Shown: piece after piece, positions 1 through 64,000 of the stretch
Layout: each line of letters starts with the position of its first letter
How positions within the stretch are numbered: position 1 is the stretch's first letter
DNA from: Leptolyngbya sp. FACHB-36
Lineage (GTDB): Bacteria; Cyanobacteriota; Cyanobacteriia; Leptolyngbyales; Leptolyngbyaceae
NCBI RefSeq assembly: GCF_014695955.1
Contig: NZ_JACJPG010000189.1
Span: 1 to 64,000, forward strand
Direction: 5' to 3'
Length of the DNA stretch: 64,000 nucleotides
The notes under the pieces: generated by a model
The model's input: the letters and a program-made list of their open reading frames with translations, nothing else
The model's database searches: none
What the model was told of the DNA's origin: nothing
Translations under genes and position numbers: made by a program

Positions 1-188
1 CCAGCGTCCTGTGTGAGCGAGGCGCTAAAAGGCTAACGGATTGGACACCAGCCGTTTCCGGAGTGCGATCGATTCCTCAAACCTGGTTAGCGGTGTTGGG
101 TCTGGGTTGGGGGGCGATCGTCCTCATCTTTTTTGCAGCACAACTGCTGCATCCCCTAGATCCATTTGGGGATGAATGCTATACTTAG
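1..188 (+). CDS. C-terminal end of a membrane protein (partial)
   Basis: The frame is open from base 3 to the TAG at 186-188 and gives about 61 residues of a protein whose start lies outside the window. A strongly hydrophobic stretch rich in Leu, Val, Ile and Phe near the C-terminus (about 20 residues, coded by 94-155) looks like one membrane-spanning helix, followed by a short polar tail with HPLDPFGDE. It ends ten bases before the tRNA-His gene, so it is probably the chromosomal gene just upstream of the tRNA. I do not recognise the family, and the reading rests only on the open frame and the hydrophobic segment. Confidence 0.5.
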   Translation, partial: SVLCERGAKRLTDWTPAVSGVRSIPQTWLAVLGLGWGAIVLIFFAAQLLHPLDPFGDECYT

Positions 189-197
189 AAACGCAAT

Positions 198-271
198 GGC
201 GAGCGTAGCCAAGTGGTTAAGGCAGAGGATTGTGGTTCCTCCACGCGCGGGTTCGACTCCCGTCGTTCGCC
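198..271 (+). tRNA. trnH: tRNA-His (anticodon GUG)
   Basis: The acceptor strands GCGAGCG (199-205) and CGTTCGC (264-270) pair fully with one G-U. A five-pair anticodon stem encloses the loop TTGTGGT with anticodon GTG, and a T-arm with GTTCGACTC is present. The extra 5' G at 198 opposite C271 is the G-1 identity element special to tRNA-His. No CCA is encoded. tRNA genes are common integration targets for cyanobacterial islands and prophages, and the mobile DNA starts shortly downstream, but I could not find a second copy of the tRNA 3' half in the window. Confidence 0.95.
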
Positions 272-380
272 CTGGTTTCAGGGATTAAACAAAACTCCTT
301 ACCTAAAGGCTTCCCTAGCCTGTTCTTGGTCCCTTAAGAGCAGATGTTCGGTGACAGATTTATGTCGCTGAAGCTAAGGG

Positions 381-677
381 TCAATGCTGCAACCCCTTCA
401 AAAACTCGATCGCCTGCTTTAACTTCTCTTCGGGCAGGTTCTCAGTCAAGGTTTTGATTTCAGATTTTTCTAGGCTTTTCAGCCAGTGGTCTCTGCTGTT
501 GTCTTCCTCAATCAGCAGCGGCAGTCCTCGCTCGATCGCTTGGCTATAAACGTCGGCGATCGCGATCTCCTTTTTTGCGGCAAGCTTTCTAGCTGCGTCA
601 TCGTCAGTCGCGCTAACCCTGGCTTCAATCTTGATTTTTGACGGTTTGCCTGCCACCTCGATCGCCTCTTCTGCCAT
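381..677 (-). CDS. Small probable ribbon-helix-helix protein
   Basis: 98 residues. The N-terminal half has a short beta-like stretch (KIKIEARV) followed by two predicted helices around residues 20-50, the usual layout of an RHH DNA-binding fold; the C-terminal half is a charged helix with LPEEKLKQAIEFLKG. The start at 677 is preferred over the ATG at 689 because GGAG lies six bases upstream of it. It is transcribed away from the large plus-strand operon and shares the intergenic region that carries direct repeats and dyads at 748-842, so it could be the regulator of that operon or an antitoxin without a visible toxin. The family is not certain. Confidence 0.6.
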   Translation of the reverse strand: MAEEAIEVAGKPSKIKIEARVSATDDDAARKLAAKKEIAIADVYSQAIERGLPLLIEEDNSRDHWLKSLEKSEIKTLTENLPEEKLKQAIEFLKGLQH

Positions 678-747
678 ATACCCCTCCATATTATCGGTGC
701 CATCAGCGCTATTTTAGCTGAGAAGCTTGAAAGACACCCTCATATTG

Positions 748-769
748 CATGCGATATTCCATGCGATAT
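748..769. repeat. Two direct repeats CATGCGATAT, 12-bp period
   Basis: The ten bases CATGCGATAT occur at 748-757 and again at 760-769. The 12-bp period puts both copies on nearly the same face of the helix. They sit between the divergent small RHH gene and the plus-strand operon, where an operator would be expected. Confidence 0.6.
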
Positions 770-782
770 GTGTTATTCTGCA

Positions 783-842
783 TTCAAGCGTGAATCGTTC
801 ACGCCTGTACCATGTACCACCGTGAATCGTTCATGCTTGAAG
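783..842. promoter_or_regulatory. Nested dyad repeats upstream of the first operon gene
   Basis: GCGTGAA-TCG-TTCACGC at 788-804 is a perfect inverted repeat. CGTGAA-TCG-TTCATG at 821-835 is a second copy with one mismatch. The two are also halves of a larger dyad: TTCAAGCGTGAA starting at 783 is the reverse complement of TTCATGCTTGAA ending at 842 except for one base. The right copy lies at the beginning of the first gene of the operon (start 812 or 833). This is the arrangement of a cooperative repressor operator; the divergent RHH gene is the obvious candidate binder, by inference only. Confidence 0.6.
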
Positions 843-1192
843 TGAGTGTTGAATCTGTTGCTCAGACTGGCTTGTTCCGTCCGCAACTAATTCGGTTGTT
901 GTCTCGGCTGCGGTATCCCCAGATTGACAAGTTTGATCAAATCTTCAATCCGGCACCTCAGATCGACCCAACAACCCTTTGGCTGTGGTGCGATTTGGTG
1001 GGAGTTCGTACGGGATTGGACTGGTTCAGCGAACAGGAGTGTGTGCAGCTCGGCGCGATCGCTCTGTGGTTGATGACTGGGCGCAAGAAACGTGATTTCC
1101 TCGCGCTGTCTGAATCAGAGCTGTATCAGCTACACAGCATTACCGCCCAAAAAATTCACCAACTAGACCGGAGGATCTGTGACTACGATTAA
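812..1192 (+). CDS. Hypothetical protein, first gene of the envelope/ATPase operon
   Basis: 126 residues, no signal peptide or membrane segment. The middle is rich in aromatic residues (LWLWCDLVG, LDWFSEQE) and the C-terminus is helical. I do not recognise the family. An in-frame ATG at 833 would leave the second dyad copy entirely upstream and may be the real start; neither start has a good ribosome-binding site. It overlaps the next gene by 14 bases (1179-1192), which indicates translational coupling and makes it the first member of the operon running to 9.8 kb. Confidence 0.6.
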   Translation: MYHRESFMLEVSVESVAQTGLFRPQLIRLLSRLRYPQIDKFDQIFNPAPQIDPTTLWLWCDLVGVRTGLDWFSEQECVQLGAIALWLMTGRKKRDFLALSESELYQLHSITAQKIHQLDRRICDYD

Positions 1193-1730
1193 AGAGTTGC
1201 ATCGAGACCGTCGCATCGTCAGCCAGAATCGCGGCAGAGCGATCGCGGCTGAATTCAACTACTCGGAGCCGTTTACCACGGCGCAGATGGCGGACATCGC
1301 GGCAGTGGACGCTCTTATGACTCAAGAGGGGCTGCGCGGTGCCAAAGAAGGGGTTGCCCGTTTTCGACGGGGCGGGCAGTCTGCCTCAAATCCCGTTCAG
1401 GACTTTACCCAACAGGTGGAGGAACAGGGAGCTGCTGCCACGACCGCTGCCCAGCAGTCCGTTGCCCAATCCCTAGACCTCGTGGCTCAGAATGAGGCGG
1501 CAGGAATCTTAACGACGAAAAACCTAATGGTGGCGCACTACCTGACGGCTGGGACCGTTCCCGATCCAGGGCTGCAACATCAGATCGATCAGTCGAGCCG
1601 ACTGGTTGAGAACGTCCTTCTGTCCACGGTGCCCGCGTTCAACGTGGGAAACTTGATTCAGCAAGCGTCCATCGTGGCACTACCGTCGTCTGCTCGCACG
1701 GCGCTGCCCGAAGCTACGCCCAGCAGCTAA
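1179..1730 (+). CDS. Hypothetical Ala/Gln-rich protein
   Basis: 183 residues from a GTG start with GGAGG six bases upstream. The N-terminal part is basic (KELHRDRR...QNRGR). The middle is a low-complexity Ala/Gln/Thr helix region (about residues 80-110) that could form a coiled coil. No transmembrane segment is evident. It sits between the unknown first gene and a membrane protein in a tightly packed operon with the ATPase, so a structural or cytoplasmic accessory role in the same apparatus is likely. The function is unknown. Confidence 0.6.
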   Translation: MTTIKELHRDRRIVSQNRGRAIAAEFNYSEPFTTAQMADIAAVDALMTQEGLRGAKEGVARFRRGGQSASNPVQDFTQQVEEQGAAATTAAQQSVAQSLDLVAQNEAAGILTTKNLMVAHYLTAGTVPDPGLQHQIDQSSRLVENVLLSTVPAFNVGNLIQQASIVALPSSARTALPEATPSS

Positions 1731-1759
1731 CCCATTTTGTGGAGTCCTACCACCGTCTT

Positions 1760-2209
1760 ATGCTGAAGCGAATCGTCACCCTTGCCGCCGTCTCAATTTC
1801 CACCGCCGTAGTGGTGGGAGGAGCCGCTTACGTCGCGACCTTGGCGTCGATGGCGGGCATTCTGGCAACCCTGGAAGACCAGGTAAACGACGATCGCATG
1901 ACGGCGATCGCGTCGGTGGTAGGCGTCCAAACCGGAGTCGTCACAGGGGTTATCGCAGGCGCAGCGGCAGGAGTTGCTGCCGCGAGTGGACGCCGCAGAC
2001 CGCAGGTTCATGCGCCGCTTGACGCAAACCAGGTGCTGTTGAAACTGCTGAGTGAGCAGAGGATGCCGGAGGGTATGACCAGCAGCCAGGTCCTCAGCAC
2101 CATCGAAGCAATTGCGCTGGCTCAGGCATCGTCTCGCCTGCCCCAATCCGCACCCGTCGCACAGCCCTCCGAGGCGACTACAGACCAGAGAACTAAGGTC
2201 AACGCCTGA
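1760..2209 (+). CDS. Small membrane protein with two hydrophobic segments
   Basis: 149 residues from ATG 1760; a GTG at 1739 in the same frame would add seven residues. Residues 2-30 form a hydrophobic helix beginning MLKRIVTLAAVSIS, and a second Val/Gly/Ala-rich helix spans about residues 45-72, separated by a short acidic loop with EDQVNDDR. The C-terminal half is soluble and Ala/Pro/Ser-rich. A hairpin of two helices with a soluble tail fits an inner-membrane component of the apparatus encoded by the operon. No family is recognised. Confidence 0.65.
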   Translation: MLKRIVTLAAVSISTAVVVGGAAYVATLASMAGILATLEDQVNDDRMTAIASVVGVQTGVVTGVIAGAAAGVAAASGRRRPQVHAPLDANQVLLKLLSEQRMPEGMTSSQVLSTIEAIALAQASSRLPQSAPVAQPSEATTDQRTKVNA

Positions 2210-2293
2210 TTCTTCGCTCAATTTAGGTTTCTATTCAGCCCGATTAGTCGGGCTGGTAGACTCTGCTGTTCTTCCGATACCACGGTCAAAATC

Positions 2294-3208
2294 ATGTCGG
2301 ACAACGGACGATCGACCGAAAACTTGGAAATCGACGGACTGCCTGCTCCGACGCCCGTTCCGTCGCCTGTCCCCGCTCCAGAGGTGCCGATCACTCTGAT
2401 TGAGCCAGAGGCGGACGCGGTAGAGCCTCGACAGGTCTCTAGAGTGCGGGTGCTGATTGGGCTGGGCGCGATCGGGCTGCTGATGTTGGGAATGACATTT
2501 TGTGCTCGTCCATCCAAGGACAAGCCCGCGACGATTCCCCAGCCGCCGCTTGCAAGTCAGGCGCTCCAAGCACCCGTTCCCACTCCCACGCCGTCGGCGA
2601 CCGCAACGCCAACGCCCACACCGTCCCCGACTCCAGCGCAGGATCAACTGGTCCGCGACCGGAACGACAAACTGCTGGAGGCGATCGGCGAATCCCTCAC
2701 GATGATTCAGCAGACTGGCGGGGCGCGCCGGTCCTACATCATGTCGAATCGGGCGACTCAACCTGACCGCCTGAAAGAGCTGAACCGACAAGCCGACCTA
2801 ATGCTGGATCAGGTTGGTAAGCAGCGGAAATTGTCTGGGAAGCCCGGAGACATCGACACCGCCCGCACGACATCCGGTGACGCCCAGGCGATTCTGCTGG
2901 TGCTGTTGAGAACCTGGATCGAAGACGGCTCGATCACGCCTGAACAGTTAGAGGAGTGGCGGACGAAAAACGACGCGATCGCCGCGCTGATTGATGAGGT
3001 GGTCGATCGGCAGGAGCCGAACGAACTCTCCAGCGCCACCCTCAACAAGAAAATGGCGGAGCTGTCTCGACTGGCGGGTGCCGTCTACTCGCAGTCCGAT
3101 GAAGAACAACAACGCCTCGAAGCCGAGCGGCGCAAAGCTCGGATGCAGGCAGTAAAGAAGGTTCGCAAGCCTCGGACCAACAAGCGCGCCGTCCAGACGT
3201 TGCCATGA
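2294..3208 (+). CDS. Single-pass membrane protein with Pro/Thr-rich stalk
   Basis: 304 residues. A Pro-rich acidic N-terminal tail (residues 15-45) precedes one transmembrane helix (about 50-67, VLIGLGAIGLLMLGMTF). A Pro/Thr/Ala stalk with repeated PTPTP follows (about 75-120), then a helical domain to residue 280 and a very basic C-terminus (RRKARMQAVKKVRKPRTNKR). The layout of membrane anchor, extended stalk and folded domain suits a protein that reaches across the periplasm. The stop overlaps the ATPase start by four bases (ATGA), so the two are translationally coupled and probably partners. Confidence 0.7.
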   Translation: MSDNGRSTENLEIDGLPAPTPVPSPVPAPEVPITLIEPEADAVEPRQVSRVRVLIGLGAIGLLMLGMTFCARPSKDKPATIPQPPLASQALQAPVPTPTPSATATPTPTPSPTPAQDQLVRDRNDKLLEAIGESLTMIQQTGGARRSYIMSNRATQPDRLKELNRQADLMLDQVGKQRKLSGKPGDIDTARTTSGDAQAILLVLLRTWIEDGSITPEQLEEWRTKNDAIAALIDEVVDRQEPNELSSATLNKKMAELSRLAGAVYSQSDEEQQRLEAERRKARMQAVKKVRKPRTNKRAVQTLP

Positions 3209-4722
3209 AACTCAAACCCTTGACCCCACGACACCTCGCCCTCACCGCTGCCAGCGCTCTGCTGGTAGCAATGGTGCTGTGCTTTAAGGCGTCAACGGTG
3301 CGGCAAGAGGTAGCGGGCGTGCGAATGACCGAGGCGGGCACGTTCCAAATGGAGCGGTGGCACATTCCCCGCTCGGATCGTCTCTGGTACGTAATGGGGG
3401 CACTGCTTTGTCTGGGCACGGTCGGCACGCTGCCGTTCGTGCGGCTGCCGTCGGGCGAACTGTTGGTAGAGGTGGACACGCTCGCCGATGACATGCTCGA
3501 CACGATCGAAGTGCTGACCGGCTATGCCAACGCCGCGATCGCACACACCGCACAGGCAGGTTCAACCCTGGCGCTGGCGGCAGGTAAAAAGACGGCGAAG
3601 GTTCTGTACCTGCACGCCACACCGCCTGCCCTCAAGGATGTGATCGATGAAGCAATTAGCGACCAGACCTGGCTGACCACTTTTCTGAAAGCACCGCACA
3701 ACTGGATCATCGGTAAGACTGGCGGCGGCAAAACGATTCTGGCGGGCAAAATTCTGTCGTACACGATTCAGGTGGCGCAAGAGAGTCAGCGCCCGTTTGA
3801 GCTGACGATCTGCGATAAGAACTACGGCAAGCCGAATCCCGAAACCGGAGAAATCAACGACTGGTTCGGCATTCCCAGCGAATACGTCCTCAGCGACCTG
3901 AGCAAAATTGAGCAGTTTATCCGGGAGCAGAAGGAAGAACTTGACGACGAAATCGCCGCTTGGGAGCGCTACGCCCGCGATCGGCAGACGAACCCCAACG
4001 CCAGCAAGCCTGAGTTCAAACGCCGGATCATCCTGATTGAGGAGAACGACGGTACGCAGAAGGAGCTGCAACAAGCATTTGAGCGCCGTCGTCAGGCGCA
4101 AAAGAACTCCCGCACGAAGCCAGCCGAAAAGGATGAATTTTCGTTCATCGAGAACCTGTGCTTCCTGCTGAAAGAGGGACGCGGCTACGGCTGGAAGGTG
4201 ATTCTGATCGGTCAGTCAGCGGCGGTCACGGAGTCGGGCGTCAATGAGGCGCTGAGGACTCAACTGTCGATCGTCATGGTCGGGGACAACTGCGAAATTA
4301 TCCGCGAGGTGCAGAAGTTCGGCGCGGGCGAACCGGCTGCTCTGGTTGTCAAGGCTGCCGAAATCCGCAAGAAGGGTAAGCGGCGCGCGATCGTGCAGCT
4401 AGAGGGCGGCGAACCCGTCGTCCGCGTGGTGCCCGACATGAGCGAGGTGGCGCGGTTCCGCATCCGTCGCCGAGATCCCAACTACGACTGGTGGCAGTCC
4501 GTCTGGACAGAGGAGAACAAAGCGTGGCTGTGGCAGGAAGCGCAGGCAGTCGCGGCTGGCGAAGCTAAGTCGCTGCTGTCGAGCAACCGCAAATTAGAAC
4601 TCAAAGAAAAATTTGGCATTATCCCAGACGGCAACGACCCCCGCTACACCCGCTATTTCAAGGACGCCTGGGAAAAGTTGTTACTGCAAGCAAAGGAGGG
4701 TAGCGATCGCAAAGCAGGCTAG
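3205..4722 (+). CDS. Membrane-anchored FtsK/VirD4-type ATPase
   Basis: 505 residues. Two hydrophobic helices occur in the first 85 residues (LALTAASALLVAMVLCF and VMGALLCLGTVGTLPFV), followed by a cytoplasmic P-loop ATPase. Walker A is GKTGGGKT at about residues 169-176. The Walker B-like strand RRIILIEEND (about 273-282) carries Glu where Asp is usual. VILIGQSAAV (about residues 332-341) fits a sensor/arginine-finger strand of the FtsK-HerA superfamily. The topology and size resemble type IV coupling proteins and FtsK-like DNA pumps, which move DNA or protein substrates through a membrane pore. Neighbours are membrane proteins and cell-wall hydrolases, which supports an envelope-spanning translocation role. 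The substrate is unknown; no relaxase is nearby. Confidence 0.8.
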   Translation: MKLKPLTPRHLALTAASALLVAMVLCFKASTVRQEVAGVRMTEAGTFQMERWHIPRSDRLWYVMGALLCLGTVGTLPFVRLPSGELLVEVDTLADDMLDTIEVLTGYANAAIAHTAQAGSTLALAAGKKTAKVLYLHATPPALKDVIDEAISDQTWLTTFLKAPHNWIIGKTGGGKTILAGKILSYTIQVAQESQRPFELTICDKNYGKPNPETGEINDWFGIPSEYVLSDLSKIEQFIREQKEELDDEIAAWERYARDRQTNPNASKPEFKRRIILIEENDGTQKELQQAFERRRQAQKNSRTKPAEKDEFSFIENLCFLLKEGRGYGWKVILIGQSAAVTESGVNEALRTQLSIVMVGDNCEIIREVQKFGAGEPAALVVKAAEIRKKGKRRAIVQLEGGEPVVRVVPDMSEVARFRIRRRDPNYDWWQSVWTEENKAWLWQEAQAVAAGEAKSLLSSNRKLELKEKFGIIPDGNDPRYTRYFKDAWEKLLLQAKEGSDRKAG

Positions 4723-4752
4723 TCAGTTCACTGAAAACAACAGGAGGTAGAG

Positions 4753-5199
4753 ATGTCGGACAATCCAGTAGGACAAGCAGCTGGAGGGCTAATCGGTTTG
4801 GTGGTGACGGCAGGGATTGTCGTCTATGTCGTGATTCCCGGCATGGTCGGAATCGGCACGCAGAGATCGCCACAGAACGGCAGCCTGGAGCAACCAGGCG
4901 ACGTAGCTCAGTGGTTCTTTGCCAATGTCGGGCGACTGTCGAGTGACTTTGCCGTCACGTTCCAGCGTGACAAAATTCAGGGTCCCGTCGCCGGAACCGC
5001 TGGACAGGGAACTGGGCGGCAACTGCTGCCTCAGTCCTACACCGCGCCTGCCGCTCCCGCGCCGTTCACCCAGGTGACGACGACCGGGGAAATGGTTGGA
5101 GGAACCCCCGTGACCACGCCGCAGCCGGTTCCGCTCCAGGTTGCACCCGGACAGTTCCTCAGCTACGAGCAGCTCCAGCAGCAAGGATCGCAGCCGTGA
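4753..5199 (+). CDS. Small single-pass membrane protein
   Basis: 148 residues, with a strong ribosome-binding site AGGAGG seven bases before the ATG. One hydrophobic helix lies at residues 11-34 (GGLIGLVVTAGIVVYVVIPG). The remainder is a Gln/Pro/Thr-rich, mostly unstructured tail containing PQPVPLQVAPGQF. It follows the ATPase directly and overlaps the next gene by four bases. It is probably a pseudopilin-sized or bitopic assembly subunit of the same system, although no prepilin peptidase motif is visible. No family is recognised. Confidence 0.65.
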   Translation: MSDNPVGQAAGGLIGLVVTAGIVVYVVIPGMVGIGTQRSPQNGSLEQPGDVAQWFFANVGRLSSDFAVTFQRDKIQGPVAGTAGQGTGRQLLPQSYTAPAAPAPFTQVTTTGEMVGGTPVTTPQPVPLQVAPGQFLSYEQLQQQGSQP

Positions 5200-5876
5200 G
5201 ACTGACGACGCTCCTAGCCCTGTGTGGTGTCGTTGGGCTGCTCTGGCTGTTCGAGATCCATAAGCGGATTTCGTGGCAAGAACTCGCACGCTTTCAGGGC
5301 TGGAGCGATCTCCAGCGCAACGCGCAGACCGTGACCGGATACGTCAACGATCGGGTGAAGTCGATCGAGCCGTCGAGGACGGCTCCACCCGATCCGAATC
5401 AGAAATTGATGGAAGACCCCAACTGCTACGACGCCCGCACCCAGCAGCGGAATCCGTCATGCAGTTGGCAGACACCGCCCGCACCTCAGTCGCCTGCGGG
5501 TAAGCCAGACGCAGACGCTCCCACCTACGCGAATCCCAACATTCCGTATCCCCAAGCGCCCCAGCCTCAGATCGACCCTCGCCGCGATCCTGACTGGATG
5601 ATGAAACAGTGCCAGCCCGGAACCGTTAATCCTGGTTCGCGACTGAAGCGGGATGAGTACGATCGGCACCTGACGCAGACGTATCTGGGGCAGTCGTCGC
5701 CACTCCTGAACAACACGTGGGACCGCTACTGTGTGGGTCCTGAGGGCGACTGGATCTATATCCCCGAATGGCTCGACGGAGCGCCAGAGGGTGAGGAATT
5801 TGGCTACCGGCTGCACGTGTTTCCAGACGGCAGCCCCGACCTAATCGAGAAGCCGATCGGCGGTCGATACCTGTAA
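5196..5876 (+). CDS. Secreted or membrane-anchored hypothetical protein
   Basis: 226 residues from a GTG that overlaps the previous stop (GTGA). The N-terminus MRLTTLLALCGVVGLLWLFEIHKR is a signal anchor with no clear cleavage site. The body is Pro/Asp/Asn-rich and contains five cysteines (NCYDARTQQRNPSC; MMKQCQ; DRYC), which suggests disulphide bonds outside the cytoplasm. Trp-rich motifs occur near the C-terminus (GDWIYIPEWLDG). It fits an extracytoplasmic component of the operon's apparatus. No known domain is recognised. Confidence 0.65.
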   Translation: MRLTTLLALCGVVGLLWLFEIHKRISWQELARFQGWSDLQRNAQTVTGYVNDRVKSIEPSRTAPPDPNQKLMEDPNCYDARTQQRNPSCSWQTPPAPQSPAGKPDADAPTYANPNIPYPQAPQPQIDPRRDPDWMMKQCQPGTVNPGSRLKRDEYDRHLTQTYLGQSSPLLNNTWDRYCVGPEGDWIYIPEWLDGAPEGEEFGYRLHVFPDGSPDLIEKPIGGRYL

Positions 5877-5895
5877 TCCACCTAACGAGAACAAC

Positions 5896-6018
5896 ATGAC
5901 GACCGGAAATATTGAATCGGTCTACGGTCCTGTGGAAGCTGACACCCCCTATACAGAGGAGGAAGTCGCTGAAATCATGGGCAGCCAAGACGACAACGAC
6001 GACGTAACAGAGGACTAA
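5896..6018 (+). CDS. 40-residue acidic small protein
   Basis: ATG 5896 to TAA 6018 encodes 40 residues, strongly acidic at the C-terminus (GSQDDNDDVTED). It fills the gap between two operon genes with 19 bases before and 3 after, and its last codons contain the ribosome-binding site GAGGA for the next gene. Position and spacing argue that it is translated. The function is unknown. Confidence 0.45.
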   Translation: MTTGNIESVYGPVEADTPYTEEEVAEIMGSQDDNDDVTED

Positions 6019-6021
6019 CCG

Positions 6022-6351
6022 ATGACCTGCTTAACCGATCTACATCACGAGTTAATTCCGAACGTGTTGACAGAATTGGAGCCAGCGCTTCGAGTCGTCC
6101 GAGGCGAGGCGGCGATGTCCCATCGGGACATGAACCTCAATATTGCAGTTGCCAGAGGACGGCTGGCTGAGATTCTGAATATGGCGTCTGACTCGCCGAC
6201 AGAGTTTGACGAACGCATCATCCAGCGGACTAGATACGCCTACAAAATGCTGCGATCGTGGGAACTTGCCTCCCAGGGAGAAATCGGACTGCCGTTCAGC
6301 GATTTAGAGGAATTGATCGACCTGGCGATACAGCTGTTGCAGGTGATGTAA
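6022..6351 (+). CDS. Small helical hypothetical protein
   Basis: 109 residues with a good ribosome-binding site (GAGGA) upstream. It is predicted all-helical, without membrane segments or signal peptide, and ends with LIDLAIQLLQVM. Its stop codon overlaps the next start (TAATG). It is a soluble, probably cytoplasmic member of the operon, of unknown function. Confidence 0.6.
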   Translation: MTCLTDLHHELIPNVLTELEPALRVVRGEAAMSHRDMNLNIAVARGRLAEILNMASDSPTEFDERIIQRTRYAYKMLRSWELASQGEIGLPFSDLEELIDLAIQLLQVM

Positions 6352-6710
6352 TGAAGCCACTCTATTCCGTTTGGGAGGTCGCCTCTCGCTGGGACCCAGA
6401 CATCCAGGGTTATCGAGAGCGGCAGGTTTTGTCCGGGCTGACCCATGAAGAAGCTCGCTACATTGCAGACTTCCGATCGATGGGCAGCGACTGCTACAGC
6501 TATTTCGTCCGCCTCGATCTGCCTCGTGTTCGGTGGGTCCTCGTGGTGCCGCCAGAGGAGCGCAACTCGTACCCTGGCTACTGCCACGGATCGACGGGAC
6601 GGAATTATGAGTTCTCGCCCCACCGAGATGGCACCGTCTCAGTCTGGTTTGACAGCGGCTCCCTGTTTCCTGTTCCGTCTGCTTGGATCTGCCCTGTTTC
6701 TCCGCCATGA
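6351..6710 (+). CDS. Hypothetical protein, translationally coupled
   Basis: 119 residues from ATG 6351, which overlaps the previous stop; a longer in-frame reading from 6258 is rejected because it would overlap the previous gene by 94 bases. The protein is rich in aromatics and Arg (YSVWEVASRWDP; YCHGSTGRNYEFSPHRDG). There is no membrane segment. The last four bases (ATGA) overlap the start of the next gene. The family is not recognised. Confidence 0.55.
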   Translation: MKPLYSVWEVASRWDPDIQGYRERQVLSGLTHEEARYIADFRSMGSDCYSYFVRLDLPRVRWVLVVPPEERNSYPGYCHGSTGRNYEFSPHRDGTVSVWFDSGSLFPVPSAWICPVSPP

Positions 6711-7711
6711 CGACAACGTTTGACCCCAACGTCAACCGCCACCGCGATCGCGGTGGGCGTTTCACCAATCCTCGACGGCGGCGCGGCTCCCCCGGCAATC
6801 CTCCGCCACAGCCACCACAGCTATCGAACAAAGATCTGGCGACGTTGCAGCGACTGTTGCGCGACTACACTCAGGGCTATCTGCGCGAGAAAATTATCCT
6901 GCGGGCTGCCCATAATATCGCGAAGCATCACAGCAAGCGGGGCAAGGATCACCTGCTGGAGTGGACGGTCTTCTTCTTGTTTTTGGCAGCGCTGTTCGTT
7001 GCCTATGCCACTCCGTTCAATGCGCCCGCGACAACTGCCGCGACGATCGCGCCCGCGACGGCTTCAGCCTCATCGGTAGAGCCTGCCGTTGCCGACGAGT
7101 CCCCGTCGCCCGAAAGTCAGCGGCAGCTCGCCAGCAAAATCGTCTCCTACCTGACGGCAAAAGGTTGGAGGTTTAGCCAACAGGCGGGAGAGGTGACGAT
7201 CGTCTATCTGGAGGGCAAAAACGCCGACGGTAGCGACAACGACAACGCGCCCGACCAGTTCAACGATCGCCGCGTCGTCCTGACGTTTAAGGACGGGCAG
7301 CCGACGATCGGCGGCAACTGGGTAGCCACGATCAGCCCTGGTGACTATTACATCAAGAACAAGATGAACCCCAAGGGCACGGCATTCGTGCGCCCTGGCG
7401 AGTACCGGGAGGGCTGGACGATCGGCACCCATCAGGGAGCGTCTTCCGCGCCGCAGGAGGCGCTGGTGCAGGCGGCTCCGATCACCGTCTATCGCGACAA
7501 CATCAGCGCCGACACCGGCGATTTCGGCATCAATCAACACGGCGGTTGGGATGCGCCACTCAACCAGGTGGGCAATACCAGTGCGGGCTGCCTGGTCGGT
7601 CGCACGGTCGAGGGGCATCAGGAGTTTATGCAGATGGTTAAGAGTGATCGCCGCGCTCAAAATTCCGCGTTTCGATTCGACACGCTCATTATCCCGAAGG
7701 GAGGTTTCTAG
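6707..7711 (+). CDS. Membrane-anchored protein with L,D-transpeptidase-like H...SxGC domain
   Basis: 334 residues from ATG 6707, which overlaps the previous stop (ATGA). The N-terminus is basic and Pro-rich (NPRRRRGSPGNPPP). One transmembrane helix follows at about residues 86-104 (TVFFLFLAALFVAYATPF), then an Ala/Thr linker and a periplasmic domain from about 140. Near the end, GINQHGGW (His about 278) is followed by NTSAGCLV (Cys about 294). His plus SxGC is the signature of YkuD-type L,D-transpeptidases and related phage peptidoglycan enzymes. I infer a cell-wall remodelling enzyme serving the apparatus of this operon. The family assignment is by motif only; the endolysin-like gene at 61420 has the same motif pair. 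Confidence 0.6.
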   Translation: MTTTFDPNVNRHRDRGGRFTNPRRRRGSPGNPPPQPPQLSNKDLATLQRLLRDYTQGYLREKIILRAAHNIAKHHSKRGKDHLLEWTVFFLFLAALFVAYATPFNAPATTAATIAPATASASSVEPAVADESPSPESQRQLASKIVSYLTAKGWRFSQQAGEVTIVYLEGKNADGSDNDNAPDQFNDRRVVLTFKDGQPTIGGNWVATISPGDYYIKNKMNPKGTAFVRPGEYREGWTIGTHQGASSAPQEALVQAAPITVYRDNISADTGDFGINQHGGWDAPLNQVGNTSAGCLVGRTVEGHQEFMQMVKSDRRAQNSAFRFDTLIIPKGGF

Positions 7712-7993
7712 ATGCTGTTCAAGGTCGCTCACGGTTTACTCATCCGTCGCAAACTCACTGACGATGAGCAGGCATGGCTGTATTTCTTCTTCGTGTTCGG
7801 CAGCCTGTGGATGACGATCGTGATGCTGCTGGCGGGATTCGTCGCTGCCGACTCGAAGATTAAGGACCGCTGCGCCGTCGCTGCGTTGATCTTCGGATGC
7901 ACCGTCCCAACCTCGCTGTTTACTGCCTTTGCATTGACCACCGACAGAGACATCGACAGAGACGATGACGATGACGATGACGATCGCGATTAA
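7712..7993 (+). CDS. Two-pass membrane protein with poly-Asp tail
   Basis: 93 residues starting directly after the previous stop, with GGGAGG just upstream. Two hydrophobic helices lie at about residues 22-45 and 54-74. The protein ends in an acidic tail of nine Asp residues among Arg, which is encoded by GACGAT repeats that also supply the ATG starts of the next gene in another frame. It is an inner-membrane component of unknown function. Confidence 0.6.
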   Translation: MLFKVAHGLLIRRKLTDDEQAWLYFFFVFGSLWMTIVMLLAGFVAADSKIKDRCAVAALIFGCTVPTSLFTAFALTTDRDIDRDDDDDDDDRD

Positions 7994-9200
7994 GCTGGCG
8001 TGGAAGCTGATTTCCCGCAAGCGGTCCAGTCGTCGATCTGCGGCAGGGCGCGACACCCTAGCGTACTGGGCAGGGCGCGGCACGATCGACGACTGGACTT
8101 ATGAACTGGTCATCATTCTGCTGTTGTTGGTCATCGCGGCTCGGTTCATCGCGCCGGTCGGTACAGTGGTGCAGCAGGCGGTGCAGCAGATTCAGTCGGC
8201 AGCCGCACCGCAACCCAACGGCAGCACGCAGATCGTGGCGCTGCGACAGGCGATCGTCGGGCAGGAGTCCAACGGCGACCCATCACTCCAGAATGCCAGT
8301 GGATCGGGCGCAATGGGACTAGGGCAGGTGATGCCGGAGAACCTGCCATCCTGGAGCCGCGAGGCGCTGGGGCGAGAAATCACGCAGCAGGAATTTCTCA
8401 GCAGTCCGGATCTACAGCTGAAAATCATCGACCACAAAATCGATCAGTATTGGCAGTCCGCCATCAAAGCCGCCAATGGCAATCAGGATGAGGCAGTGCT
8501 GCGGGTGGCGGCACAGTGGTACAGCGGCGACCCGGAGAAATACACCAGCACGACGCCGCAGTCGTGGGCAGGCGATTCCTATCCCTCGATCGCCGAGTAT
8601 TCCCAGCAGGTCTTGCAGCGCTACAAGGCAATTCCGCAGGCGGCAGTCAGCCCAGCCAAGCCTTCAGCTTCGATCGGCTCCAGCGCTCCCATCTCCAGCG
8701 TCGTCAAAATTTACAGTGGCGGTGAGATTGGCTCCGGCGTCGTGGTCACGCCGAACCGCATTGCGACCGCTGCCCATGTGCTGAAAGATTTAGGGCAAAT
8801 CAATATTCAAGCGGGCGACCAGTCGTTCACAGGGCGAGTCATTGCCACGGACCGCTCCACAGACTTGGCGATCGTGGAGGTTCAGAGAACCCTTGCCCCC
8901 GCTCGCCTAACCAAGGTGCAACCCACCGTAGGCGAACAGGTGACGGCGATCGGTAATCCCCGCAATCAGGGGATTCAAGCGACGACAGGCAAACTGACGA
9001 GTGCCAGCATCATGAGTGGCGTTACGCACTCAGCCCCAATCTTCCCCGGCAGTTCCGGCGGCGGGCTATTCAACGATCGAGGCGAACTTATCGGCATCAA
9101 CATCCGGGCAGACTATGCCGATCCTGATAAAGCAACGGGTTTCATTTCGGGACGGGCAATTCCTACGCCTGTCATCACGGCACGACTGGAGGCACTATGA
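7965..9200 (+). CDS. Membrane-anchored lytic transglycosylase fused to a trypsin-like serine protease
   Basis: 411 residues. A transmembrane helix spans about residues 46-65 (ELVIILLLLVIAARFIAPVG). A goose-type/SLT lytic transglycosylase domain follows (about 88-220), with catalytic Glu in VGQESNGDP, SGAMGLGQVMP and AAQWYSGDP; it would cut glycan strands of peptidoglycan. A chymotrypsin/HtrA-type protease domain then runs from about 240 to 405, with TAAHV (His), STDLAIVEV (Asp) and PGSSGGGLF (Ser), so the triad is complete. No PDZ domain is present. Three in-frame ATGs (7965, 7971, 7977) overlap the previous gene. Lytic transglycosylases of VirB1 type open the wall for secretion systems; a fused protease is unusual. 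Confidence 0.85.
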   Translation: MTMTMTIAIKLAWKLISRKRSSRRSAAGRDTLAYWAGRGTIDDWTYELVIILLLLVIAARFIAPVGTVVQQAVQQIQSAAAPQPNGSTQIVALRQAIVGQESNGDPSLQNASGSGAMGLGQVMPENLPSWSREALGREITQQEFLSSPDLQLKIIDHKIDQYWQSAIKAANGNQDEAVLRVAAQWYSGDPEKYTSTTPQSWAGDSYPSIAEYSQQVLQRYKAIPQAAVSPAKPSASIGSSAPISSVVKIYSGGEIGSGVVVTPNRIATAAHVLKDLGQINIQAGDQSFTGRVIATDRSTDLAIVEVQRTLAPARLTKVQPTVGEQVTAIGNPRNQGIQATTGKLTSASIMSGVTHSAPIFPGSSGGGLFNDRGELIGINIRADYADPDKATGFISGRAIPTPVITARLEAL

Positions 9201-9694
9201 GCGACGGTAAAACTCACGACTTCATCACGATCTCCACCAGTCCCGTTATCGGCTGTCTGGCGGCGCAGATGTCAGCAACGGTTGCGGTAACAACGACGAT
9301 CGGGTATTTGGTGGGCGGGTTGCTCCTGTCGCCCGACCTGGATGTCAAATCACGCCCCTGGCGGCGATGGGGCTGGCTGCGGTTTATCTGGCTGCCGTAT
9401 CAGAAACTGGTGCCTCATCGCAGTTGGATCTCCCACACGCCGATCGTCGGTACGCTGATTCAGTTGTCGTATTTAGGCGCGATCGTGCTACTGGCCGCCA
9501 CGTTGTTGGGAATTGATGTTTGGACGATCGTTCGAGTGGTCGTCGATCGCCAGCAGGATGTAGGGGAAGGCAATCCGTGGAGCGTGAACTGTTTTGCGTT
9601 AATCACTGGGCTTTGCTTGGGATCTTGGGCGCATCTCGTTGCTGATACGCTGAGCAGCCTAGGTAAACACAAAAAGAAGAAGCGCCGACCGTGA
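9197..9694 (+). CDS. DUF2227-like metal-binding membrane protein
   Basis: 165 residues starting in the overlap ATGA. The pattern of the uncharacterised DUF2227 family is visible: early SDGKTHD, then LLLSPDLDVKSRPWRRWG, WLPYQKLVPHRSW and a C-terminal SWAHLVAD. The conserved His and Asp residues suggest metal binding, and several hydrophobic segments suggest a membrane protein. Its role is not established for the family. It is near the end of the operon, and its C-terminus is very basic (KHKKKKRRP). Confidence 0.7.
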   Translation: MSDGKTHDFITISTSPVIGCLAAQMSATVAVTTTIGYLVGGLLLSPDLDVKSRPWRRWGWLRFIWLPYQKLVPHRSWISHTPIVGTLIQLSYLGAIVLLAATLLGIDVWTIVRVVVDRQQDVGEGNPWSVNCFALITGLCLGSWAHLVADTLSSLGKHKKKKRRP

Positions 9695-9813
9695 CCGGAA
9701 AGCTCGGGAGTGCGAGGGGTGACCTCCGCTTGAATCGAAGTGGTTTTGGAGTCGATGATAAGGAACTGCTAGACCTACCTGATCGGGCATTCAATAATTC
9801 AGATACGCCTTGA
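9691..9813 (+). CDS. 40-residue coupled small ORF at the end of the operon
   Basis: A GTG at 9691 overlaps the stop of the DUF2227 gene (GTGA) and opens a 40-codon frame to TGA 9811-9813. The product is hydrophilic with an acidic centre (GVDDKELLDLPDRAF). Four-base overlap starts are used several times in this operon (3205, 5196, 6707, 9197), which supports translation. The function is unknown. Confidence 0.4.
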   Translation: MTGKLGSARGDLRLNRSGFGVDDKELLDLPDRAFNNSDTP

Positions 9814-9922
9814 AGCTCCAGTTATAGGCAAGTGAAGGACAAGAACGAAATCTTTGGAATGCCCTAAATTTGTTGTAGTTTCTTTAATCTGACAAATTTT
9901 TCTCAACCTTAGAAGAGCAAAA

Positions 9923-9940
9923 GGTACCCGGAAGGGTACC
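9923..9940. promoter_or_regulatory. Perfect hairpin GGTACCC-GGAA-GGGTACC
   Basis: Two seven-base arms around a GGAA loop. No U-run follows, so it is not a standard terminator. It lies 66 bases before the ATG at 10006, in an otherwise gene-free stretch (9814-10005) that is AT-rich with T-runs. It may be an operator or an element in the leader of the 10006 gene. Confidence 0.5.
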
Positions 9941-10005
9941 GCAAAGCCAGGGGCGTCCTCAATAAAATAAACCCAAGAACGAAGGAGAACAAAGGAGATT
10001 TTTCA

Positions 10006-10245
10006 ATGAAGGTCTTTAAAACCTCAGGTTCAACTGACACAACTGACGAGGTTGCAGAAATCCAGTTAGTCTTTAAAGAAAATGTCGATTACGTTGCCTT
10101 AGCTGGATTTCTCAATGATCATCACATCACGTATCAATTTCACTTCAGAAATGTGAGTGGCAATGTGTGGGAGGCAGTATTACGACGCACGGGTGAGCAA
10201 ACGCGATGGATCCCATCCATTGAGGTTCTTGGCTTCCAGGAGTGA
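10006..10245 (+). CDS. Small hypothetical protein
   Basis: 79 residues with a strong ribosome-binding site (AAGGAG) upstream. The composition is balanced, with an alternating beta/helix pattern (VAEIQLVFKENVDYVALAGF). There is no signal peptide or membrane segment. It is a monocistronic gene bracketed by a hairpin upstream and a strong terminator downstream. The family is not recognised. Confidence 0.65.
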   Translation: MKVFKTSGSTDTTDEVAEIQLVFKENVDYVALAGFLNDHHITYQFHFRNVSGNVWEAVLRRTGEQTRWIPSIEVLGFQE

Positions 10246-10284
10246 AGCTATCTAAGTATGTGAACACAATTGAATAAAATCATC

Positions 10285-10323
10285 AAACCCAGAGCCGCCC
10301 AATGCGCGGGCAGCTCTGGGTTT
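10285..10323 (+). terminator. Stem-loop terminator of the 10006 gene
   Basis: AAACCCAGAGC at 10285-10295 pairs perfectly with GCTCTGGGTTT at 10313-10323, and the stem continues with GCCC/GGGC inside. T-rich sequence follows (TTTGAATTTGGGTTTTAA). It sits 40 bases after the stop of the gene and can act in both directions. Confidence 0.75.
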
Positions 10324-10438
10324 GAATTTGGGTTTTAATTGAGGGAAGCTACTCACAAGCATCTCAATCATACAAAGCATAAGTTGAGGTCAGTCCGTGA
10401 ACTGCTCAGATTTTGCACCTCAGCAATAGGCACAGTAA

Positions 10439-10636
10439 GTGCTTGGTGCCACCCTGGAGATCCGCACAGGCAATGGTAGAAGCGACTGCCCTGTGTGCAA
10501 TGAACGGGCAGTCAAAATGCTTTGTGGTGTACTGCCGTACAACGAACCTGAACCTGATGACTACTCACCGCTTCGACCGGGGTTGCCCTTGGTGCCTGAT
10601 TGGTGGGTTGAGGAAACGGAGATTCAGGATGGCTGA
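10439..10636 (+). CDS. Small protein with a CPVC motif
   Basis: 65 residues from a GTG immediately after an in-frame TAA. The sequence contains SDCPVCNERAVKMLCG, a half zinc-ribbon, and an acidic Pro-rich C-terminus (EPEPDDYSPLRPG). Another frame over the same DNA (10413-10655) is open but has poor composition. There is no clear ribosome-binding site, so expression is uncertain. A CPVC protein with only one more Cys nearby may bind metal as a dimer or be a remnant. Confidence 0.4.
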   Translation: MLGATLEIRTGNGRSDCPVCNERAVKMLCGVLPYNEPEPDDYSPLRPGLPLVPDWWVEETEIQDG

Positions 10637-10739
10637 CCAGGGCCGAGGGATTTGATTCCGCTCCCCTCCTCTTGCTTGTACTCATATTCTCATTTGAATG
10701 TCTATGGATGCAGTTCTGACCCGATTCTTCTGATTCAGG

Positions 10740-11054
10740 TTGGACACTGCCCTAGAATCCATAACTCCAAACGCAATGGAATCGCTCAAGGAAGCCATCT
10801 TGAAGCAGCGGGTAGCGAATCCGAGTGGCTTTTTCAGTGCGGCTGTGGCGAAGGCTTGGCAACCGAACGAAACCTATAAAGTTAAGAGTGAGCGCGATCT
10901 GTTTAATGACTGGTATGGCTTGGCACAGCAGGTGGAAATTGTGCGAACCGCCATGATGATTGAGGGCGTTCAGTACGTCATGACCCAGGAAGAGAAATGG
11001 GTTTCGTTTAGCGAGATGCTGACGCAAGTTTCCCTCAAAGAATTTTTCAATTAA
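10740..11054 (+). CDS. Possible truncated replication/regulatory protein (C-terminal part)
   Basis: 104 residues from TTG 10740; the first ATG is at 10776. Motifs [29 protein letters not shown] and [15 protein letters not shown] resemble the C-terminal parts of helix-turn-helix plasmid or replication-associated proteins of cyanobacteria, in which a phrase like NPxGFF...WQPN precedes the end. No DNA-binding domain is left in this frame, and stops lie just upstream. I read it as a 5'-truncated gene, with modest confidence. Confidence 0.45.
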
Positions 11055-11094
11055 TCGGAACTGAACAACTCTGGTAGAGCATCAAGGACAGCCT

Positions 11095-11304
11095 TTACTC
11101 AACAGCATCGTCTGGAGTTTGATTTGCTTCTTCACGAAAAGCTTCCTGCTCAAGTTGTTGCAGTGTTCTCGTTTCACTAATCAGTTTTATTACTAAATCA
11201 CCCATTGTTATCCCAAGTTTGACGCTCAGGGTCTTCAGGCGAGACCTGAGCGATTTTGGCATATCAACCTGAAGCTTAATGATTGGGTCGGGTTGCTTTG
11301 ACAT
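11095..11304 (-). CDS. Ribbon-helix-helix DNA-binding protein
   Basis: 69 residues. A beta strand (IIKLQVDMP) is followed by two helices (KSLRSRLKTLSVKLGI and TMGDLVIKLISET), the standard RHH arrangement of CopG/ParG/omega proteins. The tail is acidic. It is divergent from the methyltransferase at 11508, with six 9-bp iterons (11378-11431) in the shared intergenic region. RHH proteins of this size bind arrays of short repeats as promoter repressors or as plasmid centromere-binding factors; no ParA is visible nearby, so a repressor role is more likely. Confidence 0.75.
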   Translation of the reverse strand: MSKQPDPIIKLQVDMPKSLRSRLKTLSVKLGITMGDLVIKLISETRTLQQLEQEAFREEANQTPDDAVE

Positions 11305-11377
11305 CTAAATTGAGCAATTCTTGCTGCTAACCAAAGACCAGAAATAATGATATTGCAAATATCACTTTTATTGCTTA

Positions 11378-11431
11378 TAATATTACTAATATTACTAATA
11401 TTAGTAATATTAGTAATATTAGTAATATTGG
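11378..11431. repeat. Six tandem 9-bp iterons TAATATTAS
   Basis: Uninterrupted 9-bp units: TAATATTAC twice (11378-11395), TAATATTAG three times (11396-11422) and TAATATTGG once (11423-11431). The array sits about 74 bases from both the RHH start (11304) and the methyltransferase start (11508). The shared TAATATTA core is palindromic, so either strand can be read. The base composition (nearly pure AT) also makes it a likely melting or promoter region. Confidence 0.85.
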
Positions 11432-11507
11432 TGGAAAACACCTTTCAGTATAAGGTTTTATCAGCACTGCGTCGGAGTTCAACGATTCCTAGCGATGAGG
11501 TGACTGC

Positions 11508-12620
11508 ATGGTGACTGCACATAGCAAGCCGCTCTCTCACTGCCGTTGGTTGACGGCGGTGGACTTGTTTTGTGGATGCGGTGGTGTGACCGCAGGTTTA
11601 AAGCAACACAACTTTCGGGTGGTTGCAGCCGTTGACGAAGACCCGAACGCTTGCAATACCTATCGGGTGAATCATCCAACCGTTCACCTGTATCCTTACG
11701 ACATTAGGACTGTTAATCCTCAAGACATCCGCGACGTTGATCTGCATGGTGAGGATCTTGACTTGTTAGTGGTGTGTGCGCCCTGTCAGCCGTTCAGCAG
11801 TCAGAATCGCTCCAATAAGGTAGATGAGCGCTCGGATTTAATTTTTCAAGCGACTCGATTTGCCAAAATTCTCAAACCTGCCGTTATCTTCTTTGAGAAT
11901 GTGCCGGGACTGGCAACACTCAAATACAGGGGCTTACTCGATACACTTAGAGCAGATTTAGCTAAACTCAACTATCAGTTGAGTGAACCCTTACCAATTG
12001 ACGCAGCAGATTATGGCGTTCCGCAAAGACGCAAACGATGTATTCTACTGGCAGTTCTCGATGCCCCTGTTCCTCCTATCCCAGTGCCAACAACCCCGCA
12101 AGGGCAGCGAGTGACAGTTAAGCAAGCTATTGGACATCTGCTTTCTCTCAAATCAGGAGAAGGAGATCCGGATGACCCCTTACATCAAGCCAGCACACAT
12201 CTACCCCTCGTGCTAGAGCGGTTGCACTTCATTCCGAAGAATGGAGGCAGTCGCTATTCCTTGCCTCCACATCTGGTGTTAGATTGTCACCGAAATCATA
12301 AAGGACATGGCGATGTATATGGGAGAATGCAATGGGGCGATGTAGCCCCAACCCTGACAACCGGATGTACGAATGTTACACGCGGACGCTTCGCTCATCC
12401 TCAAGACGATAGAGCCATTACGCTACGAGAGGCAGCACTGCTACAAACGTTCTCCCCATACTACGAATTTGTCGGTAATCGCGACCAAATTACGGCACAG
12501 ATAGGTAATGCCGTTCCAGTCAAACTGATGAGTGCTTTCGCTCCAACCTTAAGAAGCACAATCAAGCAAGCAAGACAACCTGTGGCTTCATCTGTTAATC
12601 CAGCTTCATCTGTTTCCTAA
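11508..12620 (+). CDS. DNA (cytosine-5-)-methyltransferase
   Basis: 370 residues. All main C5-methyltransferase motifs are present: I DLFCGCGG (19-26), IV APCQPFS with the catalytic Cys (about 94-100), VI ENV (about 130), VIII QRRKR (about 173), IX REAALLQTF and X QIGNAVP (about 331-337). It transfers a methyl group from S-adenosylmethionine to cytosine C5 in a specific site; the target cannot be read from sequence. Its 3' end overlaps the convergent nuclease-like gene by 26 bases, so the three genes to 16310 form one module. It probably marks self DNA for the HerA-containing restriction complex. HIP1 sites seem rarer here than in the flanking genes, suggesting transfer. Confidence 0.92.
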   Translation: MVTAHSKPLSHCRWLTAVDLFCGCGGVTAGLKQHNFRVVAAVDEDPNACNTYRVNHPTVHLYPYDIRTVNPQDIRDVDLHGEDLDLLVVCAPCQPFSSQNRSNKVDERSDLIFQATRFAKILKPAVIFFENVPGLATLKYRGLLDTLRADLAKLNYQLSEPLPIDAADYGVPQRRKRCILLAVLDAPVPPIPVPTTPQGQRVTVKQAIGHLLSLKSGEGDPDDPLHQASTHLPLVLERLHFIPKNGGSRYSLPPHLVLDCHRNHKGHGDVYGRMQWGDVAPTLTTGCTNVTRGRFAHPQDDRAITLREAALLQTFSPYYEFVGNRDQITAQIGNAVPVKLMSAFAPTLRSTIKQARQPVASSVNPASSVS

Positions 12621-14733
12621 GATGTTGAATCAACTCTCGCAGCCTGTCTTGAACCTCCTCACCTAAAACATCACGAGCATAGGTAACAACCTCGTGTGCC
12701 GAGCGAGTGACATCTGGAACTAGAATCGGCAATCTTGAATCTCGGTTCCCCGTGTCAAATTTGCTTTGACTGTGATAGTCGTCAAACTCCCAATGTTCTG
12801 CAATCCATGAAATCAGTCCGATGAACTTCTCTTCCTCCTGACTACGCTGCTGCAAGCCAAACGCAACCTCTAGCCGGGGAAGCAGAAAATGCCGACCCTC
12901 ACTTGTGTGCTTAATGATCTCCAGCGGTTGAGCAGGCGCAGCGTAGAACATTGAAACACCCACCTGTTCTAAGAGATATAGAAAATACGAGTAATCGGCT
13001 GGATCTCGTACACGCTGGTTCCTGCGCTTATGTTCGCTGTATCTTGCAGCAATGAATTTCTTCCAATCCTCCCTGTCGTCTTCATTCACCCAGCGATTCT
13101 CTGCCTCAATAAAGGCAGGCCCATTTTTAATGCCAATATCTGAGAATCTGCGAACGGCGCGAAACGTAACAAATACATAGTCCTCATCAGGACTTGCATT
13201 GGTCATATTAATTGCTGTTTGAGCTTTAGACCATCCTAGAAACAACAGATGAGCAACTGCTGTATCACCAAAGGGAATACGATACACATCTTCTCTGGAA
13301 ACAACCAATTCACCACCAGTCTTACGCAAGTCTTGCTGATGAATAAACCAGAAGATTAGCGGCGCGAGAAATGACATTTCAGGATCTTTGACTGCCGCTC
13401 CATACACAATATGGCTAGTTGGGCCGGAAAGAGTTTGATGAGCGACTTTCGCAAATAAATCAATCTCCTTTTTAACCAGGCGACCATATAGCCCTGTGTC
13501 CTCGTAATCCTCAATGCGATGCACGAGTGGAAAAATACGTCCATCTCGAATGACCAGCGAGGGGTTTGACTCGATTCCCATTGCCGGAATTCCACCGATC
13601 GGTCGCCAATCTGCTTCACGATTCACGATGCGGAAATCTTCATAGTATTGCCTGAGATCCATCGCAGCCATGCGCGAATGCTTGAAGCCATCCTCCGGTA
13701 GCTGATGACGAAGAGCGGGAGAAAGCAGCAATCCTTCTTCTGATGCTCGACTCTCTGTGTACTCCTTCAATCGATCTGGAAAAACGTCGAAGTCCTGGAA
13801 TGCGTAGTCTGGATACTCTCGATTTGTCAGTGCCGCTCCAGCCGTAATTACGGCAATGGGTTCTGGTGGAATAAACGACCCCTGAGAATGCTCAAGAAAG
13901 ATGTCAGCGACCGAAGCATCTGTGCCTGCTGCTGACTTGTGTAGATCCAGAGGCACACGCCTTAATTCAATGACTGTCTTGCCGAAAACGCGCTGCCGAA
14001 GCCGTTCTTTGGCAGCTTCAGCATCTAAAGAAGCAGTCTCGCCATATCGACAATCTTTTGCCCGTGATGGCAGAAATAAAATGCCTGGTTCATCACCGCG
14101 AGGGGCATCTAAACGCCACATCTGTTGCAAGTGTTTCCTAGCCCACTCTAAGCGGCCATCGAGTTCTGCTGCAATCTCCCCACTGGTGCGCATCTCTCGT
14201 TTGGCGACTGCCATAAGCATCTGATTGACTAGCCCGTTGATGTCGTCAACAACCCACTGAGCCATTTCTAGCAACAGGTCAACTGGATCTTGGGCTGATA
14301 ATAATGGAGCAACTTGAACAATTGCCCAAGCAGCAGCATCTTGATTCAAATGCTCATGCGCAATTTGCTCCATGACTGAGCGAGAGCGGGTGTTCAGTCG
14401 GCGCTGTTCGTCATCAACCTCTGCTTCTGCTAAATCAGTCTTCGTCTGAATCTCGGTTCTTGCGCCAACCAGTTGATCTAAAAACGATCCCTGCTTGGGT
14501 AATTCGTCCGGATGAAAGTAAGCGAATGGAGGTTTTCCAAGCGCTGATGTAGACCGCCGAATGCGAATGACCCGGCTCTCTTCCGTCATTTTTTTCAACC
14601 GCAGTTGCAGTGAACGAAGCGTTAGCTTGCGAGAAGCTTGGAGTCGCACATGAATATCATCTGCCAGTAGACCTTCTGGTTGTCCAATCAGCAGATCAAG
14701 GATCACATCTTCTATTAATGGTTCTGTCGCCAT
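12595..14733 (-). CDS. Large NurA-like partner of HerA (putative nuclease)
   Basis: 712 residues. The N-terminal 80 residues look like a winged helix (LADDIHVRLQASRKLTLRSLQLRLKKM). The C-terminal half has blocks that recall NurA nucleases: GIPAMGIESNPSLVIRDGR (about residues 380-398), IVYGAAVKDPEMSFLAP, and a late LLPRLEVAFG. The canonical DGS motif of NurA is not obvious, so the catalytic assignment is uncertain. The gene overlaps the herA gene by 19 bases and is translated after it. NurA-HerA pairs form a DNA-end-processing machine, and in bacteria HerA often pairs with a variable nuclease for defence. The context supports this more than the sequence does. Confidence 0.5.
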   Translation of the reverse strand: MATEPLIEDVILDLLIGQPEGLLADDIHVRLQASRKLTLRSLQLRLKKMTEESRVIRIRRSTSALGKPPFAYFHPDELPKQGSFLDQLVGARTEIQTKTDLAEAEVDDEQRRLNTRSRSVMEQIAHEHLNQDAAAWAIVQVAPLLSAQDPVDLLLEMAQWVVDDINGLVNQMLMAVAKREMRTSGEIAAELDGRLEWARKHLQQMWRLDAPRGDEPGILFLPSRAKDCRYGETASLDAEAAKERLRQRVFGKTVIELRRVPLDLHKSAAGTDASVADIFLEHSQGSFIPPEPIAVITAGAALTNREYPDYAFQDFDVFPDRLKEYTESRASEEGLLLSPALRHQLPEDGFKHSRMAAMDLRQYYEDFRIVNREADWRPIGGIPAMGIESNPSLVIRDGRIFPLVHRIEDYEDTGLYGRLVKKEIDLFAKVAHQTLSGPTSHIVYGAAVKDPEMSFLAPLIFWFIHQQDLRKTGGELVVSREDVYRIPFGDTAVAHLLFLGWSKAQTAINMTNASPDEDYVFVTFRAVRRFSDIGIKNGPAFIEAENRWVNEDDREDWKKFIAARYSEHKRRNQRVRDPADYSYFLYLLEQVGVSMFYAAPAQPLEIIKHTSEGRHFLLPRLEVAFGLQQRSQEEEKFIGLISWIAEHWEFDDYHSQSKFDTGNRDSRLPILVPDVTRSAHEVVTYARDVLGEEVQDRLRELIQHLRKQMKLD

Positions 14734-16310
14734 TGCTGCACGGCCTCCTTCATCTTAGGGGTAGGCGCACCACTCGGAGTACTGCGGTCACGGACGTTGA
14801 CGAGGACAGGATGACGTAGGATGTCTTGGGCGGAGGCAATGATTGCTCGTCCTCTTGCCATCTTCGGAATGCGGTCAATCACAGGCTGGGGTAAATCGCC
14901 CATCGTCCCTGAGACAACCTTGAGGTCATCTGGGTCGAGCGCAAATACGACGCGAGTGTTGCAGACCGTCAAGGTTTGTTTGTCCATTGATGCTGGGCTT
15001 TGAGTAATCAAGACGACACCGACTGCATCATGGCGACCCGTGCGAATTAGCTGCCGCATAACCTGAGTGGTAGGGGTGGACTCTCCACCCCCTGGAAGAA
15101 AGAAGTGCGCCTCGTCAAGAACAAAGAGGAATGGCGGCAGTTTTTCCTTCTGCCTCAGCACTTGTAGGACGCGAGCAGCAGCACCGACAACTAGGTTGCG
15201 GTTGCCTTGTGCTAAATGCCCCACAAAGATATTGACGATGGGTTTAGTGATGAGATCTTCGACCCATGCTCCCAAAGATTCCACTAGAAGTAGGCTGCGC
15301 TCAAAAGCAGCCTTTACCCGCTTAATGGCTCGCCCTCCAACAGGTTCTTGTCCGTTCTCCCCCGCAACAAGACGAATTTCAGCATAGAGTCGTTCAATTG
15401 GAATATTGACTGTGCCAGTCTCCTTCAGGCTCTCAATTGCTTCTGTGTAGATCACATCGTAGGCATCTGAGACAAGGTCGATGTGCTGGTCCGTCAAGGT
15501 TGGAACAAAATCTAGAAACTCCTTGCGCCCAATAATACTATAGGGAACCTTGAAATCTTGACCAGCCCTCAGATTCGCCCCCTTTAAACTCTCAGTTGCT
15601 GGAACCAGATCGCCCAGAATGTCGATGGCGATAATGGGAATTCGGTACCGTGTAATCTCCTCAACCATCACGCCACAGAAGTGACTTTTGCCCACACCTG
15701 TCTTGCCAAGAACTGCCATGTGACGGGGTAGCACATCCATTGGCAAACAAAATTGCAGCTTGTGCCCACCTGTTTCAATGTGCCCAATGGACAATCCATC
15801 CTCGTTAGGCTTAGGTGTTTTAAGAATGTCAGGAAGAGCGCTAGTAGGTAATTCATAAACCGCCATTCCTGTTTGAGGCAGTACCTCTGGGTCTCGGATA
15901 TCAACTTGGTCGTCCTTTTGGTCGTCCTTCAGTCGCAACTGACCTAAAATCTCAATATTCATGACACGAGTGACATGAGGTGCAAGTTCTGAGGGACGGG
16001 GCGTTCTCGGCACTGCTTGATAAGCTTGGTCTTTCTGAAGTCGAGACGGCTCGGCTCTGGGGTTCTCTTCAAGCCCCTCAACAATCCGTCCGTAGTGCGC
16101 CATTGTTGGCTCCTCACTACCAATGAGAACAAAGGTTCCTAAACGTGGTTGCTTACCAGCGTTGACATGAAAGGGAGCAGCATCAAAGCTGGGAGAGCCT
16201 GTAAAGGGAGAGGAGGAGGTTGTACCAATACTTGTTGCTGGAGCAACACCCAAGTGAGCAAGCAATGTAGCCTGGGGCTGCGGAGCAGGAGGAGTAGCTA
16301 TACTTCTCAT
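14715..16310 (-). CDS. herA: HerA-family DNA translocase ATPase
   Basis: 531 residues. An N-terminal HAS-barrel-like part (MAHYGRIVEGLEENPRAE, about residues 90-107) precedes the ATPase. Walker A GKTGVGKS lies at about 204-211, Walker B FLFVLDEAHFF at about 394-404, and VVLITQSPASMD fits the sensor strand. HerA forms hexamers that pump double-stranded DNA and couple to a nuclease. The first 60 residues are Pro/Ser/Thr-rich and low complexity. The stop overlaps the nuclease-like gene, and the start is preceded by the repeated GCGAAATAT motif. It is the likely motor of a methylation-guarded defence module. Confidence 0.88.
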   Translation of the reverse strand: MRSIATPPAPQPQATLLAHLGVAPATSIGTTSSSPFTGSPSFDAAPFHVNAGKQPRLGTFVLIGSEEPTMAHYGRIVEGLEENPRAEPSRLQKDQAYQAVPRTPRPSELAPHVTRVMNIEILGQLRLKDDQKDDQVDIRDPEVLPQTGMAVYELPTSALPDILKTPKPNEDGLSIGHIETGGHKLQFCLPMDVLPRHMAVLGKTGVGKSHFCGVMVEEITRYRIPIIAIDILGDLVPATESLKGANLRAGQDFKVPYSIIGRKEFLDFVPTLTDQHIDLVSDAYDVIYTEAIESLKETGTVNIPIERLYAEIRLVAGENGQEPVGGRAIKRVKAAFERSLLLVESLGAWVEDLITKPIVNIFVGHLAQGNRNLVVGAAARVLQVLRQKEKLPPFLFVLDEAHFFLPGGGESTPTTQVMRQLIRTGRHDAVGVVLITQSPASMDKQTLTVCNTRVVFALDPDDLKVVSGTMGDLPQPVIDRIPKMARGRAIIASAQDILRHPVLVNVRDRSTPSGAPTPKMKEAVQQWRQNH

Positions 16311-16319
16311 ATCGTTTTC

Positions 16320-16353
16320 GCGAAATATCTTCGTTTAATAGTATGCGAAATAT
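16320..16353. promoter_or_regulatory. Repeated GCGAAATAT upstream of herA
   Basis: GCGAAATAT occurs at 16320-16328 and 16345-16353, within 50 bases upstream of the herA start. The two copies are 25 bases apart and the surrounding sequence is AT-rich, so this is the probable herA promoter/operator. From here to about 16500 I see no other gene. Confidence 0.45.
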
Positions 16354-16500
16354 TTTGCGAACTGGCAAGGGTACGTCATAAAGATTTTGATAAATCTTAA
16401 AGTTGAGGCAGAACCCCAAAGATTGCAGCCGCTTGCTTAAAGGATTGGCACATCAATCCTTCTACTCAGTTCGACGATGTAGTCTGTGAATTCTTCTACC

Positions 16501-16620
16501 GTGAAGAAAATCAACAGAAGCGATGTCCAAAAGTTGGAGATTATTAGGAGAGGTGATTTCGCAAAGTTGCTAATTGAAATAGAAAACGCAACCGATTCGA
16601 TATTCTCAGAGGGGGTATAG
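16501..16620 (+). CDS. Possible 39-residue small protein
   Basis: A GTG at 16501 opens a frame to TAG 16618-16620. The product is charged and helical (MKKINRSDVQKLEIIRRG start, ending in IENATDSIFSEGV). An in-frame GTG at 16486 is also possible. The ORF ends eight bases before the glycosylase start, which would fit a short operon. The ribosome-binding site is poor and there is no recognised family, so this is tentative. Confidence 0.25.
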   Translation: MKKINRSDVQKLEIIRRGDFAKLLIEIENATDSIFSEGV

Positions 16621-16627
16621 AGAAATT

Positions 16628-17248
16628 GTGCAATTTAGTGAACCTTTGCTATCAATTGAAGCCTTGTGGCTTAGCCGTCAATCAACTCAGATAGCTCCTG
16701 ATTTGATTGGATGCACTTTAGTACGCCAGACGTCAAATGCAGAGGTATGGCGTGGGGTGATTGTCGAGACGGAAGCTTACGAGCCTGACGATCCTGCAAT
16801 GCACGCCTACCAGCGCCGAACGGTTCGTAATCAGGTGATGTTTGCTTCAGCGGGCCATGCCTACGTTTACCGAATCTACGGTTATTACCACTGCCTTAAT
16901 GTTGTAACCGACCAGGAGGGCATTGCCAGTTCAGTCTTGATTCGTGCTCTTGAACTAGAGCAAATTCCACCTTGGGTTGATCTTCAACAGGAACCCAAGT
17001 CCCATCGCGTTGCAGCGGGGCCAGGAAAGCTTTGTCTTGCCCTAAAAATTGACCAGAGCTTGAACAGCACACTGCTTCAGCCAGGGCAACCCTTGTGGCT
17101 CGAACACCGCGAACCGCAATTTCAGCAGCAGTTAGAGAGCGGACAACTCACCTTGACCCAAACCACTCGCATCGGTTTAACAAAGGGTGTTGATCTGCCT
17201 CGTCGCTGGTACTTGTCGAGCAGCGCGGCTGTTTCCAAAAAAGGCTAG
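16628..17248 (+). CDS. mpg: DNA-3-methyladenine glycosylase (AAG/MPG family)
   Basis: 206 residues from a GTG start. It matches the AAG family throughout: LIGCTLVR, the active-site region VETEAYEPDDPAMHAY (residues 46-61, Glu as general base), RNQVMFASAGHAYVYRIYGYYHCLNVV (61-93 region with the intercalating Tyr), and AAGPGKLCLAL. It removes alkylated purines such as 3-methyladenine and hypoxanthine from DNA by base flipping. Length is normal for the family, so it appears intact. It lies next to two broken chromosomal-type genes, suggesting a relic of ordinary cyanobacterial DNA between mobile modules. Confidence 0.93.
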   Translation: MQFSEPLLSIEALWLSRQSTQIAPDLIGCTLVRQTSNAEVWRGVIVETEAYEPDDPAMHAYQRRTVRNQVMFASAGHAYVYRIYGYYHCLNVVTDQEGIASSVLIRALELEQIPPWVDLQQEPKSHRVAAGPGKLCLALKIDQSLNSTLLQPGQPLWLEHREPQFQQQLESGQLTLTQTTRIGLTKGVDLPRRWYLSSSAAVSKKG

Positions 17249-17270
17249 AGACTTCAGTAGAAGCAGAGCA

Positions 17271-17564
17271 TCAGCATGAAGCGATATCTGGATTCAGCAC
17301 TGTTCCGCACCAAGCGTCCAGCGTCGTTTCCAATGTATAACCGACCTCCTCACAAAACTCTTCAATCGATGCCCACTCCTGAAAGCTTTGAGTGTCCATC
17401 ACTGATCTGTCGTCACGCAGAACGTAGGCAGTGAAGTCGGTGAGGCTAATTGTGAATAGCGTGTTGGGTAAAATGTGTTTGAGACGAATTGGCTCCCATG
17501 TATCGATTTCATCGGCGAGGACGCCGGAAGCAGGCGAGATAAGTGTGTGGGATTGCAGCATCAT
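17271..17564 (-). CDS. Small hypothetical protein
   Basis: 97 residues, mixed alpha/beta, acidic, with TLFTISLTDFTAYVLRDDRS and a Glu-rich helix EWASIEEFCEEVGYTLE. There is no signal peptide or membrane segment. It is convergent with the glycosylase gene and separated by 22 bases. The family is not recognised. Confidence 0.5.
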   Translation of the reverse strand: MMLQSHTLISPASGVLADEIDTWEPIRLKHILPNTLFTISLTDFTAYVLRDDRSVMDTQSFQEWASIEEFCEEVGYTLETTLDAWCGTVLNPDIASC

Positions 17565-17668
17565 AGATAAGGTGATGGTTCGAGTGTAGAGACCATTTGG
17601 AGAGATCGATTGCAGTGCTTCGATGGGTCGCGCTATATCAACTTTAGAATCATGGCTTGGAGACTTTC

Positions 17669-17966
17669 ATGAGCAGTTTGACAGACGGAGTAGCAGCTTA
17701 CCAATCCGGTGATTATGCAGAAGAAGCATTGCGGTAGTTGTCACCGTGTGCCGAACAGGGGAATGCTCGGCACACTCTACCAGTTGGGACTGGGCGTTGA
17801 CCACGACCTAGAGGTAGCAGTGTATTGGTATAGGCTTGCTTCAGATCAAGGCGAGTGCGTGGCCTCGAACAATCTCGCCAGCATTTATGCCACAGAGCCA
17901 GAGCGAGCTAAGCGATATTACAACAAAGCGAGATCTCAAGGGTTTGAACACACACCCCAAGCGTAA
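17669..17966 (+). pseudogene. Broken Sel1-repeat (SLR) protein gene
   Basis: ATG 17669 opens MSSLTDGVAAYQSGDYAEEA, a typical start of cyanobacterial Sel1/TPR-like proteins, but the frame hits TAG soon after (ALR-stop). Reading through gives CAEQGNAR, the expected end of the first repeat. A frameshift then leads to a second frame with LYQLGLGVDHDLEVAVYWY, RLASDQGE and NNLASIYA, the next Sel1 repeats. Thus one nonsense codon and one frameshift separate homologous pieces. The intact downstream piece (17709-17966, 85 codons) could still be translated, but the gene as a whole looks dead. Confidence 0.75.
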
Positions 17967-17980
17967 GTAGATTTCACTCG

Positions 17981-18543
17981 TCATCGAGCCTGATTATCTT
18001 CAGCGTAGGGCAGTGACTCGCAAGCAACCCCATCCCCATCTCTATCCAACCCATGCGGATCTCCAGGGCTGCCATCAAGCACTTGTTGCGCCTGCTGCTG
18101 GGTCGAAAAAACAGAGCAGTTGACGTTTCGAGTCCGCCTTCTGGGTGCTGACGCTCCGATTAGGGGTGTCCCTGTCAGGGTGGATCGTCTCGTCCCGTCC
18201 GGCCATAGCAATCTGCCACCACGCGCAAGGCGACCGCTACATCTCTGGGCAGCAGTTGAGTAAGTCGCGAGGCGGCAGCTTGTCCTCCAGGCTGGTCAGA
18301 TTCCAGTGCATCGACACAGGCAAGCCGGACGATAATGGGTTGAGTTGCCCCTGCTGTGCGAACGCGCAAAGTGTCGCCATCACCCGTCGAAACGACCTGT
18401 GCGCTTCTGAGGTTTGGCGAACGCTGAGCAATCTGGGTTGGGGCGGTCAGCGGAGTGGAGGGTTGAGCGAGGCAGGCAGAACAACTCGCGACTAGCAGGA
18501 GCGAAGTAAGGTAAGCTGAGCCTGGTCTCGGTTTGAGGTACAT
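17981..18543 (-). pseudogene. Broken thermonuclease (SNase) with Excalibur tail
   Basis: The 5' piece (18543 down to 18175) has a signal peptide (YLTSLLLVASCSACLAQ), then the SNase fold: VVSTGDGDTLRV, VRLACVDALES and DCYGRT, which hold the usual Asp, Arg and Glu active-site positions. The frame then ends at GRDDPP-stop. The 3' piece in another frame (18211 down to 17981) holds the Excalibur calcium-binding motif DRDGDGVACESL. The middle of the nuclease, normally about 45 residues between YGRT and the Cys before the Excalibur domain, is absent. So an internal deletion with a frameshift has inactivated a secreted nuclease. Confidence 0.75.
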
Positions 18544-18630
18544 TTGTTTTCTTCTTTGTAGTCATCTCTACGAAGCAAAGGTACCTTCAGGCAAGCGTTT
18601 TAGCTTTGTTCGCTGTAGATAACCTTTCCC

Positions 18631-19014
18631 TCACGATCGCGCTAGCAATCGCCGCATGAACTCATCTTGTGCGGCAACAAGTTCGGACTGGGCGACTGAA
18701 TTGTTGGGGTAGTCGAACGCCCGCGCTAAATCCTGTAGGGGAGACTGCCGAATATGCTTCAGCAGCAGCAGGGTTAAGTAAGTGGGTCCTGGTTCCGCAT
18801 CCTGCGCCATCTCCTCGATCGTCTTGTGCAGGTCTGCTACCGTGTAGCGCTCAGCGAGACTTTGAGCGCGGAAACCGTGAGAGACGCGATCACAGCCAAC
18901 AACCCCTAACGCCGCGTGCCCTTTCGAGTGAATGCCGTCAAGCGAACTGTCTGCCCATGTCCGCAGCAAGAAAGTTAAATCCTCGACACTGTAGAGGGGG
19001 ATGAAGGGTGCCAT
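18631..19014 (-). CDS. Hypothetical protein
   Basis: 127 residues, mostly helical, with TVADLHKTIEEMAQDAEPGPTY and LQDLARAFDYPNNSVAQSE. There is no membrane segment. It is transcribed alone on the minus strand, divergent from the RHH-like gene at 19149. I do not recognise the family; the helical C-terminus might mediate protein contacts. Confidence 0.5.
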   Translation of the reverse strand: MAPFIPLYSVEDLTFLLRTWADSSLDGIHSKGHAALGVVGCDRVSHGFRAQSLAERYTVADLHKTIEEMAQDAEPGPTYLTLLLLKHIRQSPLQDLARAFDYPNNSVAQSELVAAQDEFMRRLLARS

Positions 19015-19119
19015 GAGATCGTCCTCAACTGTTTCAATTACAGTCTACAACCGTAATTCGCACTCCTACCCTATACTAAATAGAATCAGGGATGGTCTTG
19101 GCGACCACACACGTTCTGA

Positions 19120-19141
19120 GCCGCTCTTGGGCGGCTTTTTT
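19120..19141 (+). terminator. Short intrinsic terminator just before an ATG
   Basis: GCCGCT-CTTG-GGCGGC (19120-19135) forms a six-pair stem followed by TTTTTT (19136-19141). It lies only seven bases before ATG 19149, so a transcript of the downstream gene starting upstream would have to pass through it. It may act as an attenuator. Confidence 0.6.
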
Positions 19142-19148
19142 GCTGCCT

Positions 19149-19610
19149 ATGTCCCCGAAATCAAAAAATCGACGCCTTAATCTCAGAGTCTCCCTGCCGG
19201 TATACAACCAGTTGAAAGCTGAGTTGCAGTTTCTCGACTTAGACTCGCGCCTAACTTGGATTGAGGAAACGCATATCCTCACCTGCTCAGACTTCCTAAG
19301 ATCGACGATCGCCGCTTTTGTCCGTCGCTACCTGGATCAGGGAGTTGTAATCGAAGCAGAACTAGATGCTGAGACAACCTCGGTGCCGTTCTATCTCGAT
19401 CGCACCTCTGAAGGGCTCTGGAACACGGCAATTCAACAGGGCATTGCTGTCTCTTACAACCAGCTCGCGGATTTTGCGCTGCTGGACTACTTCGATCGAC
19501 AGGCTAAAATCGCTGCCTCCCTGCGACAGGACGCGCTGCTGTACAAAAATCAAATCCTCTCTGGTAACTTGTCTGAACTGAGGCGCACCCTACTTGAAAC
19601 ATCGATCTGA
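19149..19610 (+). CDS. RHH-like DNA-binding protein
   Basis: 153 residues from ATG 19149, chosen because the longer frame from 19092 would run through the terminator hairpin. The N-terminus is basic (MSPKSKNRRLNLRV) and followed by SLPVYNQLKAELQFL and a helix DFLRSTIAAFVRRYL, resembling an RHH domain with a long insertion. The rest is acidic and helical. It overlaps the next gene by 17 bases. It may be a regulator of the phage or island; the partner is unknown. Confidence 0.55.
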   Translation: MSPKSKNRRLNLRVSLPVYNQLKAELQFLDLDSRLTWIEETHILTCSDFLRSTIAAFVRRYLDQGVVIEAELDAETTSVPFYLDRTSEGLWNTAIQQGIAVSYNQLADFALLDYFDRQAKIAASLRQDALLYKNQILSGNLSELRRTLLETSI

Positions 19611-20073
19611 GACTTACTTTTCCTGGGGTTGGACACCCTACCAAGTCGCTCAACAGGAGCGGCAGTCCTCCCCGCTAATCCTGCCGGATGCTCCAATGTC
19701 CGGATCGAGTGATGCCGCGCTCGTCCACTTCGCTAGTTTCGATGCCGTCGGGCAGGAACGTAACTGGCTGTGGCTGTTTCATTCAGAGGCTGAGGCGATG
19801 GCTCTAAGATGCCTCCCGCAGTTTGCTCAAGGCAAGGAAATCGACCTGATTGAGACGACTATTCCTCCTGATCAACCTGGACAACCTCAACAGATCTATT
19901 TGCAGTGCGTTCCAAGAACGTGGTTGCTCAACCTACCGCTTGCTGAATCTGGAATAAGCGAGGTGTGGTTAGGCTTCGATTACAAGAAGTACGCATGGGA
20001 TCGACTGCTAGAGGTGTCGTGCGATCGGCTAGCGATCGATGAGTTCCTGACGCTGCTGCGACAGACTGCGTAG
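19594..20073 (+). CDS. Hypothetical protein
   Basis: 159 residues from a TTG start overlapping the previous gene. It contains an aromatic-rich stretch (RNWLWLFHSEAEAMALRCL) and alternating strands near the end (VWLGFDYKKYAWDRLLEVS). There are no membrane segments and no recognised domain. Its 3' end overlaps the opposing minus-strand ORF by about 146 bases, so one of the two 3' ends may be misread. Confidence 0.5.
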   Translation: MKHRSETYFSWGWTPYQVAQQERQSSPLILPDAPMSGSSDAALVHFASFDAVGQERNWLWLFHSEAEAMALRCLPQFAQGKEIDLIETTIPPDQPGQPQQIYLQCVPRTWLLNLPLAESGISEVWLGFDYKKYAWDRLLEVSCDRLAIDEFLTLLRQTA

Positions 20074-20410
20074 CTGCACAGTCGTCGTCGATGACAAGTC
20101 GGTGTTTGACGGTTGGCACGTCGATCGACACTAACAGAGTTCCACAGAGCCACTCCAGAAATAGGGCGACATAAACCGGGAACTGATGCTGATACCAGTG
20201 GGCAACGCGGGCGCTATACCGACCCGCGAGACGGGCAGCGGTTATCAGGTAAGGGTAGGTGAATTTGCCAACCTTCTGACAAACGATCTGGACTCGATCG
20301 GCTACATACTGCCACTCATCCAGGCAGCGATCGAAGTCGCGACCGAAAGCACCGTGAGCAAATTCGTTGATGTAGAGAGTGTGGGCAGCGTTGATGGTTG
20401 CAACAAACAT
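19928..20410 (-). CDS. Hypothetical minus-strand protein overlapping its neighbour
   Basis: 160 residues from ATG 20410. It starts MFVATINAAHTLYINEFAHGA and continues with CLDEWQYVADRVQIVCQKVGKF, which has the balanced composition of a real protein. The last 50 residues lie antisense to the 19594 gene and are low in complexity, which may mean the true gene ends earlier in an ancestral form. The 24-bp palindrome at 20485 lies between this gene and the divergent RHH gene and may control both. Confidence 0.4.
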   Translation of the reverse strand: MFVATINAAHTLYINEFAHGAFGRDFDRCLDEWQYVADRVQIVCQKVGKFTYPYLITAARLAGRYSARVAHWYQHQFPVYVALFLEWLCGTLLVSIDVPTVKHRLVIDDDCAATQSVAAASGTHRSLADRTTPLAVDPMRTSCNRSLTTPRLFQIQQAVG

Positions 20411-20484
20411 GGATGATTCTCCAAAAAACCTCAGACAGCGGGTGAGGTAGTTCCCGTGAGACGTGATGCGTGTCTCTAGGGTTA

Positions 20485-20508
20485 GAATAGCGCGTATACG
20501 CACTATTC
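20485..20508. promoter_or_regulatory. 24-bp palindromic operator
   Basis: GAATAGCGCGTATACGCACTATTC is self-complementary except for one symmetric pair. It ends nine bases before the ATG of the RHH gene at 20518, so a bound protein would block transcription or early translation. The expected reading is autoregulation by the RHH protein, the first gene of the phage block. Confidence 0.75.
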
Positions 20509-20517
20509 TGTCAAGAG

Positions 20518-20745
20518 ATGCCATTAAAAGATTTTGAATTTAAGGGAATTGGACTGGGCACCAAGCACGACACCGCTCCTGTCAGTGTCAAGGTTCCGCC
20601 AGAGATCGCGGCGATTCTGCAAGACAAAACGAAGATCCCCGATCGCTCCAGCTTCATTCGAGCAGCGATCATTGAGAAGTTGGTGCGAGATGGTCTGCTT
20701 GATGGTGGAACCTTGGTTCCCCAAAACGATACCTCTGAGGCGTAA
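20518..20745 (+). CDS. Ribbon-helix-helix regulator at the head of the phage block
   Basis: 75 residues. After an 18-residue tail comes an RHH core: the strand APVSVKVPPE, helix 1 IAAILQDKTK and helix 2 DRSSFIRAAIIEKLVRDGLL. CopG/Arc-type proteins bind palindromes as paired dimers, and a 24-bp palindrome lies directly upstream. It stands two bases ahead of the small terminase gene, so it is likely an autorepressor that gates the packaging operon. Confidence 0.75.
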   Translation: MPLKDFEFKGIGLGTKHDTAPVSVKVPPEIAAILQDKTKIPDRSSFIRAAIIEKLVRDGLLDGGTLVPQNDTSEA

Positions 20746-20747
20746 AA

Positions 20748-21347
20748 ATGGAACACTGGACCCAGCAAGACTGCGAGAAACGGTACGTTGAAGGCGAGGA
20801 AATCACGCTAAAGGAACTCGTGGACCTTAGCAAGGTTCCACTGAGCACCTTGAAGAAGTGGTGCGCTAAAGGGAATTGGAAAACTGCCCGCAGCAATTTC
20901 CAAAGGCAGTTGACGCAGCAGACTCGCGAGAAGACGATCGAGAAGACCAGCGATCGGCTCAGTGATGAACTGTCCGAACTCACACTAGAACATATCGAGG
21001 CGTATCGAATTTGCCGTTTGATTGCGAGTATTAAAGGTAAGCACGCGCTGAAAAAACTTGAGGCGGCGTTCCCTGCCTCAGATGAAGAATCTGATGATCC
21101 AATAGCGGCAGAGTTTGCCGAAACGCGGAAGAGTGAGGCACTCAAGGCGATCGACGTGAGTGTCCTGAACTTTCTCAGCCTCGTCATTGATCGCTCTGTT
21201 CGAGGGGAACGGCTCGCCGCCGGACTCGACTACGAGAATCTGAACAAGGCAATGGCGACAATCGAGCAAGCTGGAATGCAGGCAGTAGTTAAAGACAATG
21301 CGCTTCTCACGAAACTCGTTACTGCTCAAGCACGCCAAGAACGTTAA
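20748..21347 (+). CDS. terS: Phage terminase small subunit (probable)
   Basis: 199 residues. A helix-turn-helix is visible at about residues 18-44 (ITLKELVDLSKVPLSTLKKW), followed by long charged helices (TREKTIEKTSDRLSDELSELTLEHIEAY). The fold, length and position directly ahead of the large subunit, with a 50-base overlap, fit TerS, which recognises the phage pac/cos site and hands DNA to TerL. GAGG precedes the ATG. Sequence evidence is general and context does most of the work. Confidence 0.75.
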   Translation: MEHWTQQDCEKRYVEGEEITLKELVDLSKVPLSTLKKWCAKGNWKTARSNFQRQLTQQTREKTIEKTSDRLSDELSELTLEHIEAYRICRLIASIKGKHALKKLEAAFPASDEESDDPIAAEFAETRKSEALKAIDVSVLNFLSLVIDRSVRGERLAAGLDYENLNKAMATIEQAGMQAVVKDNALLTKLVTAQARQER

Positions 21348-23241
21348 GGTTCTTTCAGCGATCGCAGAGTCCCAGTTCACCTCGGCAGACAACGGCTATC
21401 CTTGGCGTGACGAAGACAGCGATTTGTTCGCTCCAAAGTCACTTGATCGCTTCCTGTTTGAAGAATTGGGAATTCGGCTCTATCCCAAACAAGAAGAGGA
21501 TCTGAGCGCAATTCTCGGCACCGACCCTAAGCGCGTATTTGACGCAGGGACAGGGCTACCGCAGCAAGGTATTCTCGCCTACGGCAAAGGCTCCGGCAAA
21601 GACTTCATTGTCTCGTGCGTTATGCTCTGGGGCTGCCATGTGCTGCTGTGCCTCAAGAATCCTGCCCGCTATCTAGGTCAGGCGGATGGAGAAAACATCG
21701 ACGTGTTGACGGTTGCCTACTCCCTAACTCAGGCAACCACGGTTCTGTTTTTCAAAATCAAGGCACGCCTGAAAGCCTGTGGCTGGTTTCGATCAGCGAT
21801 CGCGGAGTTGGTTCCGTCTATTCCGCCAGAGCGCTACCTAAAAGATGGCAATGGATTCGTTGGAACGGACTCGATTCACTTTCCTGGCAACCTGCGGCTG
21901 TGGTCAGTCCCTGCAACGGATGCCGCAGAAGGTAAGAACCCGATTCTCTGGGCTGCGGACGAGATCTCCGCGTTTTCGTCTCCGGTACGGATGAACCAAG
22001 CGAAGCACATCTATGACATTCTGACTTCTTCCGCTCGCACTCGCTTCGACGATCGTTGGAAAGGTTTTGTCATCAGCTACCCACGCCACAAAGAAGATTT
22101 TCTGATGCAGTTGATTCGGAGCGTGCAGCTAGGTCAGGCATCAGATACTTATGCTGTGGTTCGATCGTCCTGGGAGGTCAACCCCTCGATTACTCGCGAG
22201 AGCTTGCAGGTAGACTACGATCGCGACCCCGAAGGCGCTGCCTGCCGCTACGAGTGCAAACCGCCTGCTGCGGTTGATGCCTACTTCCGCTCTCCAGAAC
22301 TGCTGCTGCTGCACGCCTCTGGTGCGCCCATTGACTTGTTGACACAGTATCTAGATTTGCCGGACGACGTGCTCCATGTGATCGCGGAACTGGGGCAATC
22401 ACCTCTCCTCGAAACCGACGATTGGGGTGATCCAATCCTCGATCGACGCGGCTTCCCGAAGCTCGCCCCCTGGTTCCGTGGGCAGTCCGATCCATCTGGG
22501 CAGCCCTACGAATATTGGGTGCATGTGGATTTGGGACTGACAAACGATGCAGCAGGATTTGCGATCGGGCATCTCCATCAGTCGCCGCTTGGTCTGCAAC
22601 CTGTCATCGATCTGGCGTTTCGCTGGACTGCCAACCACTTCCGTGAGTTTGGGGAGATTCATCGGCAGGCGTGGTTCTTCGACACTGTTGATCAAACCGA
22701 GTTGGTAAGTGCGGCAGAAATCGACATCCGCACGGTCCGCGAGTTCCTCTTCTTTCTCCGGCAGGCACGCGGCTTCAATTTGGCGCTGGTCACGTTTGAC
22801 GGGTTTAACTCTGCTGAAACAATGCAGGAACTTCGCAAGCGTGATGTCCCGGTAGGATCGCACACCGTTGACAAGTCGGATTACGACGAATTTAAGGGAC
22901 TGGTCTACGATCGCCGCCTCCGCTACTACGCCTACCCAATCTTGATCAGAGAGTCCTACAAACTCCAGATCGTAAATGGCTCCAAAGTTGATGCCCCGCG
23001 CACCAAGACCAAGGTAGGGGATAGGGAAGGTAAAACCGACAGCCACAAAGATGTGAGTGACGCAGCAGCAGCGATCGTGGCGCGGATGGCGCGGTTAAAA
23101 GATGAGTCCGTCGAGTTCTACCAGATGCCACCTGTCGAGTCTTTGTTTGAGCGATCGATTGGACCAATCCAAATTGAAGCTAGCGCTGAATCAATTAGTG
23201 CGGCTCAGAAGTCGATTTTGCAAGCGTTTTTCGATGGTTAG
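21298..23241 (+). CDS. terL: Phage terminase large subunit
   Basis: 647 residues. N-terminal ATPase: Walker A YGKGSGKD (about 94-102) and Walker B ILWAADEIS (about 217-225). C-terminal RNase-H-like nuclease: YWVHVDLGLTNDAAG (Asp about 410), LVTFDGFNS, and HKDVSDAAAAI, giving the three acidic metal ligands. TerL cuts concatemeric phage DNA and drives it into the prohead through the portal. Length is within the family range, so it looks complete. The start at 21298 overlaps terS; later starts are possible because the first 20 residues are not distinctive. Confidence 0.93.
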   Translation: MRFSRNSLLLKHAKNVKVLSAIAESQFTSADNGYPWRDEDSDLFAPKSLDRFLFEELGIRLYPKQEEDLSAILGTDPKRVFDAGTGLPQQGILAYGKGSGKDFIVSCVMLWGCHVLLCLKNPARYLGQADGENIDVLTVAYSLTQATTVLFFKIKARLKACGWFRSAIAELVPSIPPERYLKDGNGFVGTDSIHFPGNLRLWSVPATDAAEGKNPILWAADEISAFSSPVRMNQAKHIYDILTSSARTRFDDRWKGFVISYPRHKEDFLMQLIRSVQLGQASDTYAVVRSSWEVNPSITRESLQVDYDRDPEGAACRYECKPPAAVDAYFRSPELLLLHASGAPIDLLTQYLDLPDDVLHVIAELGQSPLLETDDWGDPILDRRGFPKLAPWFRGQSDPSGQPYEYWVHVDLGLTNDAAGFAIGHLHQSPLGLQPVIDLAFRWTANHFREFGEIHRQAWFFDTVDQTELVSAAEIDIRTVREFLFFLRQARGFNLALVTFDGFNSAETMQELRKRDVPVGSHTVDKSDYDEFKGLVYDRRLRYYAYPILIRESYKLQIVNGSKVDAPRTKTKVGDREGKTDSHKDVSDAAAAIVARMARLKDESVEFYQMPPVESLFERSIGPIQIEASAESISAAQKSILQAFFDG

Positions 23242-23266
23242 TCAAACAACTTAAGGGAGTTTCTTC

Positions 23267-23494
23267 ATGCAGATTTTTTGGCTGTTTGTAGGTTTCTTGC
23301 GGCAGATTTTTAACCGACCTCAAAGCTCAGTAGCGTGTCCGTGGTGCGGCTATATGCACTATCACGAACAGTTAGAGGTTGAGCGGGAAGACTCCGGTAA
23401 ATACAGCGACGGAGAATCGACTTGCCACTGGGCTTCAGGGGTTGCAACTTGCCCTCGTTGCAGCTACAAATTTCAGTACGATGCTTCAACTTGA
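23267..23494 (+). CDS. Small zinc-ribbon protein
   Basis: 75 residues with AGGGAG upstream of the ATG. CPWCGY and CPRCSY, spaced about 40 residues apart, form a probable Zn-ribbon with four cysteines. The N-terminus is hydrophobic (MQIFWLFVGFLRQIF) and could lie on the membrane. It sits between terminase and portal, where small phage proteins of unknown role are common. Confidence 0.65.
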   Translation: MQIFWLFVGFLRQIFNRPQSSVACPWCGYMHYHEQLEVEREDSGKYSDGESTCHWASGVATCPRCSYKFQYDAST

Positions 23495-23591
23495 TGCTAA
23501 GTTACTGCAAGTAAATGACTTATAGAACCCATTTAAGATCTATACAGGAGGGCAATCGAATTTGGCTGAACTACGAGCTAAGTTACAAATT

Positions 23592-23936
23592 TTATAGATT
23601 GATCGTCAGGATTTTTTTCTTGCTTTTTTTGTCGCTCAACACGACTGTATTGTAGGGTGATGTATCCGTTCCCAGCGGAATTGGCAGCCTAAAACTGGGG
23701 CTTTTATGCTCGAATTCGCCTAAATCAATGCTTTTCGTTATATCGCCATCTGTTGCCAGATAAGCGGTAAGTTCGCCTTTATAATCTTCAATTAAAAAAT
23801 CTCTAAAGAAAACGACTTCCCCACCCTCAGGATCTATACCGAGGATGACCGTACCGCTGAAAGTTGCGCCTTTTCGTTCTTCATCAACCGTTGCCATTAT
23901 GATTTCCGAGGGGTCTTGACCAGACATATCTGCCAT
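23592..23936 (-). CDS. Hypothetical protein, minus-strand insertion in the phage operon
   Basis: 114 residues. Beta-rich sequence with ATFSGTVILGIDPEGGEVVFF and LSDKKSKKKILTINL. No known domain. It is antisense to the phage genes, AT-richer, and flanked by two noncoding stretches (23495-23591 and 23937-24223), so it may be a moron with its own promoter. An imperfect inverted repeat lies at about 24155-24195. Confidence 0.5.
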   Translation of the reverse strand: MADMSGQDPSEIIMATVDEERKGATFSGTVILGIDPEGGEVVFFRDFLIEDYKGELTAYLATDGDITKSIDLGEFEHKSPSFRLPIPLGTDTSPYNTVVLSDKKSKKKILTINL

Positions 23937-24223
23937 AAACTTTTTCCTGGGCGAATTCTCAACAATTGAAAATGATTTTACCTAACGCTATGGGCGATCG
24001 CAAAACTCTCAGGACGTATTTCTGCATCGGTCTTGCCAATGTATAGCCAAGTTACTTCTGGTTATACGCCTAATTGGAAGATTGAGTAGGGATTTATCCT
24101 ATAGGCAACTTCGCTTGGGCTAGCACCCATATTCCATCTGGGCATGCCGCAGGCAATTCGAGTTCTTTAGCTGAAAACGAGCTATTCTCGAATTATAATT
24201 GTCAATCTTAATTTCGGCTTGTT

Positions 24224-24775
24224 ATGCTGCCTGAAAAGCTTCTAAGACTTGCTTGTGCTGAATTTCCGACTTTTGATTTAGCGATCTCTGCAAATAATGG
24301 ACGGGGAGAGATTTGCTGGCGACAGCCTGTCCCTGATCGCGTGTTTGTTGGCGATCATAAGCCTCCCTCTTCTGTTCCATTCGTGGAACATCAATTGGTG
24401 GTTCGACAATTACCTAGTGGGTTTTGGGCATGGGTACCTAGCCATCCAGAGGACTTGGCGATCGTTGCGGAGCACCGCAAAGAGCAGTTTGAATTCGGCA
24501 GAGCGCAATATCTGTACTGTCAAATCGAGGTAGTCCCCGAAGACTATCAGCGAACAAGAATTTGCGCCGATATAAAACGCGAGCTTAAGCAGGAGATCGG
24601 GTGTCGATTCCTGGAGTTGATGCAGTCCGACAAAATCTACAAAACTGCAATCAGCTTCAGGGAAGGTCGATCAACCAGCTTTCCTGGAATGTTCTGCGTC
24701 CAAATCACTCTGATCTACAGTGAGGCAGATTCGGCAACTGCTTCTGGACTGTCCTTCGCACCTGTGCCAAACTAA
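24224..24775 (+). CDS. Phage hypothetical protein
   Basis: 183 residues, alpha/beta, with VPDRVFVGDHKPPSSVPF and a helix RICADIKRELKQEIGCRFLE. There is no membrane segment. It starts a new gene run after the inserted minus-strand gene, and an AT-rich promoter-like region precedes it. The family is not recognised. Confidence 0.55.
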   Translation: MLPEKLLRLACAEFPTFDLAISANNGRGEICWRQPVPDRVFVGDHKPPSSVPFVEHQLVVRQLPSGFWAWVPSHPEDLAIVAEHRKEQFEFGRAQYLYCQIEVVPEDYQRTRICADIKRELKQEIGCRFLELMQSDKIYKTAISFREGRSTSFPGMFCVQITLIYSEADSATASGLSFAPVPN

Positions 24776-24787
24776 AGGTAGATTGCC

Positions 24788-25030
24788 GTGCGCCTTGGCG
24801 AAACTCAACAGTACAAAACTGCCCTCGCCGCGCTGACTCGCCTCAAGCAGCGGGCTGATGCAACCGAAGACTTAAAAGCGATCGCGCTCTATTTGTTTTA
24901 CTCGCATGATGCGGAGGTCCCAACTCCGCAATTTCCGTTTGTGGGCATTGACGACCCCAGAGACCATGCGATCGTTCAAGCGTTCACCGATCAATGGCAG
25001 GCTTTAATCAGAGGTGACGATGAAGACTAG
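24788..25030 (+). CDS. Small phage hypothetical protein
   Basis: 80 residues from a GTG start 12 bases after the previous stop. Helical and charged, with LAALTRLKQRADATEDLKAI and an acidic end (RGDDED). It directly precedes the palindrome at 25035 and the portal gene. It may be a head-assembly accessory; this is inference from position. Confidence 0.55.
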   Translation: MRLGETQQYKTALAALTRLKQRADATEDLKAIALYLFYSHDAEVPTPQFPFVGIDDPRDHAIVQAFTDQWQALIRGDDED

Positions 25031-25034
25031 CCTG

Positions 25035-25051
25035 TTTCCAATAGTTGGAAA
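25035..25051. repeat. Palindrome TTTCCAA-TAG-TTGGAAA (copy 1)
   Basis: A perfect 17-bp palindrome with a three-base centre, located in the 24-base gap between two phage genes and ending three bases before the portal ATG at 25055. It covers the place where the ribosome-binding site should be, so it could form an RNA hairpin controlling portal translation. Other copies are at 28130, 46424 and 61046. Confidence 0.75.
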
Positions 25052-25054
25052 TTA

Positions 25055-26506
25055 ATGCAGCAATTAAATAGCTGGCAGCTAAACAAGCTGGTTCACAGCC
25101 CAGACCCCGATATGTCGCTGCGTCAGGCTCGCCGACTTCTGAAAGCGATCTACGACGAGTCGCAGCCACGACGCAGGCGAACTTTACCCAATAGCTTTGC
25201 CACCCTCTCAGGACGTGCCCAACCGCGAGAGGGTTTTTTGTCAGTGGAGTTGCTGCGGGCAATATACATCCGCAGCGAACTGGTGAGGGCTTGTGTCGAT
25301 ACGTTGATCGAGTTCTTCTCTGCCGTCAATTGGACGATTCGCCCGATCGACGAGGATCGAACAGGATGGCTGAAGGAACGCCGCCCTGACGAATACAAGG
25401 ATCAGCAACAGAGAATCGCATGGCTGAAAACTTTTTTTCGTAGACCTAACACTTACGAGGACCTCGACACGTTCCACCGGCGCTTACTGCGCGACCTGCT
25501 GATCTTCGACGCTGCTGGCTACGAAATTATTACAGCAGACTATCCCGATGGCGGACGTTTGCCTATTGAAATCGGCGGTGTGGCAGGAGACACGATCGAG
25601 ATTGAAACTGACGATCACGGCATCCCTGTCACCTACTGGCAGAGTTACAACGTGCTGCACAATCAGCCTTATCAGCCAGAGGATCTGGCGTACCTGATGC
25701 TGAATCCTTGCAGCTGGCAGGCGTACGGCTTGTCACCGATCGAGACTGCCTACATAACGATCGCGACCGACCTTAGTGCAGGAAAATACAACGCAGATGT
25801 GTTTGGCAAAAACAACATCCCTCCCGCGCTGCTGGCAGTTTTAGGAGTCAGTCAGGCGGAGTTCACCAAAATAATGTCGCAGTTGCGATCGACATCCGCA
25901 GACAACCCGCACAACATTCATGCGGTTCGCGCCAATCGTGCGCCAGACGGTTCTGCCCAGAAAGTGTTTGAAATGATTCCGATGTCGCAGGTTTCTAATC
26001 GAGACATGCAATACCGCGAGTTATTGCAGCTGTGCATCAACCGTGTGTGCATGATGTACCGCGTCACGCCTTCCCAAATCGGCTTCACCGAGCAAATTGC
26101 TGGAGGGATTGGCAGCGGAATTGCTGAGACGCAGGAGAACCTGAGCCAAAACAAAGGGGTGGCTCCTTTGCTACGAAAGGTGTCGCAGACTCACACTTTC
26201 AATGTGATTCAGTCGATCTGTGGTTGGGATGACGTGGAGTTTGCCTTTGTGCAATCCAACACGCCGCAGGAGCAGCTTGACTATCAGCGATCGCTTCAAG
26301 AGTTGCAGTCCGGGGTCATCACTCAAAACGAATTCCGGCAGAGGTGGGGCGGCAGAAAGCCTGTGGACTGGGGCGATCAACCGCTCAACGCTCCGCAGGG
26401 CTATCAGCCTCCGGGTGCCCAACCTGCTGTGGGCGATCAACCTGCAATGCCTCAACTTCCGCAGGCTATGCAGAAATCTACTAAACGAATCATCTTTAAC
26501 TATTAG
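25055..26506 (+). CDS. Phage portal protein
   Basis: 483 residues. The sequence follows the portal pattern: LSVELLRAIYIRSELVRACVDTL, the helix-rich wing, YLMLNPCSWQAYGLSPIETA, then MSQVSNRDMQYRELLQLCINRVCMMYRVTPSQIGF and a Pro/Gln-rich C-terminus (about 435-475). Twelve copies form the ring through which DNA enters and leaves the head and to which terminase docks. Position after terminase is standard. Length is usual for the HK97/Mu-like range. Confidence 0.85.
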   Translation: MQQLNSWQLNKLVHSPDPDMSLRQARRLLKAIYDESQPRRRRTLPNSFATLSGRAQPREGFLSVELLRAIYIRSELVRACVDTLIEFFSAVNWTIRPIDEDRTGWLKERRPDEYKDQQQRIAWLKTFFRRPNTYEDLDTFHRRLLRDLLIFDAAGYEIITADYPDGGRLPIEIGGVAGDTIEIETDDHGIPVTYWQSYNVLHNQPYQPEDLAYLMLNPCSWQAYGLSPIETAYITIATDLSAGKYNADVFGKNNIPPALLAVLGVSQAEFTKIMSQLRSTSADNPHNIHAVRANRAPDGSAQKVFEMIPMSQVSNRDMQYRELLQLCINRVCMMYRVTPSQIGFTEQIAGGIGSGIAETQENLSQNKGVAPLLRKVSQTHTFNVIQSICGWDDVEFAFVQSNTPQEQLDYQRSLQELQSGVITQNEFRQRWGGRKPVDWGDQPLNAPQGYQPPGAQPAVGDQPAMPQLPQAMQKSTKRIIFNY

Positions 26507-26519
26507 TTGTGGGGTTGGC

Positions 26520-26996
26520 ATGGGAGCAATAGAGCGCGAAGACTCGATCGCGTCAATTGTTGGCGGCAGACAGGATTTAGACGGGGCACTGTGTGTTGAC
26601 AGCTTAAACCGCGTCTGGAAGATTATTAGACAGCACTCAGGGTGTGAGTTGAAAGGCTCGAATCACCCCGCTATTGTCCCTTACTGGACTTGTTATTTTA
26701 TTGCGCTACCGGGGCTAAGAGTAATCGGGAGAGATCCTGGCTTGGATTGGCATAAAGAATCACCAACCTTGCTAGAGGAACTTCTGAGACTGTCTGTAAC
26801 AGCAGGAGATCTGCTCGAGGATCAAAGCTTTGGACTGCTGTGGACAGTCCGTATCAGCGAATTTGGCTTGAGCCTTGAGGGGTATAACGACAATCATTGG
26901 ATGCCGCAGGCGAGTCTTGGCACCCTGAGTTTTGGAACGTTGACGAGGGTGTCTACAGAAGCTCAGCGAAAGTCCAGAAAATTAGAGCACGTATAG
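26520..26996 (+). CDS. Phage hypothetical protein
   Basis: 158 residues from ATG 26520, which has GGGG-rich sequence upstream; a longer frame from 26220 would overlap the portal gene and is rejected. The sequence includes DSLNRVWKIIRQHSG and a Leu-rich helix LLEELLRLSVTAGDLLED. There is no membrane segment. It lies between portal and the ART-like gene; the function is unknown. Confidence 0.55.
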   Translation: MGAIEREDSIASIVGGRQDLDGALCVDSLNRVWKIIRQHSGCELKGSNHPAIVPYWTCYFIALPGLRVIGRDPGLDWHKESPTLLEELLRLSVTAGDLLEDQSFGLLWTVRISEFGLSLEGYNDNHWMPQASLGTLSFGTLTRVSTEAQRKSRKLEHV

Positions 26997-26999
26997 CCT

Positions 27000-28211
27000 G
27001 TGCCCACGATCGAGTTTGAAGGCGATTGGTCGCCTGAGGAAATTCAGATCCACCTGCAACGCCTGCAAAAGTCGTTATCCGTGGGAGAGGGTGTGCCCGA
27101 AAATCTGATCCCGCCCCCGATCTCGAAGCTTAATCCTGCACCTCAACCCACTCCCCACTCCTTCATTCCTCCCTCATTTCCGCTAGTAGACGGTGCCTTT
27201 GGAAAAGGCGTCTACTTCCCAGTCGCCCTCTCCGACACGGCTCCACAGCTAAGACTGCGGGTAGACATCACTCCTGAGCAGTTGATTAATGAGTCAGACT
27301 TTGAATCACTCGACTTCAATCTGACAACCGATTTAGACACGGTGCTGGATGCCAATGGCGTGCAGGGCGTGCTCCAACATGCGGGCGATCGTCCGACAGC
27401 CCTGATGATTCGCAATCCCGATAATCTGCTTGTGCTGGGTGTTCTTGCCTCTCATCCGGGACCGTATCAGGTCATCTCAATGCAGCCGGAGCCAGACCAC
27501 CTGATTCTCGACTTGGCGTCTGTTGGCAACTCGCTCACCAAATCAGTTTCTGTCTCACGTCGCGCGACGCTGTGCAGTCAGTCTCACCTCAACGGCTCTC
27601 GACTTGTCCGCAGCTCGGCTCCACCGCTCGATCGCGGTTTAGTTCGGCGCGCTATTGAACGCTGTCGGGCGGATGGCGTGAACCTGGAAGAGATTCAGGT
27701 GTGTCTGTCGCCTGGAAAACCTGACTTCTTGACGGGGATGGTACATGCGTTTTGTCTGCCCTCGGATGGCGTGGTCCATTTGTGCCCGCATGATCCACTC
27801 AGCGCGATCGCATCGTTGGCGCGCCAGTTATCCGATCGCTTGCGAGTTGCAGTGCGCTCCGGTGCGCTTTCTCCAGATACGGCACTGGAGTTGCTAGCGT
27901 TGTGCGCTCAGATGACGCCTGAATGGTGGCTTGAGATGCTGATCAAGCGGTATGCAGGCGCAATTCTAGTCGATCGCAAATTCGGCTTGATGAACGGCGG
28001 CAACCCTCCATCTGTCTACATGAATCTGCTGGCGGGGCGAGGGGTGGCGATTTGGGGCAATCGGCGGACGATTGCTGAATGCATGGCAGAGGATTATCGG
28101 GTTGCATTTACTCCGGCAGGACTGCCCAATTTCCAATGTTTGGAAATTGACGCGGCGGTACCTGGAATTGCTCGATCGTGCCAACAGCGCCTAGTGGAGC
28201 TACTACTTTGA
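27000..28211 (+). CDS. Phage protein with ADP-ribosyltransferase-like N-terminal half
   Basis: 403 residues from a GTG three bases after the previous stop. Residues about 55-150 contain LVDGAFGKGVYFPVALSDTA, which looks like the GKGIYF strand of ADP-ribosyltransferases, and then DANGVQGVL...ALMIRNPDNLLVLGVL, which resembles the closing strands of phage ART domains (NPDQ...VL). Catalytic residues cannot be fixed by eye. The C-terminal part (about 245-395) has AGAILVDRKFGLMNGG and ECMAEDYRVAF, a pattern seen in effector or peptidase-like domains. ART domains are found in phage head-associated polyvalent proteins and modify host targets early in infection. The assignment is tentative. Confidence 0.55.
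   Translation: MPTIEFEGDWSPEEIQIHLQRLQKSLSVGEGVPENLIPPPISKLNPAPQPTPHSFIPPSFPLVDGAFGKGVYFPVALSDTAPQLRLRVDITPEQLINESDFESLDFNLTTDLDTVLDANGVQGVLQHAGDRPTALMIRNPDNLLVLGVLASHPGPYQVISMQPEPDHLILDLASVGNSLTKSVSVSRRATLCSQSHLNGSRLVRSSAPPLDRGLVRRAIERCRADGVNLEEIQVCLSPGKPDFLTGMVHAFCLPSDGVVHLCPHDPLSAIASLARQLSDRLRVAVRSGALSPDTALELLALCAQMTPEWWLEMLIKRYAGAILVDRKFGLMNGGNPPSVYMNLLAGRGVAIWGNRRTIAECMAEDYRVAFTPAGLPNFQCLEIDAAVPGIARSCQQRLVELLL
28130..28146. repeat. Palindrome TTTCCAA-TGT-TTGGAAA (copy 2)
   Basis: Same consensus as the copies at 25035, 46424 and 61046, here inside the last 80 bases of the ART-like gene and just upstream of the coiled-coil gene at 28208. Confidence 0.7.
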
Positions 28212-28591
28212 ACGATGAATTGATAGCGGAGATCACTAAACTCCGAACAGAAGCCTCTGAACTCCGAACAGAGCTTGCTGAACTCCGAACAGAAATCAGA
28301 GCGCTGTACGAACGGCAGGGCGAGTCTGAGACGATCGTGCTGGCTTCTGTCGCTCATAAAAAACAGAACTCTCAACCGTTGTCTCGCACGCAAGCTTTAC
28401 GCATTGGTTTGTACGCTTTTATCGCGGTGCTACTGGTGTCTAGTTTCTCGCTGCGCGGGAAATTGGGTGACACCGAATACCATCTAAACCCCTCGATCGA
28501 GAGTGCCATCCAGCTTCTCGTCGCCCTCTCGACGGGTGGGACGGCGCTCGGTGTTGCATGGTTCTTTGGACGGGATAAAAACGACGGCTAA
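28208..28591 (+). CDS. Coiled-coil two-pass membrane protein (holin-like)
   Basis: 127 residues from a TTG overlapping the previous stop, with GGAG eight bases upstream. Residues 7-35 are a coiled coil made of LRTEASELRTELAELRTEIRAL, the product of three near-identical DNA units starting CTCCGAACAGA. Two hydrophobic helices follow (about 65-82 and 98-120), with a charged end (GRDKNDG). The topology fits a phage holin or a membrane anchor. It is far from the endolysin at 61420, which has its own small holin-like neighbour, so another membrane role is equally possible. Confidence 0.6.
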   Translation: MNDELIAEITKLRTEASELRTELAELRTEIRALYERQGESETIVLASVAHKKQNSQPLSRTQALRIGLYAFIAVLLVSSFSLRGKLGDTEYHLNPSIESAIQLLVALSTGGTALGVAWFFGRDKNDG

Positions 28592-28600
28592 AAGGTTTCC

Positions 28601-29191
28601 ATGTCTCAAGTCCCATCTACAGCACCGTTCAGTCTGGTGCTGCCACCGCCTACCCCTTGGATCTTTTATGCAACAGGCTGCCTACCCGCAACGAGATCGC
28701 TCACCCACACCGTTCGCATCCGACGGACGAAGATTGAGGAAACTACTTTTTTCCCCGTTCTACCGGAGTGCAGAATGGCGCTGCAAGCGATATTTGCAGA
28801 GACGCGATATCCAAAGCATCTTGAGATCTGGAAAGCATTCATACCCTGCACAAAAACTTTCCTTAAAGACTTTTGGCGCGAGGATGAGTGGAGCGCTACG
28901 AGCAGCGGTAGCGGCTCTACGCATGTGGTAGAGATGTTCTATCGGTTCCATCGCACCCAAAAAGTTGTGTGGCTGTTGAGGGTGCCGATCAGCTTCGCGC
29001 TTCCTGGACGCGACTCACAGTCACTCGCGCTGGTTTGCGGGCGGTTTCTGTTCGAGGAACTTAGTAAGCAGCCGAAGATCGAGGCGCTGACCGGGATGAA
29101 CCCGAAAACGGGGCAACCAACGATCGAGGCTGCATTGTGCTGGCTCCCCATCCTTTGGCTCCCTTATCGAAACCTAGTTCAAAGGGTTTAG
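28601..29191 (+). CDS. Phage hypothetical protein
   Basis: 196 residues. Aromatic-rich, with FSLVLPPPTPWIFYATG near the start and a helix KQPKIEALTGMNPKTGQ near the end. There is no clear domain. It follows the membrane protein by nine bases in the same operon. Confidence 0.55.
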   Translation: MSQVPSTAPFSLVLPPPTPWIFYATGCLPATRSLTHTVRIRRTKIEETTFFPVLPECRMALQAIFAETRYPKHLEIWKAFIPCTKTFLKDFWREDEWSATSSGSGSTHVVEMFYRFHRTQKVVWLLRVPISFALPGRDSQSLALVCGRFLFEELSKQPKIEALTGMNPKTGQPTIEAALCWLPILWLPYRNLVQRV

Positions 29192-29194
29192 TAC

Positions 29195-29344
29195 ATGCGC
29201 TCTCTGACGACTCAGGAACTTCAGTTCATTGCTGATCTCTATTTGCTGTCGCTACCCGATCGCGAGCGACAGCAGTTTCAGCAGGTAGTGATACTCCCGT
29301 TGGGACAGGCGCTGCCCGTAATCAATCAGGTGCTGTCTTGCTAA
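29195..29344 (+). CDS. 49-residue helical small protein
   Basis: ATG 29195 to TAA 29342-29344 encodes 49 residues (starts MRSLTTQELQFIADLYLL). It fills the gap between two phage genes and overlaps the TTG start of the next one by seven bases, which supports coupling. Helical, without a membrane segment. The function is unknown. Confidence 0.5.
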   Translation: MRSLTTQELQFIADLYLLSLPDRERQQFQQVVILPLGQALPVINQVLSC

Positions 29345-29766
29345 AGTTTGACCTGCTAGGAAATACGTACTATCTGCGCGGCGATCGTCTTGTCAAGTCA
29401 AACGATCCGGTTCGGCGCGTCATGCACTGGCACAAAATGCGAATTGGCGTGTCCCATGACCCAGGCGACCAGCGGCACGGACGAGCCATCACAGCAGGGT
29501 ACGGGCACATTCGCGGTAGTTACGGAGATGCCGAAGACGGGATGGCGATCGACGTGTACATCGGTCCTGACCTTGCCAGTCGTGAGGTGTTTCGCGTCAA
29601 GCAGATCAACCCAGAAACGGGCGAGCTGGACGAGTACAAATACATCATCGGTTGTTGGGTGCAGCAGGAAGCGAAGCGCCTGTACCTAGCAAACATGCCC
29701 AAGAAGTTCTTTGGCGGCATTGAGCCCGTGGACATTAAATCTCTTCAGAAGTACCAGGTTCGCTGA
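29338..29766 (+). CDS. Phage inorganic-pyrophosphatase-like (InPase) domain protein
   Basis: 142 residues from a TTG. The conserved phrase of the phage InPase domain is present: ITAGYGHIRGSYGDAEDG, MAIDVYIGP, REVFRVKQINPETGELDEY, KYIIGCW and KRLYLANMPKKFFGGI. The acidic residues around AEDGMAIDVYIGP fit metal and pyrophosphate binding. Such domains occur alone or inside polyvalent proteins delivered by phages and conjugative elements, where they may drive nucleotide or DNA synthesis. Its stop overlaps the start of the 1630-residue protein (TGATG), a common pairing for this domain. Confidence 0.7.
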   Translation: MLKFDLLGNTYYLRGDRLVKSNDPVRRVMHWHKMRIGVSHDPGDQRHGRAITAGYGHIRGSYGDAEDGMAIDVYIGPDLASREVFRVKQINPETGELDEYKYIIGCWVQQEAKRLYLANMPKKFFGGIEPVDIKSLQKYQVR

Positions 29767-32700
29767 TGGCAGGGACGATCGCGCTGAAGCCAAAATTTAA
29801 GATTCGTCATGGCGATTGTCTGCGGTTTGAAGCTGATCAGACCGTGACAATTCTGCGGGGTGCGCGGACGGTTCATCGCTGTCGCTACAGTCAAACCCTC
29901 CAGAAGAAGGCGGCAAAGCTGCCTCCTAACAGTCGTTGGATCACGATTCACCCTCACGGTGAGGGTAAGGGCGTTCCGATCCTGATTCAGGAACGTCCTG
30001 ATGGCTCCGCGCATGTGATTGGTGGCGCGGGCGGCAAGCTCAACTATTTGCGGCTTCGCAACCTCCGATCGCCCGAGGAGTGGAAGCAGTCTGCCCGTGA
30101 ACGGGCCCAAAAACGCAAGCAAAAAGAACGGGAGCGCGTTGAGGCTCAAACGGAGACAGAACGGGAGCAGGAGGCAGGCGACAAACAGCAGGCAAAAGAG
30201 TATCACACCACTGAAAAACACAAGAATGCGGCGACGACGTTGGATGCTCTCGATCGTCAGGGTATCGAACACGGGCTCACCGAGGCTCACCGCAAGGCTC
30301 TCAGCCAAGTACCCTCTGACCCAGAACAGGTGGAGCAGTGGAAGCAACTCACCCGTGAAGCCGTTGATCGCGTCAAGCAAATCCATCGCGCCTACGAGCA
30401 TAAGCTGGCGACCGATCATGAAGCGCGGGCTGCCGCTCGATCGGGGGATGTGCCGCTAACCGGAGAGGCGGGTAATCCACTGATCGAGAAAAAAACTCAC
30501 AGCGCCTGTAGTGATGACGGGACTGAACTAGCGTCACTAGTACAGTTGCCTAACGGTCAGTGGCTAAGCCGCAGTTTGGACGGGGGCAACGTCTACGACA
30601 GCTGGGACGCGGCTGCACGAGAGCACGTCCGCAACGTACTAGAGCGAGAGCAGGAGCATGGGGGCGATCGCACTCAGCACGACTCTTTCTATGACCCGTC
30701 GCAGTGGGTTAAAGCCGCTAGCGATGAACGTCTGCCGGAGGGGTTTGAATTCAAGCCCGAAATTGCCACTGAGATCGCCCACTTGTCCCACGAGCGCAAA
30801 ACCCTCGATCGCAACCAGAAAGCCGCAGAACGCGCAATCGAACGGGGACAGGCGTGGGACGCTCTCCGTGGCAGCGTGGATGTCGGTCCGGTGGAAGCTG
30901 TTAGCAATCAAGCGGTTCTTGATCAGCTGGAGTCCGACGCCAAAACGCTTGAGGATGCCGTTACTAACAGCAATTTTCTAGCGCTGTTCGATGAGGCAGG
31001 GGACGGTTCTGCCCTGCGCCAACACGTCGCAATTGGCGGTTATGCCAAGCTTGCCGAAATCGCTTCGGACGTACTGAAACAGAATCCGGTCAGCCGATCG
31101 CTAATTGACGCCCTGGGTCACAACGAAGCGGCGAAGGTGGTCGCCTACCAAATCCGTCAGGCGCTGTCCCCATCCGAGTACGAACGGGTCGCGGAAGCGC
31201 AAGCGATCTACCACGCCCAAACCAGTACGCGGATTGCCAAAGCAACGACTGATAAGGTACAGCCGCTTCTGGAGCGACTGAAAACGCTGCACCATTCAAT
31301 GCTGGAGTTGGAGGCGCAAACGGGCGGTACTCTGACCCCAGAGCAACAGATCCAAATGGATACTTTGAACTATGACGCCACAACGCTCCATGCCGAAATT
31401 CAGGCGACGTTGGGTAACACGATCGGCCAACTCCAGGCTTCTGCCGCAATGGTGGCTGCATTGGAAGCACAGCCCAAGACGCTCCGATTCGCAGGTAATG
31501 ATCGTATCCAGGCAGTGGCAGATCTGATTCCGCAGCTATGGGGTGGGGAAAAGTCGGAAACCTCGCAGGCAGGAATTTTTGAGGCGTTTGGATTGACCGC
31601 AGAGGACTTCCATCTGTTTGACTCTCCCGACGGCAAGACGCTTCAGGTGAAACCAACCGGTATGGAGAAACTGGCGGTGGGCTACAACCCTGAGGACACC
31701 GAAGCGTACAACCGAGCGATCGCCATCAAGCGCGGTGAGTTCGACGAAGACTTCTTTGTTCCAGCCGGATTCGCCTATCGCGCCAAGTCCACCTTTACTG
31801 ATGCAACAACCGAGGCAATCCAGTTCGACACCCGATTCGAGGCGCTAGAGAAACTGGCTCAGCCTGCCTCCCTGTTTGAGCCTGCACCAGAGGTTGACGA
31901 CGGGGAAATCTCTGCCAGTCTCCGATCGTATATCGGGGCGCGGGTTGCCAACGGCGAGAACCCGCTAGAGGTCATGCAAGACGTCAGATCTCCAGAGTTC
32001 TACCTTCAGCAGGGTCTAGACCCTTACGGCGACTCGGCGCTTCGAGTTCAGGAGTTGGCGTCGGGATTGGTGAAAGAGCTGGCAGGTGGTGACCGAATCA
32101 GCGATCGCGCCATTGTTGAGGCGTTCCAATCGTTGGGAGATGCTGAAGCGGCAAATCAGCGACGCGCGCGGCAGACCGATGATTTACAGGCGCTCCATGC
32201 CCAAACGCTCGATTCGGATTCGGCGATCGAGGCAGGTCACCGCACTCTCGCTGCTATGCCGATGGCGCGATTGATCTTCAAAGACAAGCCCACTCCTCAG
32301 GAGCGCAAATGGCTCAGAACTTACGCGATTACCGCGGTGCTGGGGCAGGAACTTCGGGAGCCTCCCCAGAAAGCTGATCTGCAGGTCGCGTCAGAAGTGG
32401 CGGAGGAGCAGTTTGATTTATTCGGTAACAGGATTTCGGCGGCAGAGGCGATCGGCGCCACTTCAGATGCGCCTGAGTTGAGCCAGTGGCAAGAATTCTC
32501 TAAGCTGATGGGCGGTGACGAGAAGGCGTATGCTGCTGTTCAGGACCACCTGCGCGGGAAGTTTCTGCATCGGTTTGCCAATGCTTACGGCGCGATCGCG
32601 GGCAAGCCACTGTTGCTAGGGGGTGAGAATCTCGCTCACGTCGATCGCCTGCTGCTGGCAAAGCTCCCTGAGCGAGAGCGGAATGAGATGCTGGAGTTCA

Positions 32701-34658
32701 TGCGGAATCGTGAGCAGTCAGATGTTGCCAAGGTGCGGAGCCGCGTTAAGGGGAGGTTTGCTACTGAGCTTGATGCTGAATGGTTGGCAAAATACGAGGC
32801 AATCAAAGGCGATAACCGCCAGATCTCACTGCTGGCAGCGGATACAGGAAGCTCAACGGCAAAAACGGATGTCACCCGATCATCGATTGGAAGTGCGGCA
32901 GAATCCCAGCTGCGGGAAGCAATGCAGTCTGTGATTCCCAACTTTGAGCAGCTTAACTCCGCAGTGGACATCTACCCGGAGGTCAACTGGTCTGCTGGTA
33001 CCGCTCACGCAACCAAACAGCGGGCGCTGAAATTCCTGGAATCGCAGAAGAAGGTCGGCATCCACTTCGGCGCTGGATCTGGAAAAAGTTCGATCATGCT
33101 CGGTGCTTTCACCCATCTCCACAGCCAAAACAAGGTCAAGAAAATGATCGTGGCTGTCCCAAGCTCGATCGTCGGGCAGTTCGTCGGAGAAGCCGTTACC
33201 TTCCTAGAACCGGGGAAGTACAACTACAACGCGAATCTTGGCTGGTCACGAGAGCAGCGGTTAAACGCGCTGACTGATTCAGATACCCACATCCATATCA
33301 CGACACGTGAATCACTCGCCAACGACCTTTTGCACCTGGTTGAGAAGCATCACGGCATATCGCCCGAAGCGTTTCGCCAAGATCCGGGTGAGGGGCAGAA
33401 GGGCTACTCTGAACAGGAGCGGCAGGACTTAATCCAGCGATCGCTACTAGCAGAAGGTATCGACCCAAAAAGCCTGATGCTGGCAGTTGACGAGGCGCAC
33501 GACATTACATCGCGAAAAGGAGTCGATCCCTCCAAGCGATCGCTTGCGCTCAATGCCCTCGGGCACCACTCGGCATACTACCTGCAAGCCACCGGCGACT
33601 CAATTAAAAACGACCTGAGCGAGTTGCATAACTTTCTCCACTCCGTCGCTCCAGACAAGTTTAACGACGAGCGCAAGTTCCTAGCAGAGTATGGAGCCAA
33701 GACGCCAACATCTCGACGAGCGCTGCAACGGGCGATCGCTCCCTACTCCTTTGCCGCATCCACTAAGCCGCAGGATAAGTCAGGTCGCACCCTCAAGATG
33801 CGCGAGTTGCAGCCGAAGATTGCACCTTCTAGCCATCAGGCAGCCGAACGGCAACGCATTTTAGAAGACACTCGCATCGTCTCCGACTACTTCAGTCGGC
33901 GATCGAACGAGCTGAAAGAGCAGTCCGTGTCGATGCTGGATACTGAGCAGTTCAACGACGCCTGGAGGGAGCCGGAGGTGCGGGCAGCGATCGACCGGCT
34001 CGCCTCTGAAGATACGTGGGGCAAGATGAGCGATGAACAGAAACAAGCGTCGATCGGGGGGCAGGTGCGGGCGATCGGTGCCCTCAAACAAACCGCTTTA
34101 TGGCGTCTCTATCATCGGGTTCCCTACGACCAAAACCCGAAAGCTCAACACGCAGTACAACTCTGCAAGCAGAAAATTAAATCGGACGGCAAAGCAGGCG
34201 TAGTGTTTAGCTCGTCCTCGCAGGCGGCGGAGATGCTGCGGGATGCGATGAGAAAAGAAGGACTGCGGGTGGGTTTAATTGATGGCTCAATGAACGCCCA
34301 ACAGAAGTCCGCAGAACGAATCAAATTTAATCCATCTGGGCAAGATGCGGCAGAGTACGACGTACTAGTGGTGACGGACGCCTGCCAGACCGGACTGAAC
34401 CTGACACGCGGCAAATTTCTAGTGCATTTTGATGTGCCGCAAACCGAGAAGGCGTATAGCCAGAGATCGGCGCGAATTCATCGCCTTAAGCAGGATCAAG
34501 ATACCGAGATTCACACCCCGATGCTCGATACCCCAGAGGAGCGAATCGCCTGGGCGCGAATGGAGCGTAAGGGAGTGGTGGCTATGCCACTGAAATCTAA
34601 AGCCGAATTAATTGATGACTCTGGACTTGCAGCAGAAATCCAGAGATTGGCATCTTGA
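29766..34658 (+). CDS. Giant polyvalent protein with SF2/SNF2-type helicase
   Basis: 1630 residues. Residues about 45-95 hold RWITIHPHGEGKGVPILIQ and HVIGGAGGKLNYLRL, a motif common at the front of phage polyvalent proteins. A Lys/Arg/Glu-rich coiled region follows (110-150). The C-terminal third is a superfamily 2 helicase: Walker A HFGAGSGKSS (about 1100-1109), Walker B LAVDEAHDI (about 1239-1247), ACQTGLNLTRGK and motif VI YSQRSARIHRLKQD (about 1564-1577). The middle 900 residues are helical with no recognised domain. Proteins of this size are typically packaged in the virion and injected with the DNA to protect or process it. The gene is intact and HIP1-rich. Confidence 0.8.
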   Translation: MAGTIALKPKFKIRHGDCLRFEADQTVTILRGARTVHRCRYSQTLQKKAAKLPPNSRWITIHPHGEGKGVPILIQERPDGSAHVIGGAGGKLNYLRLRNLRSPEEWKQSARERAQKRKQKERERVEAQTETEREQEAGDKQQAKEYHTTEKHKNAATTLDALDRQGIEHGLTEAHRKALSQVPSDPEQVEQWKQLTREAVDRVKQIHRAYEHKLATDHEARAAARSGDVPLTGEAGNPLIEKKTHSACSDDGTELASLVQLPNGQWLSRSLDGGNVYDSWDAAAREHVRNVLEREQEHGGDRTQHDSFYDPSQWVKAASDERLPEGFEFKPEIATEIAHLSHERKTLDRNQKAAERAIERGQAWDALRGSVDVGPVEAVSNQAVLDQLESDAKTLEDAVTNSNFLALFDEAGDGSALRQHVAIGGYAKLAEIASDVLKQNPVSRSLIDALGHNEAAKVVAYQIRQALSPSEYERVAEAQAIYHAQTSTRIAKATTDKVQPLLERLKTLHHSMLELEAQTGGTLTPEQQIQMDTLNYDATTLHAEIQATLGNTIGQLQASAAMVAALEAQPKTLRFAGNDRIQAVADLIPQLWGGEKSETSQAGIFEAFGLTAEDFHLFDSPDGKTLQVKPTGMEKLAVGYNPEDTEAYNRAIAIKRGEFDEDFFVPAGFAYRAKSTFTDATTEAIQFDTRFEALEKLAQPASLFEPAPEVDDGEISASLRSYIGARVANGENPLEVMQDVRSPEFYLQQGLDPYGDSALRVQELASGLVKELAGGDRISDRAIVEAFQSLGDAEAANQRRARQTDDLQALHAQTLDSDSAIEAGHRTLAAMPMARLIFKDKPTPQERKWLRTYAITAVLGQELREPPQKADLQVASEVAEEQFDLFGNRISAAEAIGATSDAPELSQWQEFSKLMGGDEKAYAAVQDHLRGKFLHRFANAYGAIAGKPLLLGGENLAHVDRLLLAKLPERERNEMLEFMRNREQSDVAKVRSRVKGRFATELDAEWLAKYEAIKGDNRQISLLAADTGSSTAKTDVTRSSIGSAAESQLREAMQSVIPNFEQLNSAVDIYPEVNWSAGTAHATKQRALKFLESQKKVGIHFGAGSGKSSIMLGAFTHLHSQNKVKKMIVAVPSSIVGQFVGEAVTFLEPGKYNYNANLGWSREQRLNALTDSDTHIHITTRESLANDLLHLVEKHHGISPEAFRQDPGEGQKGYSEQERQDLIQRSLLAEGIDPKSLMLAVDEAHDITSRKGVDPSKRSLALNALGHHSAYYLQATGDSIKNDLSELHNFLHSVAPDKFNDERKFLAEYGAKTPTSRRALQRAIAPYSFAASTKPQDKSGRTLKMRELQPKIAPSSHQAAERQRILEDTRIVSDYFSRRSNELKEQSVSMLDTEQFNDAWREPEVRAAIDRLASEDTWGKMSDEQKQASIGGQVRAIGALKQTALWRLYHRVPYDQNPKAQHAVQLCKQKIKSDGKAGVVFSSSSQAAEMLRDAMRKEGLRVGLIDGSMNAQQKSAERIKFNPSGQDAAEYDVLVVTDACQTGLNLTRGKFLVHFDVPQTEKAYSQRSARIHRLKQDQDTEIHTPMLDTPEERIAWARMERKGVVAMPLKSKAELIDDSGLAAEIQRLAS

Positions 34659-34679
34659 ACGACTAATTAAGAGTAACCG

Positions 34680-35225
34680 GTGGCAACTTTTAGCAGTAAC
34701 GCCTTCCTAGATCAAGTCACCTATAGCGCTGCTGAAGCGCACACGATCAACGGTGGTGCAACGCTGACGATCGCGGCTCAGCTAGAGATGTCATCAACCA
34801 TCGCTCGATTGCAGTCGTCATTCGCCCTCGATCAACTGGAATCGCTATATCAACTGAGTGTGTTAGTTCTCTCGTTTGCTCAAGCCGGAGGCACCGTGAA
34901 TCCTGGAATCCTGCATCTCAAACAGGGCGACCATCTGAAGCCAATCCGCTTTCACCTGTTCGAGGTTGCTGACAAGAAGAAAATACCGACAAATCTAACC
35001 GAAGCGGTTTCGGTCAAGTTGCTGTATTGGCGCAACAGTCGAGCACAGCAGGTTGCACGGTCCCTGATCGTCGAAAATCCGTCAGATGGAATCTTGTTCT
35101 ACGAGTGGACCAAAGCGGACACCTCAACGCCTGGAAAATACTTTGCTGAGATTAAGGTGACTTTCAGTTCTGAGCGAATTCAGACGTATCCAGAGCAGGG
35201 CTATTTTGAGTTCACGATCGTCTAA
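34680..35225 (+). CDS. Virion protein with BppU-like baseplate domain
   Basis: 181 residues from a GTG. The second half has the beta-rich pattern of the BppU N-terminal domain: LKQGDHLKPIRFHLFE, IPTNLTEAVSVKLLYWRN, DGILFYEWTKADTSTPGKY and the final YFEFTIV. BppU connects receptor-binding proteins to the baseplate of tailed phages. The first half is Ser/Thr/Ala-rich. It follows the giant helicase gene by 21 bases. A minor structural role is likely. Confidence 0.6.
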   Translation: MATFSSNAFLDQVTYSAAEAHTINGGATLTIAAQLEMSSTIARLQSSFALDQLESLYQLSVLVLSFAQAGGTVNPGILHLKQGDHLKPIRFHLFEVADKKKIPTNLTEAVSVKLLYWRNSRAQQVARSLIVENPSDGILFYEWTKADTSTPGKYFAEIKVTFSSERIQTYPEQGYFEFTIV

Positions 35226-35343
35226 GACGCTGACGATTTGTCTCAAGTCATGGTAGGTTGTCGTATCCGGAAATCGCCTAATGATTCGTATCTATTTTGG
35301 CTCTGCCGATATTCCCACCCTTAAACAAGTCAAGGAGTTAATC

Positions 35344-35643
35344 ATGGCTACTCAAGCTGAATTCGATAGCAAGATTGAAGAACTCAAATCCACGATCGCA
35401 GCCGAAAAAGAAGAGGCGGTCGCTGTCATCAAGAGTGCAGTGAGCGAAGCGATTTCGCCTCTAGAATCCACGATCGCAGAGCTTCGGACCCAGCTAGAAG
35501 AAGGACTGGACTACACCAACGCGATCGCCTCACTAGAATCGGCAACGGCGGCAGTGCGTGACATCGTTACGTCGGACAGACCGGAACCAGCAGAACCTGT
35601 TCCACCGTCCGAGTCTGAAACGACAGACGACGCCCCCTTCTAG
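35344..35643 (+). CDS. Short coiled-coil phage protein
   Basis: 99 residues from ATG 35344, which has AAGGAG at proper spacing; a longer frame from 35281 lacks one. The body is a continuous coiled coil (EFDSKIEELKSTIAAEKEE ... LESTIAELRTQLEEG) and the C-terminus is an acidic Pro/Ser tail. It could be a tail fibre clamp, scaffold or chaperone. It is followed immediately by a strong terminator. Confidence 0.65.
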   Translation: MATQAEFDSKIEELKSTIAAEKEEAVAVIKSAVSEAISPLESTIAELRTQLEEGLDYTNAIASLESATAAVRDIVTSDRPEPAEPVPPSESETTDDAPF

Positions 35644-35669
35644 ACTTTCAGGAAACCAACTTTGTCCCC

Positions 35670-35707
35670 AATCCGATCTCTCCTTACGGGAGGTCGGATT
35701 TCTTTTT
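35670..35707 (+). terminator. Intrinsic terminator before the DarB-like gene
   Basis: AATCCGA (from 35670) pairs with TCGGATT (35694-35700), and an inner CTCTCC/GGGAGG stem closes a TTAC loop; TCTTTTT follows. It separates the gene run ending at 35643 from the 2163-residue gene starting 20 bases later, so that gene needs its own promoter or read-through. Confidence 0.8.
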
Positions 35708-35726
35708 ACCTATATACCTGCCTGCT

Positions 35727-38700
35727 ATGCAGTACGTCATTGGAACCACGTCCTATCGGGTTGTCGAATCTGCGGGGCAGTTACTGCTACGAAAAGATGT
35801 AGGGCAATTCAACCTGTTTGGTGGCGTTGATCTGATTCTTCCCAAGGGGCGGAAAAGGAAAGGATCTACAGGACATCAGTTGCCCTTATTCGACACAAGT
35901 CCGGTCACACTGAAACCGAAAACGCCGAAGGCACCCAAAGCGCTGAAACCGAAGGGAAGCCGGAAGGGAGAGCGTAAAACCGTCAACGGCATAACCTACG
36001 AACTAAACGAGAATTCTCGCTGGGCCAAGGTGAAGATGGAACCGGTGCGATCGGCAGTGGTAGACAAGCCAATCGCGCCAGTGGCAGTCGAACCAGTTCC
36101 TGTAGAACCGACCGCGCCAGAACCGACGATCAAGGTAGACAGCCCCGAAATTCCGGACCCAATTCCTCCAGAACCGACCACGCCAGAACCAACTGCGGCG
36201 GACATCACTCAAACTGAACCGGAGGAGACGGAGGTGCTAGAGGCTCTCACTAAGGAGCCGATCGCTGAGCAGATCAAAACTTTCGCAGAACCTCCGCTCG
36301 GAACTAACGCTGATTACACCGCTGTCAAGGGACGCAAGACGCGGCAGAAGCGCAATCAGCAAGTGAAGAATTTGCTAGCGCAAAAACAGTCTGGCTTTAC
36401 TGAATTAGAACTGCAACTGCTGGCGAGCTATTCCGGTCGGGGCGGAATTGGCACCGACGACGTATCGCTGAACGAATACTACACGAGATCGGATGTCGCA
36501 GAGTTCGCCGTTGATCTTTTGTATCGGCACGGGTTTCAGGGCGGGACGCTTCTAGAACCCTCCTGCGGGGCGGGCGTGTTTCTGCGGCATGGCAGCAGGG
36601 AGGGTGTGAAAGTGATTGGGGTAGAGGCGGATGAAACCTCGTCGCAGATTGCAGCGGCAGTCAATCCTGATGCCGATGTTGTCAGTGATCGCTTTGAGCG
36701 GTTCTGTCTAGACAATGCGGATACCGGGGTCGATGCGATCGTTGGTAACGTGCCGTTTGGCGTCCGTCTAACCACTAGCGATTTCAAAGCCAACGGATTC
36801 AAGCCGCAGTGGAAAGCGAACGAGGATCTGTTCGTCGATGCCAGCCTCGATATGCTGTTGCCTGAGGGCATGATGGCGCTAATCGTGCCTCATGGCGTGG
36901 TCAGTGGCGCGGATCACATGAGCCTGCGTCAGGAGTTGGTCAAGAAAGGTCGTGTGGTTGGTGCGTATCGCTTGCCCGAGTCAGCGTTCAAGCATTCCGA
37001 TACCAGTGTGATCACAGATCTACTGCTAGTACAGAAGCACCCGACTAGCGTTCTTAACGCGATCGTGGCAGGTGATGAGGCAGCGATTGCGGCGACTGCT
37101 GACTCTACCTTTGTTGGCGGTGGTTATTTCGACGCTAATCCTCAGAATGTGTTGGGGACCGTTGGCACTCGGCAACGGGGGACTCGTGCTGCACTCAGCG
37201 TCAAGGGTGATCTGAGTGCGGAAATCCTCAACAGTGCACCGGAACTCGCTCCTACCGTTGCTTACGAGGGACTGGAAACGCCTCGGCGCGATCGAGTTCT
37301 GCAACCGGGAGATGAGCGATTCATCAACGGGACGCGCTATCGACTGAACGAGAATCACCGCTGGGAACGGGTAGACGACCTTACCGCAGATCATCAGGCA
37401 GAGGCAGAACAGTCCTACGATCCATCCGCCTTCGGCACTGATTCTCTGGCAGAAGCGGAAGCCAATCTAGAGGACATTGGCAAACGGGTGTTGATAGCAC
37501 CAGATGCACTGACGTACTACCTGGAACTGGCAAAAAATTCGCTTGATTCTTCAGAAGTGGATGGAATCAAAGCGGCTCTGTCCGCACTAAACGCGGCAGG
37601 TGGCTCCGCCGATCGCGAGAAGATTGCTCATGCCGTTCTACTGGCACATCACCTTCAGGACCTGCAACAGGTAGACAATCCTGACCCGCTCGACCTGCAA
37701 CGGGGACTTGCACTGCTGCAAGACTATCGGGAACGCTACGGCAATCCGGCAACTGACAAGGCGTTATCTGCGATCGCGCTTCAGCATTCGGCGCTGTTGG
37801 TCTTGCAGGGTGCCTTCAGTGACGACGGCAAGATTTCTGACTACTTTGCTGAACCTGAAAAAGTTGCAGAGGTAATTGATCGCACCGCACAAGAATCTCC
37901 CCTTGCTGCCATGAACGAAGCGTTCCGCGCCTCTGGTGGCGAGCCTGTGGGCTTGGAGGAGATCAAAGGCTATTTCCCTCAGGCCATAACTGACGAGGAT
38001 CTGGCGGCAGCGCTGCTGAACGACCCGACGATCGGCTACTCCAACGGCACCTATCAACCCCTAAACCGCTTGCTGGTGGGTAACGGGTACGAGGTGATTG
38101 CTCAATTTGCGGACGAAGCTGAGGTTCTACCCGAGCGGAGCCCAGCACGCCGCAAACTGGAATTGCAGATTGCTGAGGTGCGATCGCGACTGGAGCCACG
38201 ATCGCTAGAGAACATGACTACGCCGTTGTGGGCGGTCGGTAGCTGGATTTCGGTTGAGGCGTTCAACGCCTTCATGAAAGAGCGTGATTACGCAGAAGTC
38301 AGGCTGACTGACAAAGGATTTGTTGCCGCAAAAGGCGATCGCGGCTACCTGACCTCATTTGAGCAAGATGTCGTCACGGCAATGAACCGGGGCAGAATCA
38401 GCCACGGCTCTAAGACTAAGGAGGCGAAAGAAGCGATCGCGGCGTTTGAGCAAGAGTTTGCGGCATGGTTGGCAGGTAGCAGTTATCGGCTAGACGTTGA
38501 AGAGGCTTACAACTCGGCGTTTAACGGCGAGCTGCTTCAGGAGTACAGCGGTGAACCGTTAGGGGATGTGCTGAACTGTCTCAACGCTGACAAGCTGCAC
38601 CACTACCAAGCCTCGACGATTCGCCAGATGGCAGAACAGGGGCGGGGGATTATTTCGCTGGGGGTCGGGTTGGGCAAAACAGCCTCCGCGATCGTCTTGT

Positions 38701-41700
38701 CTCAGTACCTCAAACAGCGGGGTCAAGCTCAGAAGCCGTGCGTCGTGGTTCCGAAGTCGGTGCTGGCGAACTGGGTGCGAGAGGTAGGGTTTTGGGCGTC
38801 AGGGGCGAACGTCCTTGTCGTGGGGCAGACGCAGCAGTTCTGGGCGGATGGCTCGCCCGCGTGGGAGGTGCCGGGGCACGCTTTTAAGATGCGCGGCGGT
38901 AATCCCGTCAAAGATGCGGACGGGAACTTCCTCCTGAGTCGCACCGATGACCCTGACAAAACCCCGATCGCGATGTCGGAGGCGGAGGTTGCCAAAGTCG
39001 GTAATTTTGCGTTCCGAGACGATGACGCAGCAACCAAAGAACGCAAGCTCCAGCAGCTCTCGCAGAACGCCTGTGACCTAGTGATTATGTCTGAACCCGT
39101 GTTTCAGGGGATTGGACTGACGCCCGATCGCGAGTTTGAGGAAATGCAAGAGTTGATGGGGCGGCACATCAACGACGAGTCAAGCGCCAACAAGAAAAAG
39201 CTCTATGAGCTTCAGCAGCGTAAAGAAGCGAAGCTGGCAGACCTCGCCAGTCGTCGGGGTGAAAAGACTGAAAACATGACATGGGAGTCCCTCGGCGTGG
39301 ACTGCCTGATGCATGACGAGGCACATCACCTGAAAAACCTCTTCGGCACGGTTCGGACAGGTGACGTTGCCTTTCTGTCACAGGCAGAATCGAACCGCGC
39401 TCTGGACTTCTACTACAAGTCCAAATTCACCCGCGAGAACAACAATAACCAGAACGTTTATCTACTGACAGCGACGCCTACAACCAACAATCCGCTAGAA
39501 GCGTTCAACATGCTGTCGCACGTTTGCCCAGAAGAGTTCGATCGGCGGGGCATCCAAAACGTAGATGACTTCCTCCAGATGTTCGGCAAGACTGAAACCG
39601 TCACGGTTCCGGGCGTTGATCTGGAAATGACTCAGAAAAACGGCTTGGTTGGATTCAAGAACTTGAAAGACCTGCGGAAGCTGTTTGGCAAGTATTGTCG
39701 GATGCAGTCGGCGCGGGATGTCGGACTCCCGATCCCAGAAGAAAAGGCGCAGGACGTGTTTGTCGAGATGACCGCAGCCCAAAAACAGGTGTACGACGGA
39801 CTGCGGCAGCGGGCAAAGGAGATGATCAAGCCCGGAGTTCAGAGCGACGATCACATTTTCTCAGTGATCAGCGACATGGATAAGGCGGCGATCGACCTCG
39901 AATACTACAACGCCACTCGCTCTGACTATGGCGAGGAAGCGGAGATACCAGAGGCAGAGAAATCCCCCAAAATTCAATCTGCCGTCGATCGGGTAATGGC
40001 ATCCCGTGCGGGCAGCCGCGGCAAGCAGATTGTGTTCTGCGACGCGAATCAGCTACACGAGACTCTGAAGCAGCAGTTGGTCGCAGCGGGTTATCCAGAA
40101 TCTGAGATTCAAATTGTCAACGCTAAAACCGTCTCGAAGTCGTCCGATCGCCAAAAGGTGTCGCAGGCATACAACGACGGGCGGATCTCGCTGGTGATTG
40201 GCAACACGGCAACAATGGGTGAGGGCATGAACTTCCAGGTGGGAACCACGGATATTCACCACCTGACCACGCCTTGGACTCCATCGGCGATCGAGCAGCG
40301 CAACGGGCGCGGTGTCCGGCAGGGCAACAAGCTTGATGAGGTGAACGTTCACTACTATCACGCCAATGCTTCATTCGATCACTACCGTAAGGGCACCGTA
40401 GAGCGGAAGCGCGGCTGGATTGATGAACTCTGGAAAGGAACTGAAGACGAAGTTGTGAACCAGAACACGGGCGGACTGTCAATGGATGAAATTGCGATCG
40501 CGCTGGCAGACGACCCTGAAGCCACTCGGAAAGCAATGCTCTCCAATCGAGAAGCGCAAATGGCGAAACTGCGTGAGGTCCAAACGAAGCAGTCGTTAAG
40601 GCAATTTGGACAACTGCAAACGATGCGGCAGGCGTTGAATCGCATGGGACCTGATAAAAAATCAACCCCTGCCGGTGCGGAACTGCAAGAGCGGATGCGC
40701 CAGTCTGCGGCGGCGCTGAATCGCAATGAGTTCTTTCCCTACAAACACCTGCTCGACGGCGCTGAGCCCGCTTACGTGGGTGCAGATGGCACCGTGATTG
40801 CTTCCGGTCATCACCTAGAGATGCGCGATGGATCTGTCGTCAAGGTGACTGGAGTGGATGTTGCGTCACAGAAAATCATGGGTGTTCCCGTGATGGGACC
40901 CAACCACCGACCGTTCAACTTTGATCAGGATTCACCCGTAGAGGTTGGATTCAAGCAAATTAATAGGGCATCAGGACTTTCCGCCAAGCCAACCTCGTTC
41001 AATCAGGAGGAGCGCGATCGGGCGTTTGTGGCAGCCGCAAATCGCTACGAGCACCTAAAACACCTGACGCCAGAACTAATCGACGCCAATCGAACCCAAC
41101 TGCTGCGCCAGATGCGTGAAGATGGCGCGTACGATCGAGTGCCATATATCGATGAGGCGGGCGACACAAAGCTAGACTATCTGGCAAAGATACCGGAGTC
41201 CGCACAGGTCCTGTTTCCTCACGATGGCGGTGCGGTCGATCGCGTGATTCGGGCAATGGCTACCGACGATCGCGCAAGCTATCGATTCAACTCCGTACTT
41301 GAAGCTATGACTGGGCGAAAGTTCTATGGCGACTTAGAACCGGAGGTGAGAGCGAAGATTCAGCAGTACAGGTCAGAAGCGCCAGAGGCGAAGGAGGGCG
41401 ATCGGAAGACAGAGGGTGGAGTCACCTACGAACTACAAGACAGTCGCTGGCGTCGGGTTGATGAGATGACAGTAGAGACGGTAGAGCCCGTTGCACCTCC
41501 TACTCCGGCGGCAGCCGAACCAGAGATTGTTGAGCCGGAGACTCCTGTACCGGCCTCAGCAGTACCTGCCCCAGTATCAGGAGGTGTGCCGTTTGAACCG
41601 GGGTCGCACATGGACAGCTACTATCAGCAGTTAGTGGCACGTCCAGCAGTCAAAGGACTTGTGGAGCGATTCAAGGCGCGCGGACTTACAGCAGGTGAGC

Positions 41701-42218
41701 TTGATGAATTCCATAGCGACATGCTGCGTGATCGCATCACAAACGCTGTCGAGCTGCTACGACATGCAGGCACCCCAGTCCAGGATCAACTAATCGAGGC
41801 ACTGATGGGAAAAGGTCAAACACCCTCATCTCAAACAGCGCCTGAAACGCCCGCAACGACTGAAGCCACCGAAATAGATCAGGCTAAACTACAGCAGGCA
41901 CGACATGCAAAGCGCAACGTTGATCTGCATGTTGTTTCGCTAAAGGAGCGGGTTTCTCGCGATCGCTACAGAGAACTGGAGCAGCGGGCAAAATCAATGG
42001 GCGGCTGGTATTCCTCCTACAGTAAATTGGGCGCAATCCCCGGTTTTCAGTTTGAGTCCGAGGATGCTGCGAAACAATTCATGAACTCGCTCACAAAGTC
42101 GGTGTATCAAATTAACGATGCCCGCTATACGCCGATCGTCCTTCCGTCGGGATTGCCTGGGTTTAGCCGATCTTTAGAACTGGAATTTACCTATGCTGTA
42201 CGACGCCGACGAGCTTGA
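35727..42218 (+). CDS. DarB-like polyvalent protein: N6-adenine methyltransferase plus helicase
   Basis: 2163 residues. Methyltransferase part: motif I LLEPSCGAGVFL (about 274-285) and motif IV IVGNVPFG (about 339-346), an NPPF variant of N6-adenine enzymes. Helicase part: GVGLGKTASA (about 980-989), MHDEAHHLKN (about 1195-1204), and motif VI IEQRNGRGVRQGNK (about 1522-1535). Three copies of a short motif with GxxYxLxxxxRWxxV occur at about 90, 530 and 1895. The architecture matches phage P1 DarB (COG4646), an internal head protein that protects incoming DNA against type I restriction. A similar injected antirestriction role is inferred. There is no frameshift over 6.5 kb. Confidence 0.85.
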   Translation: MQYVIGTTSYRVVESAGQLLLRKDVGQFNLFGGVDLILPKGRKRKGSTGHQLPLFDTSPVTLKPKTPKAPKALKPKGSRKGERKTVNGITYELNENSRWAKVKMEPVRSAVVDKPIAPVAVEPVPVEPTAPEPTIKVDSPEIPDPIPPEPTTPEPTAADITQTEPEETEVLEALTKEPIAEQIKTFAEPPLGTNADYTAVKGRKTRQKRNQQVKNLLAQKQSGFTELELQLLASYSGRGGIGTDDVSLNEYYTRSDVAEFAVDLLYRHGFQGGTLLEPSCGAGVFLRHGSREGVKVIGVEADETSSQIAAAVNPDADVVSDRFERFCLDNADTGVDAIVGNVPFGVRLTTSDFKANGFKPQWKANEDLFVDASLDMLLPEGMMALIVPHGVVSGADHMSLRQELVKKGRVVGAYRLPESAFKHSDTSVITDLLLVQKHPTSVLNAIVAGDEAAIAATADSTFVGGGYFDANPQNVLGTVGTRQRGTRAALSVKGDLSAEILNSAPELAPTVAYEGLETPRRDRVLQPGDERFINGTRYRLNENHRWERVDDLTADHQAEAEQSYDPSAFGTDSLAEAEANLEDIGKRVLIAPDALTYYLELAKNSLDSSEVDGIKAALSALNAAGGSADREKIAHAVLLAHHLQDLQQVDNPDPLDLQRGLALLQDYRERYGNPATDKALSAIALQHSALLVLQGAFSDDGKISDYFAEPEKVAEVIDRTAQESPLAAMNEAFRASGGEPVGLEEIKGYFPQAITDEDLAAALLNDPTIGYSNGTYQPLNRLLVGNGYEVIAQFADEAEVLPERSPARRKLELQIAEVRSRLEPRSLENMTTPLWAVGSWISVEAFNAFMKERDYAEVRLTDKGFVAAKGDRGYLTSFEQDVVTAMNRGRISHGSKTKEAKEAIAAFEQEFAAWLAGSSYRLDVEEAYNSAFNGELLQEYSGEPLGDVLNCLNADKLHHYQASTIRQMAEQGRGIISLGVGLGKTASAIVLSQYLKQRGQAQKPCVVVPKSVLANWVREVGFWASGANVLVVGQTQQFWADGSPAWEVPGHAFKMRGGNPVKDADGNFLLSRTDDPDKTPIAMSEAEVAKVGNFAFRDDDAATKERKLQQLSQNACDLVIMSEPVFQGIGLTPDREFEEMQELMGRHINDESSANKKKLYELQQRKEAKLADLASRRGEKTENMTWESLGVDCLMHDEAHHLKNLFGTVRTGDVAFLSQAESNRALDFYYKSKFTRENNNNQNVYLLTATPTTNNPLEAFNMLSHVCPEEFDRRGIQNVDDFLQMFGKTETVTVPGVDLEMTQKNGLVGFKNLKDLRKLFGKYCRMQSARDVGLPIPEEKAQDVFVEMTAAQKQVYDGLRQRAKEMIKPGVQSDDHIFSVISDMDKAAIDLEYYNATRSDYGEEAEIPEAEKSPKIQSAVDRVMASRAGSRGKQIVFCDANQLHETLKQQLVAAGYPESEIQIVNAKTVSKSSDRQKVSQAYNDGRISLVIGNTATMGEGMNFQVGTTDIHHLTTPWTPSAIEQRNGRGVRQGNKLDEVNVHYYHANASFDHYRKGTVERKRGWIDELWKGTEDEVVNQNTGGLSMDEIAIALADDPEATRKAMLSNREAQMAKLREVQTKQSLRQFGQLQTMRQALNRMGPDKKSTPAGAELQERMRQSAAALNRNEFFPYKHLLDGAEPAYVGADGTVIASGHHLEMRDGSVVKVTGVDVASQKIMGVPVMGPNHRPFNFDQDSPVEVGFKQINRASGLSAKPTSFNQEERDRAFVAAANRYEHLKHLTPELIDANRTQLLRQMREDGAYDRVPYIDEAGDTKLDYLAKIPESAQVLFPHDGGAVDRVIRAMATDDRASYRFNSVLEAMTGRKFYGDLEPEVRAKIQQYRSEAPEAKEGDRKTEGGVTYELQDSRWRRVDEMTVETVEPVAPPTPAAAEPEIVEPETPVPASAVPAPVSGGVPFEPGSHMDSYYQQLVARPAVKGLVERFKARGLTAGELDEFHSDMLRDRITNAVELLRHAGTPVQDQLIEALMGKGQTPSSQTAPETPATTEATEIDQAKLQQARHAKRNVDLHVVSLKERVSRDRYRELEQRAKSMGGWYSSYSKLGAIPGFQFESEDAAKQFMNSLTKSVYQINDARYTPIVLPSGLPGFSRSLELEFTYAVRRRRA

Positions 42219-42597
42219 ACAACGCGCCGCTGAAGCTTTAAAGGGGCGTACGCCTGAAGAGTTTCTCACGCTGGGAACTGAAAGACTGACCAACTGGCTG
42301 CGGCGTAACCCCCGATCGTGGATGGCGTTCGGTCCCTACTGGGCAGTGATGCAGTCGTTGCTTCAAACCTATCAACCTGACTATGTGCCTGCGGCAACCT
42401 GGAATGATGGAAACCCTGCGCCCGACTTCCTCAGTCGCTACAACTACAACAACGATTTGCTGAACTGGGTAGCAGGAATGAGCTATCTGAATCGGGAAGG
42501 AGATGTTTTCTCCGACCCTGAGCAGCCCCACTCAATTCAATTACCTGACGACTCGCAAGCGCTGTACATCCCGACGATCGGGCTAATCGAAAGCTAA
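42193..42597 (+). CDS. Phage hypothetical protein coupled to the DarB-like gene
   Basis: 134 residues overlapping the 3' end of the giant gene by 26 bases. Trp- and Tyr-rich (MAFGPYWAVMQSLLQTYQPDY; YNNDLLNWVAGMSYLNREG). There are no membrane segments. The coupling suggests it works with the DarB-like protein, for example in packaging it into the head. It is the last phage gene before the cargo insertion at 42.6 kb. Confidence 0.6.
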   Translation: MLYDADELEQRAAEALKGRTPEEFLTLGTERLTNWLRRNPRSWMAFGPYWAVMQSLLQTYQPDYVPAATWNDGNPAPDFLSRYNYNNDLLNWVAGMSYLNREGDVFSDPEQPHSIQLPDDSQALYIPTIGLIES

Positions 42598-42772
42598 TGT
42601 TACGTCAGTTCGGGATAAGAAATCGCCAGAAGTCCTGGTCTTCCATGACTTGCTGCCATGTGCCAAATCAGGCTCTTGTCAATAAGTCTCGCAGTTGAGA
42701 ATATTCTTAAGAGTAGGTTTTCTTGAGAAAAGCTTACTAGCTGGTTGCTTGGCTCAAGCTAGTTAAAGTAGG

Positions 42773-42795
42773 GGGTTAAGCCGAAAGCTTAACCC
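42773..42795. promoter_or_regulatory. Perfect nine-base hairpin in the gap after the phage genes
   Basis: GGGTTAAGC (42773-42781) and GCTTAACCC (42787-42795) enclose CGAAA. No U-run follows. It lies in the 250-base gap 42598-42847, which otherwise has AT-rich sequence without HIP1 sites and no convincing gene. It may mark the edge of the inserted DNA. Confidence 0.55.
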
Positions 42796-42847
42796 GAACT
42801 CACATCAATAGCTGATGATTTCGCCGGGAAAACGATGACGGGAGTAC

Positions 42848-43003
42848 ATGGACAAGCGGATGCGAGCAGCGTTGAAGCAGTACAATATCCTGGTTAACCT
42901 GACACTATCCTCATTACTCATTGCTCTTTCGGTGCTACACATTACGTACTTACAACCTACAGCCAGAGAGCTTTTTTACCGAAACTTCTCAGACGTCCTC
43001 TGA
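42848..43003 (+). CDS. Possible 51-residue small membrane protein
   Basis: ATG 42848 to TGA 43001-43003 with GGAG five bases upstream. The basic N-terminus (MDKRMRAALKQYN) is followed by one hydrophobic helix (ILVNLTLSSLLIALSVLHITYL). It ends ten bases before the metalloprotease start. Size and topology resemble small regulatory membrane peptides, but the family is unknown. Confidence 0.4.
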   Translation: MDKRMRAALKQYNILVNLTLSSLLIALSVLHITYLQPTARELFYRNFSDVL

Positions 43004-43013
43004 GCTACATCAT

Positions 43014-44321
43014 ATGAATTATTCTCTGAACCGCTTTTTTCTTACGCTGTTCTTCATCCTTGTATTATTTCTTGCTCAAGGAAGTGTTCCGGCTCAAGCT
43101 CAAGTGCAACAAGAACCGTTCCCAAACTTATTCTCATTCGTTGCAGAAGAGAATCTATTATCAAATGAGCAAACTACTCGACTCAAGAGCTATCAGTCTG
43201 ATCCAACAGCGGCAGCAATTAGCGTTGTTCGGATAGAAGTTGATTTGCTAAGAACAGAAGAGCGAGCTAATCTTAACCTTGCAAAGAATCTAGATGTGCC
43301 ACTCGACACAATTCACATTGAAGAGCGCACTCCACAAAGTTATAGCTGGTTCGGTCGTAATTCGGCTACTGAAGAGCGAGCCATCCTAACTATTCAAGAT
43401 AATGTAATCATAGGTGCAATTGATACTAACAGACAAGCATATGAGATTCGTCCGCTCGGCGATGACTTACACGTGTTAATTCAAATCAATGAGGCTGCCC
43501 TACCAGAAGATCATCCTCCAGACTTCCAAAAGATAGAGAATCAGTTAAATCAGGAATCTGTCCTGGAACAGTCTCAGGAGGTTTCGGAGGATGCTGAAAG
43601 GCGTGATGATGGCTCAATTATTACTGTATTAGTTGCCTACACTCATACAGCAAAAGACCAAACGCAACGGAACAATATTCCCATTGATCAACTCGTCCAA
43701 AATTCAGTAGATCTTGCTAATGAGAGTTATGGCAGTAGCGAAATTACTCCACGTTTGCAGCTAATTCATACTTATGAAACCTCCTACACTGAGGTTAACG
43801 ATCTTGACACGGACCTAGAAAACTTCGCAGATCCAAAGAACAAAAGGAACACCAATAGCAATAGAGAGGTTAAGCGGCTTCGTGATCAATATGCAGCAGA
43901 TGTTGTAATTCTACTAATTCGCGGTGACGGCGGCTTTTGTGGACTAGCGTGGATTAATGCAGTTAATGAAAAAGCCTTTGGAGTCGTTCGCCAAGATTGT
44001 GCAGCCAGAGGTGGGCAATACTCATTTGCCCATGAGGTAGGACATATTCAGGGTGCTCGGCACAACATTGAGGAGGACCCTAAAGATGTTCCATATCGCT
44101 ATGGACATGGATATTGCTATCCTCCGGGAGGATGGCGAACAATCATGTCCTACGATAACTGTGGATCATCTACAAGCCGAAAACTCTTTTGGTCAAATCC
44201 TAATCAACGCTATCCCAATAACGGGGGAGCACCTAGAGGAACAGCAACAAGGCAGAATAATACCAGAGTTCTCAACCAAACAGCATCTAAAGTAGCCAAT
44301 TTTCGGTCGTCTCAACAATAG
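43014..44321 (+). CDS. Secreted metzincin (M12-like) zinc metalloprotease
   Basis: 435 residues from ATG 43014; a longer frame from 42921 is rejected because the signal peptide starts here (FFLTLFFILVLFLAQG, cleavage near AQA-QV). A propeptide-like region runs to about 200. The catalytic domain has the full zinc motif HEVGHIQGARHN (about 339-350) and the Met-turn IMSYDNCG (about 377). Cysteines in FCGLAW and YCYPPGG suggest disulphides. Reprolysin-like enzymes of bacteria degrade extracellular protein. The gene is AT-richer than the phage genes and has few HIP1 sites, so it is foreign cargo. Confidence 0.88.
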   Translation: MNYSLNRFFLTLFFILVLFLAQGSVPAQAQVQQEPFPNLFSFVAEENLLSNEQTTRLKSYQSDPTAAAISVVRIEVDLLRTEERANLNLAKNLDVPLDTIHIEERTPQSYSWFGRNSATEERAILTIQDNVIIGAIDTNRQAYEIRPLGDDLHVLIQINEAALPEDHPPDFQKIENQLNQESVLEQSQEVSEDAERRDDGSIITVLVAYTHTAKDQTQRNNIPIDQLVQNSVDLANESYGSSEITPRLQLIHTYETSYTEVNDLDTDLENFADPKNKRNTNSNREVKRLRDQYAADVVILLIRGDGGFCGLAWINAVNEKAFGVVRQDCAARGGQYSFAHEVGHIQGARHNIEEDPKDVPYRYGHGYCYPPGGWRTIMSYDNCGSSTSRKLFWSNPNQRYPNNGGAPRGTATRQNNTRVLNQTASKVANFRSSQQ

Positions 44322-44417
44322 CGCTAGATTCTAGCGCACTCTAAACTTCTCAATTACCAAAACTTAGGAAGAACCAAAATAATTTGAGACTCGACACCTT
44401 TGTTTAAAGTTCTGCTA

Positions 44418-44939
44418 TCAAGGGCACTTATACCAAGTTGCCCTTTCATACCGCACATTGACATGTTGAATCTGGTCAAATAAGTTGGCTGGAAACGCGA
44501 ATGAAGCATCACTAAACGATAAACCATCGTCACTACAGGCTATTGAAAGAGACCTTTCACTAGAGCTCAGAACCTGGTTATTCTTATCAAGTAGTGAGAA
44601 AGTCATAGGTTTAGCCCGCACCGTCCATCCTAGCGACGCTACTGCGCTAGTAAAAACTGCTTTACCCAGCAAAGTTCCATTCTTTTGATAGGTCATAATT
44701 GTAGCCTTTAAACCTTCTACCTGTCCAAATGGAGTCTGATTCGGTCCATAGAAGACGTAAGGATTTGGCTTCAAATTCCATGTACGAGAAGAAATTACCG
44801 TATCTTCTTGAACGTTAAGCAAAATGCTGAGTAGCCCTTGCGCTTTTTGATCGGTTAGTGAAAGGCTTTCTTGAGTAGGGTCATCTGAAAGTAATTGATC
44901 TTCAATATAAGCTTCTTCCATTTCCGTTTGCATTTCCAT
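44418..44939 (-). CDS. Hypothetical protein
   Basis: 173 residues. Acidic N-terminus (EEAYIEDQLLSDDPTQE), then a beta-rich body with SSRTWNLKPNPYVFYGP and a late CSDDGLSFSDASFAF. There is no signal peptide. It is convergent with the metalloprotease, separated by about 100 bases. The family is not recognised. Confidence 0.5.
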   Translation of the reverse strand: MEMQTEMEEAYIEDQLLSDDPTQESLSLTDQKAQGLLSILLNVQEDTVISSRTWNLKPNPYVFYGPNQTPFGQVEGLKATIMTYQKNGTLLGKAVFTSAVASLGWTVRAKPMTFSLLDKNNQVLSSSERSLSIACSDDGLSFSDASFAFPANLFDQIQHVNVRYERATWYKCP

Positions 44940-45078
44940 TGTTCAACTTTTTTGCTACATCATGTGTAATGATAGCTAGGAAAGCTTTAATTTAAGTTAT
45001 AGCTTCATTAAGCGTAAAAAATTTTAGTCAATTGACTTAAGACGACAACCGAATTTGTTGCCGCTATCGGGTGTATCC

Positions 45079-45390
45079 CAGGGTCAATTCAATGTGGCAG
45101 TAGAAAATGTAGGATAGCCGTCACTCTGTCGTCCTAGCCGTATCGATGTCTATCACGTTAATTGAAGCCCTACAGCAAGTCAAAGACTTTCGCGCCAAGC
45201 GAGAACAACGGTATTCACTCTGGGTCATCCTGTTGCTGGTGGTATTGGGCACCCTCAATGGCTGTAGCAGCTATCAATCGTTGGAGGAGTTTGCCCAACG
45301 GCATTATCAAGCTTTAGTGGATTACTTGCAGTTGTCTTGCAAACGCTTGCCCTCGGATAGCACCGTGCGACGGGCACTCATGGGTGTAGT
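45079..45390 (+). mobile_element. ISAs1-family insertion sequence remnant
   Basis: ATG 45146 starts the conserved N-terminus of ISAs1/H-repeat transposases: LIEALQQVKDFRAKREQRYS, LWVILLLVVLGTLNGCSSY, LEEFAQRHY and LPSDSTVRRAL. Homology ends at about codon 80, and the remaining DDE domain (about 270 residues) is gone. CAGGGTCAATTC at about 45079 looks like the left terminal inverted repeat of this family. No right end is seen; at about 45390 the sequence becomes the 3' part of a phage gene in another frame. Confidence 0.75.
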
Positions 45391-45540
45391 GGCGGCAGCG
45401 CGGCGGCGTTTCTGCGCGTTAACCAGGCATACCAGCGCATGATGAAAAAACTGCACCCCAACGGATTGCAAAAAGCGGTTTATCGGGATCAAATCTACTC
45501 GGTTGTTGAGTCGCCGTTTGGCTGGGTGGTCGTCCGTTGA
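45391..45540 (+). pseudogene. 3' fragment of a phage gene cut by the IS remnant
   Basis: A frame open from about 45391 to TGA 45538-45540 reads FLRVNQAYQRMMKKLHPNG, LQKAVYRDQIYSVVESPFGW and VVVR, with no start codon near its left edge. The next gene starts inside the final GTTGA, the coupling style of the phage operon, so this is the end of a phage gene whose front was lost when the IS-bearing DNA entered. Confidence 0.6.
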
Positions 45541-45779
45541 GTCAAAAAGATTTGTTTAGAATGCTGGCAGAATCGCGCCTGCGGCAGAAGGATTGCTCCG
45601 CTATTCGATCGCGATCGCTCGAAAAGATTCCCCAGACTCAAGACGCCCTGCTGCGGGAAATTGAGCAGTTGCGCGATCGGATTCGAGCGGCGGGAGTTGG
45701 GCAGGATTCCCTTGCAGAAAAGCGTTATATAAAACTGCTAGAAGCGAAGCGGATATTGGATCAGAGCCATGCAAGTTGA
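45537..45779 (+). CDS. Small coiled-coil phage protein
   Basis: 80 residues from a TTG within the previous stop. Charged and helical (LLREIEQLRDRIRAAGVG; RYIKLLEAKRILDQ). It overlaps the next gene by 11 bases. It resumes the phage gene series after the cargo insertion; the function is unknown. Confidence 0.55.
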   Translation: MSQKDLFRMLAESRLRQKDCSAIRSRSLEKIPQTQDALLREIEQLRDRIRAAGVGQDSLAEKRYIKLLEAKRILDQSHAS

Positions 45780-46722
45780 AGACCTGTCTCTAGAAAACTA
45801 CGCTCACCTGTTTCGGTGGTCAGGAGCGCTGCTGTATGGAGAGGAGCAGGCTCCGCAGGTTGCACCGCTTGCCGATGGCGTTAAGGAGCGCAGCCTAGAA
45901 GATTGGCAGTATCAATCCTTCCGCTCCGCGCCTTTTCCCGATCGCAAACTTTTCCCACAACCCACTCCCTCAATCAGCGCCACAAAACGCCGACAGCAGC
46001 TAGGACTAGGGAATACAGTCATTCCCTCCTACGATCGCTATGGCTCTAATCCTCAGGGGTTTGACAATCCCATAGCGCTAGACGATCCGATCGCCGCTCC
46101 TCAGCGAGCAAATCTAGCAGCGGCGTTTGACTTGCAGCAGGTCAGATTGGTTGAAAATCCACTCGTCGAGCGCTGGAATCTCCGCACCTTTACAGCAGAT
46201 TTTGTAGGGGCTCCTAAGCCAAACAAGGCAGCGTACTGGAAGGGCGTCCACATCGCGATCGACGCCTTTAGTCATGCCACTCTCCAGTTCTCACTGCTGT
46301 CGCTTGAGATGGTCAAGTTACTGAAGCGGCGGGGATCAGTTCAAACCATCTACGCTCACGCGCAGGTTCGTCACACCTCAGCAGAGATTGCACGCATCCT
46401 CGATCGTTTGAGTCGGCAAGATTTTTCCAATCATTGGAAATCAACAGACGCTCAGCTATCCTTCATTCGACAGCAGCAGAAAGCTTGGGCAGAACGCGGC
46501 AGGCTGGCTGTGCTGGCTCCTGACGGGTCGCTCGACGAACTGCTGACGCTGGTCAACATGGCAACCGCGATCGTCGGCATTCATCAGTTAGAGCAGGCAG
46601 CGTCTGAGTGTTATAGCGTGCTGCGGGGGATGGATGCTGTAATCCAGGAACTGTCGCGGGTTGTAAGCAATCCCCGGTCTAAAGACACGGGGCTTTCAAC
46701 AGCCCTGAAGAGTCATAGCTGA
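45769..46722 (+). CDS. Phage hypothetical protein
   Basis: 317 residues. The first half contains FRWSGALLYGEEQAPQVAPL and a basic Pro-rich stretch (FPDRKLFPQPTPSIS). The second half is helical (LDELLTLVNMATAIVGIHQL). No domain is recognised. HIP1 sites are frequent. One copy of the TTTCCAA palindrome lies inside the gene. Confidence 0.55.
   Translation: MQVEDLSLENYAHLFRWSGALLYGEEQAPQVAPLADGVKERSLEDWQYQSFRSAPFPDRKLFPQPTPSISATKRRQQLGLGNTVIPSYDRYGSNPQGFDNPIALDDPIAAPQRANLAAAFDLQQVRLVENPLVERWNLRTFTADFVGAPKPNKAAYWKGVHIAIDAFSHATLQFSLLSLEMVKLLKRRGSVQTIYAHAQVRHTSAEIARILDRLSRQDFSNHWKSTDAQLSFIRQQQKAWAERGRLAVLAPDGSLDELLTLVNMATAIVGIHQLEQAASECYSVLRGMDAVIQELSRVVSNPRSKDTGLSTALKSHS
46424..46440. repeat. Palindrome TTTCCAA-TCA-TTGGAAA (copy 3)
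   Basis: A perfect arm match to the copies at 25035, 28130 and 61046, here within the coding sequence of the 45769 gene. Confidence 0.7.
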
Positions 46723-47155
46723 GCGAACAACTAAGCACCTTCGGACCTTCAGGCAGGGTTACAAATCTGCCCCATAACTCAATCACTTTGGAACCATTTT
46801 CATCCGCATCTCCATGACTTGTGCGGGAAGGTTATCAAGTGGAGCCGTTTGTTAGCCATGTGGTTAGCGAAGAAGCATCCTTCCTTCGGCAAAAAGGCGT
46901 TACTGCTGAGATGATGCGGTCGTGGATTCAGCGAATAGCTCTCCATAGCCATTTCAGCTTTGCAATAGTTGTGTGGACGATCGTGCAATTACCGAAATTG
47001 CCCGAAGCGTGACGAGTTTCCGTAGCTCCACGGTGCAGCAGCGGTCGAGTCCGTCATTACGCTGAAAGTAACGAATTGTACCAATTGATTCGTCGCTAGT
47101 CGTGTATTCAGCCTCAGTTCGGCTCCTCCGTTTCCTTGCACTCAGAGCTTCTCCT
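46723..47155. other. Gap with decayed coding traces
   Basis: This 433-base stretch holds no convincing gene. A short frame at 46821-47012 (VSEEASFLRQKGVTAEMMRSW) has protein-like composition but ends in an unrelated hydrophobic tail, so it is probably a gene remnant. The last 100 bases carry the promoter of the DUF4347 gene. The junction between phage DNA and the surface-protein cargo lies here. Confidence 0.4.
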
Positions 47156-50100
47156 ATGGATTTCCCAACGGCATCAACCCTTAATACTTCGCTGCAGCTT
47201 GATTCTGTCCGTGCTCCCTTCACTCCGACAAGTCCGCTGGAGCGGCTGAGTGGGCGATCGTCGTCGCTGCTATTCATTGATTCGAGCGTCAGCGATTATC
47301 AAAGCCTGGTAGCGGGGGTACAGCCGGGAACCGAGGTGCAGGTGCTCGATGCATCACAGGATGCGGTGACGCAGATTACGCGATCGCTGCTGGGTCGCAG
47401 TGAGATTTCTAGCGTGCAGATTGTGTCGCACGGGGCGGTTGGAGCGTTACAGCTGGGGTCGGGCTGGCTGGATTGGCAAAACTTGCGGAGCTACGCGGGT
47501 GAGTTGCAAGCGTGGTCAGGTGCGCTGACGGAAGATGCGGATATTCTGCTGTATGGCTGCAACGTGGGGCAGGGTGAAGTCGGTCAGGCGTTTGTGCAGC
47601 AGTTGACGCAGTTAACGGGTGCAGATGTTGCGGCGTCAGATGATGTGACGGGTAGCGCGGCGCTGGGCGGCGATTGGAATTTGGAAGTGCAGACGGGGGC
47701 GATCGAGTCCAATCTGTTCTTCCAACCGAACCATTTAGCAACTTACGGTTCTGTTTTGGATGCCACGCTGATCAAAGATATAAACCCTGGCTCTGCTGAT
47801 TCAGAGCCAGACAGTTTGATCGATGTCAACGGGACGCTCTACTTCAGAGCCTATGACGGCATTAACGGTACTGAACTGTGGAAGAGTGATGGTACCGCTG
47901 CTGGAACCACGCTCGTCAAAGACATCAATCCTGGCAGTGGGGGTTCTTTTCCAAGCAACTTAACCAACGTCAATGGGACGCTCTACTTTACAGCCCGTGA
48001 CAGCATCAACGGTTATGAACTGTGGAAGAGTAATGGCACCGCTGCTGGAACCACGCTCGTCAAAGACATCAATCCTGGCTTTGATACTTCTGACCCATTC
48101 TACTTAACCAACGTCAATGGGACGCTCTACTTCAGAGCCTATGACGGTATCAACGGTTATGAACTGTGGAAGAGTGATGGCACCGCTGCTGGAACCACGC
48201 TCGTCAAAGACATCAATCCTGGCTTTAATACTTCTGACCCACTCTACTTAACCAACGTCAATGGGACGCTCTACTTCGTAGCCAATGACGGCATCAACGG
48301 TTATGAACTGTGGAAGAGTGATGGCACCGCTGCTGGAACCACGCTCGTCAAAGACATCAATCCTGGCTTTGATACTTCTGACCCATTCTACTTAACCAAC
48401 GTCAATGGGACGCTCTACTTCAGAGCCAATGACGGCATCAACGGTTATGAACTGTGGAAGAGTGATGGCACCGCTGCTGGAACCACGCTGGTCAAGGACA
48501 TCAATCCTAGCAGTGAGTTTTCTTTTCCAACTAACTTAACTAATGTTAACGGGACGCTCTACTTCCAAGCCGATGACGGCACTAACGGCGTTGAACTGTG
48601 GAAGAGTGATGGCACCGCTGCTGGAACCACGCTGATCAAAGACATCAATCCTGGCAGCGGAGTTTCTTATCCAGTCAACTTGACTAATGTTAACGGGACA
48701 CTCTACTTCGTAGCCCAGGACGGCATCAACGGTTATGAACTGTGGAAGAGTGATGGCACCGCTGCTGGAACCACGCTGGTCAAGGACATCAACTTCGGCT
48801 CTGCTTATTCCAGCCCATTCTATTTAACTAACGTTAACGGGACGCTCTACTTTTCAGCCTATGACGGCATCAACGGTTATGAACTGTGGAAGAGTGATGG
48901 CACCGCTGCTGGAACCACGCTGGTCAAAGCCGCCGATCCCGGTTCTGCTTATTCGTCTCCATACGCCTTGACCAACGTCAAGGGAAAACTCTACTTCATA
49001 GCCCATAACAGCATGATTGGCTATGAACTGTGGAAAGCAGAATCCTTCTCAGCTAACGACCCCAACACCGCCCCAGTCCTCAACACCACCGGTAATCCTC
49101 TGCTAAATCCCGTCTTCAAAGGCAGCAGCAACCCAGTCGGCACCCTTGTCTCCGACCTGATCGCCCGCCTCGGTGGGGCAGGCATCACTGACACTGACGC
49201 CAACGCTCAAACAGGCATCGCCATTACTGCACTCGACAGTACCAAGGGCATCTGGGAATTTTCCATCAACGGTGGCACCACTTGGACTAGCTTCGATGTC
49301 CCAGGAGGCAGTGTCTCTAATACCGCTGCTCGGCTGCTTGCCCCCACCGCTCTCATCCGCTTCATTCCCAACGCCAACTTCCAAGGCACCCTCAGCAACG
49401 GCATCATCTTCCGCGCTTGGGACCAAACCAGCGGCACCAACGGCGGCACCGCCGACACCAGCACCAACGGCGGCAATACTGCCTTTAGCACCGCCACTGA
49501 AACCGCCAGCCTCACCGTCACCACCGGACCCACCGGACCCGACTTCAACGGCGACGGCAAAGCCGACCTGCTCTGGCGCGATCACACCACTGGAGCCGTT
49601 GCCGTGTGGCTGATGAACGACAGCGCTGTTCAGTCTGGGGCCGTGGTTGAAACCGTCGATTCGTCCTGGCAAATCGACGGCACCGCCGACTTCGATGGCG
49701 ATGGCAAAACCGACATCCTCTGGTTCAATCGCATCACCGGTGAGGGCGTCATCTGGCAAATGAACGGCACCGTCAGGAGCGGTTACAGCCTGCTACCGAC
49801 CGTCTCGCCCGAGTGGCACGTCGAAGCGACCGCCGACTTTGACCGCGACGGCAGGACGGACATCCTCTGGCAAAACTACACCAGTGGCGACACCCTGATT
49901 TGGAAGATGGACCACATGCGCTACGACTCCTACGCCGCCCTGCCCACAGCAGGGTCTGGCTGGCGCATTCAAGCCGTGGCAGATTTTGACCAGGACGGCA
50001 TGACAGATATTCTTTGGCGCAGCCAGCAGAGCGGCGACTTGGTGATTTGGACGCTGAATCGCATGAGCTACCACACGTATGCGCTCTTGCCCCACGTGGG

Positions 50101-50419
50101 AGTCAACTGGCAGATTGAGGGTGCGGCCGACTTTGATGCCGATGGCAAAACCGATATTCTTTGGAAGGATACCGTGACCGGAAGCACCTTGATTTGGAGG
50201 ATGAACGGCACCAGCTACAACAGCTATGCCAGCCTGTTGCAGGTGCCGCCGAGTTGGGAAATTGAGGGACTTGCCGACTTGAATGGCGACGGCAAGACCG
50301 AGATTGTTTGGCGCAACTATGAGTCTGGGGAGGTGGCGTTGTGGAAGCTGAACGGCACGACGATCGCTCAAGCTCCTTCTGTTGGAACGGTTGGCTTAGA
50401 GTGGGAAATCATCCTCTAA
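47156..50419 (+). CDS. DUF4347 surface protein with ELW repeats and FG-GAP-like repeats
   Basis: 1087 residues from ATG 47156. Residues about 35-200 are a DUF4347 domain (LLFIDSSVSDYQSLV, VQIVSHGAVGALQLG, DILLYGCNVGQGEVGQAF). Nine 48-residue repeats follow (about 205-636), each with LVKDINPGS, NVNGTLYF and NGYELWKSDGTAAGTT. A cadherin-like linker comes next (about 637-800). Six repeats of about 49 residues end the protein, each starting DFDxDGKTDILW, a calcium-binding loop. Such proteins are secreted in cyanobacteria and are thought to act in adhesion or matrix. There is no cleavable signal peptide. It is unusual cargo inside a phage block. Confidence 0.85.
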   Translation: MDFPTASTLNTSLQLDSVRAPFTPTSPLERLSGRSSSLLFIDSSVSDYQSLVAGVQPGTEVQVLDASQDAVTQITRSLLGRSEISSVQIVSHGAVGALQLGSGWLDWQNLRSYAGELQAWSGALTEDADILLYGCNVGQGEVGQAFVQQLTQLTGADVAASDDVTGSAALGGDWNLEVQTGAIESNLFFQPNHLATYGSVLDATLIKDINPGSADSEPDSLIDVNGTLYFRAYDGINGTELWKSDGTAAGTTLVKDINPGSGGSFPSNLTNVNGTLYFTARDSINGYELWKSNGTAAGTTLVKDINPGFDTSDPFYLTNVNGTLYFRAYDGINGYELWKSDGTAAGTTLVKDINPGFNTSDPLYLTNVNGTLYFVANDGINGYELWKSDGTAAGTTLVKDINPGFDTSDPFYLTNVNGTLYFRANDGINGYELWKSDGTAAGTTLVKDINPSSEFSFPTNLTNVNGTLYFQADDGTNGVELWKSDGTAAGTTLIKDINPGSGVSYPVNLTNVNGTLYFVAQDGINGYELWKSDGTAAGTTLVKDINFGSAYSSPFYLTNVNGTLYFSAYDGINGYELWKSDGTAAGTTLVKAADPGSAYSSPYALTNVKGKLYFIAHNSMIGYELWKAESFSANDPNTAPVLNTTGNPLLNPVFKGSSNPVGTLVSDLIARLGGAGITDTDANAQTGIAITALDSTKGIWEFSINGGTTWTSFDVPGGSVSNTAARLLAPTALIRFIPNANFQGTLSNGIIFRAWDQTSGTNGGTADTSTNGGNTAFSTATETASLTVTTGPTGPDFNGDGKADLLWRDHTTGAVAVWLMNDSAVQSGAVVETVDSSWQIDGTADFDGDGKTDILWFNRITGEGVIWQMNGTVRSGYSLLPTVSPEWHVEATADFDRDGRTDILWQNYTSGDTLIWKMDHMRYDSYAALPTAGSGWRIQAVADFDQDGMTDILWRSQQSGDLVIWTLNRMSYHTYALLPHVGVNWQIEGAADFDADGKTDILWKDTVTGSTLIWRMNGTSYNSYASLLQVPPSWEIEGLADLNGDGKTEIVWRNYESGEVALWKLNGTTIAQAPSVGTVGLEWEIIL
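47768..49063 (+). repeat. Nine tandem 144-bp coding repeats
   Basis: Nine units of exactly 144 bp, starting at 47768, 47912, 48056 and so on, encode the ELW repeats. Units 3 (48056) and 5 (48344) differ by only a few bases, while the first and last units have drifted. This is the pattern of recent internal duplication or gene conversion in the middle of the array. Confidence 0.85.
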
Positions 50420-50528
50420 GACGGAATCCGGCTATAGAGTAACGCTATAGAATGGGACAAGGAGGGCTTGAGCAGCAGAGGTTGCTTGCATAACCGCTGA
50501 CCCCGGCTCCTCAAGGATGAACGTAAAC

Positions 50529-50575
50529 AAGTGAGCAATGTCAACCTCGGTCATTGGCAGTCGAGCTGCTCACTT
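50529..50575. other. Nine-base inverted repeat in a gene-free stretch
   Basis: AAGTGAGCA (50529-50537) is matched by TGCTCACTT (50567-50575) around a 29-base loop. It lies in the gap 50420-50701 between the DUF4347 gene and a minus-strand gene; I see no ORF or U-run in this gap. It may be a bidirectional structure or a decayed element end. Confidence 0.35.
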
Positions 50576-50701
50576 GACTCTGATTGCTCATCCTGTGCTG
50601 CCTTCCGCTACAATCTGTCCCATTTTGTGGGTATCTATCTGAAGTCAGCTCTGCATCTCCCTAATGTTATGTTGCAAAGTTAGAAGGGATACCAAACTCC
50701 G

Positions 50702-51415
50702 TCAAGGAGTAAAGCCATCGTCATAAAACTGCCCCTGCTTCAAGGTGAGCAGCGATCGCCACGCCTGAGGATCGAGCGGTCCCCTTGGCTCGTTCTGCTT
50801 CATCCATGCCGCGTCGTCGAGTCCGGGGATACGGTACCGAATGATTCGACCTGCCTCTACTCGGAGTTCTCGCAGGTATAGGTCCTCGGGGCTAACGGGA
50901 TGGGATGCGTGAATCAGCGTATCGACTTGGTAGCGCTTGCCGTCTGGTGAGTCAAGGACAGTGATTGACGAGGCGTGATGACCGAATCCATAGATTAGTG
51001 TAGAGCCTGTGGCATCTGCCGTGATCAAAGGTGTAATTACCTGTCGTCTTAGCATCTCCTTTGCCTGCTGCCACGATCGGCGGGCAGCGCGTTCCGCCTC
51101 CCGATTTTCGCTAGCAATCCAGTCAGATTGGAACTGCAGATCAATCTCTAGCAGTTGAAGTTGCTGTGCCTGAGTAAGATCAATGGTGCGATCAATTCGC
51201 TCCGGTGGAGCGGGAGTGAGGACGTGGGGAGGCGGCGGAGTGGAGCGCTCCAACGAGCGAGAGATCATCCGATCTACCACATCCAGCGATACCCGCAAAT
51301 TGAAGTGGTCTAACAGAAAGCAGTCCCGACCAAATACCGCTTGAAACTGTTCAGCGGTTATCAAAGCGTCATGCAGTGACTTGTGAGGAATAACAATGAA
51401 ATTAGAAGCAGACAT
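50702..51415 (-). CDS. Hypothetical protein
   Basis: 237 residues from ATG 51415. The centre is a charged helix (ASENREAERAARRSWQQAKEM), followed by a compact alpha/beta part with TLIYGFGHHASSITVLDSPDG and RYQVDTLIHASH. There is no membrane segment. The start region overlaps the divergent ORF at 51396 by 20 bases. HIP1 sites are present, so it is adapted to the host or belongs to the phage. Confidence 0.55.
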   Translation of the reverse strand: MSASNFIVIPHKSLHDALITAEQFQAVFGRDCFLLDHFNLRVSLDVVDRMISRSLERSTPPPPHVLTPAPPERIDRTIDLTQAQQLQLLEIDLQFQSDWIASENREAERAARRSWQQAKEMLRRQVITPLITADATGSTLIYGFGHHASSITVLDSPDGKRYQVDTLIHASHPVSPEDLYLRELRVEAGRIIRYRIPGLDDAAWMKQNEPRGPLDPQAWRSLLTLKQGQFYDDGFTP

Positions 51416-51584
51416 TGACGTGTTGCGGCAGCGGGTACAAGAGATGCTGAATCCCCCTGATTCTGCCATGACGACAGACGATCGAGTCCGGTTGGAGATC
51501 CTGCGATATACGCGATCAATGCTGGAGGAAAGGGATCTAGGTTGTCATATCCTCAGGGCGATCGCATCTAAAACATCTAGCTAA
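51396..51584 (+). CDS. Small helical protein ending at the cassette array
   Basis: 62 residues with GAGGA seven bases before the ATG. Charged and helical (KLEADIDVLRQRVQEML). Its TAA (51582-51584) lies inside AGCTAAC, the outer core box of the first cassette attC, so the C-terminus may have been changed when the array was inserted. The function is unknown. Confidence 0.5.
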   Translation: MKLEADIDVLRQRVQEMLNPPDSAMTTDDRVRLEILRYTRSMLEERDLGCHILRAIASKTSS

Positions 51585-51672
51585 CGACCACGTTCACCCG
51601 CCGCAAATAACCTATCGAACTCAGCAAAAAGACTCTCTACGGTCGGTGTGCCACGGAATTGTTCTGCCGCTG
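51579..51672 (-). repeat. Degenerate integron attC site (cassette C)
   Basis: Located directly 3' of the minus-strand acetyltransferase gene. Read on the minus strand it has the left core GCAGAAC, an inner box around CACACCGACCG, the partner CGGCGGGTG and the right core GTTAGCT. GTTCTGCCGCTG at 51661-51672 recurs inverted at 52291-52302, so the cassette between them has matching ends. Pairing is imperfect, so this one alone would not be convincing; it gains weight from the two better sites. Confidence 0.45.
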
Positions 51673-51678
51673 GACAAT

Positions 51679-52116
51679 TCACGGTTTCCAGCAATACTCG
51701 ATGTTGGGCTGCCCATTGACCGGGTTGACTCCGACTGCTCCTGCAATAAAACCGTGTTTTTCATAAAAGCGACACGCCTGCTTGTTTTGCTGAAGAGTTG
51801 TCAGCTTTAATCCGCTTGAGGATAAGGTTTTCGCGTGATTCAGCAATGCAGCTCCAACTCCGCGACCCTGCATCTCCACCTCCACAAAAATCTGGGCAAT
51901 AACGCGATCGCTCACAACTACAAAACCAACCACTCGATCTTGGATTGTAGCAACCCATGTATCGCCCTGCTTTGAGTAGTCGTTTTGAAATCGGGATCTC
52001 CATTGATCGAACGGCTGAGGATGAATCAAGGTTGGAAAAGCATGGCTCCAACTCTGATACCACAGGGCTACCACATTGTCGAGATCTGCATCAGTGTAGG
52101 GGCGAATGGTGAGCAT
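51679..52116 (-). CDS. GNAT acetyltransferase in an integron cassette
   Basis: 145 residues from ATG 52116 (a GTG at 52131 is the alternative). The N-terminus LTIRPYTDADLDNVVALW is typical of GNAT enzymes; the acetyl-CoA loop is MQGRGVGAALL (about residue 85); the C-terminal NKQACRFYEKHGF is the usual motif B. It transfers acetyl from acetyl-CoA to an unknown amine. The gene is compact, has an attC-like site directly 3' of it and lies in one orientation with its neighbours, as integron cassettes do. Confidence 0.85.
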   Translation of the reverse strand: MLTIRPYTDADLDNVVALWYQSWSHAFPTLIHPQPFDQWRSRFQNDYSKQGDTWVATIQDRVVGFVVVSDRVIAQIFVEVEMQGRGVGAALLNHAKTLSSSGLKLTTLQQNKQACRFYEKHGFIAGAVGVNPVNGQPNIEYCWKP

Positions 52117-52297
52117 TGCTGGCTCTTTCACTTTGTTCTCAACGCCTAAAAGTTCAATTCTGCTATCACGGCAGATTAATTCTGAGTTCCAAGCAATGAA
52201 CTGGACGGACTACCCCACCCATCACTCCTAAATACTGGACCTCTGAACACCCACAAACAATTTCTAAACTACTGCCAACATGACTGAACGCAGCGGC

Positions 52298-52377
52298 AGA
52301 ACGACCAAGTTGAGCGGCGAGTGACCAACGTGAAACGAAGAAGGCTTTGTTCGCCGCTCCAACGCAGTGTTAGGTTG
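52298..52377 (-). repeat. Integron attC site (cassette B)
   Basis: Arms AAGTTGAGCGGCGA (left, from 52307) and TCGCCGCTCCAACG (right, from 52351) pair except for one unpaired base inside the stem, the extrahelical base that attC sites need for strand choice. The outer boxes are GAACGACC on the left and GTGTTAGGT (52367-52375) on the right. The site is 3' of the minus-strand acetyltransferase at 52480, as expected. Confidence 0.75.
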
Positions 52378-52479
52378 CTCTTCACCCGGCTGTTCCAAAT
52401 ACCCTATCCCTCTTGACTGCTATATTGCTGTGCTTAAATACACCCTGAAATTTCTTGATTTCGTGGTGCCCCCTGATCT

Positions 52480-52983
52480 TTACAAGGCACGTTCGATCAT
52501 GATTTCGTCCACATATCTCCCGTTGATCTTTGCATGTCTTTGCGCCGTTCCAATGATCCGAAAACCTTGGCTGAGATAGGTTGCTAATGCTGCTGTATTA
52601 TCTGCACGGACATATGCAAATAGCTTCTCGTATCCCTTGCAACGAGCGGCTTCAAACGTAGCGTTGAACAGACTTCTACCAATACCTTGTCGCCGACATA
52701 AGAGAGATACATAAGTTCCAATTACTCCTACATGGTCGAAGGCAGAAGTATTATAGGTAGCAAATGGTTCTATATTTTGAAATCCTACGATTTCTTGTTT
52801 GTGGCGACAAACAGCTACATGAAATATGCCACGTTGAGGAAAATGCAAAATAAACTCTCGTTCAGCTTCTACAGAGAACGGGGTAGTTAGTACTGTATAT
52901 GCTCCAACTTCAATGATCGGGTTTAGTATGGCTAAAATCGCTTCAGCGTCATCGAGTTGAGCGTCTCGAATTAGCAGATCCAC
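52480..52983 (-). CDS. GNAT N-acetyltransferase (phosphinothricin/L-amino-acid type)
   Basis: 167 residues. LLIRDAQLDDAEAILAILN and YTVLTTPFSVEAEREF match the start of the phosphinothricin/methionine-derivative acetyltransferase group; RRQGIGRSLF (about 97-106) is the acetyl-CoA loop; ALATYLSQGFRIIGT is the C-terminal motif. Relatives detoxify amino-acid-like antimetabolites by N-acetylation. It is complete. The attC 3' of it and the small footprint make it a cassette gene. Confidence 0.85.
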   Translation of the reverse strand: MDLLIRDAQLDDAEAILAILNPIIEVGAYTVLTTPFSVEAEREFILHFPQRGIFHVAVCRHKQEIVGFQNIEPFATYNTSAFDHVGVIGTYVSLLCRRQGIGRSLFNATFEAARCKGYEKLFAYVRADNTAALATYLSQGFRIIGTAQRHAKINGRYVDEIMIERAL

Positions 52984-53118
52984 TCAATCACCTCCTGCAT
53001 TAAGGAAGCTTCCTTCGTCAGGAAACATGCTCAACCAAAAATCCTAAACCTTACCAATACCTCCCTGGAACAAGATATTATCGATGTCCTGAAAATCCCG
53101 TCTCCACCAACAATGCAA

Positions 53119-53208
53119 CCTAACGGCCGCGCTCACCGGACGCAGATAACCTCTGTAACTCAACCAACTATGTTGAAACGTTCCGGTGCAGCGCGATTGT
53201 TAGGTGTC
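53119..53208 (-). repeat. Integron attC site (cassette A)
   Basis: CCTAACGGCCGCGCTCACCGGA (53119-53140) has its partner in TCCGGTGCAGCGCGATTGTTAGG (53182-53204). The arms pair over almost the whole length with a single extra base in the TGCAGC part, matching the attC hallmark of an extrahelical base. The outer boxes are CCTAAC and GTTAGG. Total length is about 90 bases. It starts 11 bases from the stop of the DUF4365 gene, the standard gene-attC spacing. Confidence 0.85.
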
Positions 53209-53218
53209 ATCACTACCA

Positions 53219-54169
53219 TCACATATATCCTCGTATTTCCTCGATTGTCCAGTAAATATCTCTGTTTAGCTGAATCAGTTCTCCCAGAGAAGCCAAAAGT
53301 TCGGCATGATTTTCACGAGTGCGAGATTTTTCAAATTCACTTACTGCGCTGTCAACTCTAAGCCAAACATCCTTACAACTACCTGCACCAAACTCAAAGG
53401 TAAAAATGTCGATGTTACTGTCTGCTGGCCAAAGTCGGGCAGAGCCGGGAGTATAATCAAGTTCACCTAAAAGACCCTCACTTTTTTGTCTAAGGCTTAC
53501 TACGACTTCAAGCGTTTCATCTTGCAGTCGGGTAGTCATTGAAACCATACGTTGCTGCAAGCGGTATGCAACATTCATTGTATCTGCAATGCTCATTAAC
53601 TCATGTACAAGTCCACTTGGATGCGCGGGATCGTCGAGTGGGACAGGTGCCCGTTGAATATCAAATTGTTCTATGAGAGTTTCTATGCCTTCTGGTAAAC
53701 GGGCATCAAGAAGTTTCCGCATCCCTTTTGGCATGTCATTTATATCCAACCCAAACTGGTTAGACATATCAACAGAAATTGAAACTGTCTTTTGTTTTCC
53801 CCATGAAGAGCTTTTTGCCAACTGCTCCCGTGGATATGCCCAATAGAAGCTATTTCTACTGAGATCAACTACGACTAGAAATGTAGCTGACGGTTGGATT
53901 AACCAGTAGTTGACTGTTGTCACTTTCACAGCAATTGAGAAATTCTTACCTTCTCGCTTAACTTCGTTAGTGCCTTTACATTGAATATTGAATATTTGAC
54001 CAGTTGGGTAACCGTCTTGATCAACAAGCTCGCAATAAAAATCAATTCCTAGATCCCTTGATTGAGGAATTGGTACTACATTTGAAAATCGTGAAAGGAT
54101 TGCGCTAAGTAAATCCGCTGCAACATCGCCTGCAGCCTGTGACTCTGTACGTTTTGGCAATCTTTCCAT
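53219..54169 (-). CDS. DUF4365-domain protein (restriction-nuclease-like fold)
   Basis: 316 residues. The N-terminal 150 residues match DUF4365: AADLLSAILSRF, DLGIDFYCEL (Asp 43) and IFNIQCKGT (Gln 63, Lys 65), then ITVNYW-like and LVVVDLSRNSFYWAYP strands. D...QxK is the catalytic signature of the PD-(D/E)XK nuclease fold, and DUF4365 genes are often found in defence contexts. The C-terminal half is helical and unknown. It is in the same orientation as the two acetyltransferases and carries an attC directly after its stop, so it is a cassette gene. Confidence 0.75.
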   Translation of the reverse strand: MERLPKRTESQAAGDVAADLLSAILSRFSNVVPIPQSRDLGIDFYCELVDQDGYPTGQIFNIQCKGTNEVKREGKNFSIAVKVTTVNYWLIQPSATFLVVVDLSRNSFYWAYPREQLAKSSSWGKQKTVSISVDMSNQFGLDINDMPKGMRKLLDARLPEGIETLIEQFDIQRAPVPLDDPAHPSGLVHELMSIADTMNVAYRLQQRMVSMTTRLQDETLEVVVSLRQKSEGLLGELDYTPGSARLWPADSNIDIFTFEFGAGSCKDVWLRVDSAVSEFEKSRTRENHAELLASLGELIQLNRDIYWTIEEIRGYM

Positions 54170-54212
54170 TCAATGATGTCCCACAAGAAGCCAACAGATG
54201 AACACTAAATCT

Positions 54213-54222
54213 GACACCTAAC
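54213..54222 (-). other. Cassette boundary core GACACCTAAC
   Basis: On the minus strand this reads GTTAGGTGTC; the same ten bases occur on the plus strand at 53199-53208 in the cassette A attC. It lies 5' of the DUF4365 gene, where the upstream recombination point of that cassette is expected. No paired partner box lies within 140 bases, so this is either the end of the array or a simple insertion site. Confidence 0.5.
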
Positions 54223-54238
54223 AACTTATTGTACGGAC

Positions 54239-54323
54239 AAAATTCTTGATAACATTCCAATTAGAACATTATCGAGAAATTTTTCCGGGTATTCACCCCC
54301 TGCGGGACATTATCAAGAATTTT
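54239..54323. repeat. 14-bp inverted repeat
   Basis: AAAATTCTTGATAA (54239-54252) and TTATCAAGAATTTT (54310-54323) are exact reverse complements, 57 bases apart. They adjoin the outer edge of the cassette array and share the core ATTATC with the direct repeats of 41-bp period at 54266-54364. Confidence 0.7.
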
Positions 54324-54364
54324 TTCTCATGATAGCCCTGCTACAAGACATTAATGAGAAAACC
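54266..54364. repeat. Three direct repeats with 41-bp period
   Basis: ACATTATCGAGAAATTTTT (54266), ACATTATCAAGAATTTTTT (54307) and the diverged ACATTAATGAGAAAAC (54348) start exactly 41 bases apart. The spacer after each is GC-richer. The arrangement recalls binding sites for a recombinase or a replication/partition protein. Confidence 0.6.
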
Positions 54365-54571
54365 TCCGTATTTTTTCGGATCGCCCTGAGTAAACGATCG
54401 CCTCCGATGCTGCCGAGCAGGTCGCCCTCTGATGTAGTGAAATTGATCGCGCTAGCTGCAACAGCGGCATCCCTCACTTTTGATGCGTTTGCCCTGGTCA
54501 CATTCTCCATTTGGTTGACGATTTTTCGCACAACGGGTAAATTGGTATTAGGACTGCCTAACCCTGACTAA
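54329..54571 (+). CDS. Possible small membrane protein
   Basis: 80 residues starting MIALLQDINEKTSVFF, with a hydrophobic helix LIALAATAASLTFDAFALVTFSIW at about 39-62. A minus-strand frame over the same DNA (54313-54531) is also open and has a helical composition, so strand choice is unsure. The plus reading is slightly favoured because it co-orients with the phage genes and has one plausible transmembrane segment. Confidence 0.3.
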   Translation: MIALLQDINEKTSVFFRIALSKRSPPMLPSRSPSDVVKLIALAATAASLTFDAFALVTFSIWLTIFRTTGKLVLGLPNPD

Positions 54572-54601
54572 GGGAGGTCCGCAGAATTTAACAGCGACCC
54601 A

Positions 54602-54727
54602 GCTATCTCTGTCTGTCGAGGATAGCCAAGAAAAGGGAGACAGGAACCCTCGCTCTCAAAAGCGGGGGTTCCGCTTATAGATTTGCCCGTGAAACACGAC
54701 AGGCGACCCGAAAGGGTTGCCTTTTTT
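54602..54727 (+). ncRNA. Structured leader with three hairpins ending in a terminator
   Basis: GCTATC...GATAGC (54602-54625), GGAACCCTCGCT...AGCGGGGGTTCC (54643-54672) and AGGCGACCC-GAAA-GGGTTGCC followed by TTTTTT (54701-54727) are successive stem-loops. The last is a strong intrinsic terminator that ends two bases before the ATG at 54729. The arrangement suggests an attenuated leader, or a separate small RNA ending just before the protease gene. Confidence 0.55.
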
Positions 54728-54728
54728 A

Positions 54729-55982
54729 ATGTCTCGAACTTTTCACCTCCCTTCGACCCTTAGAAAATTTGTCGAGGCGACTCCCGATCGCTGGAGTGTT
54801 GGTGGCGTTGCCTCCGGTTCACTCCGAGATTTGGACGGGGAAGCGATCGCGCCTGACGCAGTGCGTGCTGCCATTCCTGGATTTATGGCGACTCGTGGAC
54901 CGGACGGGATTGAAGGGGGTCCGCTGCGACTGCACCACGACTTCTGGCAGCGATTTCTCAAACAGGCGATCGAGTCGCTATATCTGCCCATCGAGCAGCA
55001 GATGGAACTGGTTGCTGCAATCTCACTGCCCCTCGGTCGCGTTACGGAGATGTGGGTAGACGGCAAGACTGGGACGACTCACTGGCGCGGCGTCCTGAGT
55101 CAGGCAAACCCGATCGCTCGAGTCATCTGGCAGATGCTCCGAGAGAACCTGATTTCTCTGGGCGTGTCGCTGGGGGGAAAGGTGCTTGATGCCCGTCCGC
55201 ACGCACGCGACTCGAACGGACGACCCTGCACCTTAATTACTCAAATCCGATTAGACGAACTCAGCGTTACTGATTCGCCTGCCTATCGTCTAACTCACGG
55301 TGGCGATACCGGGGCATACATTGCAGCGCTAGCGAAGTCGGTTCAATCCTCGATAGGAGCTTCCATGAGCGTTGAGCATTTTTTACGCAAGGCGATCAGC
55401 TCGGTGCCTGACAGGGTAATACCGGGAACTGGGATGAGTCGTCCGCTGATGCCTCGGACCCCAAAACCCAACGGCAAAGTTCCTGTCCGGTTGGACGCCA
55501 GCGAAACGAAGACGGGATTGGGTCGCAAGGTGGAAGTCCCAGATAAGCCCAAGGCGAAGGGGAACGAGCCTGCTACGGATGTTTGGGGGATGACGATCGC
55601 GGGGTTTACGCGATCTCTGATCAAATGCGCTCAGATGCAAAGTGCGGAAGAGTGGGGCCATCCCGAAACCCTGAAATTGCTCACCGATGGGGCATGGGGA
55701 CTAACCACCGTCACGCCTGATCCTCCGCCTGCGCTGGTCAACCTCGTTCGTTTCTTGCAGTATCTATCGCGGTTCGCTCAAAACCTTTCAACGATGGACA
55801 GTTACCAACAGAAAGGGACGCTAGCGGAGATGGGACCGGAACTGCAAAAAGCGTTGGACGATTTCCAGGCAAACATGCCACCTGACCTGATGAAACAGGC
55901 GTTCCGTCCGCCTGGGACAAACCCGATCGACCGTCTCGATATCGCAATCCCTCAGCAGTACCACCTCTACAACTCCCGCTAA
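54729..55982 (+). CDS. Phage prohead (head maturation) protease
   Basis: 417 residues from ATG 54729; a TTG at 54717 lies in the terminator stem. Typical pattern of XkdF/HK97-type protease: VGGVASGSLRDLDGEAI, GGPLRLHHDFW (catalytic His), GRVTEMWVDGKTGTTHWRGVL, ENLISLGVSLGG (catalytic Ser) and LDELSVTDSPAYRLT. It cleaves scaffold and capsid proteins during head maturation. The C-terminal 200 residues are a basic, Pro-rich linker and a helical extension that may serve as scaffold. Confidence 0.85.
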   Translation: MSRTFHLPSTLRKFVEATPDRWSVGGVASGSLRDLDGEAIAPDAVRAAIPGFMATRGPDGIEGGPLRLHHDFWQRFLKQAIESLYLPIEQQMELVAAISLPLGRVTEMWVDGKTGTTHWRGVLSQANPIARVIWQMLRENLISLGVSLGGKVLDARPHARDSNGRPCTLITQIRLDELSVTDSPAYRLTHGGDTGAYIAALAKSVQSSIGASMSVEHFLRKAISSVPDRVIPGTGMSRPLMPRTPKPNGKVPVRLDASETKTGLGRKVEVPDKPKAKGNEPATDVWGMTIAGFTRSLIKCAQMQSAEEWGHPETLKLLTDGAWGLTTVTPDPPPALVNLVRFLQYLSRFAQNLSTMDSYQQKGTLAEMGPELQKALDDFQANMPPDLMKQAFRPPGTNPIDRLDIAIPQQYHLYNSR

Positions 55983-55985
55983 TTT

Positions 55986-56756
55986 ATGGACCCCCAAGCA
56001 ATTCAAGCCCTGATGCAAACCTTGCAGCAGGCAGTTCAGATTCTCCAGTCTGCTGCCTCTGACACCGCTCCAGGTGATGACGATGACAAAGACATGCCTC
56101 AACCAAACGCCGCAATGGACGACGACGGCGATGCCGATGACATGGACGATCTCGACAAAGACATGGTGGATGGCGACGACGACGGCGATGCCGCTACGCT
56201 GCACGATCGCATCGCTCAACTAGAGCAGCACACCGGACTGAAGAAGTCTGCAAACGCTGTTCCTGTATTGGAGCGAATCGACGCGCTAGAGGACCACTGG
56301 CTAGGTGAGCAGTATGAGGGCGCGGTCGCCGATCGTGTCGCTCAACTGGAGCGCGTTGCCAAACTGCAAAAGTCCACCAAGCCTGCACGGACTCAACCCA
56401 CTGACGACGACGCGCCTGAAGTTATCCACCTGGACGCGCTGATTAAAACCGCGATCTCTGAGGGCGTCAAGGTGGGTGTAAGAGAGGTCGTCTCGCAGAT
56501 GCAGTCTGATACCACAAGTCGAACTCTCCCTCCCGTTTCCGAAATGCGGAAGCAGGCTAGCCAGACGCGATACAACCAGCGCAAAGCTCAACCTCCGACT
56601 GTTCAGGGAGACGCTGAGCTTATCAAATCTGCCCAGTCGTGGGGTTACGAAGACGGAGATCTCGACAAACCCGTAGGTCTCGGGGACGTGCTTCTAGCTC
56701 AGTATCACGCCCAACAAAACGGCGGCTCTGCTTTCCTGTTCGACGACGACGAATAG
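55986..56756 (+). CDS. Probable capsid scaffold protein
   Basis: 256 residues. A helical N-terminus (IQALMQTLQQAVQILQS), a long Asp-rich segment (about 30-72, with DDDDKD and DGDDDGDA), coiled-coil helices and an acidic end (FLFDDDE). Very acidic proteins between the protease and the major capsid gene are the usual scaffolds, removed by the protease during maturation. A dedicated decoration protein is the alternative. Confidence 0.65.
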   Translation: MDPQAIQALMQTLQQAVQILQSAASDTAPGDDDDKDMPQPNAAMDDDGDADDMDDLDKDMVDGDDDGDAATLHDRIAQLEQHTGLKKSANAVPVLERIDALEDHWLGEQYEGAVADRVAQLERVAKLQKSTKPARTQPTDDDAPEVIHLDALIKTAISEGVKVGVREVVSQMQSDTTSRTLPPVSEMRKQASQTRYNQRKAQPPTVQGDAELIKSAQSWGYEDGDLDKPVGLGDVLLAQYHAQQNGGSAFLFDDDE

Positions 56757-56805
56757 TTTTAGCCCAACAGCTTTTTAATCCCAATAGCTTCTCAAGGAAC
56801 CCAAC

Positions 56806-57783
56806 ATGTCTAGTGCAGTAATGACCAAGCGCCAGCTCCTAAAGGCGCTGTCGATGAGTGACGGCGGTGGCGCTGAAGTCACTCTGCAAACAACGATCGC
56901 GTCTGAAGTCGTGCCCCTGATTCGACAACAGTGCTTTATGCGGCAAATTGCCGAAAAGTCAAAGTCGCTGATCAACATGACGAAGCCGAAGATCCGCATC
57001 CCTCGATTGATGCGGGCACAGGGCGCGTACGCGGTGAAGTCGGGTGCGCCTGCGCCTGAGTTCAAGGTGCGGATGGACGGAATTGACCTGGTGCCGGAAA
57101 AGCTGATGACCTGGCTCCCGATCGAGATGGAGGTTTTCGAGGACTCCACCGTAAAAGACATTGAGGGAATGCTCCGTGAAGAAATGGCGCGGGAATTCGC
57201 TCAAGCAGAAGAAATCGCGTTCCTCTTAGGCGATGTCGCACAAAACTTCGGCGCGGGAGATCCTCGCAACGTCTTCAACGGGTTGTTGAAGCAGTCAGCG
57301 GGCAGTCCCTACACCTACGACGCAACGCTCGATCAAACGGATGGGCAGGCGGTTGTCTCCAACTTGATTCGCGCAATGCGATTCCTGGGAATCTACGGAC
57401 GCAACAAGCGTGACATCACGATTCTCTGCGGCTTGTCGCTAGAGGAAGCACTGCTGCGAAACAAAGGTTTCCAGACAATGAACTCCTATGCGTTTGGTTC
57501 AGGCGCTGGACTGTTCACGGGTGAACTGGGACGTTTGGCAGGCGCGACTGTGGTGGCGACCTCCTTCCTTGACGCTCAACCCGGAGACTTGTTCAGCAAG
57601 TGCCTCGTAATCCACAACTCAGCGTTTGCGATCGGGGATTGGCAGTCGTTCTCCGTCCGCACGTTCTCAGAAATCCTGTCGCAGACCGATCAGGTGGCGA
57701 TTCGTGCTCGTGAGCGGATTGCGTTCTGCACCCGATATCCAGAGGCGATCATTCAAGTTCTAAACATGCCTGCTACGCCCTAA
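56806..57783 (+). CDS. Major capsid protein (HK97 fold)
   Basis: 325 residues. The pattern fits HK97-type capsid proteins: VVPLIRQQCFMRQIAE, a strand region KIRIPRLMRAQGAYAV...EFKVRMDGIDL, WLPIEMEVFEDSTV, a helix REFAQAEEIAFLLGDV, then GLSLEEALLRNKGFQTM and AGATVVATSFLD, ending with RARERIAFCTRYPEAI. It forms the icosahedral shell. Position after protease and scaffold is canonical. The first 25 residues may be trimmed. A later in-frame ATG at 56821 is possible. Confidence 0.88.
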   Translation: MSSAVMTKRQLLKALSMSDGGGAEVTLQTTIASEVVPLIRQQCFMRQIAEKSKSLINMTKPKIRIPRLMRAQGAYAVKSGAPAPEFKVRMDGIDLVPEKLMTWLPIEMEVFEDSTVKDIEGMLREEMAREFAQAEEIAFLLGDVAQNFGAGDPRNVFNGLLKQSAGSPYTYDATLDQTDGQAVVSNLIRAMRFLGIYGRNKRDITILCGLSLEEALLRNKGFQTMNSYAFGSGAGLFTGELGRLAGATVVATSFLDAQPGDLFSKCLVIHNSAFAIGDWQSFSVRTFSEILSQTDQVAIRARERIAFCTRYPEAIIQVLNMPATP

Positions 57784-57842
57784 AGAATCCTCCCCTAAAG
57801 CAAAACCCTCTCTAGAGCCTTCTCCCCAAAGTTAAAGCCTCT

Positions 57843-58400
57843 ATGCAAGAAATCACCTTTTCTTCTGAGAAGTTCCCTGGAATTTCGCTGGTTTGCCCGC
57901 AGATTCCGGGGCATCCGAATCACACCGGCTCTCACTACTTTGCTGTGGGCGTGCCGTATCTGATTACGGAAGAGACAGAGCAAGCGATCGAGCGGCAGTT
58001 CGTAGCATTTCCGCTAGAAGTCAAAAACTACATATCGTTTACGGTCAGTGGAAGCTCAAACTCGCCCGCACCCGTCGTCATGCTGCCCCAATCTCGTGAC
58101 GTTCAGCGCGTTGACGATCCTGAGCATCCCCCGATCGAGCCTCAGCTAGAACTTGCGGACGAAGCCGCGCCAGACATCGAAGGCGAACTCAACGCCGATG
58201 ATCAGGATTTAATCAACGTCGAAGTTGGGAAACTCCTGAACAAGACGATCGCGGAGGCAGAACCGCAGTTAATTAAAACGGGCGGTGCTCCTGAACTGCC
58301 TCGAAAGCTGCGAGTTGCCTACCTGCAAACGGTCATGCAGCATTCCCAAGTCCGAAAGGGTCTGAAGGAAGTCGCCGAAAAGCTGCTGGAGCAAATCTAA
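57843..58400 (+). CDS. Phage structural-region hypothetical protein
   Basis: 185 residues. N-terminal beta-rich part with FPGISLVCPQIPGHPNHTGS and VKNYISFTVSGSSN; acidic linker (about 100-130); helical C-terminus (HSQVRKGLKEVAEKLLEQI). It abuts the next start. It may be a head decoration or head-tail connection component; this is inference from position. Confidence 0.6.
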   Translation: MQEITFSSEKFPGISLVCPQIPGHPNHTGSHYFAVGVPYLITEETEQAIERQFVAFPLEVKNYISFTVSGSSNSPAPVVMLPQSRDVQRVDDPEHPPIEPQLELADEAAPDIEGELNADDQDLINVEVGKLLNKTIAEAEPQLIKTGGAPELPRKLRVAYLQTVMQHSQVRKGLKEVAEKLLEQI

Positions 58401-59711
58401 ATGACTGTCGAGACGGCGGTTGCGCCGTGGTTGGATAACTACCCGATCTACCGTCAGCTATGGTCGTCGATCGACCATGCACCGGGGACGGAACTCAAGC
58501 TAGTTCCGTCAGGTCGCAACCTGACGGTGCAGTGGAGCACGGTTGCAGGCATTGCCCTAGTCAGCAGCGAACTGCAATCAGTTCCGTTTGTCCGGGTTGC
58601 AGATGCGCTGCGGGGAGTTATCGAGATCGCGGTGTCAGGGACTGGATGGAACACGCTGAGGCAAGACACCACTTATACGTGTGAGGTGTTTGCATACGGC
58701 ACAGTCCTTGATAGATTCTCCTTCCGATCGTCCTTGCCTGAACCAGGAGAAGTGTCGATCAGTGGAGCGGAAGTCTACGCTTCGCCTCGTCAGCTACTGG
58801 AAACGTTCGGCATGATTCCGGGCGCGGACGTTCAAACTACAGTCAACCTGTCTGGCGAGTGGTCACTCACGTCTGAACGGTACTGGAGCAAGGTATTGCC
58901 TGCAACTCAGCCACTCTACGGACTGTGGGTAAACGACGTTTACGCTCCGATGGTGGAGTATGCGGATTTGGCACTCTCAGGAGAGCGGGCATGGGCGATC
59001 GTCGGCACATCTGATGATTCCTACACCCTGTACTACAAAGGACCGGAGACTCTCAGCCGATCATTTGTGGAAACGGCTTACAGTCGCGCTGTGCTGCGCT
59101 ATCTAGAGCAGGCGACCGCAGAGGTTGAACGTCGCACCCAACGGTTTTTTAACCGTCGCCGTCTGATCCGTGAATCTTATCGCGGGTTATCTGGGCAGCG
59201 TCAGTTAAGCCTGCGGCACTATCCCGTGATTGTCGATCGCACCTTCAGGCTGGACTGTTTCGCCTACGCACGGGAAGTTACTCGTCGCTACGCAGAGGCA
59301 GAGGTTGCAGGGTCTCAAAGCGCAAACGGCACACCTGTCCATGTAGACGGCAGAACAGGACTGGCAACGCTGAATCAGTCACTCTGGGACTACGGCGATA
59401 ACTTCTACTCGATCGGGGACGCCTTCGGGATGTTCAACACTTTCCCAAAAGGAGAGAACAATATCGAGGTGTCTTACACCGCTGGTTACGACACGCCACC
59501 GATCGAAATCTCCTACGCAACCGCTCTTCTTGCCAGCATCCCCCTCGCAATCTTCTGGCAGCAGCAAATCACTCAAGGCATGAGCGGTTTGTCTCTTGGC
59601 TGCGCCAATCTCAACTTTGGAGATTTATTTAGCAAGTGGTTTTCCCAGTGGCAGCAGCAAGCCACTCAGATTCTGGAAAACTATCAAACCTTTGACATTT
59701 CCGCTCTATAG
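58401..59711 (+). CDS. Phage head-tail region protein
   Basis: 436 residues starting directly after the previous stop. Beta-rich N-terminal half (LKLVPSGRNLTVQWSTVAG), a central RYLEQATAEVERRTQRFFNR reminiscent of head-tail adaptor helices, then IEVSYTAGYDTPPIEI and a Gln/Trp-rich helical C-terminus (WFSQWQQQATQILENYQ). The phrase SYTAGYDTPP is common in head-tail connector (gp6-like) proteins. It is likely a connector with an extra N-terminal domain. Confidence 0.65.
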   Translation: MTVETAVAPWLDNYPIYRQLWSSIDHAPGTELKLVPSGRNLTVQWSTVAGIALVSSELQSVPFVRVADALRGVIEIAVSGTGWNTLRQDTTYTCEVFAYGTVLDRFSFRSSLPEPGEVSISGAEVYASPRQLLETFGMIPGADVQTTVNLSGEWSLTSERYWSKVLPATQPLYGLWVNDVYAPMVEYADLALSGERAWAIVGTSDDSYTLYYKGPETLSRSFVETAYSRAVLRYLEQATAEVERRTQRFFNRRRLIRESYRGLSGQRQLSLRHYPVIVDRTFRLDCFAYAREVTRRYAEAEVAGSQSANGTPVHVDGRTGLATLNQSLWDYGDNFYSIGDAFGMFNTFPKGENNIEVSYTAGYDTPPIEISYATALLASIPLAIFWQQQITQGMSGLSLGCANLNFGDLFSKWFSQWQQQATQILENYQTFDISAL

Positions 59712-59721
59712 GTAGGTCATT

Positions 59722-60540
59722 ATGCCGCTCAATCCTCAAACGTCCGCATTTCCTCCACTATCTCCGGGTGAGCAGTCCTGGGATCAAACTTTAGCGAAAT
59801 CAATGGAGCTATTGGCTCCTAGTTCAGGAGTGCGGGCGGGTTTGAAACTCGGACTGCCGCTGTCTGGAATTCAGCCCACCACAGGACTGCTGCCCACTCT
59901 AGAAGACGGACTACTGCTGCAAAGCGATGACGTGGTGGGTCCCTACGGATCTCAGCTAATCTCTGCCGCTCCTAAGAATGTCGCAAATCGTCGCCTGTAC
60001 TACGGTGTGTCAGGCATGTATTGGGCAGGCGTCGATAACGCCCCTCGAAAAGCGGCTGACCTGCTGATCGGAGAAGTGACAACCGATAACAACGTCACGC
60101 CCTCGATCGTCAGTGTAGGACAGGCGTACAACTATGGCGCGTGTCAGTTTGGCATCCGTGGTGTCTTCAACTTGGCTGCCCTGACGGATGGAGCGGATCA
60201 AGCGTTCTTTACCTGGAAGATGCCGTTGATCGGGTTGGACTACGTGCGAATTGCCCACGCCCAATGCCGTGTTGTCGCACCTGTAACAGCAGGCGGTGAT
60301 ACGGGTGACGACTTCATTCTTAAGCTCAAGGTTGATGCTGCGGCTTCAATCTCGCTTGCCACGATCTCAGCGACTGGCTTGGGAGCAGCGGGCACCGTTT
60401 CGCGCGGCACGCCAGACGATGCCGATCCCTGGTCGTGGTTTAAACCAAGCAATCTAGTGTTTCAATACAACCAGACGGACGGCACGACCGCGATCGCGGG
60501 CGGCATGGTGGAAGCAATGATCCGGTTGGAGTGTTTCTAA
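59722..60540 (+). CDS. Phage virion structural protein
   Basis: 272 residues, no membrane segment, rich in Gly, Ala and Thr, with beta-strand character (VTPSIVSVGQAYNYGACQF; TTAIAGGMVEAMIRLECF). The composition and position between connector genes suggest a minor head or neck protein. No family is recognised. Confidence 0.6.
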   Translation: MPLNPQTSAFPPLSPGEQSWDQTLAKSMELLAPSSGVRAGLKLGLPLSGIQPTTGLLPTLEDGLLLQSDDVVGPYGSQLISAAPKNVANRRLYYGVSGMYWAGVDNAPRKAADLLIGEVTTDNNVTPSIVSVGQAYNYGACQFGIRGVFNLAALTDGADQAFFTWKMPLIGLDYVRIAHAQCRVVAPVTAGGDTGDDFILKLKVDAAASISLATISATGLGAAGTVSRGTPDDADPWSWFKPSNLVFQYNQTDGTTAIAGGMVEAMIRLECF

Positions 60541-60544
60541 TCAA

Positions 60545-61045
60545 ATGGTCTACCAACCGCCATCGCCCTCATCGCCGAACACTGCGTTAGGGGGCTATGT
60601 CTCCGAAATGCTGTCGCGAGTGCTGGTAAATTCGTCGTTCGGCACAACAGTTGATCACTACCAGGCTCAGCATGTGGAGCCTGATGCGTTTGATGATCAC
60701 GGACGTCCCGACTATCTTTCGCCCAACAGCGGCTTTCAAGACAGCGGAGTCGAGTACATCCCCAACCCTGGAAATCCGTTGCGGGGCATGTTCTGCCCTG
60801 CACCACGTCGCCCAGTGCAGGAAGCAGCAGGCGTGTTTTATCAGGCTCAGATGGAACTGTACGTGACCGAGAACCTCGGCGATATTTTCGTGCTTGACGA
60901 TCGCTACCCTAAGCGGCAAGACGCTTTCGAGATTGCAGGGCGACGGTACTACGCGGTTTGTCCGGCAACTCCCTGCACGCTAGGGGACACGACTGCTTGC
61001 TGGAAAATCGAACTCAGCTTAGAGCGGTATCCGGTTCAAAACTAA
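60545..61045 (+). CDS. Phage head-closure-like protein
   Basis: 166 residues. Pro-rich start, then VEYIPNPGNPLRGMFCPAPRR, MELYVTENLGDIFVLDDRY, and AGRRYYAVCPATPC...CWKIELSLERY. Small beta-barrel proteins with this strand order follow the connector in many siphophages and close the portal channel. Four cysteines may form bonds. The assignment is by position and pattern. Confidence 0.55.
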   Translation: MVYQPPSPSSPNTALGGYVSEMLSRVLVNSSFGTTVDHYQAQHVEPDAFDDHGRPDYLSPNSGFQDSGVEYIPNPGNPLRGMFCPAPRRPVQEAAGVFYQAQMELYVTENLGDIFVLDDRYPKRQDAFEIAGRRYYAVCPATPCTLGDTTACWKIELSLERYPVQN

Positions 61046-61062
61046 TTTCCAACTATTGGAAA
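61046..61062. repeat. Palindrome TTTCCAA-CTA-TTGGAAA (copy 4)
   Basis: A perfect 17-bp palindrome. Its last base is the A of the ATG at 61062, so it covers the ribosome-binding region of that gene. The first copy at 25035 has a similar position just before the portal start, and its centre (TAG) is the reverse complement of this one (CTA). Confidence 0.75.
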
Positions 61063-61250
61063 TGCACATCACCGATTCTCTGAACGCCACTAGCGTCGTC
61101 ACCCTGCCGCGAAGTGGCGCGATCGCGGTCGGGTTGGAAATTCCCGAATGGGTAGATCTCAACCTACTAGCGAGCGAACTGAAACAGTTCTACGGCGATC
61201 GGTTTACTCTTGACCACCCTAAGCCACCTAAAAAAGCAAAAAAACGATGA
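61062..61250 (+). CDS. Small phage hypothetical protein
   Basis: 62 residues from ATG 61062 (TTG 61056 is also in frame). Alternating strands and a basic end (HPKPPKKAKKR). The stop overlaps the next start (ATGA). Unknown role, probably an accessory of the lysis or tail genes. Confidence 0.55.
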   Translation: MHITDSLNATSVVTLPRSGAIAVGLEIPEWVDLNLLASELKQFYGDRFTLDHPKPPKKAKKR

Positions 61251-61417
61251 GCACCGACAAGATTACGACTCTCTCCGGCGGCGTTGTTGGCATTGGCATC
61301 CTGCTATTTGCGTTCGGCGTCCTTGAAGAGCGGCAGTTTACTGGAATTCAAAACGCGGCTCCATTAATCGCAGCAGCGATCGCTGCACTCGTTAACGGCT
61401 ACTTCACTAACAAATAG
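61247..61417 (+). CDS. Small holin-like membrane protein
   Basis: 56 residues from ATG 61247, overlapping the previous stop by four bases. Two hydrophobic helices (about 10-25, GGVVGIGILLFAFGV, and 38-52, APLIAAAIAALVNGYF) are linked by a short charged turn (LEERQFTG). It lies two bases ahead of the endolysin-like gene. Size, two-helix topology and position are those of class II holins, which permeabilise the inner membrane to release or activate endolysin. Confidence 0.65.
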   Translation: MSTDKITTLSGGVVGIGILLFAFGVLEERQFTGIQNAAPLIAAAIAALVNGYFTNK

Positions 61418-61419
61418 CT

Positions 61420-62196
61420 ATGCACTCTCTTGAAATCACGAAGGACACCTTCTTCAAGCTGTCCACTCTGCAATCTCGCGATCTGAACGACAACGAAAAG
61501 TTTGCGGTCAAGGCAGGTCGTTCGTTTCCAATCGGCTCATGGGCAGACGATCAGAATGGTCACTACCGATTTGCGCTGGGCAGGGATGCCAGTGGTAAGC
61601 AGATTTCGCTAACCACCGCCAACGGCACCGAGCGCAACACCTGGGTTGTGTTTAAAGAACACTGCAAAATCCTGAAAGACGGTCGCCCAATTCGATCCAC
61701 TCCTCTATCGCTGCCAGCTGCAGACACATTCAGCCTGCGGTTAACTTCAGCTGGAAAGCGGGACGAATGGGGGTGCCTGCTATTTCATCTGGACTGGCTG
61801 AAAGGGAAGGAGGTCGTCGATCGGGTGCTGTGCCTTTCCGGTGCCCCTGGCACAAACGTCATTCACCCAACCAACGACTACTCCGGTAGCTGTGCTCCGT
61901 TGCCGGAAGGTGTCTACGACATCGGACCTGTGGAGCGTGGTTATTGGGAAGCGATCGGGTCGATCTATATCGCTATTGACATTCAGGCGAAGTACAAAGC
62001 CAACAACCGAGAGGCGATCGGGATTCACTCTGACGCTAATCGCGCCTACAGTCCCGGTAGCGCGGGCTGCATCTGTCCACTCTCCGACTCAGACACCGAA
62101 CGGGTGGCAGGTTGGATCAACGCGGTCTGCCGTCCTGAGTACCTGGTCGTAGATCACGGGTTGGGCTGGCTGCAAGCAAGAGGATTTAAGGCATGA
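61420..62196 (+). CDS. Endolysin-like protein with H...SxGC motif
   Basis: 258 residues. The N-terminal half (to about 90) is SH3-like (LGRDASGKQISLTTANG, NTWVVFKEHCKILKDG), suggesting cell-wall binding. The C-terminal domain has AIGIHSDANRAYSPGSAGCICP (His about 204, Cys about 219), the His and SxGC signature of L,D-transpeptidase-fold peptidoglycan enzymes. With the holin-like gene it forms a lysis cassette. The same motif pair is in the envelope protein at 6707. The catalytic activity is inferred from motif and context. Confidence 0.65.
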   Translation: MHSLEITKDTFFKLSTLQSRDLNDNEKFAVKAGRSFPIGSWADDQNGHYRFALGRDASGKQISLTTANGTERNTWVVFKEHCKILKDGRPIRSTPLSLPAADTFSLRLTSAGKRDEWGCLLFHLDWLKGKEVVDRVLCLSGAPGTNVIHPTNDYSGSCAPLPEGVYDIGPVERGYWEAIGSIYIAIDIQAKYKANNREAIGIHSDANRAYSPGSAGCICPLSDSDTERVAGWINAVCRPEYLVVDHGLGWLQARGFKA

Positions 62197-62420
62197 CCTC
62201 TTACACCCCGATCGACCCCAACGAAGATCGAATGGCTGAGACGGTCGCGGAGATGGGCGACTTTGCCGCCTCTCTTCAACCGATCGTCGAAGCCTCTAGA
62301 AAGGCAGAGCGATACCATCTGGCGAAGGTGATACGGGAGCGTGCGCCCTCCATGCCTGCGGAGGCGCAACAGATGTTTACTGCGTTTGCGTTTGAGCTTG
62401 AAAAGGGACCGATCGAGTAG
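62193..62420 (+). CDS. Small helical phage protein
   Basis: 75 residues starting in the ATGA overlap. Helical and charged (LQPIVEASRKAERYHLAKVIRERA), no membrane segment. It may be a spanin-like accessory or a tail chaperone; nothing in the sequence decides. Confidence 0.55.
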   Translation: MTSYTPIDPNEDRMAETVAEMGDFAASLQPIVEASRKAERYHLAKVIRERAPSMPAEAQQMFTAFAFELEKGPIE

Positions 62421-62986
62421 TGGCGTTTCGCATTCAGTTTCAGACCTCTGTTCGCGTAAATCTTCAGCAGATTCGTCAGGCAGTCGATCGAGTTGTTCCT
62501 GATTTGGTGCGTGAAAGTCTTGAGGCGGTGAGGCAGCAGGCAGCACGCCATCTCAGCGGCACGCCTTTTACCTCTCGCACCGGGAGCCATACGATTCGCG
62601 GTAATGGGGATGCGTTTCAGTCTCAATACCCGAATGGCACGCCAAATCAGGGGCGGGTGTTTACCTCTCGAATCGTTCAGTATCCTGGAAATCCTGAACG
62701 CTACGACGTGCTGAAGATTTTGGAGTTTGGACACGGCGAAATCCGTCCCAAGTACACTCCCTCCATGCGAGCGGGACGACCTGATCGAGCAAGACTAGCC
62801 ATTCCCGATGGACCGAACGAACTCACCACAGGGCAGTTTGGCTTTCGTGGTGTTACGGGTCGCTATAAGTTCGTCAAGTCCATCCCTGCTAAAGAAGGTA
62901 AGTACTGGATGGAATCAGCGGCGATCGCGGCGCGTCCTCGCGTGAGAAGCGTTGTAGAGTCTCGCCTGAGGTCGCTACTACAATGA
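62420..62986 (+). CDS. HK97 gp10-like neck/tail protein
   Basis: 188 residues from a GTG that shares a base with the previous stop. Helical N-terminus (LQQIRQAVDRVVPDLVRESL), then ILEFGHGEIRPKYTPSMRAG and a C-terminal MESAAIAARPRVRSVVES. The motif LEFGH...PxxxPSM(R) followed by a closing helix is typical of HK97 gp10-like proteins, which join head and tail. Position after connectors fits. Confidence 0.65.
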   Translation: MAFRIQFQTSVRVNLQQIRQAVDRVVPDLVRESLEAVRQQAARHLSGTPFTSRTGSHTIRGNGDAFQSQYPNGTPNQGRVFTSRIVQYPGNPERYDVLKILEFGHGEIRPKYTPSMRAGRPDRARLAIPDGPNELTTGQFGFRGVTGRYKFVKSIPAKEGKYWMESAAIAARPRVRSVVESRLRSLLQ

Positions 62987-63645
62987 CGCTGAATAAATCC
63001 CCGTCTGCGATCTTTGGCGAGCGTTTTCCCTATCCTCTGGACGGGAAGAGGGTTCTACTGGAAATTGCTGAGGTGTTTGCAGCGGAATTTAATCAGGCAG
63101 CGCGGCTGTACCTTTCGGATCGGGTATCCCGCGATCGAGCGCTCGGTTGGACCGATTTAACCGTCACATCCGCCTATCCCACAACCAAGCAGCACTGCCC
63201 TCGGATTGTGATTGTCCGCACGGGCAGCAGTCCACGACTGGTGGGACTAGGAGCAGAGATCGAAACTCGTGAGGTTGTGCTGGATGACGGCACGGCGCGG
63301 TTTCGAGTGTTCAAAGGGCAAACGGTCACAGATACGCTGGACATTGCAATTTGTGCCCTGAACGAACAGCTTCGGGACGATCTTTATCTCTGGTTTCAGC
63401 AGTACATGCTCGACGCGATCGGGTGGGCACTGCCGCAACTCCCTGGCGTTTACGACCTGCGCTGCACCAACGCGATCGATGATCAGGTGGAATATCAAGG
63501 CGCGACCGGACAACCCGGATTCGAGTTTTATCTAGCGCGGTTGTCGTATCAGGTGCAATACGACCAGGTGGTCTTGGAAGATGTGGATCGCCTGAGCGCG
63601 ATCGTTAACTGGCAGAGCTGCCTCTATGCAAACGAAGAAATATAA
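62983..63645 (+). CDS. Tail completion/terminator-like protein
   Basis: 220 residues with an ATGA overlap. The pattern CPRIVIVRTGSSPRLVGLG, a central LDIAICALNEQLRDDLYLWF and a closing FYLARLSYQVQYDQ resembles tail terminator proteins, which cap the tail tube at the head-proximal end. The assignment rests on strand/helix order and gene order. Confidence 0.55.
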   Translation: MTLNKSPSAIFGERFPYPLDGKRVLLEIAEVFAAEFNQAARLYLSDRVSRDRALGWTDLTVTSAYPTTKQHCPRIVIVRTGSSPRLVGLGAEIETREVVLDDGTARFRVFKGQTVTDTLDIAICALNEQLRDDLYLWFQQYMLDAIGWALPQLPGVYDLRCTNAIDDQVEYQGATGQPGFEFYLARLSYQVQYDQVVLEDVDRLSAIVNWQSCLYANEEI

Positions 63646-63796
63646 ACCCACCATCATCACCCTCTACGCAGGCACAGCGGGGACACCCAGCAATAACGCC
63701 CCAACCGCGTACGCGCTTTGGGTTCCGGGGGTTGGTCCCTTGCGACTTGTTTCAGGGGATGTTTCTGATCAAGGAGCTAACTCGAATGACTCGTAA
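63626..63796 (+). CDS. Small phage protein overlapping the tail terminator
   Basis: 56 residues from ATG 63626, overlapping the previous gene by 20 bases. Begins MQTKKYKPTIITLYAGTAGT, with a Ser/Asn/Asp-rich end. Out-of-frame start inside a gene end is common in this operon. Unknown role. Confidence 0.45.
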   Translation: MQTKKYKPTIITLYAGTAGTPSNNAPTAYALWVPGVGPLRLVSGDVSDQGANSNDS

Positions 63797-63926
63797 CGAA
63801 TTCTGTACGCAATATCTCGATCCCCAACACGTAAATACCGCCAAGGCGTTACTGCCAGACGAGGTTCACTCGCTTGATGAGTGGCGCTCTCTGTGGAATC
63901 GCATTCTAAATAGTCCGGCTTACTAG
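63786..63926 (+). CDS. 46-residue small phage protein
   Basis: ATG 63786 has AAGGAG at proper spacing and overlaps the previous stop by 11 bases. The product contains NEFCTQYLDPQHVNTAKAL and LDEWRSLWNRIL; amphipathic and helical. Tail assembly chaperones are often small and lie here, but the sequence alone does not decide. Confidence 0.5.
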   Translation: MTRNEFCTQYLDPQHVNTAKALLPDEVHSLDEWRSLWNRILNSPAY

Positions 63927-63937
63927 AGGTTCACACC

Positions 63938-64000
63938 GTGGCAACAGGCGTCTCGTTTGGTCAACCCCGCAGCTTAATCGTTCAACCGGGGAGTTACGTC
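63938..64000 (+). CDS. Start of a further phage gene (partial)
   Basis: A GTG at 63938 opens a frame that runs off the window after 21 codons (starts ATGVSFGQPRSLIVQPGSY). The position after tail completion genes suggests a tail tube or tail sheath protein. Only the first residues are seen. Confidence 0.4.
   Translation, partial: MATGVSFGQPRSLIVQPGSYV

Follow-up and report, generated by a model that had tools for sequence, protein, structure and literature searches.

Proteins of the Streptomyces TraB type are recognized by a C-terminal, DNA-reading helix-turn-helix (HTH) and by clt, a cluster of 8-bp repeats, and to our knowledge TraB functions without a dedicated hydrolase gene. Type VII secretion (T7SS) is characterized by EccC, with three ATPase domains, and by WXG100 substrates. 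TraB moves double-stranded DNA without other subunits of a type IV secretion system (T4SS), and the Spd membrane proteins function in spread within the mycelium (PMC12857230, PMC4170104); VirB4 is the signature subunit of every T4SS described (PMC12857230). TdtA of the Thermus element ICETh1, an FtsK/HerA-class ATPase of a small mobile element, donates DNA without a T4SS (PMC5365140). In Gram-positive T4SS, the wall hydrolase PrgK combines LytM, SLT and CHAP domains (PMC11323569). In the Planktothrix phage PaV-LD, ORF123 (M23, TM) and ORF124, which occupy the positions termed F and E' below, have been reported as endopeptidase and holin (PMC9096620). Here we compare these systems with an operon of Leptolyngbya sp. 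FACHB-36.

Gene content and setting of the operon

The stretch analyzed (the window) comprises the first 64,000 nucleotides of a 130-kb contig. ORF tables place about 13 genes between 812 and 9694, all on the forward strand (Table 1), and the remaining ORFs of this interval are short frames overlapping them. A sequence-only reading of this DNA had described about 15 tightly coupled genes. The tight coupling was confirmed, with four-base overlaps read in the sequence at 3205-3208, 5196-5199, 6707-6710 and 9197-9200, but the number was too high. Several membrane proteins had been expected beside the ATPase, and TM helices are indeed predicted in eight other genes of the operon. The product of the first gene has no match in Pfam or PHROG, the two collections searched; judged by eye, it is possibly DNA-binding. 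At other loci the slot of A2 is filled by an HTH/coiled-coil protein, or by ParM and a small DNA-binding-type protein.

Table 1. Genes of the operon, with positions in the window. TM helices were called by hydropathy scan.
Gene or product	Position	Strand	Predicted TM helices	Basis
Soluble 126-aa protein, operon start	812..1192	+		ORF
A2, 183 aa, soluble, helical, Ala/Gln-rich	1179..1730	+		36% identity to the G189 protein at the same place
B, small protein with short helical tail	1739..2209	+	2	Family HMM, synteny
C, 304 aa, Pro-rich linker, helical C-terminal domain (low-confidence model)	2294..3208	+	1 (53-71)	HMM and profile A4
D, 505 aa, membrane-anchored P-loop ATPase	3205..4722	+	2 (11-29, 63-81)	Profile A5, profile matches
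E, 148 aa	4753..5199	+	1	Place and topology alike at other loci
E', 226 aa	5196..5876	+	1	Place and topology alike at other loci
Soluble 109-aa protein, outside the conserved core	6022..6351	+		ORF only
119-aa protein, outside the core, coupled to the preceding gene by TAATG	6351..6710	+		Sequence
F1, type II membrane protein, endolysin-like domain	6707..7711	+	1	phrog_3000, phrog_33083, motif table
93-aa protein	7712..7993	+	2	ORF and TM prediction
F2, SLT transglycosylase-like and DegS-like trypsin domains	7965..9200	+	1	Pfam, DegS match
DUF2227 membrane protein	9197..9694	+	1	Pfam (4.4e-45)

A large tailed prophage is the most likely carrier of the operon, which lies at its left, because the window encodes a large terminase (21298), a portal protein (25055) and a DarB-like antirestriction giant (35727), because capsid-, tail sheath- and tape-measure-like genes, judged by eye, lie farther along the contig, and because the first 44.3 kb are listed as a viral contig in IMG/VR. 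A giant helicase (29766) is also encoded in the window. A tRNA-His gene (199-272) was considered as att site and not adopted, no repeat of its 3' end occurring within the first 104 kb of the contig. No relaxase was found in the module or in the window ORFs scanned, and no member of the VirB4 family in the large window ORFs scanned; VirB6-10 were looked for and not found, and no WXG100-like ORF was seen in the module. The earlier statement that VirB4, pilin and secretin are not recognizable was borne out.

The ATPase D belongs to the FtsK-HerA superfamily by profile

D has a single P-loop domain with the Walker A motif GKTGGGKT. As a single sequence it gave no significant match in Pfam, and its membership of the FtsK-HerA superfamily emerges solely with family profiles. 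Searched against the PDB, the family profile A5 (24 members) matched HerA (1.6e-9) and EccC/FtsK (8.8e-8), and the Pfam family FtsK_SpoIIIE matched five of the 24 members (best 2.4e-5). In hhalign comparisons, whose probabilities have no database calibration and in which some sides are single sequences, the D profile scored 95.8% with FtsK_SpoIIIE, 87.6% with TraB of pIJ101 (the best single-protein match among the transfer ATPases compared), 67.7% with VirD4, 60.7% with VirB11 and 59.6% with TrwB. At the low end were VirB4 of R388 (8.5%), the HerA of the window (7.3%), ParA (2.1%), and terminase and helicase (0.2%), unrelated NTPase controls staying at or below 2.1%. By these profiles, D is assigned to the FtsK-HerA superfamily and is nearest to FtsK_SpoIIIE and Streptomyces TraB, VirD4 being less close, which corrects the former label, FtsK/VirD4-like. 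The C-terminal region of D is conserved and helical, and one member only matches the Pfam family HTH_38 (0.0012). AlphaFold models of D (pLDDT 51.5) and C (pLDDT 47.0) were poor, and Foldseek searches with these low-confidence models gave no significant match. More distant D-like ATPases with other neighbors (L069, L071, L072, L115, L116 and L118-L120) were left out of the counts.

Membrane partners and wall enzymes

Iterated HMM searches recovered homologues of C at about 30 distinct loci, all overlapping or abutting the start of D, and homologues of B, sought with its family HMM at other loci, were found only immediately upstream of C. Thresholds were lenient, the main safeguard being that matches fell at the syntenic place. 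Since B and C homologues elsewhere all keep their positions beside D, the operon is a set beyond chance. C was also considered as a relative of VirB8 or EccB; it has no profile match in the PDB and its weak model is helical, and the idea was rejected. Upstream of the module, an actin-like ParM or an HTH protein is often encoded. ParM homologues were found on seven module-bearing elements, and ParM/StbA is annotated at the Oscillatoria loci.

Nearly all F proteins (n = 34) have one TM helix preceded by a cytosolic tail, and some of these tails carry the common motif [FW][DN]...R[YHW]...G[RKQ]F. The usual make-up is M23 plus a muramidase or transglycosylase: M23 is found in 25 of the 34, SLT in 10, GH108 in 6, phage lysozyme in 4 and an optional trypsin domain in 5. 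The glycosidase family changes while the position is constant, and therefore wall cutting itself appears, from these domain predictions, to be the conserved element. In the window, F1 matches phrog_3000 (7.6e-25) and the endolysin PHROG phrog_33083. It has the N-terminal motif FDPNVNRHRDRGGRF in common with other F proteins, and a SAGC-motif endolysin-like domain stands where M23 is usual. An L,D-transpeptidase-like protein had been proposed at 6707-7711; this guess rests solely on an H..G...SAGC motif and has no Pfam match. F2 (7965-9200), 40% identical to the F protein of G002, matches Trypsin_2 (3e-24) and, weakly, SLT in Pfam, and its trypsin domain matches DegS (3.9e-13). The lytic transglycosylase and trypsin-like protease expected here accordingly correspond to an SLT-like and a trypsin domain of one single protein.

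Distribution, gene order and selection

The module core, B, C, D, E/E' and F, keeps its order in PaV-LD, in about 16 IMG/VR contigs and in Oscillatoria/Laspinema plasmids or contigs, the full layout being A, or ParM and a small DNA-binding-type protein, followed by B, C, D, E, E' and F. G189 duplicates almost the entire window operon, A2 included, and likewise ends with the DUF2227 gene (49% identity). The order is thus not confined to the window. In this respect the sequence-only reading is supported: synteny and profiles uphold an uncharacterized, conserved envelope module with an FtsK-HerA ATPase and wall hydrolases. No described conjugation system was found to match it subunit by subunit, nor was a description of the module found in the open-access literature searched.

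Of the 390 cyanobacterial genomes sampled, about 18 carry the module; profile A5 matches 16 of the 390 with E values no higher than about 1e-100 and a further 20 with values between 1e-25 and 1e-8. A tblastn search with D matched PaV-LD alone among 50,697 phage records and pOSCIL6304.01/.02 alone among 72,556 plasmids. Profile-guided scans yielded five loci in genome contigs (Oscillatoria, Laspinema, Pantanalinema) and 17 in IMG/VR, the window's own included. Carriers of both kinds expected earlier, phage-like and plasmid-like, were therefore found. The module adjoins phage genes in G002, G010 and G032 (the last judged by eye). Two contigs, G158:C17 (20,043 bp, 113-bp terminal overlap) and G339:C510 (22,279 bp, 77-bp terminal overlap), look circular and may be satellites or phage-plasmids, because the former has a terminase small subunit gene and the latter a tape-measure gene. 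The plasmids pOSCIL6304.01/.02 have no annotated phage structural genes; one of these two Oscillatoria plasmids carries a MOBP relaxase and the other none. Plasmid-type copies of C and D have dN/dS values of 0.06-0.09, and on plasmids without annotated phage structural genes both are under strong purifying selection.

Comparison with known systems

Like the TraB/Spd systems of pIJ101 and pSVH1, the module has a membrane-anchored FtsK-type motor with N-terminal TM helices and small membrane partners, occurs on small plasmids and in filamentous hosts, and is without VirB4. It differs in that it has hydrolase genes of its own, D is shorter, the host is of the Gram-negative type and phages also carry it. 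Moreover, scans of stretches near the module for clt-like groups of short repeats gave no convincing candidate; the few clusters that came up have the appearance of ordinary repeats. With no clt-like repeats from these scans and the C-terminal HTH in doubt, we do not claim membership of the TraB family. TdtA is a second VirB4-less motor, likened here by its description; in contrast to the module, the available part of that report mentions no wall hydrolases or C-like proteins, and the recipient takes up DNA via the competence machinery (PMC5365140). The VirB1-like proteins PrgK, CwlT and TraG resemble F as membrane-anchored, multi-domain LytM/M23 and SLT hydrolases beside a motor, but their Gram-positive T4SS has VirB4, VirB6 and VirB8, none of which was found in the module. 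EccC is distantly similar to D (8.8e-8), whereas D has one ATPase domain and no WXG100, EccB or EccD was recognized in the module. On sequence grounds the module is placed outside the T4SS, with no VirB4 or relaxase recognized in it, and outside the T7SS, with neither a three-domain EccC nor WXG100 proteins. ORF122-ORF129 of PaV-LD are the same module, ORF127 being annotated as FtsK/SpoIIIE; it was formerly handled as a lysis module, and the available text makes no tie to the ATPase or to plasmids (PMC9096620).

A candidate translocator and its alternatives

The module is quite possibly, though we stop short of calling it probable, a minimal, VirB4-less double-stranded DNA translocator of cyanobacterial mobile elements, working in the manner of TraB/Spd. 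We infer transport, its direction, a DNA substrate, ring assembly, formation of a complex and an intercellular role. D would assemble into an FtsK/TraB-type motor ring in the inner membrane, and B, C and E/E', bitopic or small membrane partners, would assemble the passage. F, tethered at the motor site via its TM anchor and cytosolic tail, would cut peptidoglycan locally, and the trypsin-like domain of some copies might process or clear F. The upstream HTH/coiled-coil protein, or ParM with the small DNA-binding-type protein, would deliver the element DNA to the motor. This DNA would then enter the neighboring cell, in the simplest case by crossing a filament's septal wall, comparable to TraB/Spd in the Streptomyces mycelium. 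The conserved order B-C-D-E-F, the nearness of D to FtsK/TraB, the M23-rich F proteins, ParM, the two circular-looking contigs, the excess of HetR in the hosts (see below) and the purifying selection on plasmids speak for a translocator. Against it, no convincing clt-like cluster was seen, phages or elements with phage genes make up most of the carriers, the F and E' positions of PaV-LD have the reported lysis functions, and the distant D relatives of family f23 seemingly lack F.

An unlikely alternative, if a serious one, is a phage lysis or egress complex, in which F proteins are endolysins, E' is a holin and D energizes or times the opening of the thick cyanobacterial wall. We know of no lysis cassettes with FtsK-like motors or ParM, which we count against it. 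Both ORF123 and ORF124 are growth-inhibitory in E. coli and Synechocystis (PMC9096620), and many endolysin PHROGs match F; a scan of part of the sequence recognized no other endolysin in the window, apart from a likely tail hydrolase on the same contig. Hydrolases are present; the holin role of the ORF124 position comes from PMC9096620 alone. However, the F proteins are anchored in the membrane and extend a long tail into the cytosol, and the module is not confined to phages, being kept at the low dN/dS given above on pOSCIL6304.01/.02. Protein export by a distant functional analogue of the T7SS, with D for EccC and the trypsin domain for MycP, is improbable: by sequence, EccC ranks among the closest solved structures and some copies have a DegS-like protease, yet D has one P-loop domain and not three, no WXG100-like protein, EccB, EccD or conserved cargo gene was recognized, and the protease is confined to the minority of F proteins counted above.

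We give equally little credence to an apparatus controlling the crossing of phage or plasmid DNA into the carrying cell, as ejection aid or in superinfection exclusion. The module is phage-linked, and trans-envelope ejection proteins resemble its membrane and wall-enzyme set in outline; on the other hand, it is found on plasmids and on 20-22 kb elements without a recognized capsid set, PADLOC has no match for C or D, and exclusion systems are not known to us to require a motor together with two wall hydrolases. It is also very unlikely that D is a segregation aid that, much as FtsK handles chromosomes, pumps the element's DNA through septa as they close in a dividing cell and so secures the element for the daughter cells. 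The FtsK-like motor adjoins ParM, and an FtsK_SpoIIIE match is absent from its own genome and from most relatives searched (match in 5/20), but the tethered wall hydrolases are left unexplained. The translocator fits better than these alternatives because an FtsK/TraB-class motor, membrane partners, tethered hydrolases and a DNA-segregation gene come together on plasmids and phages.

Implications and hosts

Judged by relaxase/VirB4/VirD4 criteria, 88% of a set of 424 cyanobacterial plasmids were classed as probably immobile (PMC8600333). If the translocator reading is true, a compact transfer module without relaxase, VirB4 or VirD4 would be invisible to such criteria and could explain plasmid spread. 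Being found on both phages and plasmids, it would also make viral and conjugative spread harder to tell apart, and whether mobile DNA can cross the septa between the cells of a bacterial filament would become a testable question. A bolder version, which we regard as somewhat unlikely, is a septum-crossing movement machine common to phages and plasmids of multicellular cyanobacteria: with a TraB-like double-stranded DNA pump and its own wall enzymes, a prophage, satellite or plasmid genome would pass along the filament without a virion, a role comparable to that of plant-virus movement proteins.

HetR was used as a proxy for filamentous cyanobacteria. It was found in 195 of the 390 genomes overall versus 16 of the 18 with a C-confirmed module (one-sided p = 5e-4, a value that ignores shared ancestry and genome size), a hint that the module is tied to filamentous hosts. 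The two exceptions are G000, which is 82% complete, and G279.

Loci outside the window

In genome G000 (locus L012), a 1001-residue protein has one region that shares 43% identity with the SLT protein of the module in G189, the genome that repeats nearly the whole operon, and another that shares 33% with the M23 protein of that module. The G000 protein may be a tail hydrolase that swaps domains with F, the membrane-anchored peptidoglycan hydrolases. Two contigs of the 20–22 kb size class, both with a terminal overlap, carry the module together with one phage gene class each: terminase small subunit on G158:C17 (L073) and tape measure on G339:C510 (L081/L082). These contigs are possible phage satellites. 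Distant relatives of the module ATPase D at L118, L119 and L120, in genomes of family f23, lack a recognisable F alongside and may belong to a separate system. At a threshold of 1e-10, FtsK_SpoIIIE was matched in only 5 of 20 genomes of host relatives and not in the host genome.

Other loci of the window

At 11508-16310, a C5 DNA methyltransferase gene adjoins an opposite-strand pair. Several HerA models of PADLOC match here, and the region is a candidate defence or restriction locus.

Coordinates of the features discussed
Feature	Sequence	Position	Strand
C5 DNA methyltransferase	window	11508-12620	+
Protein without assigned function, 712 aa	window	12595-14733	opposite to methyltransferase
HerA-like ATPase	window	14715-16310	opposite to methyltransferase
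Possible tail hydrolase, L012	G000:C100	72979-75984	

Nearly six tandem copies of TAATATTAG occupy 11378-11429. Two giant proteins, a helicase (1630 aa) and a DarB-like methylase/helicase (2163 aa), are encoded at 29766-42218.

Follow-up and report, generated by a model that had tools for sequence, protein, structure and literature searches.

A lytic transglycosylase fused to a trypsin-like protease in a membrane-protein operon of a cyanobacterial prophage

Results

The operon lies near the left end of a contractile-tailed prophage

The DNA analysed here, referred to as the window, is the whole stretch of 64,000 nucleotides at the start of contig NZ_JACJPG010000189.1 of Leptolyngbya sp. FACHB-36. 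The contig has a length of 130,314 bp, nearly all of which is one integrated element of 130 kb (Table 1). Besides the terminase, portal and head genes, the DNA between the attachment-site repeats contains tail sheath and baseplate genes. Judged by this set of att sites, integrase, terminase, portal, capsid, sheath and baseplate genes, the element is a complete contractile-tailed prophage in tRNA-His. The first 44 kb of the contig are listed as viral in IMG/VR.

Several other features of the prophage were recorded. Two giant multidomain proteins of 1630 and 2163 aa (29766-34658 and 35727-42218), with methylase and SNF2-type helicase matches, resemble polyvalent proteins, which were reported to be rare in cyanobacteria (PMC5512222). 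The genes for a cytosine methylase, a 712-aa protein without assigned role and a HerA-type ATPase at 11508-16310 may represent a defence island within the prophage. A secreted metalloprotease-like protein containing the motif HEVGHIQGARH is encoded at 42921-44321, and a sigma-70-like factor, judged by its N-terminal sequence alone, at contig positions 117579-118580.

Near attL there is an operon of closely packed genes on the same strand, and the gene of the transglycosylase–protease fusion lies within it. A counterpart of its first small membrane gene (1739..2209) occupied the same place in six related loci (L046, L047, L050, L172, L179 and L224), and in the relatives viewed a gene of similar topology to that of the 304-aa membrane protein was found upstream of the ATPase gene. 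The latter protein gave a DotF/IcmG match with E 4e-4, far under the cut-off. The partner wall enzyme encoded upstream of the fusion matched phrog_3000 (E 8e-25) and phrog_33083, annotated 'endolysin' (E 3e-10), and gave no match in Pfam. Its C-terminal domain possibly has an L,D-transpeptidase/YkuD-like fold, and its N-terminal anchor showed a weak likeness (E 0.002) to the M23 protein of L224, where a DUF2227 gene also closes the operon.

Two motifs of the partner enzyme recur elsewhere. The H...SAGC motif is present in two proteins of the element (6683-7711 and 61420-62196) and suggests a YkuD-like wall enzyme. The N-terminal motif FDPxxNRYR...GKF was seen in the partner enzyme, L047 (8916-10853), L222 (5372-7540) and L175 (13479-14201); its bearers are wall enzymes of the operon and one phage gene with portal-like genes close by.

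Table 1. Features of the prophage and of the operon (window coordinates unless stated otherwise)
Feature	Position	Strand	Basis or remark
attL, 3' part of tRNA-His gene (199-272)	223..278	+	56-bp exact direct repeat
Divergent small regulator-like gene, 102 aa, operon head	381..689	-	49% identity to same-placed L046 gene
Operon gene 1, 126 aa, no assigned function	812..1192	+	Weak homologue, same order in L224
Operon gene 2, 183 aa, no assigned function	1179..1730	+	Same-order gene in L224, 35% identity, E 1e-32
Small two-helix membrane protein, 156 aa	1739..2209	+	Hydropathy
Membrane protein, 304 aa, one helix and long outer or inner domain	2294..3208	+	Hydropathy
Membrane-anchored P-loop ATPase, 505 aa, Walker A GKTGGGKT	3205..4722	+	FtsK/HerA profile matches
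Membrane protein, 148 aa, one helix	4753..5199	+	Hydropathy; like-sized, like-placed gene in L224
Membrane-anchored protein, 226 aa, one N-terminal helix	5196..5876	+	Hydropathy
Partner wall enzyme, at most 342 aa, helix 89-114, C-terminal H...SAGC	6683..7711	+	phrog matches, motif
Small two-helix membrane protein, 93 aa; its Asp-rich tail overlaps the fusion start	7712..7993	+	Hydropathy
LT + trypsin fusion	7965-9200	+	Pfam, hydropathy, relatives' alignments
DUF2227 membrane protein, last operon gene	9197..9694	+	PF09988, E 4e-45
Phage terminase large subunit	21298..23241	+	phrog_17415, E 4e-12
Phage portal protein	25055..26506	+	phrog_2662, E 2e-35
Phage major head protein	56806..57783	+	phrog_10, E 5e-18
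attR, exact copy of attL	contig 130202-130257, beyond window		Integrase-like ORF adjoins

A transglycosylase and a complete protease are joined in one polypeptide

The fusion gene encodes a protein of 411 aa in a frame that is free of stops from position 7938. The protein consists of an N-terminal membrane helix, a lytic transglycosylase (SLT/LT) region at about residues 82-225, a linker and a trypsin-like protease at about residues 245-411. Hydropathy analysis revealed a single hydrophobic segment at about residues 39-71, with a peak Kyte-Doolittle value of 2.7. In Pfam, the Trypsin_2 profile (PF13365) was covered in its whole length by residues 256-378 (E 3e-24); the SLT match (PF01464) was weak, with residues 95-131 scoring E 3e-4 and 20.9 bits where the cut-off is 21.3, and some relatives of this LT scored above that cut-off. 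Standalone LT proteins from related cyanobacteria were 57-62% identical to the LT region, which retained the motifs QES101, GLGQVMP and WYSG (185-188), which correspond to the catalytic Glu followed by Ser, the GLxQxMP motif and the aromatic-rich third motif of LT family 1, and in a five-way alignment these were invariant or nearly so. On the strength of these motifs the LT part is assigned as a family-1-like SLT/lytic transglycosylase. The protease part has the triad His271, Asp300 and Ser364, the last within GSSGG, and thus both the triad and the GxSGG signature of S1 trypsin-like proteases. When five fusions from different genomes were aligned, E101, WYSG 185-188, H271, D300 and S364 were invariant. 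The first-pass annotation had described a transglycosylase with its Glu site and a complete trypsin-like protease with the full His-Asp-Ser triad, joined in one polypeptide behind one membrane helix; the ORF, the hydropathy profile and the alignment bear out this description.

The nearest solved structures to the protease part were those of DegS, DegP and HhoA, and its NCBIfam matches were HtrA/DegS models, which would be in keeping with DegS/HtrA-like quality control in which the protease removes misfolded channel subunits during assembly. However, the NCBIfam scores fell far under the curated cut-offs, and no PDZ domain, the sensing domain of Deg proteases, was matched by Pfam in the fusion, whose chain ends with the protease. 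The protein was thus not placed in the HtrA/Deg family, and we give a quality-control role little weight.

A GATGAC repeat at 7953-7993 is read in two frames: in one it gives the 93-aa protein its Asp-rich tail, in the other it gives the fusion its MTMTMT start. This start holds three in-frame ATGs, and translational coupling of the two genes at the repeat is possible.

The ATPase and its neighbours recur on plasmids and in prophages

A profile built from nine homologues of the operon ATPase (A4) matched HerA/DUF87 structures with E 6e-6, FtsK with 0.009 and TrwB with 0.03, and by these matches the ATPase is a member of the FtsK/HerA superfamily. EccC/EssC, which are protein secretion ATPases, were also among the matches, EccC with a weaker score than HerA/DUF87, so the resemblance does not separate a DNA from a protein substrate, and the match at E 6e-6 would fit either alike. 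No recognisable TraB match was obtained in Pfam or NCBIfam.

Homologues of the ATPase were detected in 29 of the 388 genomes of the class. The relatives share parts of the gene order, namely the divergent small gene, small membrane proteins, the ATPase and membrane-anchored wall hydrolases, and their P-loop ATPase carries N-terminal membrane helices. Wherever the ATPase match was strong and the flanks could be read, nearly every operon examined combined the ATPase with small membrane proteins and with a wall hydrolase anchored in the membrane; in L087 a partial ATPase adjoined an LT gene. The type of hydrolase beside the ATPase varied, the arrangement being constant: M23+LT, M23+GH108, M23+phage lysozyme, separate M23 and SLT proteins, CHAP-like, LT+trypsin and M23+LT+trypsin were among the types seen. 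At the position of the partner wall enzyme (6683..7711) most relatives have an M23 peptidase. Many of the ATPase operons are without a protease, which makes the protease an accessory part. The closest operon overall, that of G196 (L224), matched the window at 812, 1179, 3205, the anchor of 6683 and 9197, and has a plain membrane-anchored SLT protein of 217 aa in place of the fusion. The protease is therefore most simply read as a putative addition to a pre-existing part of the operon. When viral contigs were searched with the alignment of the ATPase and with the protein encoded at 6683, no new relatives came up.

The genetic setting of the operon differed between its copies. Two plasmids of Oscillatoria acuminata, pOSCIL6304.01 and pOSCIL6304.02, carry it beside ParM/StbA and DUF5906 primase genes, and the stretches that were read contained no genes annotated as phage structural ones; the second of these plasmids also encodes a MOBP relaxase. 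G150 has two copies: one belongs to a prophage, the other to a plasmid-like contig of 26 kb that also encodes ParA, ParM and a DUF3854 primase (L218/L219 contig 8; L172). The ATPase genes of the two G150 copies were identical in DNA and the hydrolase genes had diverged; on the 26-kb contig the fusion gene is interrupted at the contig ends. Prophage-like regions, about 70 kb long and listed as viral by IMG/VR, surround the copies of G032 and G002, and the window has the operon in common with these loci, not the phage structural genes.

These settings bear on two alternatives. The first is that the fusion serves prophage lysis or is a virion-associated (tail) lysin, which would agree with its location within a tailed prophage and with the presence of related LT domains in phage tail proteins such as gp12 of Streptomyces phage Zeigle. 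We hold this to be improbable, since the same operon occurs on plasmids with no phage genes in the parts that were read and is linked to replication and partition genes; in the window, it lies close to attL together with ATPase and membrane-protein genes, and about 50 kb separate it from the genes for head and tail. The second is segregation, in which ParM and the FtsK-like pump would clear the closing septum of plasmid DNA or move such DNA through it, with the hydrolase opening the septal wall. A ParM/actin gene does stand first in the operon of most plasmid copies and of several phage ones. However, the window's operon showed no ParM-like gene, several copies reside in integrated prophages, which need no partition, and a protease would have no evident use, so that this proposal appears distinctly improbable.

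Among the loci fetched, LT–protease fusions lie in the operon and probably arose more than once

The same order of LT and trypsin domains was found in four other cyanobacterial loci belonging to three genera and two families, which answers the question of conservation that the first-pass annotation had posed. Three of these fusions are of the form M23 + LT + trypsin in one frame (G032, 574 aa; G002, 645 aa; G162 contig 12, 655 aa). The fourth, from the 8-contig assembly G150, has 411 aa and the layout of the window's protein, and a separate M23 gene overlaps its start. A frameshift or misassembly between the domains was ruled out, as all four loci carry the fusion in one frame. A sixth operon (G010) encodes M23 + trypsin with a middle region without assigned domain. 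Among the LT homologues of the fetched loci, every trypsin fusion belonged to an operon locus, and of the other homologues, about 106 in number, not one was fused to trypsin (Fisher p 1.5e-5, an approximate value given that a few rows repeat the same genes as truncated copies and that flanks of 1.5 kb may miss the ATPase). A single-protein scan of genome contigs found no relatives. The idea that tail genes of Streptomyces phages are LT + trypsin fusions was discarded, gp12 of Zeigle being SLT alone.

In the LT tree, the LT domain of the window grouped with standalone LT proteins (98/95), and those of G032 and G002 grouped with phage LT domains. A single ancestral fusion was rejected for the LT domain (fusions as one clade, p-AU 1.3e-5); support in the trypsin tree was too weak to decide between a single and a repeated origin. 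Since the fusions do not form one clade, the pairing of LT and trypsin appears to have been assembled more than once, or the LT part to have been replaced, in the same operon position, and the pairing would have been selected more than once.

Comparison of the prophage and 26-kb-contig copies of G150 gave a dN/dS of 0.09 for the protease part, which by this measure is under purifying selection. Between G032 and G002, dN was 0.77 for the protease and 0.15 for the LT, so that the protease evolved about five times faster and kept its triad. The linker between the domains is also fast-evolving, as expected of a cleavable segment, and this brings in the main rival reading, namely that the protease regulates the wall enzyme by cutting its own linker, its anchor or its partner, thereby releasing or stopping the LT and keeping the damage local. 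The extra hydrolase domains of PrgK from pCF10 mainly down-regulate its SLT domain (PMC11323569), which speaks for such regulation. However, the triad is conserved and the linker sequence is not, so that no common self-cleavage site is visible, and the difference in rate between protease and LT better fits changing external targets. We consider regulation possible, if unlikely. From the higher rate combined with the retained triad, the protease would most likely cleave envelope proteins at the breach.

The operon does not appear to be part of a conventional type IV secretion system

Searches of the genome, a draft that is 82% complete, gave no match to VirB4 (PF03135), VirD4 (PF02534) or the MobP relaxase (PF03432), MobP being the relaxase type covered, and no convincing match to AAA_10. 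A conventional type IV system, the form in which the transfer setting assumed in the first-pass annotation might have been realized, was accordingly discarded, the element being a tailed prophage. Of the properties of a VirB1 component, the fusion has the membrane-anchored SLT-type hydrolase and was not found encoded with VirB4, VirD4 and a relaxase. As the draft is incomplete, the absence of type IV genes outside the element is provisional. The lack of VirB4, VirD4 and MobP matches points away from a classical type IV system and towards a TraB-like double-stranded DNA mode; the MOBP relaxase of pOSCIL6304.02 means that relaxase independence may not be general.

Discussion

The operon, as read from its genes, looks built for crossing the envelope. 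Our preferred reading, which we advance tentatively and with a little less than even confidence, is that the fusion opens the cell wall for a DNA-translocation module that works without a relaxase and is common to plasmids and prophages, and that its protease trims envelope proteins. The helix would anchor the fusion in the inner membrane, with LT and protease both predicted in the periplasm. There the transglycosylase would cleave glycan strands, and the membrane-anchored neighbour encoded at 6683-7711, of M23 type in most relatives, would handle the peptide part. A channel of small membrane proteins could then pass the thick cyanobacterial wall, and the FtsK/HerA-type ATPase would pump the double-stranded DNA of the element through it without a relaxase, DNA as the substrate and the direction of pumping being presumed. 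The C-terminal protease would remove blocking proteins, presumably wall-bound or junction proteins of the cell itself or of the recipient. It had earlier been suggested that the protease could cleave peptide stems; S1 proteases act on L-peptide bonds, which makes stem cleavage by the trypsin domain unlikely. The stem enzymes of the operon are separate or fused M23-type proteins and, in the window, possibly a YkuD-like one.

A bolder reading is that cyanobacterial plasmids and integrated tailed phages share an undescribed relaxase-free conjugation machine made of an FtsK/HerA pump and membrane-anchored hydrolases, by which the phage genome would pass as naked double-stranded DNA besides being packaged in virions, the protease clearing junction proteins. 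We consider this rather unlikely; if true, a phage genome could spread between cells, for instance along a filament. Weak matches of the trypsin domain to the RT-Protease, LmuA and Avs1b defence proteases would be compatible with a prophage defence or superinfection-exclusion device having the protease as its effector. However, matches of this sort reflect trypsin-like proteases in general, no defence system was matched by the operon, and the components that stay constant in it are a pump and wall hydrolases, so that we regard a defence function as very improbable.

Under our preferred reading of DNA translocation, the operon is a candidate cyanobacterial DNA-transfer machine on plasmids and prophages, missed by the standard conjugation searches made, and it provides a defined gene set for testing the movement of these elements. 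In the open-access literature searched, no description of an LT + trypsin fusion or of its operon was found.

One DNA-transfer system with a general likeness is that of Streptomyces, where TraB/Spd proteins mediate relaxase-free transfer of double-stranded DNA (PMC12857230). Common to both are small membrane proteins and filamentous hosts, and the membrane-anchored ATPase may be FtsK-like as in TraB systems, its profile matches being to the FtsK/HerA superfamily and none to TraB itself; no MobP relaxase was found in this genome. In TraB-type conjugation, 8-bp clt repeats are recognised by the ATPase. To our knowledge, TraB systems have not been described with a dedicated LT, M23 enzyme or protease in the operon. 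As for the protease, HtrA/Deg proteins such as DegS and HhoA have a similar trypsin fold, membrane anchor, H-D-S triad and GxSGG signature, but the window protein is without PDZ and is fused to a transglycosylase. Phage tail lysins of M23 + SLT type (gp11/gp12 of Zeigle) combine a related LT with a neighbouring peptidase, whereas the fusion is membrane-anchored, lies outside the tail module, occurs also on plasmids and bears a serine protease.

Among wall hydrolases of type IV systems, PrgK of pCF10 is a three-domain enzyme (PMC11323569). Together with TraG of pIP501 and the VirB1-type hydrolases of Gram-positive bacteria, it resembles the fusion in having one helix, an SLT domain and further hydrolase domains, and its order of M23 (LytM) and SLT is that of the relatives L046, L047 and L171. 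In contrast to PrgK and TraG, the fusion is set in cyanobacterial prophages and plasmids and ends in a trypsin-like serine protease, not in CHAP, and no VirB4, VirD4 or MobP relaxase was found in the genome of the window. In transfer systems, the enzymes that cut the wall are known to have peptidases or amidases as partners; a trypsin-like protease that is complete and stands at that place, apparently assembled more than once, would mean that opening of the envelope can include the removal of proteins and not only of peptidoglycan.
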